A stretch of DNA of 37,939 nucleotides from an uncultured Chloroflexales bacterium (lineage in GTDB: Bacteria > Chloroflexota > Chloroflexia > Chloroflexales > Chloroflexaceae), in contig CALCJV010000076.1 of the NCBI GenBank assembly GCA_937967405.1, positions 1-37,939 on the forward strand. The letters run 5' to 3'. Shown one piece after another: positions 1 to 37,939 of this stretch (its first letter is position 1; each line of letters begins with the position of its first letter). The translations under genes and the position numbers were made by a program. Below the pieces are notes generated by a model. The model was given only the letters and a program-made list of their open reading frames with translations. It was not told the origin of the DNA and did not search any database.

Positions 1-48
1 CGCCCCTTGTTGCCTTGCGTATCCTGCGTGGTATGTCGCGGGTATTCC

Positions 49-234
49 CTACCCCCCGACGTATGCGGCGTGGGCACGCTGCCACAACTGCAACTCGTGG
101 ATCAATTCGTGCAGAGTGCGTTCGGCTTCGCGGCGGGTGCGGGCAAACCCCACCAAATCATCATCTAGATACATCGCATATTCGCCTACGGTTGCATCAT
201 AACGGATTGTTGTGCGGTAGCTTTGATAGTGCAT
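49..234 (-). CDS. small hypothetical protein, 61 aa
   Basis: Reading frame of 61 residues with ordinary, charged composition (YDATVGEYAMYLDDDLVGFARTR...), unlike the Arg/Pro-rich shadow frames around it. The pattern of a beta hairpin followed by a helix (REAERTLHELIHELQLWQ) resembles the small HicB-like fold, but the similarity is only general. A GTG codon lies directly before the ATG at 234; I prefer the ATG because AGAGGGA sits about 5 bp upstream. No partner toxin is visible, though the window edge is close. Function unknown. Confidence 0.6.
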   Translation of the reverse strand: MHYQSYRTTIRYDATVGEYAMYLDDDLVGFARTRREAERTLHELIHELQLWQRAHAAYVGG

Positions 235-356
235 CACTGTCCCTCTTCCTCGTGATCATGCAGCGTGCGTGGGCCTAGCGGTTGTTCAGCCTGCATATAT
301 CGCTCGTGTGTTCTGTTTCTAGTATAGCACACCTGTACGATATTGACAAGAGCTTT

Positions 357-385
357 TTGACAGGCAACCTGAGCACGGGTATGAT
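357..385 (+). promoter_or_regulatory. sigma70-type promoter of the flippase-like gene
   Basis: TTGACA at 357-362, a 17-bp spacer and TATGAT at 380-385. The predicted start near 392 leaves a leader of about 43 nt before the GTG at 435. A second TTGACA lies 14 bp upstream (343-348) but has no matching -10. Confidence 0.7.
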
Positions 386-434
386 GAAGAGGCAAATCCG
401 CCCGCATCGCGTGGGCAACGCACGGGAGTAGATT

Positions 435-1532
435 GTGCGAAACTGGAAGCTCTGGATCGGGCTGGCAATCAGCCTGTTTTTTCTTGTCATTGCACTCAAT
501 GGGCTAGACCTGCAACAGTTCTGGCGCACCCTCCGCGACGCTAACTACTGGTGGCTCGTGCCGAGTGTGGCTGTCTACATGCTCGGTCTGTTTGTCCGTA
601 CATGGCGCTGGCGCTATATGCTGCGCCACATTGAGAACTTGACCACCATGCAGTTGTTCCCGATGGTGGTGATCGGCTACATGGGCAACAACATCTACCC
701 GGCGCGGGCGGGCGAGGTGCTGCGGAGCTATGTGCTCCGGCGCAAGTATGGCGTTGCCATGAGTGCGTCACTCGCCACCGTGATCCTCGAACGCCTCTTT
801 GATGGGCTGGTGATGCTGCTGTTTGTGGCGGTGACCTTGCCCTTCGCGCCGCTGCCAGAAACCTACCGCCTGATCGTGCTCGGCTTTAGTGGGCTGTTTG
901 GCTTGGCGTTGCTGCTGTTCTTCCTCATCGCAGGCCGCCCGCAATTCTTGCAGGGGCTGTATCAATGGGGGATCGAGACGTTGCTCCCGCAACGCCTGCG
1001 CCCTGCCACCCACACTATGCTCGATAATGCCGTGATCGGCTTGCAATCGCTGCGTAGCCCGCGTGATACGGCGATCATCTTTTTCAGCTCGACGCTGGTC
1101 TGGCTGGCTGAGACGACCAAATACTGGTTTGTGATGCACGCCTTTCCGTTCGAGGTGGATTTCTTTGTACTAATGCTTATGACGGCGGTCGTTAATCTTT
1201 TTACCACTATCCCCTCTGCGCCCGGCTACGTGGGCACATTCCACGCGCCCGGCATCGCCATTCTGGAACAGTTCGGCGTGCCGCAAGCCCTCGCCACTGG
1301 CTACACGGTGGTGTTGCATGCGGCCCTGTGGCTACCAGTCACCCTGCTGGGCGCATACTACATGCTCCGCGAGAGCCTCACGTGGGCCGATATGGATGAA
1401 GCCGCCCGCCGCAAAGCCGCTGGCATTGCCAGCGATGATGCGCTGCCGCTCGCCGGTGCGCCGCCCGATCCCGCCTCTGTGCCACTGGCTGCGCCGGAAC
1501 CCGAACGTGAAGATGTAGGAGTACGCTTGTGA
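435..1532 (+). CDS. lysylphosphatidylglycerol synthase TM-region / flippase-like membrane protein
   Basis: A 365-aa polytopic membrane protein of the UPF0104/LPG_synthase_TM family. The family signature is visible around residues 75-120: GYMGNNIYPARAGEVLR, then ILERLFDGL. It has about seven or eight hydrophobic segments and a polar, Pro/Ala-rich C-terminal tail after residue 315. Relatives include the flippase half of MprF and uncharacterised proteins beside glycan-synthesis genes; the transported lipid cannot be read from the sequence. The start is GTG behind GGGAG. Its stop overlaps the next gene by 4 bp (GTGA), indicating translational coupling with the FAD oxidoreductase. Confidence 0.85.
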   Translation: MRNWKLWIGLAISLFFLVIALNGLDLQQFWRTLRDANYWWLVPSVAVYMLGLFVRTWRWRYMLRHIENLTTMQLFPMVVIGYMGNNIYPARAGEVLRSYVLRRKYGVAMSASLATVILERLFDGLVMLLFVAVTLPFAPLPETYRLIVLGFSGLFGLALLLFFLIAGRPQFLQGLYQWGIETLLPQRLRPATHTMLDNAVIGLQSLRSPRDTAIIFFSSTLVWLAETTKYWFVMHAFPFEVDFFVLMLMTAVVNLFTTIPSAPGYVGTFHAPGIAILEQFGVPQALATGYTVVLHAALWLPVTLLGAYYMLRESLTWADMDEAARRKAAGIASDDALPLAGAPPDPASVPLAAPEPEREDVGVRL

Positions 1533-2845
1533 AGATTGCGATTGTCGGAGCCGGAATTGCAGGCTTGACGGCGGCGTGGGAACTCGTGCAAAAGGGGCAT
1601 ACTGTCACGCTGTATGAGGCGGCAAGCTACGCCGGCGGGCTGGCGGCCGGCTTCCGTGACAGCCATTGGGATTGGCATCTCGAACGGTATTACCACCACC
1701 TGTTCGAGACCGACACGGCGATCAAGCAATTGGTCGAGCAGATCGGCGCACGCGACAAGCTGTTCTTCACCAGCCCCACCACCGCGCACTACTGGAACGG
1801 TGGGCTGTATGGCATAGATAGCCCGACCCGCATCTTGCAGTTTCCGGGCATCCCCTTTATAGATCGCCTACGCTTTGGGCTAGCAGTCGGCTACCTCAAG
1901 TATCTCACCAACGACTGGCGCAGCCTCGAACGCACAACGGCAGTGGCATGGGCCCAACGCTGGATCGGCACCCCCGCCTACACCACGATTTTGCAACCGC
2001 TGCTCGAAGGCAAGTTTGGGCCTTATACCAGCGAGGTGAATATGGCATGGTTGTGGGCCCGCTTCAAAGCCCGCTCATTCAAGCTCGGCTACTTCAAGGG
2101 TGGCTTTCAGGCGTTCATTGATGCGCTAGTGCAGACGCTTCAGCAGCGTGGCGTGCAACTCCGCCTCAGCAGCCCAGTGCGCGGCATGGCGCGGGCAGTC
2201 TATCCCGATGCGGGCAACCAGCCAACATGGCTGATCCAATCGGCACACGGCTGCGCGTATTACGACGCGGTGATTGTCACCAGTTCGCCGCACCTGCTGG
2301 CCAAGCTCGCGCCGCAACTGCCAGAGGACTACACCGCCCGCCTGCGCCAACTCAAGTCGCTTGGTGCGGTGGTGCTGGTGCTGGCCCTCAAGCGGCCCTT
2401 GACCAACAACCTGTATTGGATTCAAGGCATGCGGAAAGAGGAGTTCCCGTTCCTTGCACTGGTTGAGCATACCAACTTTATGCCGCCCGAACACTACGGC
2501 GGTGATCATCTGGTATATTGTGGCGACTATCTGCCGCCTGATCACGCCTACTTCCAGTACAGCCTCGAACAACTGCTCGCTGTATTCCTGCCCCACCTGA
2601 CGACCTTCAACCCCGATTTCACGCCCGCTTGGGTCCGCACCGCGTGGCTAAACCGTGCCCCCTACGCGCAGCCCGTTGTCGGCTTGAACCATAGCCAAGC
2701 CATTCCGCCGCTAGCGACCCCGCTGCCGGGCTTGTTCTGGGCGAGCATGAGCCAAGTCTACCCGTGGGATCGCGGCACCAATTTCGCTGTCGAGCTAGGC
2801 CAGCAGGTGGCCGCAGAGGCGCACCGCTACGCCCTTGCGGGCTAG
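1529..2845 (+). CDS. NAD(P)/FAD-dependent oxidoreductase (amine oxidase / protoporphyrinogen oxidase-like)
   Basis: A 438-aa flavoprotein. The N-terminus is a dinucleotide-binding fold with GxGxxG at residues 7-12 (VGAGIAGLTAAWEL) followed by the acidic end of beta-2 (YEA). The downstream ERYYHHLFETD segment and the C-terminal ASMSQVYPWDRGTNFAVELG segment are typical of the amine-oxidase/UDP-galactopyranose-mutase-like superfamily. It starts with GTG inside the stop of the preceding flippase-like gene. In related genomes such proteins sit beside glycosyltransferases, so a role in modifying a lipid or sugar carrier is plausible but inferred. The substrate is unknown. Confidence 0.85.
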   Translation: MKIAIVGAGIAGLTAAWELVQKGHTVTLYEAASYAGGLAAGFRDSHWDWHLERYYHHLFETDTAIKQLVEQIGARDKLFFTSPTTAHYWNGGLYGIDSPTRILQFPGIPFIDRLRFGLAVGYLKYLTNDWRSLERTTAVAWAQRWIGTPAYTTILQPLLEGKFGPYTSEVNMAWLWARFKARSFKLGYFKGGFQAFIDALVQTLQQRGVQLRLSSPVRGMARAVYPDAGNQPTWLIQSAHGCAYYDAVIVTSSPHLLAKLAPQLPEDYTARLRQLKSLGAVVLVLALKRPLTNNLYWIQGMRKEEFPFLALVEHTNFMPPEHYGGDHLVYCGDYLPPDHAYFQYSLEQLLAVFLPHLTTFNPDFTPAWVRTAWLNRAPYAQPVVGLNHSQAIPPLATPLPGLFWASMSQVYPWDRGTNFAVELGQQVAAEAHRYALAG

Positions 2846-2990
2846 GGAACAAGGACAAGGGGGGATGCGGGGGGCATCAGGGCAGATCCGAACGCAACCA
2901 ACACCGCACCCGAAGAAACCTACGCTACCTGTCCGCTAGCCGCCCTCTCACCCACGCTTAAGCAATTCTTGATAGGATATACAAGACCTA

Positions 2991-3020
2991 TTGACACACG
3001 CGGCACAGCCAGAGTACGAT
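2991..3020 (+). promoter_or_regulatory. candidate promoter of the sensor kinase gene
   Basis: TTGACA at 2991-2996, an 18-bp spacer and TACGAT (4 of 6 matches) at 3015-3020. It lies directly before the 3022-3047 hairpin. Confidence 0.5.
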
Positions 3021-3021
3021 A

Positions 3022-3047
3022 GAGCTGATCCGCAGTCGGATCAGCTC
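3022..3047 (+). promoter_or_regulatory. perfect 11-bp inverted repeat at the 5' end of the kinase transcript
   Basis: GAGCTGATCCG at 3022-3032 and its exact complement at 3037-3047 are separated by the 4-nt loop CAGT. It starts two bases after the predicted -10, so it would be an operator over the start site, a 5'-UTR stem, or both. It lies 29 bp before the ATG. Confidence 0.6.
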
Positions 3048-3076
3048 CGACCAACTGGAATGGAATTTGCACGAAT

Positions 3077-4558
3077 ATGTCGTTGCGAACACGTCTCACC
3101 ATCTTTTACACCAGCTTCTTTGCTCTAGCCCTGTTGGTGCTCGGCTTAGGCATTTATATGGCCGTGAAGCAGGAGCTAGAACGCGGCGTAGAGCGCGATC
3201 TGCGGGCCGGCACGCGCCAAGTGCTGGAGATTTACCGCAGCCGCCCGCCCGCCAGCAATCTGGAACTGGTACTGCGCGATGGGGTAGTTTCGACGCAGGT
3301 GAGCGGCAAACCCGCCGCGACGTTTGCCATCCCCAACTTGCTGGCGCAGGTGTTTGCGCCAAATGGGCAGTTTCTCGGTAGCTCCTTGAATATGCCCACC
3401 GCCATCCTGCCGCTCCCGCCTGTCGCACTGGAACTGAAAGCCGGTGAGGAGCTGGACATGATCCAGCAGTTTGGTGGGACTGAAGTGCGTTCGGTGGTTA
3501 CGCCGCTTGTGTTGGCCAATGAGCAGGTGGTTGGGCTGTTGCAGATTTCGCGTAGCCTCGAAGATATGCACCAAACCCTGCAACAACTGCTGCTGATCCT
3601 GCTCGGTGGAGGGGCCATGGCCCTGATCATCACTGCGCTCGGTGTGGCGGGGCTATCACGCACGGCTCTCGCGCCGCTCGATCAGGTCATCAGCACGGCG
3701 CAAGGCATTGTGCGGGCCGAAGATTTGGGGCGGCGCGTGCCCGTGCCGGATACGCAGGATGAGATTCACCAACTCACCGTGACGATTAACGATCTGCTGG
3801 CTCGGATGGAGCAGCTGTTTACCACCCAGCAACGCCTGATTGCCGATGTATCGCACGAACTGCGAACACCGCTTGCGGCCATGCACGGCAACCTCGAAGT
3901 ACTCTCACGCGGAGCCGCCAGCAATCCCGAACTGCTCCACGAATCATTGACAGATATGCGCCACGAGACCTCACGCCTGATCCGCCTCGTCAACGACCTG
4001 CTGCTGCTCGCGCAGAGTGAAGATCGGGTGGCGATGCGGCACGAGGCCGTTGAGCTGGATACGTTGCTGCTTGAAGTCCATCGGGAGCTACGCAGCCTCG
4101 CCAATGGAGTGAACTTGCGGATTGGTGGCGAAGATCAGGCCGTTGTTGAAGGAGATCGGGATCGCCTCAAGCAGGCGTTGCTTAATCTTGGCGTGAATGC
4201 GCTCCAACACACCCCGCCGGGGGGCACGGTTGCGCTGAGCCTTGCCCGCCACGATACCAATGCCGTCCTGACGGTTGCCGACACTGGGTGCGGTATTCCT
4301 CCGCAAGAACAAGAGCTGATCTTTGAACGCTTCTACCGCGCCGACCGTTCGCGTTCGCGGCACGGCGGCGGGGCCGGCTTGGGCTTGGCGATTGTCAAGC
4401 GCATCGTGGATGCCCACGGCGGGCAAGTCAGCGTGCAGAGTGAGGTTGGGGTTGGGAGCATTTTCACCCTCGTGTTGCCGCTAGAATCAGCGAAATTGCC
4501 ACCCATGCAGGCGGAACAGCCCCTCACCGATTTGAAAGTCAAAGCGAGAGCAGTGTAG
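3077..4558 (+). CDS. HAMP-domain sensor histidine kinase
   Basis: A 493-aa membrane histidine kinase. The order is TM1 (about residues 9-30), an extracytoplasmic sensor region of about 140 residues, TM2 (about 171-193), HAMP (about 195-248), HisKA with the H box VSHELRTPL (phospho-acceptor His260), then HATPase with an N box (NLGVNALQHTP), G1 (DTGCGIP) and G2 (GAGLGLAIVKRIV). All kinase boxes are intact. It resembles the CusS/BaeS-like class. No response regulator is adjacent in this window, so it is an orphan here; it ends 10 bp from the convergent metal permease. The signal is unknown; the neighbouring metal-uptake genes are suggestive only. Confidence 0.92.
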   Translation: MSLRTRLTIFYTSFFALALLVLGLGIYMAVKQELERGVERDLRAGTRQVLEIYRSRPPASNLELVLRDGVVSTQVSGKPAATFAIPNLLAQVFAPNGQFLGSSLNMPTAILPLPPVALELKAGEELDMIQQFGGTEVRSVVTPLVLANEQVVGLLQISRSLEDMHQTLQQLLLILLGGGAMALIITALGVAGLSRTALAPLDQVISTAQGIVRAEDLGRRVPVPDTQDEIHQLTVTINDLLARMEQLFTTQQRLIADVSHELRTPLAAMHGNLEVLSRGAASNPELLHESLTDMRHETSRLIRLVNDLLLLAQSEDRVAMRHEAVELDTLLLEVHRELRSLANGVNLRIGGEDQAVVEGDRDRLKQALLNLGVNALQHTPPGGTVALSLARHDTNAVLTVADTGCGIPPQEQELIFERFYRADRSRSRHGGGAGLGLAIVKRIVDAHGGQVSVQSEVGVGSIFTLVLPLESAKLPPMQAEQPLTDLKVKARAV

Positions 4559-4568
4559 CTCAGGCTCC

Positions 4569-5678
4569 CTAGCCCCCAACACCCGTCCCCTGCGCCAGCT
4601 TGCGGCCCTGCTCCGTTAGCCACAGCCGCTCAGCATCGCGCCGCACGATACCATTGCGCTCAGCTCGCTGCAAGACCTGCGCCGCAAAATCCGGCGACCA
4701 GCGCAGGTGTCCATGCAGTGCGGCAGGGCTGCATTCTTCAGCTTCATCGCTGCTGCCCGCGTGATTGTGCAGATGCACCACGAGCAGCTGTTGGGCAAAG
4801 GCCCAGCGTTGGCGCGTGCGGCGGTGGGCCGTCGCCACAAGACCCCGCTCAGGCGCAAACAGAAACGCCCCCACAAACAGCACGCCCGTCATGGTGGCCA
4901 TGCTGCCCGCAATCGAAACATCCAGTACCCACGCCAGCCAGTAGCCCGCTAGCGCACTGGCTACGCCGATCAGCATACTTAGCCAGAGCATCGTGCCGAG
5001 CCGCTCGGTGAGCAGGTAGGCGGTGGCGGGCGGGGCGATCATCAGCGCAATCACGAGGATGGAGCCAACCGCATCGAAGGCCGCAACGGCCGTCACGGAA
5101 ACGATGACCATCAGGCTATAGTGCAGCAGTACGGGCAGAAAGCCAAAGGTTGCTGCTAGCGCGGGATCAAACGTTGCCAGCTTCAGCTCCTTGTAAAACA
5201 GCCCAATGAAGCCCAGATTGAACAACAGCACGCCGCTCCCGACGAGCAACGCACGGGGGCCGAGATCAATCCCCTGCCACTCCACCCGATCAAACGGCGC
5301 GTAGGCCAGCTCACCCAGCAGCACGGCATCCGTATCGAGATGCACATTCCCTGCAAAGCGTGAGATCAGGATCACGGCGATGCTAAACAGCACCGGAAAG
5401 ACCAAGCCTATCGCCGCATCCTGTTTGACCAGCCGCGTTTGGTTGAGCAGTTCGACAAGGCTCACGGTGAGGACCCCCGTTAGCACTGCGCCGAGAAACA
5501 GCAGCGGCGAGCCGAGATCGCGGGTGAGCAAGAAGCCAACCACAATCCCAAACAGCACGGTATGGCTGATCGCATCGCTCATCATGGCCATGCGCCGCAA
5601 CACCAGAAATACGCCGGGCAACGCACACGCGGCGGCAATCACGGCAGCAATCAGTTGCACCTCTTGTTGCGAAGTCAT
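4569..5678 (-). CDS. metal ABC transporter permease with C-terminal DtxR-like winged-helix domain
   Basis: A 369-aa protein. Residues 1 to about 280 form a FecCD/ZnuB-type (ABC-3) permease with eight or nine hydrophobic helices, including the DAISHTVLFGIVVGFL segment. After about residue 285 the protein turns cytosolic: RRTRQRWAFAQQLLVVHLHNH, then a region with LHGHLRWSPDFAAQVLQRAERNGIVRRDAERLWLT, which matches the winged-helix part of DtxR/MntR repressors. Such fusions occur in TroC/MntC-type permeases; the chlamydial YtgC-YtgR fusion is cleaved to release a repressor. The metal-binding residues of full DtxR proteins are not apparent. It overlaps the upstream permease gene by 4 bp and is the last gene of the operon. 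Confidence 0.88.
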   Translation of the reverse strand: MTSQQEVQLIAAVIAAACALPGVFLVLRRMAMMSDAISHTVLFGIVVGFLLTRDLGSPLLFLGAVLTGVLTVSLVELLNQTRLVKQDAAIGLVFPVLFSIAVILISRFAGNVHLDTDAVLLGELAYAPFDRVEWQGIDLGPRALLVGSGVLLFNLGFIGLFYKELKLATFDPALAATFGFLPVLLHYSLMVIVSVTAVAAFDAVGSILVIALMIAPPATAYLLTERLGTMLWLSMLIGVASALAGYWLAWVLDVSIAGSMATMTGVLFVGAFLFAPERGLVATAHRRTRQRWAFAQQLLVVHLHNHAGSSDEAEECSPAALHGHLRWSPDFAAQVLQRAERNGIVRRDAERLWLTEQGRKLAQGTGVGG

Positions 5679-6679
5679 CGTGATGCCCCTTTCTGTTCTG
5701 CAATGCGCGGATCGGGAGGCGCATCGGCGGGCGGCATAACCGGCACGCTAGGCGGCACATCGCCGTGCTGCATGGCCCAGCGCAAGCGGCGGGCATTGCG
5801 CTGGCGTTGGAACCAATGCCATACCAGCCCACGCCGGGGGGCAAAGAGCAAGGAGAACAGCACGATACTACTGACACTCAGCACAATCATGGGCCCCGTT
5901 GAAAGCCCCCGCGCACTGGCACTCAGCACGGCTCCAACGATCCCCGCAACAGCCCCGAAGAGTCCGGCCAGCAGCAGCATCGTGCCGAGCCGATCTGTCC
6001 ACTGCCGCGCCGCCACCGCTGGCGCAACCAGCATGGCACTCATCAGCACCACCCCGACCATCTGCAAGCCGACAACCACCGCCACGACGATCAGTGACGT
6101 TAGCCCCACATCCAGCAGGCGCACCGGCAGACCGAGTGTGGCGGCGTAATCGGGATCGAAGCTCAGCAGCTTGAACTCCTTCCAGAACAGGGCGACCAGC
6201 ACAAGCGCAAGCGCACCGATCCCCGCCATCGTCAGTACGTCGCGCTCGACGACGGTGGCGGCTTGCCCAAACAGAAAGCGACTTAGCCCAGCTTGGGCAG
6301 CGGTGGGCTGTTTCTGGGCAAAGGCCAACAACACCATGCCAAATCCGAAGAAGACCGACAGCAACAGGCCCAAAACGGTATCCTCTTTGAGGTGCGTATG
6401 GCGGGTGATACTCAGCAAGAGGAACGCAGCCAGCCAGCCGGCCGCCGCCGCCCCTAGCAGCAGGATGCCCAGATCGCGGGTCCCAAACAGCAGATAGGCC
6501 AACACAATGCCCGGCAGTGCAGCGTGCGACATCGCATCGCCGAGCAGGGCTTGGCGACGCAGCACGGCGTAGCAGCCGAGTACGCCACTGATGACCCCCA
6601 ACACCGCCGCACCAAGCGCAACCATGCGGATGGTATAATCGCCCCAGCTACTCCATAGGCTCAAGAAAAACTCCAGCAT
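5675..6679 (-). CDS. metal ABC transporter permease (ABC-3 family)
   Basis: A 334-aa inner-membrane permease of the Mn/Zn/Fe chelate (ABC-3) family with about eight or nine hydrophobic helices and the typical LRRQALLGDAMSHAALPGI segment near residue 42. It has a basic C-terminal tail (RQRNARRLRWAMQHG). The start is taken as the ATG at 6679, behind GAGGGG; a GTG codon immediately precedes it. The gene lies 12 bp after the ATPase gene and overlaps the second permease gene (ATGA), so the two permeases probably form a heterodimer. Confidence 0.9.
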   Translation of the reverse strand: MLEFFLSLWSSWGDYTIRMVALGAAVLGVISGVLGCYAVLRRQALLGDAMSHAALPGIVLAYLLFGTRDLGILLLGAAAAGWLAAFLLLSITRHTHLKEDTVLGLLLSVFFGFGMVLLAFAQKQPTAAQAGLSRFLFGQAATVVERDVLTMAGIGALALVLVALFWKEFKLLSFDPDYAATLGLPVRLLDVGLTSLIVVAVVVGLQMVGVVLMSAMLVAPAVAARQWTDRLGTMLLLAGLFGAVAGIVGAVLSASARGLSTGPMIVLSVSSIVLFSLLFAPRRGLVWHWFQRQRNARRLRWAMQHGDVPPSVPVMPPADAPPDPRIAEQKGASR

Positions 6680-6691
6680 CACATATCCCCT

Positions 6692-7495
6692 CTAGCGACT
6701 CGGCATGGCGGTGGTGCGCCCACCATAGGTGCGGCTCAGGTTGGCTTCGGTGAACACCTCCGCCACAGGGCCATGCGCGATCCGGCGGACATTCAGCAGC
6801 GTGACCCAATCGAAGTATTCGGGCACGGTTTGGAGATCGTGATGCACTACCACCACCGTTTTGCCGCGTGCCCGCAGCTCGCGCAGCAGCTCGATGATCG
6901 CCCGTTCGGTGACGGCATCCACGCCCTGAAACGGCTCATCCATCAAGTAGATGTCGGCATCCTGCACGAGGGCGCGGGCAAGGAACACGCGCTGCTGCTG
7001 CCCCCCCGAAAGCTGGCTGATCTGGCGGGCAGCATACGCCTCCAGCTTGACTTGCTGCAAAGCGGCAAGGGCAAGGTCACGTTCATTGCGGCCCGGTCGC
7101 CGGAACCAGCCGAGTGCGCCATAGCGGCCCATCATAACCACATCCAGCACGCTGGTCGGGAAGTCCCAATCCACGCTGCCACGCTGGGGCACATAGCCGA
7201 CCCGTTGGCGTTGTTGGTGGTAGGGCGCACCGAAGATTGCCACTTGGCCGGCGGCAGGCTTGACCAAGCCCAGCACCGCTTTCATCAGCGTGGTTTTGCC
7301 GGCCCCATTCGGCCCCACAATGGCTAGCAGCACCCCTGTCGGCACGTGCAGGTCAATATCCCATAGCACGGGCTGCTCGCGGTAGGCGACGGTCAGATCG
7401 CTCACCGCAACCGCGGGCACAGCGGCGGGCAGCGTGGGTGGTGGCACGGGCTGTAGTTGGTGTGATTGGTGTGATTGGTGTGATTGGTGCATCAT
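6692..7495 (-). CDS. metal ABC transporter ATP-binding protein with His-rich N-terminal tail
   Basis: A 267-aa ATPase of the ZnuC/MntB type. Walker [10 protein letters not shown] is at about residues 61-69, the signature is [16 protein letters not shown], Walker B is [14 protein letters not shown], and the switch His is in VVVVHHDLQ. Residues 3-13 are a repeated His-Gln-Ser tail ([11 protein letters not shown]) followed by a Pro-rich linker, encoded by a 9-bp tandem repeat. Such a tail is not part of the ABC core and could bind metal, but this is inference. The start could be either of two adjacent ATGs; AAGGA lies upstream at somewhat long spacing. Confidence 0.92.
7452..7487 (-). repeat. 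9-bp tandem repeat encoding the His-Gln-Ser tail
   Basis: On the plus strand the unit TGTGATTGG occurs three times exactly (7461-7487), preceded by one degenerate unit TGTAGTTGG (7452-7460). In the ATPase frame each unit reads His-Gln-Ser. Confidence 0.85.
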
Positions 7496-7549
7496 GTAAC
7501 GTCTATCCTTCGTTCGTTCCCGGCTCCGTCTAGTTGCCAGCCCGCCGCC

Positions 7550-8494
7550 CTACGCCCCAAGCGCAGCGACAATCGTATCCATATTATGCCGCATCATGCC
7601 GATGTAGGTTTCGGCTCCACTGCTCGGCGCACCCATCGCATCCGAGTAGAGTTCGCCACCGAGTCGTACAGGCTGCCCAGTTGCGTTGTGCACTGCCGCT
7701 TGGACGGCTTCAATGGTACGCGGTGAAACGGTCGTCTCAATAAAGATCGCGGGTACATTGCCCTCAATGATGATCTGGGCCAGTTCCTGAATATCCGCCG
7801 CCGATGCTTCCGCTTGGGTACTCAAGCCCTGCACCGCCGCAACCTCGAAGCCATACGCCCGCCCGAAATAGCCAAAGGCATCGTGGGCCGTCACGAGCAC
7901 CCGCCGCTCAGCCGGGATCATCTCAGCTTGGGCCAAGAGGTAGGCGTGCAGCTCATCCAGCTCAGCCGCGTAAGCCATCGCATTGGCCTGATAGGTTGCG
8001 GCATTGCTTGGGTCTGCATCCGCTAGGGTTGTAGCAATCACTGCAACCACCTCTTTCCACAGGCGCACATCATTCCACACATGAGGATCATAGGGGAAGC
8101 CCGCTTCCGGCTCCCATGATAACAGATTGGCCCGATCAAGCTGATTGCCCAGCAGCACCACCCGCTTGCCTTCGCGGGTCGCTAGCTGCTCAAGGACACG
8201 ATCCATCCGCGCTTCGAGGTGCAGCCCATTGGCAAAGATCACATCAGCTCGTTCCAACTTCCGCAGATCAGACTCGGTGGGGACATAGGTGTGCGGGTCA
8301 ATGCCGGGGCCCAGTAACATCACTAGCTCCACCTGCTCACCGGCTACATTCTGCACGGCATCGCCGATCTGCTGCGTCGTCACCAATACCGTCAGCCGTT
8401 CGGGGGCGGCGGGGGCAGGGGCTGTGCTACACGCCGCCACCACCACAGTCATCCCAACCAGCATGATCATCCAGCGCACGTGTTGGAGCATCAT
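7550..8494 (-). CDS. metal ABC transporter substrate-binding lipoprotein (TroA/MntA/ZnuA family)
   Basis: A 314-aa cluster 9 (A-I) solute-binding protein. The N-terminal hydrophobic stretch ends in the lipobox VVAAC (Cys22), so it is a lipoprotein. Metal-ligand positions of the family are visible: His68 in GIDPHTY, His138 in YDPHVW, then TAHDAFGYFGRAYG. No His-rich loop typical of ZnuA is present and the DPHVWND motif is TroA/MntA-like, so Mn or Fe is as likely as Zn. I start at 8494, behind AAAGGAAG, rather than at the in-frame ATG at 8557, which would bury the signal peptide. It is the first gene of the ABC operon. Confidence 0.92.
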   Translation of the reverse strand: MMLQHVRWMIMLVGMTVVVAACSTAPAPAAPERLTVLVTTQQIGDAVQNVAGEQVELVMLLGPGIDPHTYVPTESDLRKLERADVIFANGLHLEARMDRVLEQLATREGKRVVLLGNQLDRANLLSWEPEAGFPYDPHVWNDVRLWKEVVAVIATTLADADPSNAATYQANAMAYAAELDELHAYLLAQAEMIPAERRVLVTAHDAFGYFGRAYGFEVAAVQGLSTQAEASAADIQELAQIIIEGNVPAIFIETTVSPRTIEAVQAAVHNATGQPVRLGGELYSDAMGAPSSGAETYIGMMRHNMDTIVAALGA

Positions 8495-8564
8495 TCTTCC
8501 TTTCGTATCTGCTCGGACAGCCATCGTAGGCAGTCTAGTTAAGTTTAGGGTGAGCAAGAGTATT

Positions 8565-8582
8565 TTTTAGCTATACCTAAAA
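8565..8582. promoter_or_regulatory. DtxR/MntR-like operator palindrome
   Basis: TTTTAG, six bases, CTAAAA form an 18-bp palindrome whose shape fits DtxR-family operators. Its distal half overlaps the -10 (8579-8584) of the minus-strand ABC operon promoter, a position that would block transcription. A partial copy of the half-site (GTTTAGGG, 8543-8550) lies just downstream. The regulator is inferred. Confidence 0.6.
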
Positions 8583-8607
8583 TAACACAAGAGAAGGCTT
8601 TCGTCAA
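8579..8607 (-). promoter_or_regulatory. promoter of the metal ABC operon
   Basis: Read on the minus strand: TTGACG (8607-8602), a 17-bp spacer, then TATTTT (8584-8579). The leader to the ATG at 8494 is about 75-80 nt. The -10 is inside the DtxR-like palindrome. Confidence 0.6.
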
Positions 8608-8653
8608 GGGCACACCGGGGCAGGCTGATCGAGAATCAGGCCGGAAGCGTACC

Positions 8654-8733
8654 ACGCAGCGTTGTGCTGAGCCGCCGTATGCCGCGTAGGCTCACCACTG
8701 CGCGGTGGGCGTGATGCCCTCAGCACCCTGCGT
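8654..8733. repeat. long imperfect inverted repeat between the divergent metal promoters
   Basis: ACGCA (8654-8658) and GTGCTGAG (8664-8671) pair with CTCAGCAC (8719-8726) and TGCGT (8729-8733). The 47-base interior can fold again through CACC and GGTG. It lies upstream of the feo -35 and upstream of the ABC promoter, so it is in neither predicted transcript. It may be a dispersed repeat; its segment CGCGTAGGCTC recurs inverted at about 15128. Confidence 0.45.
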
Positions 8734-8747
8734 AGCGAAACATCCAC

Positions 8748-8776
8748 TTGACAGGCGTGATTATAAGGGATAAACT
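8748..8776 (+). promoter_or_regulatory. promoter of the feo operon
   Basis: Consensus TTGACA at 8748-8753, a 17-bp spacer and TAAACT at 8771-8776. The predicted start near 8783 gives a leader of about 50 nt to feoA. Confidence 0.7.
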
Positions 8777-8816
8777 AGCTTTGTAAGTATTTACTAACGG
8801 TTCCGATTAGTTTATC
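8769..8816. promoter_or_regulatory. inverted repeat flanking the feo transcription start
   Basis: GATAAACTA (8769-8777) and its exact complement TAGTTTATC (8808-8816) are 30 bp apart. The left arm covers the -10. Between them lies a smaller dyad GTAA-N4-TTAC (8783-8794). This is a good repressor-site candidate; the sequence does not match a classical Fur box. Confidence 0.5.
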
Positions 8817-8832
8817 AGAAAGAGGGCTGGCA

Positions 8833-9090
8833 ATGTCTGCACCCGAATTACACGCACCGGCAATCCCACTCGCCCGCCTGCACGTTGGGCAAGCAGCAAC
8901 GATTGTGCGCGTCGGCGGCGAGAAAGCTACCCGCCGACGGCTCCTCGATATGGGCATGACCACCGGCGAAACGATCTGTGTCGCCCGTGTTGCACCGCTC
9001 GGTGATCCGATTGAAATCCTCGTGAAAGGCTACTACTTGTCGCTCCGCAAAGCTGAAGCGAACCAGATTGATGTGGTGGTGCAGCCGTGA
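8833..9090 (+). CDS. feoA: FeoA family protein (first copy)
   Basis: An 85-aa SH3-like FeoA protein. The conserved core RRRLLDMGMTTGETICVARVAPLGDPIEILVKGYYLSLRKAEA matches the family, which assists the ferrous-iron permease FeoB at the cytoplasmic face. The ATG follows GAGGG. Its stop overlaps the GTG of the second feoA by 4 bp, and it is the first gene of the five-gene feo operon. Confidence 0.93.
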   Translation: MSAPELHAPAIPLARLHVGQAATIVRVGGEKATRRRLLDMGMTTGETICVARVAPLGDPIEILVKGYYLSLRKAEANQIDVVVQP

Positions 9091-9368
9091 GCGATATGCA
9101 CAACACCCCCCAGCCTGTGTCAAGCTCCCCGCTCATCCCGCTCAGCCTCGTTGCGTGTGGGCAGTGGGTATGGGTGCGTGATGTTACGGCAGATGCCAAA
9201 AGTAGCCACCGCCTTCATGATCTTGGTATTGTGCGCGGCGCACGCTTGCGGATGGTGCAAGATGATGGGCGGCTCATCCTCGTTGCGGTCGGCGATACCC
9301 GCGTCGGCTTGGCGCGGGGCCTCGCCCAGCGCGTGCGGGTTCAACTTGAGGAGGAAAGTGCAGCATGA
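9087..9368 (+). CDS. feoA: FeoA family protein (second copy)
   Basis: A 93-aa second FeoA domain protein, clearly diverged from the first ([46 protein letters not shown]). Tandem FeoA genes are common in bacteria with separate FeoA and FeoB. The start is GTG at 9087, overlapping the previous stop; an ATG at 9096 is possible. Its stop overlaps the feoB G-domain gene as ATGA, so the proteins are translationally coupled. Confidence 0.9.
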
Positions 9369-9892
9369 ACCCAACCAACACTGTGGCCCTAGCGGGCAAC
9401 CCTAACGTTGGCAAGAGTACCATTTTCAATGCCCTGACGGGCGCACATCAGCACGTCGGCAACTGGCCCGGCAAAACGGTTGAGCAAAAGGCGGGCACCC
9501 TCAAGCTCGCCGATCAGGTCATCCGCATCGTGGATTTACCGGGCACCTACAGCCTCTCGGCCTATTCGCTTGAAGAACAGATTGCCCGCGACTTCATTGT
9601 GCTCGAACGGCCTACACTAGTGATTAATGTGGTAGATGCAACCAATCTTGAGCGCAATCTCTACCTCACGGCCCAGCTGCTCGATACCGGCACACCGCTG
9701 ATCCTCGCCCTGAATATGCTTGATGTTGCCCGCGAACGCCAGCTTCAGATTGATACGGCCCAGCTTGCACAGGCACTCGGCGGTATTCCCGTGGTTGAAT
9801 TGGCGGCCCGGCAAGGCACGGGCATCGCCCAATTACGGCAGACCCTCGCTACCACGCTTGCCCAACTGCACCCGCTCGCATTGGCAAGCTAG
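9365..9892 (+). CDS. feoB: FeoB GTPase domain as a separate protein
   Basis: A 175-aa protein holding only the G domain of FeoB: G1 GNPNVGKST (residues 11-19), switch I region ending [13 protein letters not shown]3 DLPGTYSL, G4 NMLD, and a [11 protein letters not shown] segment at the G5 position. It ends just after the G domain, where normal FeoB continues into a helical domain and the membrane channel. That remainder is the next gene. The G motifs are intact, so this is a functional split rather than a decayed gene. Confidence 0.92.
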
Positions 9893-9928
9893 GAGGCCGT
9901 TACTTCTCTACGATAAGGAGCGATTTCG

Positions 9929-11719
9929 ATGACTCTCAATCCGACCCTCAAGTCACGCCTCACACAGCCGTCGCACCCAGCCGCTGTGCCTGCCGCACCA
10001 ATGGCAAGCACCGCCATGCGTTACGATAGCCCGATTGAGGCAGCGATCACCCAGATCAGCGCAACCCTTGCCGCCCACCCCACGCTTGCCACACAATACC
10101 CGCCGCGCTGGCTGGCCATCCAGCTCCTCGAAGGCGACGAAGGGCTAACGACGCTGGTACAGGCGACACCGAACAGCACCGCAATCCTTGAGCAGGTGTC
10201 CAATCAACACGCCCACCTTAGCGCACACTACAATGATGATCTCGATGTGGTGCTTGCCGATCAACGCTACCGCTTTGTGCATCAGGTTGTGCAGCACACC
10301 CTCACCCGCCCCGCCGCGCCCGCCGCTACCATCTCGGATCGGATTGACCAGATTGTCACCCACAAGTGGCTGGGCATCCCGATCTTCTTGCTGCTGATGT
10401 GGGTCGTCTTCAAGCTGACCACCGATGTGTCTGCACCCATGCTCGATTGGGTAGACGGCGTGATGAGTGGGCCGCTCACGGCGTGGAGCATCGCCCTGCT
10501 CGGCACACTGGGGCTAGGCGGCACATGGTTCGAGAGCCTTGTGGTAGATGGCGTAATCGCAGGAGTTGGGGGGGTGCTCGTGTTTGTGCCCGTCTTGCTC
10601 GCCCTGTATTTTGCGCTGGCTCTACTCGAAGACTCCGGCTACATGGCGCGGGCCGCATTTGTGATGGATCGGCTGATGCGGACGCTAGGGCTGCACGGCA
10701 AGAGCTTCTTGCCCATGATCGTTGGCTTTGGCTGCAATGTGCCGGCCATCTATGCGACCCGCACCCTTGAGCGTCAACAGGATCGAATTCTCACCGGCTT
10801 GCTCGTGCCGTTTATGAGTTGCAGTGCGCGGTTGCCCGTCTATGTTCTCTTGGCGGCAATCTTCTTTCCCACGCAGACTGGACTAGTGGTGTTCAGTCTC
10901 TATCTGCTTGGCATTCTCGTCGCAATCTTGCTCGGCATCATCTTGAAACATACGCTGTTCAAGCGCAGCGAGCAGATCCCATTTATCCTTGAGTTACCGC
11001 CCTACCGTATGCCGACGATCCAGAGCATCTGGCGGCAGATGTGGGAACGCACGGCGGCCTTCGTGCGGAAAGCGGGGACGATCATTCTGGCTACGAGCAT
11101 TGTAGTGTGGCTCTTGATTGCCACGCCCGTGCGCGGGGCGGGCAGCTTTGCCGCCACTGAAATGGATGACAGTGCCTTTGCCGCAGTGGCGGGCAGTGTT
11201 GCGCCGATCTTTGCCCCGCTTGGCTTCGGCTCGTGGGAAGCGAGTGGCGCACTGCTCACCGGCTTCGTGGCGAAAGAGGTGGTGGTCAGCACCATGAGCC
11301 AAATTTACGCAGTGGAGCCAGAAGCCGCCGCCGATGAAGACCTAGCCACCCTCTCTGTCGTAGATGGTCTCACCGAGATCGTCACCAGCTTTGGCACTGC
11401 CGCCCTCGATACGCTCAAGGCGATCCCCTTAGTCATTGGGATCAACCTTACCGATGCGGAAGCAGAGGCAGAGCCAACGGCCTTGATGGATACGTTGCAG
11501 ACCAGCTTCGAGCAGGCGAGTGGGGGGCATGGCACGCTCGCGGCCCTCGCCTTCCTCGTGTTTGTGTTGTTGTATACGCCGTGTGTGACGGCGGTGGCTG
11601 CTGCTCGCCAAGAGTTCGGCAATAAGTGGATGTGGTTCAGCATCATCGGGCAGTTTACACTGGCGTGGATCGCGGCTTGTATGGTCTTCCAAATCGGGCG
11701 GCTGCTCGGTTTAGGCTAG
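9929..11719 (+). CDS. feoB: FeoB membrane permease domain, lacking the G domain
   Basis: A 596-aa protein that starts after the G domain. Residues 1-30 are a polar, low-complexity leader. Residues 31 to about 130 match the FeoB helical domain (YPPRWLAIQLLEGDEG). From about 140 there are hydrophobic helices with the Gate motifs SGYMARAAFVMDRLM, GFGCNVPAIYATRTL and SCSARLPVYVLLAAI, then GFVAKEVVVSTMSQIY. It carries Fe(II) across the inner membrane, powered or gated by the separate G protein. Its own RBS (AAGGAG) lies in the 36-bp gap. Confidence 0.92.
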   Translation: MTLNPTLKSRLTQPSHPAAVPAAPMASTAMRYDSPIEAAITQISATLAAHPTLATQYPPRWLAIQLLEGDEGLTTLVQATPNSTAILEQVSNQHAHLSAHYNDDLDVVLADQRYRFVHQVVQHTLTRPAAPAATISDRIDQIVTHKWLGIPIFLLLMWVVFKLTTDVSAPMLDWVDGVMSGPLTAWSIALLGTLGLGGTWFESLVVDGVIAGVGGVLVFVPVLLALYFALALLEDSGYMARAAFVMDRLMRTLGLHGKSFLPMIVGFGCNVPAIYATRTLERQQDRILTGLLVPFMSCSARLPVYVLLAAIFFPTQTGLVVFSLYLLGILVAILLGIILKHTLFKRSEQIPFILELPPYRMPTIQSIWRQMWERTAAFVRKAGTIILATSIVVWLLIATPVRGAGSFAATEMDDSAFAAVAGSVAPIFAPLGFGSWEASGALLTGFVAKEVVVSTMSQIYAVEPEAAADEDLATLSVVDGLTEIVTSFGTAALDTLKAIPLVIGINLTDAEAEAEPTALMDTLQTSFEQASGGHGTLAALAFLVFVLLYTPCVTAVAAARQEFGNKWMWFSIIGQFTLAWIAACMVFQIGRLLGLG

Positions 11720-11738
11720 CAGAAAGAGGAGCAGAACG

Positions 11739-11999
11739 ATGTTACAGCAAGTGCTACACGCTCTTGAACAGGCCCAGCAGCCCTTGAGCCTGAACGATCT
11801 GGCCGTGCAGGTGGGCGTGGATACGGCAACCCTCGAAGGGATGCTCGCCTTCTGGGAGCGCAAGGGGCGGATTGTGCTGCACGATGGGCAGGCGTGCATG
11901 TCGCGTGGCTGCGGCGGGTGCAGCCCGACGGGCGGGTGTGCGTTTGCTGGCCCATCGCCACGGGCGTTCCTGCTTGTGCCGGATGAGCGCAAGCCGTAG
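11739..11999 (+). CDS. feoC: FeoC-like winged-helix protein with Cys cluster
   Basis: An 86-aa protein. Residues 1-50 form a small winged helix (LNDLAVQVGVDTATLEGMLAFWERKGRI). It is followed by four cysteines, C53-x4-C58-x2-C61-x5-C67, the Fe-S-type wing of FeoC. In FeoC this cluster is thought to sense oxygen or iron and affect FeoB stability or activity. The RBS GAGGAG precedes the ATG, 19 bp after feoB. It is the last gene of the operon. Confidence 0.85.
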   Translation: MLQQVLHALEQAQQPLSLNDLAVQVGVDTATLEGMLAFWERKGRIVLHDGQACMSRGCGGCSPTGGCAFAGPSPRAFLLVPDERKP

Positions 12000-12066
12000 C
12001 GGGTGCTATGCGCCTGCGGGCGGGCAGGGTGGGCGTAGGTGATAGGGGTCAGGTATCTGGGGACAG

Positions 12067-12162
12067 CCCACCACCCGCCCCCGGATACCCCCTTCGTGTT
12101 CTTCGTGCTCTTTGTGTTCTTCGTGGTCTGCCTTCCTGACCTGCCACCCACCACCCGCCCCC
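12067..12162. repeat. TTCGTG 9-bp tandem repeat bracketed by a 16-bp direct repeat
   Basis: Four 9-bp units of the form TTYGTGNTC occupy 12093-12128. The 16-mer CCCACCACCCGCCCCC occurs at 12067-12082 and again at 12147-12162. The phrase GGGGTCAGG at about 12046 also recurs near 15097. Tandem TTCGTGxTC tracts are a known type of intergenic repeat in many bacterial genomes. I see no coding capacity in 12000-12176. Confidence 0.7.
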
Positions 12163-12176
12163 TGCCCAGATCGGCC

Positions 12177-12953
12177 CTACGCGGGCGGGCGCGTGTACTC
12201 CCCGCCCGGCCGGAACAGCACGGCGTGGCTATACGCCGCCGCCCACTCGGCCCCAAACAGCCGCGCCAACATGGCCCCGCCGGGCGTTTTGGCCATATCA
12301 GCGAGGCTGAAGTGCTGCTGCGCTGCAAAGGTCTGGGCTGGATCGCCGTGCGGTGTCGCGGTGGCACACAGCTGGAGGTAGCCGTGCAGGTAGGCCGTGT
12401 AGGCCGCGTGCAGTTCGGGCAGGGGGATGCTCGCCCGTGGGCGGAGATAGAGCAGGTGCGGCGAGAACGAAGCAGCCACCCAATCGGGCAGCTCTGGGTC
12501 ATTCGGATAGTGCGCGAACTGGGCCCGGATGGCGGGGAGCGTGGCGGGCATGGGGCGATGCTGGCTCATCGGAACCCAATCCATCACCGCCAGATTGATG
12601 CTCCCATTGATGCTCACCACCTCCGCCCCGCACAAGGGCAGATCGTACTCCAAGCGCGGAAACAGCAACACCGACACAACGCTGGTGCGTGTGCCCACGC
12701 GCAATAACGCCACCCGCGCCCAACCTAGCACCGCCGTCTGCCAGACATAGGTCGCAATCGTGGCGGGCTGCTCGCGCAGCGTCCCCTGATGCGTCGCCCA
12801 CTGCGGCGCAAGCTCTAGCGGCACTGCATCGGCTAGCCCCGTGAACGCCTGCTGCGTTGTCCGCAGCATTGCCGTTGGCAGATCAACGAGAGCCGCCGGA
12901 TCAGCCGGATCGGTATGCTCAGCGTGCTGCGCCGCCTCAGGGAAGGTTGCCAT
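12177..12953 (-). CDS. ferredoxin-dependent bilin reductase family protein (PcyA/PebA-like)
   Basis: A 258-aa protein matching the fold-specific pattern of ferredoxin-dependent bilin reductases, which reduce biliverdin with electrons from ferredoxin. Recognisable landmarks are LLFPRLEYDLPLCGAEVV (97-113), AVMDWVP (122-128), LPDW then LYLRP (155-172), QQHFS (212-216), AKTPGGAML and FGAEWAAAYSHAVLF (234-248). Against Synechocystis PcyA from memory, catalytic Asp105 corresponds to Asp125 here, while Glu76, His88 and Asp220 appear replaced by Ala, Ser and Ala. It is therefore a divergent member, with altered product or substrate possible. Its length fits the family. The ATG lies one base after the stop of the preceding gene, so the two are coupled. 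No heme oxygenase is visible. Confidence 0.75.
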   Translation of the reverse strand: MATFPEAAQHAEHTDPADPAALVDLPTAMLRTTQQAFTGLADAVPLELAPQWATHQGTLREQPATIATYVWQTAVLGWARVALLRVGTRTSVVSVLLFPRLEYDLPLCGAEVVSINGSINLAVMDWVPMSQHRPMPATLPAIRAQFAHYPNDPELPDWVAASFSPHLLYLRPRASIPLPELHAAYTAYLHGYLQLCATATPHGDPAQTFAAQQHFSLADMAKTPGGAMLARLFGAEWAAAYSHAVLFRPGGEYTRPPA

Positions 12954-12954
12954 C

Positions 12955-13803
12955 TCAGTAGTGTTCCCGCAGCGCAAGGTATTGCGGGCTGCTGAGTTGG
13001 GCAAAGAGGAACGTGCGATGATCAGCGACGTGTTCGGCGGGCAGCTTGCTGAGCGGCAGGTGCAGGAAGGGAACCCCGTGCTCAGCCGCCAGCGCAATGA
13101 TCGCCGGATCGGGGGCGTGCTCGCTGTAGTACACAAACGGCTTGCCCGCGCAAAAGGCGAACATCACCCGCAGCCACGCCTGCCGTGCATGGCGGGATTG
13201 CCGCCCCAAGCGCACCAGCGGCGCAACGACCTGCGGGTAGAACTGGCGGCGCGGATTAGCCTCATACGGATCGAGCGTGGCATCGGTGGTGATCAGCGAG
13301 AACACCCGCCGCCGCACCGTCACGAGGCATGGGTTCTCTTGGATCACGATCTGGCGGTGATGTTCCCACGAGGTACTGCCAATCGTGGTCAAATCAGGGT
13401 CTACCCAGCCCCCGCCGGATAAGCCCGATAGAGCCATCTCAGTCCAGAAGGTGTCCGTATCGGGGATACTCTCCCAGTCAATGCAGCCATTGGTAAACAC
13501 GAGTGAAGGTGGCGCAAAGCCGACCGCCGACTTCTTGACCCCGTGCAGTTGGGCTGGAGCATAGCGGGCATACTCACCCGCATACCAGAGGGCATGCCGC
13601 ACAAAGCGCGTGTAGTCTGCCATTTGCAGCGGATCGCCAAACCACGCGAGCGCGGCATCTGGGTAGGCAGGTGGCAGATAGGCGTAGTAGGGTGGGCAAA
13701 CCCGGCTCATTGTTGCCACAGGCATCTCCTTCGTTCCAACCGATTCAGCATCCGCCCCTAAGTCATCCGCCGTAAGTGCTTGCCACAGGCTTAGTGTCGT
13801 CAT
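12955..13803 (-). CDS. unrecognised 282-aa protein coupled to the bilin-reductase-like gene
   Basis: I do not recognise this family. It appears soluble, with no signal peptide or membrane segment, and is Tyr/Trp/Pro-rich near the N-terminus (VCPPYYAYLPPAYPDAALAWF, 35-55). Ordered segments include LVFTNGCIDWESIPDTDTFW (101-120), SWEHHRQIVIQENPCLVTVRRRVFSLI (145-171) and a C-terminal alternating helix/strand region (WLRVMFAFCAGKPFVYYSEHA, then HGVPFLHLPL). Residues H148-H149 are an adjacent His pair. The start at 13803 follows GAAGGAGC; an upstream in-frame start is less likely. Only one base separates it from the downstream gene, suggesting a joint function in tetrapyrrole or bilin metabolism, which is inference. 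Confidence 0.7.
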   Translation of the reverse strand: MTTLSLWQALTADDLGADAESVGTKEMPVATMSRVCPPYYAYLPPAYPDAALAWFGDPLQMADYTRFVRHALWYAGEYARYAPAQLHGVKKSAVGFAPPSLVFTNGCIDWESIPDTDTFWTEMALSGLSGGGWVDPDLTTIGSTSWEHHRQIVIQENPCLVTVRRRVFSLITTDATLDPYEANPRRQFYPQVVAPLVRLGRQSRHARQAWLRVMFAFCAGKPFVYYSEHAPDPAIIALAAEHGVPFLHLPLSKLPAEHVADHRTFLFAQLSSPQYLALREHY

Positions 13804-13919
13804 TGCTTGCTCCTTCAATGCAGGCCCATCCGCCACATTCGGCGTTCCCCGCGAGTTGTGTTGATTATCATGGCTAGCCCCCGCCAGCCAATCCCAAAGC
13901 CCTGCGCCCCATACTGCGC

Positions 13920-15023
13920 CTATGCCGTAAAGGGCACATACTCTAGCCCAAATGCCTCTGCAACGGCTGGATAGGTGATTGCGCCGCGATAGGTGTTCAG
14001 CCCCTTTGCGAGCACCGGATCGGCTTGGATCGCCGCCTCGGCCCCCAGATTAGCGAGCGTCTTCATATACGGCACGGTGGCGTTGCTCAACGCAATCGTA
14101 CTCGTATGCGGGACTGCGCCGGGCATATTGGCCACACAGTAATGCACCACATTGTCTACGGTATAGACTGGATCGGAGTGGGTGGTAGCGCGGGTAGTCT
14201 CAATGCAGCCGCCCTGATCAACAGCCACATCCACCACCACACTGCCCGCCTGCATGGTGCTAATCATCTCGCGGGTGACGAGGTGCGGAGCGCGGGCCCC
14301 CTTGACCAGCACCGCCCCAATCACGACATCGGCCGTGCGGACGGCCTCAGCGATGCGGGCATGATCGGCGACTTGGGTTGTAAAGCGTCCGTCCAGCACA
14401 TCATCGAGGTAGCGCAGGCGATCCAGATTGGTATCAAGGATCAACACCGCTGCGCCCAGCCCCAGTGCCATCTTCGCAGCATTGATCCCAACGACACCAC
14501 CACCAATAATCACGAAGCGGGCGGGGAGTACGCCGGGCACCCCGCCGGGCAGCTTGCCTAGCCCACCGTGCGGCTTCATCAGGTAATAGGCGGCCATTTG
14601 GGTCGCCATGCGCCCAGCCACTTCGCTCATCGGGGTCAACAGGGGCAGCGTGCCATTGGGTAGCTCTACCGTCTCGTAGGCAATGCCCGTCACTTGGCGG
14701 CGCACCAGTTCGAGGGTCAGGCTCTCAGCGGCGGCAAGGTGCAGGTAGGTGAAGAGCAACAGGTTGGGGCGCAGGTATTCATATTCGCTTGGCTGCGGCT
14801 CCTTGACCTTAATCACCATATCTGCTGCCCATGCATCTGCCGCCGTCGGGACAATCTGTGCGCCGGCCGCTACGTACTGCGGATCAGCAAAGCCACTGCC
14901 CACCCCTGCGCCGCTCTCCACCAGCACTTGATGCCCGTTACTAGTCAGTTCGCGCACGCCAGAGGGCGTAGCCGCAACGCGATTCTCCCGATCCTTGATC
15001 TCTTTGGGTAAGCCGATCACCAT
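13920..15023 (-). CDS. ald: alanine dehydrogenase
   Basis: A 367-aa NAD-dependent L-alanine dehydrogenase (alanine to pyruvate plus ammonia). It begins with the family signature [15 protein letters not shown]. The substrate residues Lys and His lie in VIKVKEP and LFTYLHLAA, the Rossmann motif is [19 protein letters not shown], and the C-terminal half has [12 protein letters not shown] and [13 protein letters not shown]. The start is the ATG at 15023, with GAGAGGAG 8 bp upstream, rather than the earlier TTG at 15041 that precedes the SD. An extended -10 TGCTACAAT on the minus strand (15080-15072) is the likely promoter. Confidence 0.95.
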
Positions 15024-15202
15024 CACACCAACTCCTCTCAACCGCTATGGGCTTGATTTACTTTGCCCTCTATTGTAGCATGGGTCAGGTGCAAGATGTT
15101 AGGGGTCAGGCAGCAGGTAGCACACGGAGCCTACGCGAGCGAGGGAGCCGCTGTGCGGGCGATCCGTAGGTGGATGGAGCTTGCTGCACAGACTGCAAAC
15201 AT

Positions 15203-15241
15203 CAACGCGGGCAGCAAAGCTAACTCTGCCTGCCCGCGTTG
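15203..15241 (-). terminator. 12-bp hairpin downstream of the Trm112-like gene
   Basis: CAACGCGGGCAG (15203-15214) and its exact complement (15230-15241) enclose a 15-nt loop. It sits 28 bp after the stop of the gene ending at 15270. No good U-tract follows, so termination strength is uncertain. Confidence 0.55.
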
Positions 15242-15269
15242 GGGTGAAGATATTAGGTAGGTCTAGGGC

Positions 15270-15611
15270 TTACTTCTCGATCAGGCTCTCGTCGCGGTGC
15301 TTCTCGCCTTCTTCAATCAACATAATCGGGATGCCATCTTCCACCGGATAGCGGAAGCCATTGCGCGGATTCAGGAGCCACTCCTTACCGCTATTGTCGG
15401 TGATCAGCTTAACGGGGCCCTTATCCGCCGGATCAGCCAGAATCTCCAACAGTTCTGGGCTGATGCTCCGTTTGGCGGGAGGTGTGCTCGCCCCGCCACC
15501 CGCCGCCGGAGCCGTATCAAACACGTTATCTCGACGATACTGGCGCACGGCCCGTACAATTAGGAACCCAATAGCGACGACGGCCAAGATACCTGCGATT
15601 TTCTTCCACAT
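15270..15611 (-). CDS. membrane-anchored Trm112-like protein without zinc cysteines
   Basis: A 113-aa protein with one N-terminal TM helix (about residues 4-21, WKKIAGILAVVAIGFLIVRA), a Gly/Pro/Ala linker (34-48) and a C-terminal Trm112/UPF0434-like domain (ISPELLEILADPADKGPV, then GFRYPVEDGIPIMLIEEGEK). In the family the first knuckle is usually Cys-Pro-x-Cys; here it reads DPAD, and the second pair is also missing, so zinc is probably not bound. The start at 15611 follows AGGAGG, 6 bp upstream. Function unknown; Trm112 proteins normally stabilise methyltransferases. Confidence 0.8.
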   Translation of the reverse strand: MWKKIAGILAVVAIGFLIVRAVRQYRRDNVFDTAPAAGGGASTPPAKRSISPELLEILADPADKGPVKLITDNSGKEWLLNPRNGFRYPVEDGIPIMLIEEGEKHRDESLIEK

Positions 15612-15685
15612 AGAAATCCTCCTGTTTTGCTCTGATGCGATTCGTTCAACCTTCAAGTAACAGCTCCGCAATCATTCCACCGTAT

Positions 15686-15713
15686 ACTATACTATGATTG
15701 AAGGGGATGTCAA
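15686..15713 (-). promoter_or_regulatory. promoter of the Trm112-like gene
   Basis: On the minus strand: TTGACA (15713-15708), a 16-bp spacer and TATAGT (15691-15686), about 75 bp before the start codon. Confidence 0.6.
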
Positions 15714-15743
15714 ATGCGCCGCCCTAACCCAACCTCCTTGTCG

Positions 15744-15766
15744 CACAGGAAAAACGAGCGTATACT
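15744..15766 (+). promoter_or_regulatory. candidate promoter abutting the DUF488 start codon
   Basis: TATACT at 15761-15766, with a weak -35 TTGTCG about 17 bp upstream (15738-15743). The predicted start of transcription falls at or next to the ATG at 15774, which would give a leaderless or nearly leaderless mRNA. Confidence 0.4.
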
Positions 15767-15773
15767 GGAGGGT

Positions 15774-16280
15774 ATGAACCTCGCAACACTTGGCTACGAA
15801 GGCCTCAACCTAACGCAGTTTTTCGCCATCCTGCACGCCCAGCGCATTGAAACGCTCGTGGATGTGCGCCAGCAGCCGTTAAGCCGCAAGGCAGGCTTCT
15901 CGAAGTCGGCCTTGCGGGCGGCTGCGGAACAACATCAGATGGCCTATGTCCATCTTGTTGCGCTAGGCTGCCCCCGCCCAATCCGCACAGCATACCGCCA
16001 AGACAACGATTGGCATCACTACACGGAGCAGTATTGTGCCTATCTGGAAACACAGCACGCGGTGTTGGCTGAGGTCGCCCAACAGGTACAGCAGGAACGC
16101 TGTTGCCTGATCTGTTTCGAGGCCGATTACCGTTCCTGCCACCGTATGTTTGTGGCCGATGCCCTTCGCGCACGCATCCCCGCGCTTCAGGTGCAGCACC
16201 TTACTATTCGAGACGGTGCGCCCCTACACTTGCCTCACTCCAACTGCGCGAGCAACTCCCGCGCCCGCCCCGCCAGATAA
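15774..16280 (+). CDS. DUF488 family protein
   Basis: A 168-aa protein. The family core is visible: ATLGYEGLNLTQFFAIL (3-19), TLVDVRQQPLSRKAGFSKSALRAA, LVALGCPRPIR and the CCLICFEADYRSCHRMFVADAL motif near residue 105. DUF488 proteins are small and often found beside metal, nitrate or stress genes; no activity is established that I can assign. I take the ATG at 15774 rather than 15714 because it matches the family start; GGAGGG lies only 1 bp upstream. The 3' end overlaps the convergent giant gene by 46 bp, so the last 15 residues are encoded antisense to that gene's C-terminus. Confidence 0.85.
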   Translation: MNLATLGYEGLNLTQFFAILHAQRIETLVDVRQQPLSRKAGFSKSALRAAAEQHQMAYVHLVALGCPRPIRTAYRQDNDWHHYTEQYCAYLETQHAVLAEVAQQVQQERCCLICFEADYRSCHRMFVADALRARIPALQVQHLTIRDGAPLHLPHSNCASNSRARPAR

Positions 16281-19200
16281 TGCTGCGGGTCGAGTTCGAG
16301 GAAGCGTTGCAACGCCGTCCGCGCCGCTTCGGGGCGGTTGCGCTGGAGCAGTAGCTCGCCTCGCCGGAAGTACGGCTCCGGGGCATTGGGGTCAGCCGCT
16401 TGGGCAAGGTCCAGCGCGGCTTCGGCTTTGTCCAGCTCGCCCCACGCCAGCAAGCCCGTAGCCAGCTTGTTCCAGTTGTTCACATCTGGTCTGCGCTCGG
16501 CGGCACGCCGATACGCGACTTCGGCTTCCGCGAAGCGGCCCGCTTGGGCAAGAATATCGCCCCACAAATGATGCACGCCAATGTCATCGGGGTTTGCCTG
16601 CGCCGCTACGGCCAAAACGGCGGCGGCATCATCCAGCCGCCCCAGCTCGCGGTAGCGCACCGCCAAGCCAAATACCAAAGGCCCATTGGTCGGGTCGGCT
16701 TGGACCTGCTGCTCAAGCTGCACCAGATCGGCGGCTGGCTCAACCACAGCTGGCGCACGGCCCGCACCTTCATTTCGCAGCACAGGCCCTTCTAGCACAT
16801 TCGCGGGCGGCGTACCCGGCTGCCGCGCTGTCTCGCTGAAATCGAAGGGCGGCGGCACAGCATAATTCGAGGGCACATCGCGCACACGGTAGATCACCAC
16901 GCCCGGCGTATTGTACACTACGTCGAGGTAATTCTCCGTCATCGCTTGGAACTTGTCCAGCCCAGCCGCTTCATAGAAGGCATACTCTATCGCCCCAACA
17001 TAGATGTAGTTGATGCGATACTTGGCAATCGTGCGGAGCTTCGTTTCAACATCTGTCGTGCGAAAGAAGGTATCTATCTCGCGGTCGCGCAGCCCCGCCA
17101 CCACCGGATCACGCTGCTCATTCACATGCAGCGCACTAATCACGGTGGGCAAGCCGGTGTTGGCGGCCATGCGAATGCCATAGGCCCGGTAGAACCAAAG
17201 CGGCGATTGCACGATGATCGGCGTGCCTTCGATATTGGCATTCAGCCACGCTGTCGCTTGGGCATCCGGCTCAAGGTTGATGGTTAGGGTAGCCATGTTG
17301 GGCGGGCAGCCCGGAAACGAATTACACGGATACTCGAACGTGGCCGTATCAAGAAACGCCAGCCCATCCAGTGTCGGCGGCGGCGATACGGCAAACCGGT
17401 TGCTGGCTTTGCTGGGCGTGCCCGCCAATGGGTACACCAAGCCCGCCAGCAGCGGCACTGCCAGCAGCACAAGCAACCCCGCCTGCGCTGTTGGACCACC
17501 GATGCCGGTGCGCTGCCCAATCCGCCCCACCCCGCGGAGCAGGATCGGCAGGGCCGCAGCGGCAACAAGCGCAAGCAGCACCCACACCTGCAAGCCAAAC
17601 TTAAACACCGTATTCATGCGGTAGAAGTCGCCGCCCACCAAATGATCGCGGATGTACACATATTCGATGCCGAGTGAGATACTCGCCGCCGTTGCCACGA
17701 GCAGCAGCAGGAACCATGTGCTGCTCGCCAAGCGGCGATTGAAGAACAGCACCACGCCCACCCCAATCAGGGCGAGCAGCAGCAGTTGCAAGCCCAGCAC
17801 GGGTCGGGTGAAGCCCGCGATGCCGATCAGGAGCAGCATGCCCGCCCCACTCAAAACCCCCACCGTGCGGAGCACGGGCGTGGGGCGCAACCAGAAACCC
17901 CACAGCAACCGCACTACAACCCCGATCACGAAGGGCAGCACGAAGGCGAGGAAGATGCCATACAGCACGAGATATTCGGGCAAGGTCGTGCCACCGAATT
18001 GTACCCCAATGCCCGAAACCATCGCGTAGAAGTGATCGAAGAAGGGCGTATAGAGCACCATCCCACCGATTGCCAGCACCGCCGCCAACACGCCTGCCGC
18101 AACCAATGCGCCCCATGCCACCCCCGTGCGCTGCGTCCGCCACGCCGCACCAAGCATTGCCGCACCAGTGAGCAGGGTGTAGGTCGGGAAGTCCCACGAA
18201 TTGGTGACGGCAAGCGTACCAAGGATCAGTGCGGCTGTGCCATACAGCAGATAGGCGTAGCCATCGAATGCGAGCGGCACGCGGCGGTGCTGTTCATACA
18301 GCCGCAGAGCTAGCGCAATCGCCAGCAGCGTGATCGGCAGGGCGATCAGGTGCGGGTGCAGATCAGCGTAGAGGAAGCTAAAGTAGGGGAACTCATTGAT
18401 TGTGCCCTCCACGATCCGGCTTGGCCCAATGAACCAATCGCCAAGCCGACCGCCAAAGCCCGCCGGATCGCCGTTGCGCCACGCCTGTAGCACTGAACTC
18501 AGCCCGCGTGACCAGCCGACGGTGAATACCCCCCCTAGATTGCCGACCACACCCACCAGCACCGCCGCCAGTAGCCCATAGCGCAGCCGACCGGTCAGGT
18601 GGGCCACAAGGCTGCTTGCCCCGGCCAACACTAAGCCAAACAGCGTCGCCAACGCGAGATTGTAGGCGATGGCCGGGGCGATGCCGGTGAGCTTGATTGG
18701 GATTGAGAGGAGCATATAGCCGTAGTAGTAGTAGTTGATGTAGCCATCACTAAAGAACGGATCGTAGGGGGGCATCACCGGACTGCGGAGCACCGCATTG
18801 AGGAAACCAAACTCCATCGGCTTCTCGCCGCCCCACACGGGATGCCACAGATCGGGATTGAACGCCCGCACCAGCGCAAACCAGATGAAGCCGTTTACGA
18901 AGATCGCCTCGCCCGCGAGCAACTCGCGGGACCGCGCCTGCACCACCTGCCAGACGTGCGCCGCACCGCGTAGCACCGGCATGCGGGCAGGGGCAGCAGG
19001 GGCAACCGCAACATCGGCGGCGGGGGCGGCGGGGGCGGCACGGCGACCGAGCCAGTGCAGCAGCCCTAGATTAAACAGCAACACCAGCCCTAGCCCGCCC
19101 AGCACCCCAACCAGATCATACCGCCACACGCCGTAGCTCGTCGGCAGCCAGACCGCGTAGCTGAACAGGATCAGACCAAGCAGGCGGGCCCACACCAGCA

Positions 19201-22200
19201 GATCGCCGCGCCACGCCGCAAACAGGCTCACCGCCAACGGTAGCCCTAGCACTGCCAATACCACAAACGCCAGCCACCACAGCCCCGCCGCGAGCCAATC
19301 GTTGCTGCTTGCGCTCTGGTTCCACGCATAGCCAGCAACAGCCGGTAGCTCATTCACAGGGGTAGCGAGGAGCAGCGGCGGGGGTGTCCGCATGCTCGGC
19401 GGGGTGGCGGCAAGATCAAAGGTGAAGACGGTTGGATCGCCGGGGTTCACCTTACGGTAGATGCGCGTTGGCCCACTATCGTAGACCTTCTCCAATGCGC
19501 CCTGTGCAGTTAGCGTCTCGAATTTGCTGAGGCTCTCTGGGCTGTAGAGGGCTTGCTCGACCCCACCGACATACACATACTCAATCCCGTAGAGATCAAG
19601 CAGTTGCAGCGTCACCGCCGGATCGGGGTTGCCATAGATTTGCTGGATCGCACTCTGGCGGTTGCTAATCACCTGCCCCGTATTCACCGCCATGCGCTGC
19701 TGCACCTGATGCCATTCCCAACCCAGCAGCGTCGGCAAGCCGGTGTAGACCGCCACGCGCCCCGCCCAGCGATAGGATGGCAGATGCGCTTCGAGGATGA
19801 TCGGCGTACCCTGAATGTTGGCTCGCAGCCACTGGATCGCGGCCCAGTCATCGGCCAGCAGGAAGTCGCGCCCATTTTCGCCAAAGCGCACGTTGGGGTT
19901 TTCCATAAAGCGGCTGCCGTGCAATGTCTGCGGCAGATCATCGGTATACCGATCTGCGAGGCGGGCGGGAGTAGCCGTCAAGGGGTAGACCAGCGACGCA
20001 AGGATCAGCAGCACCACCGCCCCGCGCCACACCCACGCCGCCGCCCGCAGATTGTCACGCTGGAGTGGCGCGGGCGTGGCTGCCGTGCCTGCGCCAGTTG
20101 AGCGCGGCGCAGTGCCGAGCCGCCACAACCACGCTACCGTGACGGCGGCCGTGAGACCGGCAAGCAGCCACGCATGCAAGCCAAACTTAAACACCGTGTT
20201 CATGCGCCCCACATCGCCCTGCACGCGCACGATCTCTACGCCCGCAATAATCCCGATGGCCAGCGTGCCCCATAGCACGGGCATCAGCTTGCGCGGGTGC
20301 TGCTCGCGCAGCAGCCACAGCAGCGCGAGGGCCGCACCGAGCAGGGGCAACAGCAGCACCAATGCGGGCCAGCCGCCAATTCCGTCTGGCTGATCGGGCG
20401 CAGGCGCGGGCGGGGGTGAACTACTGAGCCAGACCCACACCAGCCACAGCCCAATGCCACTGGCAATCCCTACGAGGAACGGCAGCACGCGACTCTCGCT
20501 GAGGCGAGCCGGCACGTCTGTGCCGCGCAGGGTGCGCCACGCCAGCACTAGCCCGCCACTGATCAAGATGAAGTACCACAGCCCATACAGGCGCAGGCTG
20601 TCCCACAGATTGGTGCGCTCGGCAAACAGAATCTGCTCGGTGAAGGTACTCCGCCCGCCCTCCTTGAGCAGCTCAATCCCGCTCGACTCAGTGGCGAAGT
20701 GGGCAAAGAACGGTTGGAACAGCAGCGTGCTCAGCCCTAGCACCAGCACCACCTGTCCGAGCCACAGGCTCCCCGCCCGCAGCACCTGCCACGCCGCACT
20801 ATCCGTGCTAGGCTGGGCCAGCGTGCGCCGCAACGCAGCCCACGTCAGCAGCAGCAGTGTTGCTACAGTTAGGGCCGCAAAGGTCGGGAAGTCCCATGTA
20901 TTGGTCACACGCAGCGTGCCAATCAGCCAGCCGAGCAGCACCAGCATACCCACGCCTGCGCCAACGGGCAACCCCAACGGGCGGCGTACCAGTGCTACCA
21001 GCACTGCCACCACTGCCAGCGCAAAGGGCATCACAATCATATGCGCGTGCAGATCGGCAAACAGGAAGGTGAAGAAGGGGAACTCATTGATTGTGCCGCG
21101 CACAATCCGCGTCGCATCCCAGAAGGCCCATTCGGGGCGATGCGTATTGGCTGCGGCATAGCCATTCAAGAACCACAAGGCCTGCACCAGATTGCCCAGC
21201 AGGAGGATAAAGATCGGCGCAAGCAGGGCTGTAGTGATGGCGTTGCGTTCAAGGCGCACCCACCAGCGCGGCGATGGGCTTGGCGCGGGGGCTGTGGGCG
21301 GCGTGGGTGCCGCAGGCGGGGCGGCTACAGGATCGGCTGCATATGGCTGGGCATCCGCTTGTATCGTATACGCCACGCCCGCCGTATTATAGGCGAATGG
21401 GGCGGATTCGTGCAAGCGGCGCAGGCGATAGCTACGCGGGGCAATCAAGTTGTAGATGATGCCCCACGCCCCGACGGCCACAAGCGCAAACAAGGTCGGG
21501 ATGGCGAGGTTGTAGGCGACATCCGGCACAATCGTGGTCAGGTGAATCAGCGTGCCGACAATCACGAAGCCGAAGTAGTAGTAGTTGATGTGGCCCCCTG
21601 CAAACCACGGATCAACGGGCGGGAAGGCGGCACTCCGTAGCACCGCGTTCAAGTAGCCAAAATCCATCGGCTTTTCGCCGCCGCGTGCAGGGTGCCACAA
21701 ATCGGGGTTTTGCCAGCGCAGCAGCAACATGGCCGCAAATGCCAGTAGGTACAAGGCTTGCGCCGTAAGTATGGCGTTGCGCCGCTCGTGCCAGAATACA
21801 CGCAGTTCACTGCGGCTGTGCCACGCGGCCCACGCCCCGCCTGCTAGCAACGGTGTCGCCGCTAGCCAGACGGTTGGGGTGCTGAACGGAAGCAGCTTGA
21901 AGCTACCGAGCAGCCATGCCAGCCACGCCACCCACAGCAAGCCCATCACCCGTGCCAGTGTTAGCCCGCGATCTGGGAGCCAGTGCAGCCACCGGAACAG
22001 TAGCGCAAATGCCGCCAAGCCGAGCAGTTCGAGCGTGAGCAGCCACACCAGCGGTGCAAGCAGATCGCTGTTGATCGGGCTAGCCGGATCGAAGGCGGCG
22101 GCCCATGTGCCCCCAGCGCGGTAGCGTGGCCACTGCTCAGGGGTGAAGCGTAAGCCGGTATGCGAGCGTTCGGCATACTTCACGCCAACGTTCATCACCT

Positions 22201-24430
22201 CGCTCCAGTTCACACCCTGCACGATCACCTGCTCAGCCCGCTCCCGCGAGTATTGCGGTGTTTTGCGGAAGATCAGCACGCGCGGGTGGTCATACACGGT
22301 GAATGACTCATCTGCGCTCTGGGTTGGGATCGGGATGCCCAGCAGCGTGGGGTAGGAGGTAATATCGGCCACCAGCTCGAAGCCAAGCGAGCCATCAAAC
22401 AAGCCAGCGTAGTAGCGTTGCAGCGCGGGGTAGCGCATGGGCAGGTTCTTGGTCGAGCCGTACACGCGGTTGCTGGTCAAGGTAATGTAGTCAGCCTCAT
22501 CGAGCTGATCAAGCAAGCCAAACTCTACGCCGTTGCCGTAGTATTTCTGCGGCTCATCCATCGCATACGGGCGGGTCTTGATCCCCTGATACATCGTGCC
22601 CCATGGATCGTTGGGGAAGATGTTCATCGGCAAAGGATCATCCCACTCCTCAAAGGTGATGCGTGCGCCGGGCGGGATGTGTTCCATCACCCACTGGGCT
22701 GCGGCAATGCGGGCGTGCGGGCGGGTGTAGATGCGCGAGAAGGCATAGGCCCACGCGAGCGTGCCCAACACGACGACGACAAGCGCAAGCCGCGCCAGCA
22801 ACGGGAACGGCGGGCGCGTGAGCCACTGCCCGCGGGTGAGTGCAGGTGGTAGCTGCGGCTCGCGGCCCCACTGCCACAAGGCAACCAACAGCCACGCCGC
22901 AAAGACCGTCAGTGCGCCATAGATTGGCAACATGTAGCGCATGTTCATGGCGAATTGGTTGCCCTGCCACACGAAGTAAAAGCCCACCCAGACCCACGGC
23001 ACGAGCGGCGCAAGCACCCGCGCATCGCCACCCACATTGAGCAGGCGGCGGGTATGGCGCAGCAGCACCACGCCCGCCACCGCCCAGCCAACCCACGCCG
23101 CAATGCCCAGCGGAAGGCCCATGCCCCACAGCACCATATTCCGCATGGGGTAGATGTAAGAGGGCTGCCCCACCCACTGCTGCGAGGGGTTGAAATCATC
23201 TTCGCCACTGACAAGGCGGGCAACCGATTGCATATTGTCGAGGTAGCGCGGCTCTGGGCGAATGTCGAAGAAGCCCATGCCGTGCAATCCATCAAGGCGC
23301 GACGGCTCGCCCGTCGGCAGGGGCGGCGTGGTAGGCGTAGAGCCGATGAAGGCATACGGCTGCAAGATGCGGAAGGTGAGCAGGGTGATCAAGCCCGCCA
23401 CACATAGCAGCGACAATGCCCGCCCGAAAAACGCCGTGAGGAACGGTCCCAGTTGAAACGGCGTATCCGCCTTGCGCTTGCGGTTGCTCCAGACGAGAGC
23501 CGCCTGCACCGCCGCGACAATGCCGATCAAGCCCAGCGCAGCCAGCGTAATCCGATTAGCCATGCCCCCACCAATGCCAATGCCCATCAAGATATACGCA
23601 TGCCAGCCCGCGCCTTGTGCGATCCGCACCGCATAGTATAGAGCCATTAAGCCAAACAGGGTTGAGAAGTTGGGGTCTACATAGAAGTGCGATTGCTGAA
23701 TGGACATGACGGCCAGTGCCGCGAGCAGGGCGGCCAGCAAGCCGACGCGCCGATCATACAGGCGCACGCCAATCAGGTAGACTATGCCAATCGAAGCCAG
23801 ATCGAACAGCACCACCAGCACCCGCCCAACATTCACCACGCCGCCATACCACGCCAGATTCTCGCCCTTCGGGTTGAGCCACGCTTGCAGCAGTGTCAGG
23901 CGCGGCAGGTGATACTCTGGATTGGGCAAGGTATCCGGCTCGCCCGGCTGCCCAGCACGCGGATTGGGGATGGTCTCCTCAAAGAAGGATTGCGGGGTTA
24001 GACTGATCGCCACCGCACGGGTCAGCAAGATCGGCGATGTGCCATAGACGAAGAAGCCCTTGCCCACATTGCGCGGGTTGGCTTGGGTCTGGGTCGCATC
24101 AAAGTAATCCGCGAAGCTGGTTGGTAGACGCACCGATGCGGTAACATCTTGGAAGAAGCGTTCGTCAGGGTGCTGCCCCGTGCCTTTGTCCCATGTCGTC
24201 AGCCCCAAAAAGCGGAAGTACGCCGCTAGCAGCAGGATCAGCAACAGTGCGGCTCGCGCTGCCCATGCCGTCTGCCACCATGCCTGCGTTGGTGCGGCGA
24301 CACTGCTGCGCGGGTAGGTCGGCTCCGAGGCAGTCGCGGGGAGGCTCGGCTGTCCGGCTTGCACCGCATCAGCAACAGGCGGCGGTGGCGGCACGGGATT
24401 TGAGGCAAGCGGCTCTGAGGGTAGTGTCAT
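16235..24430 (-). CDS. giant polytopic membrane protein: GT-C-like module, two DUF2298 modules, C-terminal TPRs
   Basis: One uninterrupted 2731-aa frame. Order: a Pro-rich cytosolic N-terminus (1-50); a GT39/ArnT-like multi-TM module with a GT-C-type HPDERFF motif near residue 84; a first DUF2298 (Chlor_Arch_YYY) module with NPDLWHPARGGEKPM near 910 and NEFPFFTFLFADLHAH near 1120; a second DUF2298 module with NPDLWHPVWGGEKPM near 1860 and NEFPYFSFLYADLHPH near 2015; and TPRs from about 2563 to the end (GRLDDAAAVLAVAA, GRFAEAEVAYRRAA). Each module has an extracytoplasmic stretch ending in a YVYVG or YIYVG motif (about 1613 and 2470). DUF2298 proteins are typical of Chloroflexota and archaea and are thought to be lipid-linked glycosyltransferases, which is inference. 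Separate proteins are more usual; this is a three-module fusion. Confidence 0.85.
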   Translation of the reverse strand: MTLPSEPLASNPVPPPPPVADAVQAGQPSLPATASEPTYPRSSVAAPTQAWWQTAWAARAALLLILLLAAYFRFLGLTTWDKGTGQHPDERFFQDVTASVRLPTSFADYFDATQTQANPRNVGKGFFVYGTSPILLTRAVAISLTPQSFFEETIPNPRAGQPGEPDTLPNPEYHLPRLTLLQAWLNPKGENLAWYGGVVNVGRVLVVLFDLASIGIVYLIGVRLYDRRVGLLAALLAALAVMSIQQSHFYVDPNFSTLFGLMALYYAVRIAQGAGWHAYILMGIGIGGGMANRITLAALGLIGIVAAVQAALVWSNRKRKADTPFQLGPFLTAFFGRALSLLCVAGLITLLTFRILQPYAFIGSTPTTPPLPTGEPSRLDGLHGMGFFDIRPEPRYLDNMQSVARLVSGEDDFNPSQQWVGQPSYIYPMRNMVLWGMGLPLGIAAWVGWAVAGVVLLRHTRRLLNVGGDARVLAPLVPWVWVGFYFVWQGNQFAMNMRYMLPIYGALTVFAAWLLVALWQWGREPQLPPALTRGQWLTRPPFPLLARLALVVVVLGTLAWAYAFSRIYTRPHARIAAAQWVMEHIPPGARITFEEWDDPLPMNIFPNDPWGTMYQGIKTRPYAMDEPQKYYGNGVEFGLLDQLDEADYITLTSNRVYGSTKNLPMRYPALQRYYAGLFDGSLGFELVADITSYPTLLGIPIPTQSADESFTVYDHPRVLIFRKTPQYSRERAEQVIVQGVNWSEVMNVGVKYAERSHTGLRFTPEQWPRYRAGGTWAAAFDPASPINSDLLAPLVWLLTLELLGLAAFALLFRWLHWLPDRGLTLARVMGLLWVAWLAWLLGSFKLLPFSTPTVWLAATPLLAGGAWAAWHSRSELRVFWHERRNAILTAQALYLLAFAAMLLLRWQNPDLWHPARGGEKPMDFGYLNAVLRSAAFPPVDPWFAGGHINYYYFGFVIVGTLIHLTTIVPDVAYNLAIPTLFALVAVGAWGIIYNLIAPRSYRLRRLHESAPFAYNTAGVAYTIQADAQPYAADPVAAPPAAPTPPTAPAPSPSPRWWVRLERNAITTALLAPIFILLLGNLVQALWFLNGYAAANTHRPEWAFWDATRIVRGTINEFPFFTFLFADLHAHMIVMPFALAVVAVLVALVRRPLGLPVGAGVGMLVLLGWLIGTLRVTNTWDFPTFAALTVATLLLLTWAALRRTLAQPSTDSAAWQVLRAGSLWLGQVVLVLGLSTLLFQPFFAHFATESSGIELLKEGGRSTFTEQILFAERTNLWDSLRLYGLWYFILISGGLVLAWRTLRGTDVPARLSESRVLPFLVGIASGIGLWLVWVWLSSSPPPAPAPDQPDGIGGWPALVLLLPLLGAALALLWLLREQHPRKLMPVLWGTLAIGIIAGVEIVRVQGDVGRMNTVFKFGLHAWLLAGLTAAVTVAWLWRLGTAPRSTGAGTAATPAPLQRDNLRAAAWVWRGAVVLLILASLVYPLTATPARLADRYTDDLPQTLHGSRFMENPNVRFGENGRDFLLADDWAAIQWLRANIQGTPIILEAHLPSYRWAGRVAVYTGLPTLLGWEWHQVQQRMAVNTGQVISNRQSAIQQIYGNPDPAVTLQLLDLYGIEYVYVGGVEQALYSPESLSKFETLTAQGALEKVYDSGPTRIYRKVNPGDPTVFTFDLAATPPSMRTPPPLLLATPVNELPAVAGYAWNQSASSNDWLAAGLWWLAFVVLAVLGLPLAVSLFAAWRGDLLVWARLLGLILFSYAVWLPTSYGVWRYDLVGVLGGLGLVLLFNLGLLHWLGRRAAPAAPAADVAVAPAAPARMPVLRGAAHVWQVVQARSRELLAGEAIFVNGFIWFALVRAFNPDLWHPVWGGEKPMEFGFLNAVLRSPVMPPYDPFFSDGYINYYYYGYMLLSIPIKLTGIAPAIAYNLALATLFGLVLAGASSLVAHLTGRLRYGLLAAVLVGVVGNLGGVFTVGWSRGLSSVLQAWRNGDPAGFGGRLGDWFIGPSRIVEGTINEFPYFSFLYADLHPHLIALPITLLAIALALRLYEQHRRVPLAFDGYAYLLYGTAALILGTLAVTNSWDFPTYTLLTGAAMLGAAWRTQRTGVAWGALVAAGVLAAVLAIGGMVLYTPFFDHFYAMVSGIGVQFGGTTLPEYLVLYGIFLAFVLPFVIGVVVRLLWGFWLRPTPVLRTVGVLSGAGMLLLIGIAGFTRPVLGLQLLLLALIGVGVVLFFNRRLASSTWFLLLLVATAASISLGIEYVYIRDHLVGGDFYRMNTVFKFGLQVWVLLALVAAAALPILLRGVGRIGQRTGIGGPTAQAGLLVLLAVPLLAGLVYPLAGTPSKASNRFAVSPPPTLDGLAFLDTATFEYPCNSFPGCPPNMATLTINLEPDAQATAWLNANIEGTPIIVQSPLWFYRAYGIRMAANTGLPTVISALHVNEQRDPVVAGLRDREIDTFFRTTDVETKLRTIAKYRINYIYVGAIEYAFYEAAGLDKFQAMTENYLDVVYNTPGVVIYRVRDVPSNYAVPPPFDFSETARQPGTPPANVLEGPVLRNEGAGRAPAVVEPAADLVQLEQQVQADPTNGPLVFGLAVRYRELGRLDDAAAVLAVAAQANPDDIGVHHLWGDILAQAGRFAEAEVAYRRAAERRPDVNNWNKLATGLLAWGELDKAEAALDLAQAADPNAPEPYFRRGELLLQRNRPEAARTALQRFLELDPQHYLAGRARELLAQLE

Positions 24431-24563
24431 GCGCTAGTTTGCTCTCCTGTATGCTCTCGTTCAGGAGGATGCGGGTGGCTCCGATCTGCGCTATGCCTGC
24501 GCTTGATCATCGGCATACCTACACCAGTTCCTGCGTAGGATTGTTGGCGATCATACCCTTGTC

Positions 24564-24592
24564 ATTATAACGGGCGCATCGGTAGCGGGCAA
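24564..24592 (-). promoter_or_regulatory. promoter of the giant membrane-protein gene
   Basis: On the minus strand: TTGCCC (24592-24587), a 17-bp spacer and a perfect TATAAT (24569-24564). The leader would be about 125 nt. AGGAGAG lies unusually far (about 13 bp) from the ATG at 24430. Confidence 0.55.
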
Positions 24593-24679
24593 ATGGGGTG
24601 GCGTGGTACAATACGCCTAATTTATTCATGCATCCCGCTTGCTTGATCCGAATATAGTAGCACGAAAGGAATATGCACT

Positions 24680-25486
24680 ATGCCGTATTTCAATCTTGGC
24701 TCGGCGGCGCAGCTCTACTATGAAGACTGTGGCACCGGGCAGCCGATCATTTTCATTCACGGGGTTTGGATGAGTAGCCGCTTCTTCGAGCCGCAATACA
24801 CTGCGCTCAGTGATCGCTTCCGCGTGATCGCCCTCGATCTGCGCGGGCACGGGCGTTCAACGCACACCCCCGCCGGACATACCGTGCCCACCTATGCCCA
24901 AGACCTGCGGGCATTCATTCAGGGGCTAGCATTGGATGATGTGATCTTGGCGGGCTGGTCTATGGGAGCGTTTGTGATCTGGGATTATGTGAAACAGTTT
25001 GGCACAGCAGGCATCAAAGGCACGATTGTGATTGACGAGTCGGCTTCGGATTTCAAATGGCCCGATTGGAGCTACGGCTTTGCCGACCTGCCCACCCTCA
25101 CCCACATCCTTGCGACGGTGCAGACAGCCCGCCCTGATTTCGTGAATGCGCTGATCGGCTTGATGTTCAAGGATGCACCGGATGCCACCGCGCACCGCTG
25201 GATGTTCGATGAGATCACGCGCCTGCCAGAGAGCATCGCCACCGCGATCCTGTTCGACCAAACCCTGCAAGATTACCGCCCTGTCCTCGCCCAAGTGGAT
25301 GTACCGACCTTGCTCTGCTTTGGGCGTGACGAGAAGCTGATTCCGGTGGCGGCGGGCGAACATCTCGCGCAGGCATTGCCACAGGCGCGGCTCGTCGTCT
25401 TTGAGGAGAGTAGCCACTGCCCCTTTATGGAGGAGCCAGAACGCTTCAACCGCGAGGTGGCGGCATTTGTGCAGGGGCTAGGCTAG
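24680..25486 (+). CDS. alpha/beta hydrolase
   Basis: A 268-aa alpha/beta-hydrolase-fold enzyme with no signal peptide. The oxyanion region is HGVWMSSRFFEP, the nucleophile elbow is GWSMGA (Ser94), the acid is Asp217 in FGRDEKLIP, and the base is His246 in ESSHCPFMEEPERFN. The triad is therefore complete. It resembles haloperoxidase/esterase-type hydrolases; the substrate is not predictable. GAAAGGA precedes the ATG by about 8 bp. Monocistronic by position. Confidence 0.93.
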   Translation: MPYFNLGSAAQLYYEDCGTGQPIIFIHGVWMSSRFFEPQYTALSDRFRVIALDLRGHGRSTHTPAGHTVPTYAQDLRAFIQGLALDDVILAGWSMGAFVIWDYVKQFGTAGIKGTIVIDESASDFKWPDWSYGFADLPTLTHILATVQTARPDFVNALIGLMFKDAPDATAHRWMFDEITRLPESIATAILFDQTLQDYRPVLAQVDVPTLLCFGRDEKLIPVAAGEHLAQALPQARLVVFEESSHCPFMEEPERFNREVAAFVQGLG

Positions 25487-25495
25487 CGGTGCGGT

Positions 25496-25545
25496 GTAGG
25501 GGCGACGGACATGCAGCGCAGGGCGAGTCGTCCCCTACGCTGCAT
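25496..25545. repeat. overlapping inverted repeats after the hydrolase gene
   Basis: GTAGGGG plus GACG (25496-25507) can pair with CGTCCCCTAC (25529-25538), and ATGCAGCG (25511-25518) pairs exactly with CGCTGCAT (25538-25545). The two stems share sequence and exclude each other. The GTAGGGGCGAC type of motif looks like a dispersed intergenic repeat and may also end the hydrolase transcript. Confidence 0.5.
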
Positions 25546-25557
25546 GGACTACTGCTG

Positions 25558-25586
25558 TTGCCATTTGCACCGCCCCGGCGTATACT
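25558..25586 (+). promoter_or_regulatory. promoter of the toxin-antitoxin remnant
   Basis: TTGCCA at 25558-25563, a 17-bp spacer and TATACT at 25581-25586, about 20 bp before the antitoxin start. Confidence 0.6.
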
Positions 25587-25614
25587 GGTGTTATGATCGA
25601 GAAAGATGCAAGCA

Positions 25615-25881
25615 ATGACAACGATTACCATTCCCGAAGAACTCTACCAGCGCATGCATGCGCTCGCTGCCGCAGAACAACTGGAACTGGCCGACTTACT
25701 AGAGCAGATGATTACCGCACGGGAGCAGCAGTCTCACTGGAGTAGCATTCTCATCGCTCTGCAAACGCTCATTCGCGCATCTGGTGGGCTTCCAATCAGT
25801 AATGATGATGAGACGTTAGTCGAAGACCTACGGCAGGCCCGCGCCGCAATCTTTGCCGCCGAATATGCCCATCTGTATTGA
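25615..25881 (+). CDS. VapB/ribbon-helix-helix-like antitoxin
   Basis: An 88-aa protein starting TITIPEELYQRMHALAAAEQLELADLLEQMI, a strand-helix-helix pattern typical of ribbon-helix-helix antitoxins, then an acidic helical tail (DDETLVEDLRQARAAIFAAEYAHLY) of the kind that occludes a toxin. An ATG 9 bp earlier (25606) is an alternative start. Its 3' end overlaps the PIN-domain frame by 17 bp, the arrangement expected of a type II toxin-antitoxin pair. Its partner is truncated. Confidence 0.7.
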   Translation: MTTITIPEELYQRMHALAAAEQLELADLLEQMITAREQQSHWSSILIALQTLIRASGGLPISNDDETLVEDLRQARAAIFAAEYAHLY

Positions 25882-26431
25882 CAGCTCAGTATTTGTGCGG
25901 GGGCTACACGAGCCAATCCATCCAGCCGGACAACTGCTGCTGACGATCACGTCCCATGCAACACTTGTCGTCCCACGCCTTGTAGCACAGGAAGTGACCC
26001 GCAACCTCACGAGTCCAGCCCAGAAGAAACTGTTTTATCTGCTTTTTCAAGACCCGCACACCGCCCGTATTATAGATGAGCCAATCCCAGTGCATATTGT
26101 TCAGGAATACATCGCACGCGGATTGCCAGAAGCGGCCACGGCCGCCCCTCACCCGCCCAGCTGCGACATGCCGCGTAGCGTCGGCAGCACCCCATCCGGC
26201 AAGCCGTGCCCCCACGGCTTAATCATGACGGCGTGGCGGATCAGCTGCTCTAGCTCGGCATCGCTTGCGCCACTGCGGAGCAACCCACGCAGGTCTACCT
26301 CGTTGTCGCGCAGCAGGCACAGGTGCAGCCGCCCATCGGCAGTCAGGCGCATGCGGTTGCATGTCGAGCAGAACGGATCGGTGACGCTGCTGATGAAGCC
26401 GAGCGTGCCCGCCGCACCTGCAATGCGATAG
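25865..26431 (+). pseudogene. truncated PIN-domain (VapC-like) toxin gene
   Basis: Residues 1 to about 90 follow a PIN domain: first acidic residue in CIDSSVFVRG, second in LVAQEVTRNL, and a helix ending IVQEYIARGLPEAA. At about 26130-26148 the homology stops, where a PIN domain should continue for roughly 45-60 residues carrying the last acidic residues. The frame then runs antisense through the 3' end of moaA with Ser/Arg/Pro-rich nonsense sequence to 26431. Two catalytic acids are therefore missing and the toxin should be inactive. The breakpoint next to the moaA stop suggests a deletion or rearrangement. Confidence 0.65.
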
Positions 26432-27255
26432 CGACGCGCTGGATCGCTGTGCGATTGCCCCAGCGACGCAAGCGGGCCATAGGCCGCTTCGAGCCGCTCG
26501 ATCAGCTCGGCTGTGCTGACCACGCCATCTTGGGCCACACCCGCCACGCCCGTCAGGGGCATCACCTCGATAAAGCGAAACTCCCAATTGTTGTGCAGCG
26601 TCAGCGCGGCAAGGTCAACAACTTCGTGATCGTTCAGCCCGCGCACCACCACTGCATTCAGCTTGAGCGGAGTCAGTCCGACGGCTTGCGCGGCTTCGAT
26701 CCCCGCCCACACATCATCCAGCTTGCCGCCCCGTGTCATGAAGCGGAAGCGCACCGGATCGAGGCTATCAATGCTAACATTGACTCGATCCAATCCGGCC
26801 GCTTTGAGGTCTGCGGCTGAGTTTTTCAGGCGCAGCCCGTTGGTGGTCATGGCGATATGCTCAATGCCCGGAACCGCTTTGATCGCCCCGATGAGCGCAA
26901 CAATATCGCGGCGCAGCATCGGCTCGCCGCCCGTCAGGCGAATTTTGCGAAAGCCAGCGCGGGCCGCGGCATGCACAATCCGCAGCAACTCATCGGTGGT
27001 GAGTAGCTCTGGACGCGGCATAAACTGCATGCCCTGCTCCGGCATGCAGTAGACACAGCGCATATTGCAGCGATCTGTGAGCGAAATCCGCAGATAGTCT
27101 ATGCGCCGCCCAAACGAATCATGCGCGGGTGTAGTCGTAGCATACACGGGAATCGGCGCGAGGGCGGTCTGCGCCGTCACATGATTAATCCGCTCGAAAA
27201 AGGTAATTGATGCGGCGGATGATGGCGGTTGGGTTCCGATAGCGTGTTCACTCAT
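26149..27255 (-). CDS. moaA: GTP 3',8-cyclase MoaA
   Basis: A 368-aa radical SAM enzyme for the first step of molybdopterin synthesis (GTP to cyclic dehydro-GTP). The SAM cluster is C63-x3-C67-x2-C70 in DRCNMRCVYCMPEQG, followed by RLTGGEPMLRRD. The C-terminal cluster cysteines lie in PFCSTCNRMRL and HLCLL, and the protein ends in the conserved GG. It has an extra N-terminal stretch of about 45 residues before the family core. The ATG follows AAGGA at slightly long spacing. It lies 112 bp downstream of the Mrp-type Fe-S ATPase on the same strand. Its end abuts the broken toxin gene. No other moa genes are visible here. Confidence 0.95.
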   Translation of the reverse strand: MSEHAIGTQPPSSAASITFFERINHVTAQTALAPIPVYATTTPAHDSFGRRIDYLRISLTDRCNMRCVYCMPEQGMQFMPRPELLTTDELLRIVHAAARAGFRKIRLTGGEPMLRRDIVALIGAIKAVPGIEHIAMTTNGLRLKNSAADLKAAGLDRVNVSIDSLDPVRFRFMTRGGKLDDVWAGIEAAQAVGLTPLKLNAVVVRGLNDHEVVDLAALTLHNNWEFRFIEVMPLTGVAGVAQDGVVSTAELIERLEAAYGPLASLGQSHSDPARRYRIAGAAGTLGFISSVTDPFCSTCNRMRLTADGRLHLCLLRDNEVDLRGLLRSGASDAELEQLIRHAVMIKPWGHGLPDGVLPTLRGMSQLGG

Positions 27256-27286
27256 GCACGTTTCCTTGACTCCATTGACAAGGCTG

Positions 27287-27358
27287 CTGAGGGTGCAGCA
27301 CCAATACCATGATCTCCCTCAGGGACATCTCCAGTCATTGCTCGGCAGGTGATGCCGA
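27287..27358 (-). promoter_or_regulatory. potentially structured leader upstream of moaA
   Basis: On the minus strand the gap holds a 6-bp hairpin TCGGCA/TGCCGA with 5-nt loop (27358-27342), a TCCC-TGA-GGGA stem (27325-27315), and a CTGAGGG (27322-27316) that can instead pair with CCCTCAG (27293-27287). The last two are mutually exclusive. I cannot match it confidently to the Moco riboswitch or any other named class. Confidence 0.3.
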
Positions 27359-27367
27359 CCGGTCACA

Positions 27368-28465
27368 TTAGACGAACGCTAGCACGCTGATGCGTGCGGC
27401 AACCTGCCGAGCCAGCTGGCGAAAGGCTTCGGCGTAGGCATCGGGCATATCGCTCAGCACGGCCGGCACACCACTATCACTGCCCTCGCGGATACTCATC
27501 CCAAGCGGAATCTCACCCAATAGCGGCAGATCGTAGCTAGCGGCGAGGTGGGCTGCTCCGCCCGTGCCAAAGATGTCGTAGCGCGTGCCGGTGTCGGGCG
27601 CAACAAAATACGCCATGTTCTCAATGATGCCGAGTACGGGCACATTCACTCGATTGAACATCTGGATCGCCTTGACCACATCCGCCGTAGCAACTGTCTG
27701 CGGCGTGGTGACAATCAACGCGCCTGCCAGTGGCAATGATTGGGCCAGCGTCAGCGCAACATCGCCCGTGCCCGGCGGCATATCCACCACCAGATAGTCG
27801 AGTGGCTCCCACGCCACATTGCGGATGAATTGGCGCAACATTTGCGAGACCATTGGCCCGCGCCAGATCACGGGCTGGCTTTCGTCTACCAGAAACCCAA
27901 CCGAGATCAGCTTGATGCCGTGCTGCTCAAAGGGGATAATCATCGGCTCGCCCGCTTCCGTCTGATACACGGGCGGCTGCCCTTTATCGCGCAAGCCGAA
28001 CATAATCGGCACCGAAGGCCCATAAATATCAGCATCGAGCAAGCCCACCCGTGCGCCCTCCTGCGCCAGCGCAATCGCCAGATTGGCAGCAACTGTGGAT
28101 TTGCCCACCCCGCCTTTGCCGGCCGCTACCGCGAGCACGTGGGCAACGCCGGGGATGGCTTCCTGTTCGGGGATACCTGCATTGCGGCGCACATTGGCGG
28201 TGAATTCAATCGCAACCTCGGTCACACCGGCAATCGTCCGCACGGCTGCGTCACACTCAGCTTGGATTTGATCTTTCAAGGGGCAGGCGGGGGTCGTTAA
28301 TTCAACCGTAAAGGCCACCCGCGTACCTTCAATAGTGACATCTTTGATCATCTTACGCGACACAAGATCGCCACCAAGTTCCGGCTCTTGCACCGTACTG
28401 AGGGCCGCAAGCACCTGCTCAGTGGTGATGCTTGGTGCTCGATCACGGGAGGGGAAGAAACCCAT
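27368..28465 (-). CDS. Mrp/ApbC family iron-sulfur carrier P-loop ATPase
   Basis: A 365-aa protein. Residues 10-100 form a MIP18/DUF59 domain (VLAALSTVQEPELGGDLVSRKMI). The rest is a ParA/MinD-type ATPase with the deviant Walker A GKGGVGKST (116-124), a DADIYGPSVP motif and VVDMPPGTGDVALTLAQ. The family binds and delivers Fe-S clusters. I see no CxxC pair of the NBP35 type in the C-terminal half. The start at 28465 follows GAGGAG; the longer frame to 28528 has no support. It is probably cotranscribed with moaA, whose product needs two Fe-S clusters. Confidence 0.92.
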   Translation of the reverse strand: MGFFPSRDRAPSITTEQVLAALSTVQEPELGGDLVSRKMIKDVTIEGTRVAFTVELTTPACPLKDQIQAECDAAVRTIAGVTEVAIEFTANVRRNAGIPEQEAIPGVAHVLAVAAGKGGVGKSTVAANLAIALAQEGARVGLLDADIYGPSVPIMFGLRDKGQPPVYQTEAGEPMIIPFEQHGIKLISVGFLVDESQPVIWRGPMVSQMLRQFIRNVAWEPLDYLVVDMPPGTGDVALTLAQSLPLAGALIVTTPQTVATADVVKAIQMFNRVNVPVLGIIENMAYFVAPDTGTRYDIFGTGGAAHLAASYDLPLLGEIPLGMSIREGSDSGVPAVLSDMPDAYAEAFRQLARQVAARISVLAFV

Positions 28466-28591
28466 CGTTATACTCCTCTGGCTCGTCGCCCGCACCCCCG
28501 TTGGGTGCGGCCATCCGAGATCGATCATATTGTATCATTCTTATGCTGCTGGTGAATAAAATCATTTTTTACAGGTTTATCTGTTGATATT

Positions 28592-28620
28592 ATTGTAGCA
28601 AAGAATGCGTGTAGTGTCGA
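28592..28620 (-). promoter_or_regulatory. promoter of the mrp-moaA unit
   Basis: On the minus strand: TCGACA (28620-28615), a 17-bp spacer and TACAAT (28597-28592), with TGC directly before the -10 (extended -10). Confidence 0.6.
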
Positions 28621-28718
28621 GGCAAGGGCCGCAGGGGCGCGCAGGTTCATGTCACCATGCCGCAGGCGCAGCGTATGTGGTATGCTATAGCCGTAATACC
28701 ATCCGCTCATACGAGGAA

Positions 28719-30641
28719 ATGACGACAACCACCATGATTCTGGTAACGATTGCAGACCTAACCAAATACTTCGGCGCAGAGCTGATCTTCGCCAACCTCA
28801 CCTTTCAGGTCGTGGCGGGCGAAAAGGTGGCGATTGTCGGGCCCAATGGCGCAGGCAAAAGCACCCTGCTCAAAATCATTGCGGGCATCCACCACCCCGA
28901 TAGCGGCACGGTGCAACTGGCTCGCGGCGCACGCCTCGCCTACCTCAGCCAAGAAGTCACCTTTCCCGCCGGACAGACGCTCTGGCAGGCGATGGAGACC
29001 GCACTGGCTGAGCTTGCCCAGCTGCAAGCCGAGCTGGAACAGCTTGAAGCCCGCCTTGCCGATACCAGCGCACCTGATTGGGAAGCCACGATGGAACACT
29101 ACGGCGAGTTGCAGCACCGCTTTGAGCATGCTGGCGGCTACCACAAAGAGCAGCGCATCGAGCGGATTTTGCACGGCTTGGCGTTCCACCCCTTCCACTA
29201 CCACCAGCCGCTTGACCAGTTCAGTGGCGGGCAAAAGACCCGCGCCGGACTTGCGGCGACGCTGCTTGCTGATCCCGATCTGCTGCTGCTCGATGAACCG
29301 ACCAATCACCTCGACCTAGAGACGCTAGAGTGGCTTGAGCAATTTCTGCGCGAATGGCACGGCACATTACTCGTTGTATCGCATGATCGCTACTTTCTTG
29401 AGAAAGTTACCCAGCGCACCATCGAAATTGCCAATCGCACCCTCGAAGATTACCCCGCCAGTTACACGGGCTACCTCGAACTGAAAGCCGAGCGGCTCGA
29501 ACGGCGCATGAAAGAGTATGAGCAGCAACAGGAGCAGATCGCCCGCACGGAGGAGTTTATCCGCCGCTACAAGGCGGGCCAGCGCAGCAAAGAGGCTCGC
29601 GGGCGCGAGAAACGCCTGAATCGCCTGAAGGAGACCCAGCTGATTGCCCGCCCCGAACAACCCGAACAGTTGCGCCTCTTTCTGGATAGCAAGCTCCGCA
29701 GTGGCGATCTCGTGCTGGAATGTAGCAATCTGGTGGTGGGCTACGCCGAGCCAGATCAGCCGACTCCACACATCCTGCTGCAAACGGGCGAGCGCGAACT
29801 GTTGCGCGGTGAACGGGTCGCCTTGCTGGGTCCGAATGGCTGCGGTAAAACGTCCCTGCTCCGCACCCTGATCGCCCAACAACGCCCGCTCAAAGGCAGC
29901 TTCCGCTTGGGCCACAATGTTGTCGTGAGCTACTACGCGCAGGGGCACGACATGCTCCAGATGGATGCGACGGTGTTGGATGAGATACTGCGGGTCAATC
30001 CGCAGCTTGGTGTGGAGCGGGCCCGCACCCTGCTCGGCAATTTCCTCTTCAGTGGCGATGACGTGTTCAAGCGCATCAATCAATTGAGCGGTGGCCAGCG
30101 CAGCCGGGTTGCCCTTGCCCAACTGACCCAGATGCCGGGCAATCTGCTGATTATGGATGAGCCGACCAACCACCTCGACATACCGGCCCGCGAAGCATTG
30201 GAAGGCATGCTCAAGCAGTATCCGGGCAGCTTGCTCTTTGTTTCGCACGACCGCTATTTCATTGATGCACTGGCAGATAAGCTGTGGATCGTACAGGATG
30301 GGCGGCTGCGCCAATTCTTGGGCAACTATAGCGACTACCGCGCCCATCTCGAACAGCAGCAGACCCTGCCCGAACCAGCCACCGTGCCGCGTAGCAAAGT
30401 CAGCCCAGCTAGCCCACCGGCCAAGCCCGATGCCGCCGAGCGGCAACGCCGCAAACGCCTTGCCGCCCTCGAAGCCGAAGTCGCAGCACTGGAGCAGCAA
30501 TTGGCCCAAGTGCAGCACGAGCTAGCGCAAGCCAGCACCGCCCAAGATGTCGCCCGCATCGCCGCGCTCGGTACGCGCTACACCGAACTGGAAACCCTGC
30601 TCGCGCAACGCTACGCTGATTGGGAAGAGCTTGCGGCGTAA
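28719..30641 (+). CDS. ABC-F family ATP-binding cassette protein
   Basis: A 640-aa soluble protein with two ABC domains and no membrane segment. Domain 1: Walker A GPNGAGKST (41-49), signature FSGGQKTRAGLAATLL, Walker B LLLLDEPTNHLD. Then a charged inter-domain helical linker (LERRMKEYEQQQEQIARTEEFIRRY). Domain 2: Walker A GPNGCGKTS, signature LSGGQRSRVALAQL, Walker B LLIMDEPTNHLD, ending in a coiled-coil C-terminus (LEAEVAALEQQLAQVQHEL). ABC-F proteins act on the ribosome in translation or antibiotic protection. It looks like the Uup/YdiF type. Start: ATG at 28719 behind GAGGA, very close; the ATG at 28734 is an alternative. Confidence 0.93.
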   Translation: MTTTTMILVTIADLTKYFGAELIFANLTFQVVAGEKVAIVGPNGAGKSTLLKIIAGIHHPDSGTVQLARGARLAYLSQEVTFPAGQTLWQAMETALAELAQLQAELEQLEARLADTSAPDWEATMEHYGELQHRFEHAGGYHKEQRIERILHGLAFHPFHYHQPLDQFSGGQKTRAGLAATLLADPDLLLLDEPTNHLDLETLEWLEQFLREWHGTLLVVSHDRYFLEKVTQRTIEIANRTLEDYPASYTGYLELKAERLERRMKEYEQQQEQIARTEEFIRRYKAGQRSKEARGREKRLNRLKETQLIARPEQPEQLRLFLDSKLRSGDLVLECSNLVVGYAEPDQPTPHILLQTGERELLRGERVALLGPNGCGKTSLLRTLIAQQRPLKGSFRLGHNVVVSYYAQGHDMLQMDATVLDEILRVNPQLGVERARTLLGNFLFSGDDVFKRINQLSGGQRSRVALAQLTQMPGNLLIMDEPTNHLDIPAREALEGMLKQYPGSLLFVSHDRYFIDALADKLWIVQDGRLRQFLGNYSDYRAHLEQQQTLPEPATVPRSKVSPASPPAKPDAAERQRRKRLAALEAEVAALEQQLAQVQHELAQASTAQDVARIAALGTRYTELETLLAQRYADWEELAA

Positions 30642-30708
30642 CCAGACCAGCAGGCAAGCCCCGCCCCGTAGCACACCATCATCACAACCATTGCACCTAA
30701 GCAAAGCG

Positions 30709-30736
30709 AAACGCTGACCCCGCAGGGCCAGCGTTT
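30709..30736. terminator. 12-bp hairpin between the ABC-F gene and the 15-aa peptide gene
   Basis: AAACGCTGACCC (30709-30720), loop CGCA, then GGGCCAGCGTTT (30725-30736), with one mismatch; the flanking G and C (30708, 30737) extend it. It lies 67 bp after the ABC-F stop and 30 bp after the peptide stop on the other strand, so it could serve both as a bidirectional terminator. U-tracts are short on both sides. Confidence 0.65.
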
Positions 30737-30766
30737 CTATTGGTAAAGGACATTGCTACCAGAGCG

Positions 30767-30814
30767 TTAGTTGTTCGCTCCAGCGGCAATGCCCATACGC
30801 TGATTGTCACTCAT
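30767..30814 (-). CDS. 15-residue peptide gene with a full-consensus ribosome binding site
   Basis: The frame reads MSDNQRMGIAAGANN then TAA. Upstream lies AAGGAGGTGAT, the complete complement of the usual 16S rRNA 3' end, ending 4 bases before the ATG. An in-frame ATG two codons earlier overlaps the SD and is unlikely. A consensus promoter lies 55 bp upstream of the ATG and a hairpin 30 bp downstream of the stop, so it is a free-standing transcription unit. The peptide is polar, has no hydrophobic segment or Cys, and matches no family I know. It could be a regulatory, signalling or leader-type peptide, or the RNA itself may be the product. Confidence 0.6.
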   Translation of the reverse strand: MSDNQRMGIAAGANN

Positions 30815-30868
30815 GGGCATCACCTCCTTCGTGCCTAGACGGCAGGTAGAATTTGATTTTGTAGTAAA

Positions 30869-30897
30869 ACTATACACAGCTTTTGAAATGTTGTCAA
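30869..30897 (-). promoter_or_regulatory. consensus promoter of the 15-aa peptide gene
   Basis: On the minus strand: TTGACA (30897-30892), a 17-bp spacer and TATAGT (30874-30869). This is one of the best sigma70-type matches in the window. The leader before the ATG at 30814 is about 48 nt. Confidence 0.75.
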
Positions 30898-30990
30898 GCG
30901 CACCCCAGCTGCCAGAATCACAGGGACAAGCACCCTAATGCTTGTCCCTGATCCTCGTCGCGCATCCGCGCCCACCATTAACGCTCAAGG

Positions 30991-31176
30991 TTAGACCGCT
31001 GGCTTACCCGCCAGTACAGTGCCTGCTTGGATCAACCACTGGCCGAGCGTGGCACGGATTGCACTCATAGGGGCAGGGCGATATGTTTGAGGGTTGGACA
31101 GGGCCATATCGAGGACATGCCATTCATGCCGTCGTTGTTCTTCCCGATGAAGCTGTTCAAAGTAATCCTTACGCAT
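30991..31176 (-). CDS. small hypothetical protein, 61 aa, divergent from MocR
   Basis: A 61-aa protein with a highly charged helical N-terminus (RKDYFEQLHREEQRRHEWH, 2-20) and a more hydrophobic C-terminal helix (AIRATLGQWLIQAGTVLAG). The start at 31176 follows GAAGGAGA. It is preceded by a strong promoter containing one arm of an inverted repeat and lies head-to-head with the MocR regulator, whose likely target it is. I do not recognise the family. Confidence 0.7.
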   Translation of the reverse strand: MRKDYFEQLHREEQRRHEWHVLDMALSNPQTYRPAPMSAIRATLGQWLIQAGTVLAGKPAV

Positions 31177-31243
31177 CGTTGTCTCCTTCTGATGCAGCAT
31201 GATCAGTTGTACGTAAGTGCGGTGCAATATCTCACCTACGCTC

Positions 31244-31272
31244 ATGATAGCGGCTGAGTGGACTGTTTTCAA
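31244..31272 (-). promoter_or_regulatory. promoter of the 61-aa protein gene
   Basis: On the minus strand: TTGAAA (31272-31267), a 17-bp spacer and TATCAT (31249-31244). The spacer contains the inner arm of the 31257-31304 inverted repeat. Confidence 0.65.
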
Positions 31273-31304
31273 GTGCCAGCTCAACCAATTTGCACCAGTC
31301 CACT
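31257..31304. promoter_or_regulatory. 9-bp inverted repeat, candidate MocR operator
   Basis: AGTGGACTG (31257-31265) and its exact complement CAGTCCACT (31296-31304) are 30 bp apart in the divergent MocR/61-aa intergenic region. One arm lies between the -35 and -10 of the minus-strand promoter. MocR proteins bind widely spaced paired sites in divergent intergenic regions, so this fits, but binding is inferred. Confidence 0.55.
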
Positions 31305-31369
31305 TGAGCGGCAACAAAAAGCTGCTACCTGATACTTAGTCGATCAAATCACACATCTCTGATGATCTA

Positions 31370-31378
31370 TGCTATACT
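31370..31378 (+). promoter_or_regulatory. extended -10 of the mocR-like gene
   Basis: TGC followed by TATACT (31373-31378), with no good -35. It lies about 90 bp before the ATG at 31468. Confidence 0.45.
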
Positions 31379-31467
31379 ACAAGTGGCACAGCATGAGTGC
31401 CAGATTGATACATGTATATCAGACCACTTGCAGCGAGACTATATCGCTACAGGAAGGAATCTTCACG

Positions 31468-32985
31468 ATGGCTCTCCCACGCTCCAAGCCGCGAGCGATC
31501 CCGCTATCGGGCTTGACACTCAACCCAGACGACGACACGCCGTTGCATCGCCAGCTCTGTGATCGCCTGCGCGAGGCCATCCTCAGGGGCACATTGCGGG
31601 CCGGCACGCGCCTACCCGGAACCCGCACCCTCGCCAGCGAGCTGGGCATCTCGCGCAATACGGTGGTGAATGCCTTTGAGCAGCTGCTCGCTGAAGGCTA
31701 TGTCACCGGCAAAATCGGCTCCGGTACGTATGTCGCCTGCAAACTGCCCGATACCCTGCTGCAAGTTGGCAATGTCATCGCCCCCCCCAAGCTGAACGAC
31801 CCGCACGGGCGCAACCTCTCGCGGCGCGGGCGCATGGTTGCCAGTGCCTACATCTGCGAGCCACACGACCACGGCCCCCCAGCCGCCTTTCGGCTTGGTG
31901 TGCCCGCCGTCAGCGAGTTCCCGATCACCCTGTGGAGTCGGCTGGTTGCCCGCTACTGGCGGCAATCGCCGGCCGAACTGCTCAGTTACGGTAGCTCGGC
32001 GGGCTACGACCCGCTCCGCGAAGCTATCGCCAGCTACGTCGGCCCCGCACGCGGAGTACGCTGCACCCCCCAACAGGTGATTATTGTCTCCGGCTCGCAG
32101 CAAGGTGTTGATCTGGCGGCGCGGCTGCTGCTTGATCCGGGCGACTCGGTGTGGGTCGAAACACCCGGCTATCGCGGCGCACGAGCGGCCCTGCAAGGCG
32201 CAGGCGCACGCCCCGTGCCCGTGCCCGTAGATGACGAAGGCTTAGTCGTGGAGGTAGGCCAGCAACGCGAACCGTATGCGCGGCTGGCGTATGTTTCGCC
32301 CTCACACCAATACCCAACCGGCGCAGTGATGAGCCTGCCGCGCCGCTTGCAGTTGCTGGAGTGGGCCGACCAAGCCGATGCGTGGGTGCTGGAGGATGAT
32401 TACGATAGCGAATACCGCTACTCCGGCCGGCCCATCTCGGCCTTGCAGGGGCTGGATCGGAGTGATCGCGTGATCTACATCGGCACGTTTAGCAAAGTCT
32501 TGTTACCCACCTTGCGGCTCGGCTACCTGATTGTGCCGCCCGATATGGCCGGAGCCTTTGCCAATGCCCGCAAAATCGCCGACATCCATTCACCGCTTGT
32601 AGATCAAGCTGTACTTACCGACTTCATCAATGAAGGGCATTTCAGCCACCACCTGCGGCGCATGCGAACCCTCTATGCCGAACGACAAAGAGTGCTACTT
32701 GAAGCGGCGCGGCAAGAGTTGGACGGGGTGCTTGGGATCAACCACAATGAGACCGGTATGCATGTGGTGGCGTGGCTACCCGAAGGGATCAGCGATCAGG
32801 CCGTGTGCGAACACCTGCTCCTGCACGGCATCTACACCCGTGCGCTCTCCTCCGATTGCCTTGAACCAATCCCCTGTGGTGGGCTGCTGCTCGGCTATGC
32901 CGCGCTCACGCCAGAGCAGATTTGGGCCGGAGTGCGGCGCATGCGGGCTGCGCTGGACACGTGCCCCGCATTGCAGGCGGGCTAG
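31468..32985 (+). CDS. MocR-type PLP-dependent transcriptional regulator (GntR + aminotransferase domains)
   Basis: A 505-aa fusion. Residues 10-95 form a GntR winged helix (DDDTPLHRQLCDRLREAIL, LPGTRTLASELGISRNTVVNAFEQL). A linker leads to a fold-type I aminotransferase domain with VSGSQQGVDLAARLLLDPGD, LEDDYDSEYRY and the PLP lysine K343 in FSKVLLPTLRLGY. MocR regulators sense PLP, GABA or amino acids and usually control the divergent neighbour, here the 61-aa gene. The start at 31468 follows AGGAAGGA; the longer frame to 31369 overlaps the promoter. It ends 3 bp from a convergent lipoprotein gene. Confidence 0.93.
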   Translation: MALPRSKPRAIPLSGLTLNPDDDTPLHRQLCDRLREAILRGTLRAGTRLPGTRTLASELGISRNTVVNAFEQLLAEGYVTGKIGSGTYVACKLPDTLLQVGNVIAPPKLNDPHGRNLSRRGRMVASAYICEPHDHGPPAAFRLGVPAVSEFPITLWSRLVARYWRQSPAELLSYGSSAGYDPLREAIASYVGPARGVRCTPQQVIIVSGSQQGVDLAARLLLDPGDSVWVETPGYRGARAALQGAGARPVPVPVDDEGLVVEVGQQREPYARLAYVSPSHQYPTGAVMSLPRRLQLLEWADQADAWVLEDDYDSEYRYSGRPISALQGLDRSDRVIYIGTFSKVLLPTLRLGYLIVPPDMAGAFANARKIADIHSPLVDQAVLTDFINEGHFSHHLRRMRTLYAERQRVLLEAARQELDGVLGINHNETGMHVVAWLPEGISDQAVCEHLLLHGIYTRALSSDCLEPIPCGGLLLGYAALTPEQIWAGVRRMRAALDTCPALQAG

Positions 32986-32988
32986 CTC

Positions 32989-33525
32989 CTACGGGGGGCT
33001 AGGCATACCATGCTGGATCAGGAGCACCACCTCACCTGTGCCCTGGACACTCCGCAGCTGGGTCACCGTGACAAAGGCCCGATCCGAACGCACCCACGCT
33101 GCAAAGCCGGTCTCCTGCATGCCCGGCACCCGCAGATCGTGCTGATCGGTGGCGACTTGCCAGCCTTCACTGGCAAGGTAGTGGTGATAGAATTCGCGCA
33201 CTTCGCCAAACGCGACTGACTCCGGCAACGCATACCCATCTATCGCAAGGCGGAGATTGGGCTGGGGCACACTGGCTTGCTGACGAGCGTTGCTCACCAA
33301 CAGGGCCAGTGGGCTACCTGTTTCAAGCGGCACAGCGGCCGGAAAAACAGGCAAGCCGCCACTCGTTACCGTAGGAGTATTGGAATCCGCGCCGCGCTCG
33401 GTGAGGCGCATCGGTGACAGCGCAGGGGTGGGCGATACCTGCTCGAATGTCACTACGCTGCACGCCGACAGCAGCAATACGGTTCCACTTGCCACAAGCC
33501 AGAGCAAATTGGGCCCAAGAGCCAT
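32989..33525 (-). CDS. hypothetical secreted lipoprotein
   Basis: A 178-aa protein with an N-terminal signal and the lipobox LLSAC (Cys22), a Thr/Pro/Ser-rich linker (23-75) and a compact C-terminal domain with EVREFYHHYLASEGWQVATDQHDLRVP, resembling a small surface-attached domain of unknown function. The start follows AAAGGAG. It lies 51 bp after the subtilase gene on the same strand and is probably cotranscribed with it. It may work at the cell surface with the protease; this is inference from position only. Confidence 0.8.
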   Translation of the reverse strand: MALGPNLLWLVASGTVLLLSACSVVTFEQVSPTPALSPMRLTERGADSNTPTVTSGGLPVFPAAVPLETGSPLALLVSNARQQASVPQPNLRLAIDGYALPESVAFGEVREFYHHYLASEGWQVATDQHDLRVPGMQETGFAAWVRSDRAFVTVTQLRSVQGTGEVVLLIQHGMPSPP

Positions 33526-33576
33526 ACGTACTCCTTTCCCATGCTGAGCAGTTGCAATGCATGTACGAAGATCGCC

Positions 33577-36321
33577 TTACTGACGCTGAATAAAGGGCAG
33601 GAAGACGGTATTCGATTTGCTCGAGCTTGGAGCCTGTGGATCAGCGAAGGTGACACCTGTACCGGCTACCACCAGCGCAAAGGGCTGTCGTCGCCCCTGT
33701 GTAACATCTATGCCGCGCACCACCACGCGGTAAGTTCCAGCGGGGGCATTGCTCAGGCGCACCCCCTCGACATTGTTACAGGCATCCCACTGCCCCCCAC
33801 GTAGGCATTGCCCGCCCGTGTAGAGGCCTTGGTTGCCGACCCTGCGCCGCCCATCGGGGGCGAGCACCAGTAAATCGAGATCATTCACCAGAGCTTTGCT
33901 CGCTGTTTCGTAGCCCGGAAAATCCGTCCACGCGAGAGTCACATCGAGGCTACTCGATGCCCCCACCTCGAAGGTGTAGGTATACGCCATCGAGGTACTG
34001 ATCCCGTCCGTCTGATCCGTAAACCAGACGCGGCGGTTTTCCGATGTTTGCAGGGCCGCCGCGAGATCAATACGGCCCCAGCCGCTGACACTGTTTGGGC
34101 GTTGGGCGGGAACCTCAACCTGATCTTGGTACTGGCCCGGACTCATATCGGCGGCTCCATTGATCAGCAGAGCTTTGAGCAGGGCCGCACTCGGATTGGC
34201 CACGCTGCGGATGCTCGTGAGCCATTCACGGGCGAGCGCGGCGGCTCCCGCCGTCAATGCCGTCGCCGAGCTTGTGCCCCCCAGCATCACATAGGCTTCA
34301 TCCACATCACTGCCACGAGCAGTCAAGCGGTACTTGCCCAGCGTGCCCCAATCGGCGGCATCTACGCGCAGATCATCGAGCCACCACTGACTATTGATTG
34401 TATCGGTGGTGCTGGTCACGGCAAAGCCAATCTGAAGCCGGGTTGGATCAATCCCGCTGCGGCGCAAAGCACTGACCGAGATGTTTTCAAGCACAACTTG
34501 CGAGTAATCGCTGCGGCTGCCGCTCATCGGCAATGCGATCACCGATGAGGCGACCCGGTTGGGGTCGCTGGGGTGGCGGCTGAAGAGCAACACCTCGCCA
34601 CGATTATTTGCGCCAAACTGATACCGATGCCAGAAGATAATGTCAAAGAAGGTGGTCTGCGCTACGCTGAAGGGCGGTGTGAGCAGGTAGGTCGCTGTGT
34701 CAGTCGGGAAGGTTCCATCGGCGGCATACGCCCATGCGGTCGTGTTGTTGCGCCCCTGCTGCGGCGCAGCTTGCCACGCCCCTGCACCATTGCCCCGTTG
34801 CCACGTCTGGTAGGCTTGCAGGCTGCGTTCAAGGTTATCATCGAAGAGCACCGCTTGGGTGCGGGCCGCTGCGATAAAGGTTCCCGGTGCTACCAGATCA
34901 GGCTTGATGCGCCCATCATCGGTGGGTCCACGGCTAGAGAATGCGGCCATACCGTTGCGGTTGTCTGCATACAAATCCCGCGCAATCGGGCTACTGAAGG
35001 CGTTCCCATAGGTTCGCGCAATCGTGGGGTATTCATTCTCAGAGGCTCCCACCGTGAGCGCATTCTTCGCGGTGCCGGGCTGGGTGATGCCATCCGCATC
35101 AATGATGCCATCACGGTTGTCGTCGCGCCCTTCGTTGCCGGCCGAGTAGAGGATGAGCAGATCGGGAAACTCCCACGCGACGGCATCCACTTGGCGGCTA
35201 GAGATGGTGTAGCGGCCAAAGTCGGGCGGATTGCCGAGACCGCCGGTGTGCCCCCCCCACGAATTGCTGTGGATGCGTGCGCCGAATTGGTAGGCTTGGC
35301 GCATCAGTGCGCCGCGATCAAGCGGTACCCCACCGATCCCGCCGGATGCGTCGCCAATGCTCTGGACGATCACGCTGGCAGCAGGAGCCACGCCCGTGTA
35401 GGTTCCGGTGTAGCGTCCAGTCGCGGGGTCGCTGCCAGAGAGCAGCCCACTGCCAGCCACGGTGCCGATCATATGCGTACCGTGCCCCGTCGGATCAGAC
35501 CAATCGTTCATGCGCCCCAGCGCAAACGTCCGCACAATGCGCCCGCGCAGATCGGGGTGCAGGGTTGCTGTGCTGCCGGTATCCAAGCCGGAGTCGGCAA
35601 CTGCGACAATCTGGTTTGCCCCCGTCAGGCGCAAGCCACTGCGTACCACATCGGCACGGATAATAGCCCCACTGCGCTGGGTGTGCAGCGCAAGTTCGTC
35701 GGCCGCTTCGACCCAGACGACATCATCTAGCGCAGCAATGTGCGGCACATACGCCACCGGCAGGCGCACGCTAATGTAGCGGGCAAAGCTGGTGGCCGCA
35801 ATGCCGTGAACCGTGCCGTGCCACGCTGTCAACTGGCTGAGGAGTACGCCGAGCTTGGCATCCGGCAGAGCCGAGATCGTCAGATCAAGGGGCGTAGTGG
35901 GGTCTATTGGGCGTTCAAAAAACAGCGGATCAATGCGGTAGACGGGGAGAAACTCGCCCACCCACCGTACCGGCGGATACTGGCGCACCAGCGCAGCGGT
36001 GGCGGCATCCATGCGGACAAGCAGGGCGTAATCGGGCAGTGCGCCAAAGATCTGGGCGGTGGTGGTGGCGTGCAGGTGATCTTGCCATGCCGCCTGCACC
36101 GGCTGATGAAACTGGACGATCCACAGGCGCGGCTGCCAAGCGGCAAGCGTAGGCGTGTGCAGGGTGGGCGGCGTGGGTGGCTCAGTCAGGGGATCGAAGC
36201 TGGCATAGCGTAAGCGAATCTGCGGAGTCGCAGGATGTTGCGCCGCATGGAGTGGTGTATACAACAGGTTGGTCAACACCAGCAGCAGCAGGCTGACCCC
36301 AACAAACAAGCTGTGTCGCAT
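33577..36321 (-). CDS. secreted S8 family serine peptidase (subtilase)
   Basis: A 914-aa protein. Signal peptide at 1-27 (LFVGVSLLLLVLTNLLYTPLHA), then a prodomain-like region to about 230. The catalytic triad is Asp243 in VADSGLDTG, His280 in GHGTHMIGTVAGSG and Ser684 in GGTSSATALTAGAAAL. A long insert between His and Ser (about 480-640, including FFDIIFWHRYQFG and a carbohydrate-binding/MAM-like beta segment) precedes the Ser. The C-terminal region (about 760-914) looks like a P/proprotein or beta-sandwich domain (SLDVTLAWTDFPGY, LVNDLDLLVLAPDG). Exported, probably extracellular. AGAAGG lies upstream of the ATG. Confidence 0.93.
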   Translation of the reverse strand: MRHSLFVGVSLLLLVLTNLLYTPLHAAQHPATPQIRLRYASFDPLTEPPTPPTLHTPTLAAWQPRLWIVQFHQPVQAAWQDHLHATTTAQIFGALPDYALLVRMDAATAALVRQYPPVRWVGEFLPVYRIDPLFFERPIDPTTPLDLTISALPDAKLGVLLSQLTAWHGTVHGIAATSFARYISVRLPVAYVPHIAALDDVVWVEAADELALHTQRSGAIIRADVVRSGLRLTGANQIVAVADSGLDTGSTATLHPDLRGRIVRTFALGRMNDWSDPTGHGTHMIGTVAGSGLLSGSDPATGRYTGTYTGVAPAASVIVQSIGDASGGIGGVPLDRGALMRQAYQFGARIHSNSWGGHTGGLGNPPDFGRYTISSRQVDAVAWEFPDLLILYSAGNEGRDDNRDGIIDADGITQPGTAKNALTVGASENEYPTIARTYGNAFSSPIARDLYADNRNGMAAFSSRGPTDDGRIKPDLVAPGTFIAAARTQAVLFDDNLERSLQAYQTWQRGNGAGAWQAAPQQGRNNTTAWAYAADGTFPTDTATYLLTPPFSVAQTTFFDIIFWHRYQFGANNRGEVLLFSRHPSDPNRVASSVIALPMSGSRSDYSQVVLENISVSALRRSGIDPTRLQIGFAVTSTTDTINSQWWLDDLRVDAADWGTLGKYRLTARGSDVDEAYVMLGGTSSATALTAGAAALAREWLTSIRSVANPSAALLKALLINGAADMSPGQYQDQVEVPAQRPNSVSGWGRIDLAAALQTSENRRVWFTDQTDGISTSMAYTYTFEVGASSSLDVTLAWTDFPGYETASKALVNDLDLLVLAPDGRRRVGNQGLYTGGQCLRGGQWDACNNVEGVRLSNAPAGTYRVVVRGIDVTQGRRQPFALVVAGTGVTFADPQAPSSSKSNTVFLPFIQRQ

Positions 36322-36486
36322 GCCGACACCTTCTGGAATGGCAACTGCTTCGATAATGTGCTGGCAGTTGGTGTGAACGTCGTCCTCTGTTCCCCGACAT
36401 AATCTCTCTACGTATCATTATGCACGAGAACCGCGCAAGATGCAACCCCCTAGAGATCGTGAGGAGGTGCCCATCCATCGAACACC

Positions 36487-36909
36487 TCAAGGAGCAAAAT
36501 GCAGAACCGTCCGCCATGTTGGCAGCGCGGCGGCAACTTCCGCAAACATCTGGCGCAGGCGGCCCACTTGTTCAGGAGCCGTCTCCAGTGTGCCGTTGAT
36601 CGCGTGGCGTTCGAGTTCGCGGGCGGCTTGAGCCATCGGCTTTGCGCCCACTGTACCACTATTCGCCACGAGATTGTGGGCGTAACGACGCACAAGCGTG
36701 GCATCGGCGGCAGCCACTGCTGCATGCAGGTTGTCAAGCAGATTGGGCGTATAGCGCGTGAATAAGCCGATCAGATGCTCCATCTCTTCAGCTCGATATT
36801 CCGGCTCAAACGCATCGAGATAACTAAGAATAACTTGCCAGTCAATCATCGCAATGGGCGCACTAGGGTCAGCTTGACTCTGCAAGTGGGCGGTTTCATC
36901 AGTCAACAT
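36487..36909 (-). CDS. Hpt domain-containing phosphotransfer protein
   Basis: A 140-aa helical protein. The histidine-phosphotransfer motif is YAHNLVANSGTVGAKPMAQAARELE, with His78 as the likely phospho-acceptor. The canonical Lys and Gly after the His (HxLKG) are Val and Ala here. Upstream it has EEMEHLIGLFTRYTPNLLDNLHAAVAAAD, as expected. The start at 36909 has GGAG about 8 bp upstream; a GTG two codons earlier is an alternative. No kinase or response regulator is adjacent, so its partners are elsewhere; the orphan kinase at 3077 is not a hybrid and is not a clear candidate. Confidence 0.8.
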   Translation of the reverse strand: MLTDETAHLQSQADPSAPIAMIDWQVILSYLDAFEPEYRAEEMEHLIGLFTRYTPNLLDNLHAAVAAADATLVRRYAHNLVANSGTVGAKPMAQAARELERHAINGTLETAPEQVGRLRQMFAEVAAALPTWRTVLHFAP

Positions 36910-36990
36910 ACGCACATCTCCGATGCAGCCGAGTACATCTTATCGAGTCGGTTGGTATAGCAATTGAACTCACATCTGGTTGTGCTGTAT

Positions 36991-37019
36991 AGCATACGCA
37001 TCTCCACGAGAATTGTCAA
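36991..37019 (-). promoter_or_regulatory. promoter of the Hpt gene
   Basis: On the minus strand: TTGACA (37019-37014), a 17-bp spacer and TATGCT (36996-36991). Confidence 0.5.
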
Positions 37020-37159
37020 TAGAAAAGTGGTTATGATTATTCTGAGTCGCTCGGCTAGGCAACCTATGCAAGCCGCACCCTGCATCTGTGCTGGATGTGG
37101 AGTACAATACCTAATGGGTGTATGCATTGATTGGCGGGAAATGACAGGAGGACAACGCA

Positions 37160-37936
37160 ATGGCAGCAATTCGGGTGGGGGTGCAGTTCCATCCCCAACA
37201 TACCACATGGGCATCGTATGCGGCGGCAGTGCAACGGGCTGAGGCGATGGGCGTAGATACGATCTGGAATTGGGATCACTTCTTCCCGCTCTACGGCGAT
37301 CCACAGGGCAATCACTTTGAGGGCTGGACGCTGCTGAGTGCAATGGCGGCTATCACGAGCCGCGCCGAGATCGGCTGTCTGGTAACGTGCAACAGCTACC
37401 GCAATCCGGCGTTGCTGGCCGTAATGGCCAAAACAGTGGATCACATCAGCAACGGGCGGCTGATATTGGGCATTGGCGCGGGCTGGTTCGAGCGTGACTA
37501 TACTGAGTTTGGCTATGCATTTGGCACGGCTCCAGATCGGCTGCGCGCATTACGTGAGGCCTTGCCGGTCATCAAGCAACGCTGGAGCCAAGACGTGCCC
37601 CGTCCGATACGTGATCCGCTGCCAATCTGCATCGGCGGGGGCGGCGAAAAGGTGACGCTGAAGCTGACGGCGATGCACGCTACGATCTGGAATGGCTTCG
37701 GGCCACCCGAAAGCTACCAGCACAAGAATGCCGTGCTGAACAATTGGTGCGCTGAGGTTGGGCGCGATCCAGCCGAGATCGAGCGTTCGGTGGCGATGCA
37801 GTCCAACGAGGTCGCGCAAGCGGATGCGTTCCTTGCGGCGGGCGCAACCCACTTTATCGTGGGCTTGGGTGAGCCGTGGGACTTCGATGCACTGGCCCAA
37901 TTGCTTGCGTGGCGCGATCAGCAGCAGGCGGGCTAG
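37160..37936 (+). CDS. LLM-class F420/FMN-dependent oxidoreductase
   Basis: A 258-aa single-domain luciferase-like monooxygenase fold protein. Features are VGVQFHPQHTTWASYAAAVQRAEAMGVDTIWNWDHFFP at the N-terminus, EIGCLVTCNSYRNPALLAVMAKTVDHISNGRLILGIGAGWFERDY in the middle and a C-terminal GATHFIVGLGEPWD. The LGIGAGWFERDY motif is typical of F420-dependent TIGR03560-like members; the cofactor (F420 or FMN) cannot be decided here. Length is slightly short for the family but the frame is complete, with the stop 3 bp before the window end. GACAGGAGGA precedes the ATG. Substrate unknown. Confidence 0.9.
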   Translation: MAAIRVGVQFHPQHTTWASYAAAVQRAEAMGVDTIWNWDHFFPLYGDPQGNHFEGWTLLSAMAAITSRAEIGCLVTCNSYRNPALLAVMAKTVDHISNGRLILGIGAGWFERDYTEFGYAFGTAPDRLRALREALPVIKQRWSQDVPRPIRDPLPICIGGGGEKVTLKLTAMHATIWNGFGPPESYQHKNAVLNNWCAEVGRDPAEIERSVAMQSNEVAQADAFLAAGATHFIVGLGEPWDFDALAQLLAWRDQQQAG

Positions 37937-37939
37937 GGC

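Follow-up and report, generated by a model that had tools for sequence, protein, structure and literature searches.

The open reading frame at 12177..12953 (minus strand) of the window, i.e., the whole stretch of 37,939 nucleotides analyzed here, encodes a ferredoxin-dependent bilin reductase (FDBR) of the pre-PcyA type, a protein of 258 aa in which none of the PcyA catalytic set Glu76, His88, Asp105, and Asp220 is retained. The best explanation, to which we assign a probability of about 0.55, is that this FDBR is active and that the bilin it makes by reducing biliverdin is the chromophore of a triple globin encoded elsewhere in the genome, in the service of light signaling. The window lies on contig C76 of a genome of 3.68 Mb, 88% complete, which holds this single FDBR and in which both pufL and pufM are present; the host is an anoxygenic phototroph of Chloroflexaceae, and the Chloroflexota-like origin proposed in the first-pass annotation was correct. 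The same family includes the MAGs SM2_1_1 (G214, a sister species in the same genus), SL_3_2 (G404), Prado088 (G400), and UBA1466 (G402).

Regarding its identity, the ORF encodes a real and correctly assigned FDBR. Each of the landmarks first noticed (FPRLEYDLP, MDWVP, QQHF, and FGAEWAAAYSHAVLF) is found in it, and the search set beforehand as the refuting test for the family assignment returned Pfam Fe_bilin_red (PF05996) with E = 7.6e-32 and 111 bits vs a cut-off of 31, the match spanning positions 4-227 of the 228 of the profile. In the PDB, the best phmmer match is Nostoc PcyA (2g18, E = 5.4e-17). The AF2 model, built from 12 sequences (pLDDT 85.2, pTM 0.83), has the alpha/beta/alpha sandwich of PcyA, so that the fold test, the second one set beforehand, was passed as well; VIA aligns it to PebA, PebB, and PcyA with Z 25-27 and rmsd 2.2-2.9 Å (PebA at Z 27.0, 2.2 Å over 222 residues; PebB and Nostoc PcyA at Z 26.9), and Foldseek gives the same best matches, while RCCR (Z ∼20) and coproporphyrinogen oxidase (Z ∼12-18) are weaker. 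A search of 8000-16500 against Rfam returned no family.

As for the active site, residues were numbered as in Synechocystis PcyA, fixed by the E76Q and D105N PDB chains, and were mapped both through the phmmer register and through a MAFFT alignment of 18 FDBRs. In either mapping, Glu76, His88, Asp105, and Asp220 correspond to Ala82, Ser94, Glu111, and Thr223 of the window protein; the changes announced at Glu76, His88, and Asp220 are real, and the claim that the aspartate matching Asp105 is kept was wrong. Neither the Asp of EYDLPL nor the one in MDWVP, which is D125, occupies the Asp105 position; D125 is invariant in all FDBRs aligned. In five Chloroflexaceae FDBRs, namely the window protein and four others 34-84% identical to it, both Glu111 and D125 are invariant. 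The Asp105 site holds Asp in all the PcyA, PebA, PebB, and pre-2-like sequences compared, and Asn in tomato HY2; a change from Asp105 to Asn impairs PcyA, and the literature search found no report testing Glu at this site. PcyA is close in fold and in PDB ranking, but the window protein scores 78.2 bits against the NCBIfam equivalog NF002760, whose cut-off is 206. Since all four catalytic residues are substituted, a product or a substrate different from that of PcyA, as suggested at first, is a reasonable expectation.

The protein belongs to a kind already described, because pre-1 pre-PcyAs without Glu76, His88, and Asp105 have been published, Chloroflexi included (Rockwell, Martin, Lagarias 2023, PMC10151467). 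The statement that the family is known chiefly from oxygenic phototrophs, cyanophages, and a few other bacteria must accordingly be widened, given the pre-PcyA published from Chloroflexi and from many heterotrophs (PMC10151467); published work puts these proteins forward as candidate ancestors of the enzyme producing the phycobilisome pigment. What is added here is a five-member Chloroflexaceae FDBR clade with an invariant Asp105 to Glu exchange, in genomes that all have a triple photoglobin-like protein. In the phylogeny, the five FDBRs form one starred clade (99/98) apart from the PcyA, pre-2-like, and PebA/PebB/HY2 groups, in a branching order that the tree leaves open. The tree covers references from these groups, and the likeness to pre-1 is one of description: the window FDBR, too, is without Glu76, His88, and Asp105 and comes from a non-oxygenic host. 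The published pre-1 gene cluster consists of a heme oxygenase, an Fe-S protein, two V4R proteins, and a BBAG, scattered clusters being noted as well (PMC10151467). Unlike this arrangement, no heme oxygenase, V4R, Fe-S, or BBAG gene lies beside the window FDBR, a heme oxygenase and a globin occurring elsewhere in the genome; it also differs by its coupling to an orphan protein, by the invariant Glu at the Asp105 site, and by a globin partner with three repeats. Two atypical pre-1 proteins, NJL04020 and NJO05336, are reported with BBAG-2-lineage globins (PMC10151467). Both may be orthologues of the window FDBR. From the style of their accessions, they may come from the same JAAU* MAG series as SM2_1_1 and SL_3_2.

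With respect to activity, both pre-1 and pre-2 FDBRs without PcyA residues reduce the A-ring of biliverdin to give phytochromobilin, the pre-1 protein tested doing so weakly, and the pre-2 protein CAP_1520, whose group occurs with a globin and with a B12-binding protein, carries out this A-ring reduction (PMC10151467). The window FDBR shares with pre-2 the associated globin and B12-binding protein, but pre-2 has Asp105 and an Asn at His88, where the window FDBR has Glu and Ser. Four FDBRs from Chloroflexia families f5 and f7, found in G390 (L010), G463 (L024), G497 (L028), and G499 (L027), keep Asp105 and Asp220 and have Asn at His88, and so match pre-2; in G390 and G463, the FDBR is accompanied by a B12-binding protein and an RGMC globin, which is the pre-2/BBAG-2 pattern described mostly for Myxococcales. 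In these two genomes, an ABM-domain-like protein (PF03992 in G390) is encoded between globin and FDBR; the PF03992 family includes IsdG-type heme-degrading enzymes. FDBRs are otherwise rare, with 4 in the 400 Chloroflexota genomes sampled and 13 in the 158 Chloroflexia genomes, and a profile search of genome contigs with the five-sequence FDBR alignment returned only the same Chloroflexaceae. Very divergent FDBR-like proteins, unsure in their placement, occur in G403 (L030), beside two heme oxygenase genes, and in tandem in G413 (L029, L031).

The FDBR gene belongs to a two-gene unit, in which it comes second. The first gene (12955..13836, minus strand) encodes P0002, a protein of 293 aa without a family match, and its TGA stop lies 1 nt before the FDBR ATG; gap and order are equal in SM2_1_1, and this identical spacing supports the ATG start of the FDBR. 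With this 1-nt gap, the FDBR is translationally coupled to P0002. P0002 has 94% identity with its SM2_1_1 counterpart and a dN/dS of ∼0.125 in this comparison, which indicates purifying selection; it had no match in Pfam, NCBIfam, PHROGs, or PDB, it was credible in 2 of 400 Chloroflexota genomes, with no convincing homologue beyond the genus in the collections searched, and none was found in the viral contigs, phages, and plasmids searched. Its AF2 model is unusable (pLDDT 38). The possibility that it descends from a heme oxygenase, a globin, or an FDBR and has diverged beyond recognition found no support, with hhalign probabilities below 1% from thin profiles and this unusable model. Weak matches across the phylum (E 0.002-0.05) were short, partial, and judged spurious: the best one lies on the minus strand of a locus whose plus strand encodes what look like real transporter proteins, and another falls in a PilT-like ATPase frame. 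A further weak match, with tblastn E = 0.055 in G246, falls in a frame of WD40 repeats. Upstream of the unit, a weak sigma-70-like match at 13864..13891 (minus strand; 1 found vs 0.4 expected in shuffles) is only suggestive of a promoter. The order alanine dehydrogenase-P0002-FDBR is common to the window and SM2_1_1, so that contamination is unlikely.

The neighboring iron genes, FeoA, FeoA, FeoB (as two ORFs), and FeoC, occupy 8833-11999 (plus strand), downstream of the FDBR. The first-pass annotation placed the FDBR beside iron-uptake genes, which is literally so; a link to iron was rejected, because the Feo genes are convergent and do not lie by the FDBR in SM2_1_1. FeoB is split (9365-11719, plus strand) into a GTPase domain, FeoB_N, of 175 aa and a membrane part of 596 aa. 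The window also has a single ORF of 2731 aa (16235-24430, minus strand), mostly transmembrane-like with a TPR-like C-terminal part, whose counterpart is split over several frames in the SM2_1_1 assembly.

The evidence on the role of the FDBR comes from other contigs and related genomes. That no heme oxygenase is visible holds for the window but not for the genome, where one is encoded on contig C137 (PF01126, E = 1.6e-14). In SL_3_2, the genes for a globin-like protein of 357 aa, a heme oxygenase, and the FDBR are consecutive on one strand, separated by short gaps, and form one operon. The globin of the host (C111:804-1895) is 42% identical to that of SL_3_2, and all five genomes with a Glu111-type FDBR carry such a triple globin, 42-43% identical over its full length to the SL_3_2 one. 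It is made of three repeats, each homologous to the other two (hhalign E 3e-7 to 4e-10), and its profile has weak but consistent phycobiliprotein and photocobilin matches (E 0.007-0.03 overall) that fall in separate domains, with phycocyanin alpha at E = 0.0066, the cobalamin-binding 8j2x/8j2w at E = 0.014, and allophycocyanin matched as well; from their entry names, we take 8j2x and 8j2w to be of the photocobilin type. The RGMC bilin-attachment motif of BBAG-2 is absent from the C111 globin, whose domain 1 has NCSTGM; the nearby Cys of domain 1 is missing in the FDBR-bearing G402, and a strict link between this Cys and the presence of an FDBR was not seen.

After the globin, C111 encodes a degenerate response regulator, a roadblock protein, a Ras/Arf-like GTPase, a DUF4388 protein, and a DICT-GAF-B12 protein, the B12 part of which is CarH-like (E = 2.7e-31). 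Like the photoglobins and photocobilins (PMC10979010), the C111 globin has domains similar to those of phycobiliproteins and photocobilins and shares its gene cluster with a CarH-like B12 domain; the differences are that the B12 domain belongs to another protein than the globin, that the globin is in tandem triplicate, and that the operon adds the GTPase and the roadblock protein. A light-sensing signature has been published for photoreceptor B12 domains, and the C111 motifs, GEGWH...EH and GxxxP, are close to it (PMC11796333). The globin/B12/GTPase operon is a putative light-signaling module.

The proposed mechanism would start with the C137 heme oxygenase, expected from its family to convert heme into biliverdin, which FDBR and ferredoxin would then reduce, most likely in one two-electron A-ring step giving a phytochromobilin-like bilin, with Glu111 as proton donor in place of Asp105. 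Phycocyanobilin would not be expected because the D-ring machinery, Glu76 and His88, is missing. The product would most likely be loaded onto the C111 globin as chromophore, and the signal would be read out via the B12/GTPase operon, an inference that draws on co-occurrence, on how the operon is built, and on the known examples of bilin-binding BBAGs and photocobilins. The altered active site, together with the light-sensor-like genes elsewhere in the genome, suggests that the FDBR supplies pigment for light sensing rather than photosynthesis. A role in gliding or phototaxis is speculation prompted by an MglA/MglB-like gene pair, and we hold as doubtful the fuller scheme of a split bilin/B12 photoreceptor in some filamentous anoxygenic phototrophs, in which the bilin from the Asp105 to Glu FDBR sits on the triple photoglobin, a separate CarH-like protein senses light through B12, both drive an MglA/MglB-like polarity switch for light-steered gliding, and P0002 is the dedicated partner of the FDBR.

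A different outcome, unlikely in our estimate, is that the FDBR is real but its product goes to another acceptor, e.g., a GAF-type photoreceptor, or serves as a free pigment or antioxidant, the globin operon being an unrelated co-occurrence. FDBR, heme oxygenase, and globin are in fact on three different contigs of the host (C76, C137, and C111) and so are not an operon there, and the triple globin is found in 11 Chloroflexia genomes without an FDBR match. Within the family, it is present in 7 of 8 genomes with an FDBR vs 10 of 33 others (p = 0.005 by genome), an association that is borderline by genus (p = 0.057), kinship being ignored in both; its association with heme oxygenase (13/17 vs 6/24) has p = 0.001, or p = 0.03 by genus, again with kinship ignored. 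Against another acceptor, the genome, 88% complete, showed no PHY-domain phytochrome, the three genes are consecutive in SL_3_2, the FDBRs of Chloroflexia families f5 and f7 also adjoin globins, and FDBR and globin decay in parallel in G246, where the FDBR is truncated (G246:C1, L011, 9081-9584), the globin has five in-frame stops, and the heme oxygenase is intact. In genus g2, the heme oxygenase lies ∼5 kb from the globin, and in G246 it is part of the globin gene cluster (G246:C97:80000-99000, L072, ∼13900-15230): this long form, ∼424 aa in total, is encoded between the GTPase and DUF4388 genes of the globin operon, and its C-terminal extension is weakly like the third globin repeat (hhalign 35%). 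Three nearly complete Chloroflexaceae genomes of genus g4 (G094, G198, and G230) have the triple globin and neither an FDBR nor a PF01126 heme oxygenase; either they have another bilin source or their globin does not use bilin, so that the globin by itself does not imply a bilin.

It is rather improbable that the FDBR is catalytically dead and kept for bilin binding or chaperoning, perhaps in a complex with P0002. Such a fate would fit the substitution of four of four catalytic positions, the tight coupling to P0002, and an evolution faster than that of the neighbors (dN/dS ∼0.24 vs 0.06 for alanine dehydrogenase, both against SM2_1_1). However, five sequences that have diverged down to 34% identity all keep an acid, Glu, at the Asp105 site, and HY2, which is also without Asp at this position, is an active enzyme. 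Characterized pre-1 and pre-2 proteins from which part or all of this residue set is missing are likewise active (PMC10151467).

Least of all do we expect a non-bilin tetrapyrrole as substrate, e.g., an opened (bacterio)chlorophyll catabolite as for the related plant RCCR: the fold common to RCCR, the reaction center genes of the host, and the position of the G400 FDBR ∼4.5 kb from bchH and of the truncated G246 FDBR ∼2 kb from acsF-bchH (gene identities by sequence reading) are outweighed by the weaker fold match to RCCR than to PcyA, PebA, and PebB, by the lack of bch genes nearby in those parts of the window genome, G214, G404, and G402 that were read, and by the heme oxygenase adjoining the FDBR in G404. 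A locus next to bacteriochlorophyll genes is possibly the ancestral arrangement.

In conclusion, the FDBR locus brings to light an orphan protein, P0002, which may serve the FDBR as a dedicated partner, and the Glu111 clade is a natural experiment on the replacement of the catalytic Asp105 by Glu. Together with the globin/B12/GTPase operon, this clade within Chloroflexaceae, which are green non-sulfur phototrophs, offers a testable role for the enzyme, which would be the supply of a chromophore for light sensing in gliding organisms.

Follow-up and report, generated by a model that had tools for sequence, protein, structure and literature searches.

The window analysed here, the whole stretch of 37,939 nucleotides, carries on its minus strand a mini-gene whose features are collected in Table 1. 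The original prediction had described a complete miniature transcription unit too short for standard annotation, with a TTGACA-17-TATAGT promoter, a leader, a full Shine-Dalgarno (SD) sequence and a 15-codon frame on that strand; this description proved right in all of these parts, the leader being predicted at about 48 nt, and the hairpin after the frame was found as well, with 13 pairs in our fold where 12 bp had been given. The promoter matches 11 of 12 consensus positions and has the top promoter-like score across the 6 kb scanned. The U-tract after the window hairpin is weak (GCTTTGCTTA) and is usually good in relatives, and the folded window RNA is much more stable than shuffles (z = -6.4). 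Searching the genome assembly (3.68 Mb, 88% complete) for the SD 11-mer yielded two occurrences, one in the mini-gene and the other at positions 123-133 of contig C62, the latter being the reverse complement of the 16S 3' end (...GGATCACCTCCTTTCT). Thus the mini-gene holds the sole perfect extended SD in the assembly, which, together with the class-wide conservation of the unit, bears out the earlier view that it is unlikely by chance. Beyond what had been predicted, we found two competing helices, a hairpin (P1) before the SD, an internal SD-like motif (SD2) and conservation in relatives.

Table 1. Positions of the mini-gene features and of the neighbouring genes in the window.
Feature	Position	Strand	Details
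Promoter TTGACA-17-TATAGT	30869..30897	(-)	TTGACA 30897-30892, 17-nt spacer, TATAGT 30874-30869
P1 hairpin UGCC-GUCUA-GGCA	30832..30844	(-)	immediately 5' of SD
Shine-Dalgarno SD1 AAGGAGGTGAT	30819..30829	(-)	11-nt perfect complement of 16S 3' end
Switch strand 1 GGUGAUGCCC	30815..30824	(-)	SD/start side of helix P2 (SD 3' half to AUG)
15-codon ORF MSDNQRMGIAAGANN + TAA	30767..30814	(-)	ATG at 30814, stop ends 30767
Switch strand 2 GGGCAUUGCC	30785..30794	(-)	partner of strand 1 (P2) or strand 3 (P3)
Internal SD-like GGAG (SD2)	30778..30781	(-)	5 nt 5' of last sense codon
Switch strand 3 GCAAUGUCC	30748..30756	(-)	partner of strand 2 (P3)
Terminator-like hairpin, 13 bp	30708..30737	(-)	weak U-tract behind it
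ABC-F ATPase gene	28605-30641	(+)	convergent with the mini-gene
108-aa ORF	30991-31317	(-)	upstream of the mini-gene
Promoter-like TTGAAA-17-TATCAT of the 108-aa ORF	31272-31244	(-)

A 201-nt DNA query clearly matched the core at E<0.01 in 37 of the 41 family genomes, drawn from 18 genera. The covariance model R1 recovered the element from 73 of the 82 genomes examined for the order, among them genomes that we take to be Chloroflexus aurantiacus J-10-fl, Roseiflexus RS-1 and Herpetosiphon aurantiacus; in the first of these three it lies on the minus strand at about 1,776,732-1,776,833. Model R2 detected the element in 136 of the 158 genomes representing Chloroflexia (70 of 78 genera) and in 89 of the 93 of good quality, nearly always as one copy per genome. 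When the phylum was sampled evenly, R2 matched 73 of 400 and the wider model R3 102 of 400, further Chloroflexota families included; the majority of the weak R3 matches inspected resemble the same kind of unit, and two weak matches (L134 and L138) were judged to be due to chance and excluded. Scanning 84,980 species genomes for an exact pattern, which would miss divergent forms in other phyla, returned 75 loci in Chloroflexota (Chloroflexales, Thermomicrobiales, Ardenticatenia); the four without a Chloroflexota title (three named "bacterium" and one Gracilibacteria MAG) were all members of Chloroflexales in other searches. A phage or mobile origin was rejected, since the exact pattern gave 0 matches on viral contigs and the element is usually single-copy. 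Two different copies occur in each of three genomes (L075/L076, L069/L079 and L083/L084 in G070, G061 and G052, respectively), and at L178 (5812-5933) two copies lie convergently inverted near a contig end, be they real or an assembly artefact.

Chloroflexi-1 RNA (RF01698, PMC2864571) is also a predicted structured RNA of Chloroflexus, whereas our element has no Rfam 15 family at gathering score, either in the window or in relatives including a Chloroflexus locus. An Rfam search of four loci at E<=5 returned chance-level matches only, tRNA or tmRNA identity was rejected as neither matched at the element, and no account of the element turned up in searches of open-licence literature. Judging by these comparisons, the mini-gene is nearly certainly a member of a previously unlisted, conserved small-RNA gene family of Chloroflexota.

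Relatives share the promoter and terminator as well as the SD, start, short frame and stop, but differ in the flanking genes. An upstream promoter score of at least 10/12 was observed in 76 of 121 relatives versus 7 of 605 mononucleotide shuffles; downstream, 105 of 121 have a terminator-like hairpin, versus 22 of 363 shuffles. As judged by these signals, the element is a self-contained unit of about 150-160 nt with its own promoter and terminator. Its 3' neighbours are convergent or co-directional and come from different gene families. In 53 of 126 loci a LysM-domain lipoprotein gene sits immediately upstream in the same orientation, and in 31 of 126 a bL25/Ctc gene converges on the element; the arrangement of LysM lipoprotein gene, element and convergent bL25/Ctc gene, visible in L170, L070, L172, L177 and others, is the ancestral one; both neighbours were lost in the window genus and in Chloroflexus, where the element is retained. 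The convergence of the ABC-F gene on the hairpin, to which the original prediction had drawn attention, is real and recurs in one other Chloroflexaceae genus (L012/L148), but is incidental, as many relatives have bL25 or unrelated genes at this place. The 108-aa ORF upstream is conserved in the same genus (L002), has no Pfam match and is preceded by a promoter-like sequence of its own. A link to rRNA operons, considered because several elements lie near contig ends, was rejected: among the loci scanned a 23S gene is nearby only in Herpetosiphon, and there it is convergent.

Within the unit, the SD and start codon (strand 1) can pair with ORF codons 7-10 (strand 2) to form helix P2, and the same codons can pair with strand 3, located 3' of the stop, to form P3. 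The alignments show P2 and P3 as mutually exclusive predicted helices that both covary. Among 33 Chloroflexaceae sequences, 330 of 330 cells of P2 are paired despite five variable positions in strand 2, and P3, scored in a structure that includes P1, has 26 two-sided changes versus 9.6 in shuffles. In 71 sequences from across the phylum, P2 is paired in 95.2% of cells with 9 two-sided changes versus 1.0 in shuffles and P3 in 91.1% with 63 versus 20.4 +/- 3.3, a value of 63 being reached by 0 of 500 shuffles; slid controls in the same sequences are paired in 29-56% (P2) and 32-53% (P3) of cells. Herpetosiphon has GCUA/UAGC in place of GCCC/GGGC, and very divergent members still retain the strands of P2 and P3, overlapping in strand 2. 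The duplex is better than all 40 shuffles in 103 of 127 loci for P2 and in 89 of 127 for P3. Since the loci are related and not independent, significance is overstated by all of these shuffle counts; this inflation does not affect the slid controls, nor the compensations seen in separate families. For the window RNA, the two predicted folds at 37 C have -72.1 and -69.8 kcal/mol, a gap of 2.3 kcal/mol, and P2 is predicted to form first as the RNA lengthens. The P1 hairpin is paired in 97% of cells of the family alignment, with one compensatory change; its pattern CCGNNYAGG is kept in most of Chloroflexia, and the hairpin is not retained in several families (L105-L108, L127-L133).

The distance from the AUG to strand 2 is 17, 20, 23 or 26 nt, always 2 mod 3, in 60 of 60 Chloroflexales loci, and the loop length changes even inside single genera; since these changes come in multiples of three, ribosomes very probably read the ORF. 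The register is common to 117 of 123 loci phylum-wide, the exceptions being the outlier L038 and five Ardenticatenia loci, in which strand 2 lies in another codon register and the short ORF is still open, so that the ORF is shared and the peptide is not. Several Thermomicrobiales-type lineages have the AUG shifted by a few nt and still in frame. The ORF spans 12-24 codons (14-16 in 111 of 127 loci), and in close pairs pN/pS is 0.77 in the loop, 0.85 in the P2 strand and 0.61 in the rest, i.e. amino-acid changes are almost as free as silent-site changes. In ORF codons 2-4, AGT serine codons dominate (162 of 381), even in GC-rich genomes, and this bias after the start codon may be an RNA feature. 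The existence and the frame of the element are strongly supported by the comparisons, and conservation in relatives, the check proposed with the original prediction, was positive for frame, promoter and fold alike.

Between strand 2 and the stop codon, most families have a second SD-like stretch, GGAGG or GAGG; its mean energy is -7.6 kcal/mol versus -3.0 in codon-shuffled sequences, and it is stronger than these in 124 of 127 loci. In 7-nt windows the energy peaks 3-5 nt before the last sense (P-site) codon, a position which, by its spacing, is that of an ordinary SD for a ribosome whose A site holds a stop codon. Chloroflexaceae, including the window (GGAG), have a weak SD2, with GAGG just 2 nt before the P-site codon, and a few loci lack SD2 altogether. 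Its codon register is GGA GGT in some loci and xxG GAG GTx in others, which points to a constraint on the RNA rather than on the peptide. The stop codons of the element (n=127) are UAG in 88, UAA in 34 and UGA in 5 loci, versus 72, 39 and 118, respectively, among long ORFs of the same loci (n=229); the near-absence of UGA, leaving RF1-type stops, may reflect dependence on a release factor or the RNA around the stop. In a distant family (L142/L228, L143), GGAGGUG near the stop is followed, 3' of the stop, by a perfect anti-SD copy UCACCUCC. An internal SD before a stop codon is also known from prfB, where, as in the element, an SD-like motif is read by a ribosome with a stop codon in the A site; in the element, however, the spacing is mostly 5-8 nt and not 3, the stop is UAG or UAA and not UGA, and there is no frameshift product.

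The original prediction had left open whether the unit encodes a signalling or regulatory peptide or is a small RNA. If a functional micropeptide of 12-24 aa were the product, the helices would merely time translation, with a closure of the hok type until transcription ends; the strong promoter and SD of the unit, a frame, start and stop maintained class-wide, and the recurrent residues S-S-H/K-R ... G-I/V-T/A ... E-V-x-R are in keeping with this. We nevertheless regard it as unlikely, given that pN/pS is 0.61-0.85, that G-I/V-T/A is dictated by the RNA strand, that E-V coincides with GAGGT, which is present in the other codon register as GGA GGT, and that Ardenticatenia peptides are wholly different (MDHNSCRCTWASPEVSR) with the ORF and the SD-like motif retained. 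As the start, frame, length and stop persist despite drifting amino acids, a translated RNA is favoured and a peptide signal, although possible, less so; we read the conservation as one of translation more than of the peptide, which may itself be weakly constrained. Quite improbable, in our estimate, is a decoy or tether for ribosomes, i.e. an ideal binding site that captures 30S or 70S particles somewhat as 6S RNA does with polymerase. The SD of 11-12 nt, the sole one in the window's genome, the second SD-like motif at the stop and the strong promoter would suit such a role, for which, on the other hand, a maintained frame or stop is unnecessary, a single gene copy would require extreme abundance, and a binding site hidden by P2 is unsuitable.

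Our preferred reading, held with about as much belief as doubt, is that the mini-gene produces a translated, bistable small RNA gated by the ribosome and acting in trans, and that its amino-acid sequence itself probably matters little. The nascent RNA would first fold into P2, a closed state with SD and start hidden; once strand 3 is made, P3 would displace P2 and a 30S subunit could bind the extended SD. The ribosome would then cross strand 2 and terminate at the UAG or UAA stop; there, in most families, the SD-like motif may hold it and keep the RNA open, and ribosome occupancy would set the fold. With no conserved partner downstream in cis, the output would most likely be exerted in trans, and the RNA or its complex with the ribosome may have as targets either other RNAs or the pool of ribosomes.

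Control of the short ORF's translation by a metabolite- or protein-binding element, with P1-P3 as the sensor, is in our view very improbable. Its model would be the glutamine-type Downstream-peptide motifs, which control small ORFs in cyanobacteria and provide a precedent for RNA elements 5' of short ORFs (PMC2864571), and the conserved P1 loop together with the switch would agree with it. The Downstream-peptide and yfr6 RNAs resemble the element in being small transcripts with a short ORF, a conserved structure and indels in threes, but their motif is in the 5' UTR of the ORF, whereas the structure of the element spans the start, the ORF and the 3' part (PMC2864571). Inspection of the alignment revealed no compact conserved core, such as a riboswitch-like ligand-binding one, beyond P1, the SD and the switch strands, and P1 itself is missing in several families.

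A leader or attenuator acting in cis on a neighbouring gene would have the same anatomy of leader peptide, alternative helices and terminator, and the short ORF with mutually exclusive helices and the recurrence of the LysM and bL25 genes next to the element speak for it. The flanks of relatives, however, contain no conserved co-directional downstream gene: the gene there is often convergent and differs in family, the recurrent neighbours are upstream or convergent and hence cannot be attenuated, and the element survives the loss of both. Attenuator-style control of the convergent neighbours being impossible, a cis attenuator of ABC-F or of another neighbour was rejected, and we hold any such leader function to be highly improbable, somewhat more so than a sensor. 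That promoter, SD, frame and hairpin came together by chance is refuted by the class-wide conservation with covariation and has a negligible probability.

For the translated RNA acting in trans that we favour, the nearest known workings, by analogy, would be those of ribosome-dependent attenuators. In erm-type translational attenuators, a translating ribosome switches an SD by means of three strands, as may happen in the element, but the SD of erm leaders is that of the downstream gene and the SD of the element that of the short ORF itself. The mRNAs of hok-like type I toxins keep their SD metastably closed until the transcript is complete, a closure that the element would share; its peptides, in contrast, are hydrophilic (e.g. 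MSDSKRMGVTAGETR) and not of the hydrophobic membrane type, and it is single-copy and vertically kept. As in dual-function small RNAs, a free-standing promoter-to-terminator unit contains an ORF, whose translation is suggested by the conserved frame. The short RNA rnTrpL of S. meliloti and its 14-aa peptide peTrpL both act in trans (PMC7298713). With the element they have in common an ORF of about 14 codons, a short RNA, alternative helices and a terminator, but rnTrpL comes from the trp operon as a by-product, the trp genes lying downstream, whereas the element has a private promoter and no operon (PMC7298713), and the switch of the element, unlike that of rnTrpL, would act on its own SD.

Nearly all Chloroflexia, and several further families of Chloroflexota, retain the small gene described here, which Rfam does not list and which falls below the limits of ORF calling. 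Its anatomy raises the question of whether a regulatory signal can lie in translating 14 codons and not in the peptide. Tentatively, and with more doubt than belief, we suggest that it may represent a new class of regulatory RNA in bacteria, namely a free-standing mini-mRNA, conserved through much of the phylum, in which the signal would be translation, not the peptide, and which would sense the ribosome pool by extended-SD initiation and by UAG/UAA release with a second SD to hold the ribosome at termination, via a bistable fold, and relay it in trans. Both competing helices and both SD sequences, the extended one and that preceding the stop, lend themselves to clean point-mutation tests in cultured strains (Chloroflexus aurantiacus, Roseiflexus, Herpetosiphon and Sphaerobacter). 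If true, this would provide a phylum-level small RNA linked to translation and a guide to similar elements elsewhere.
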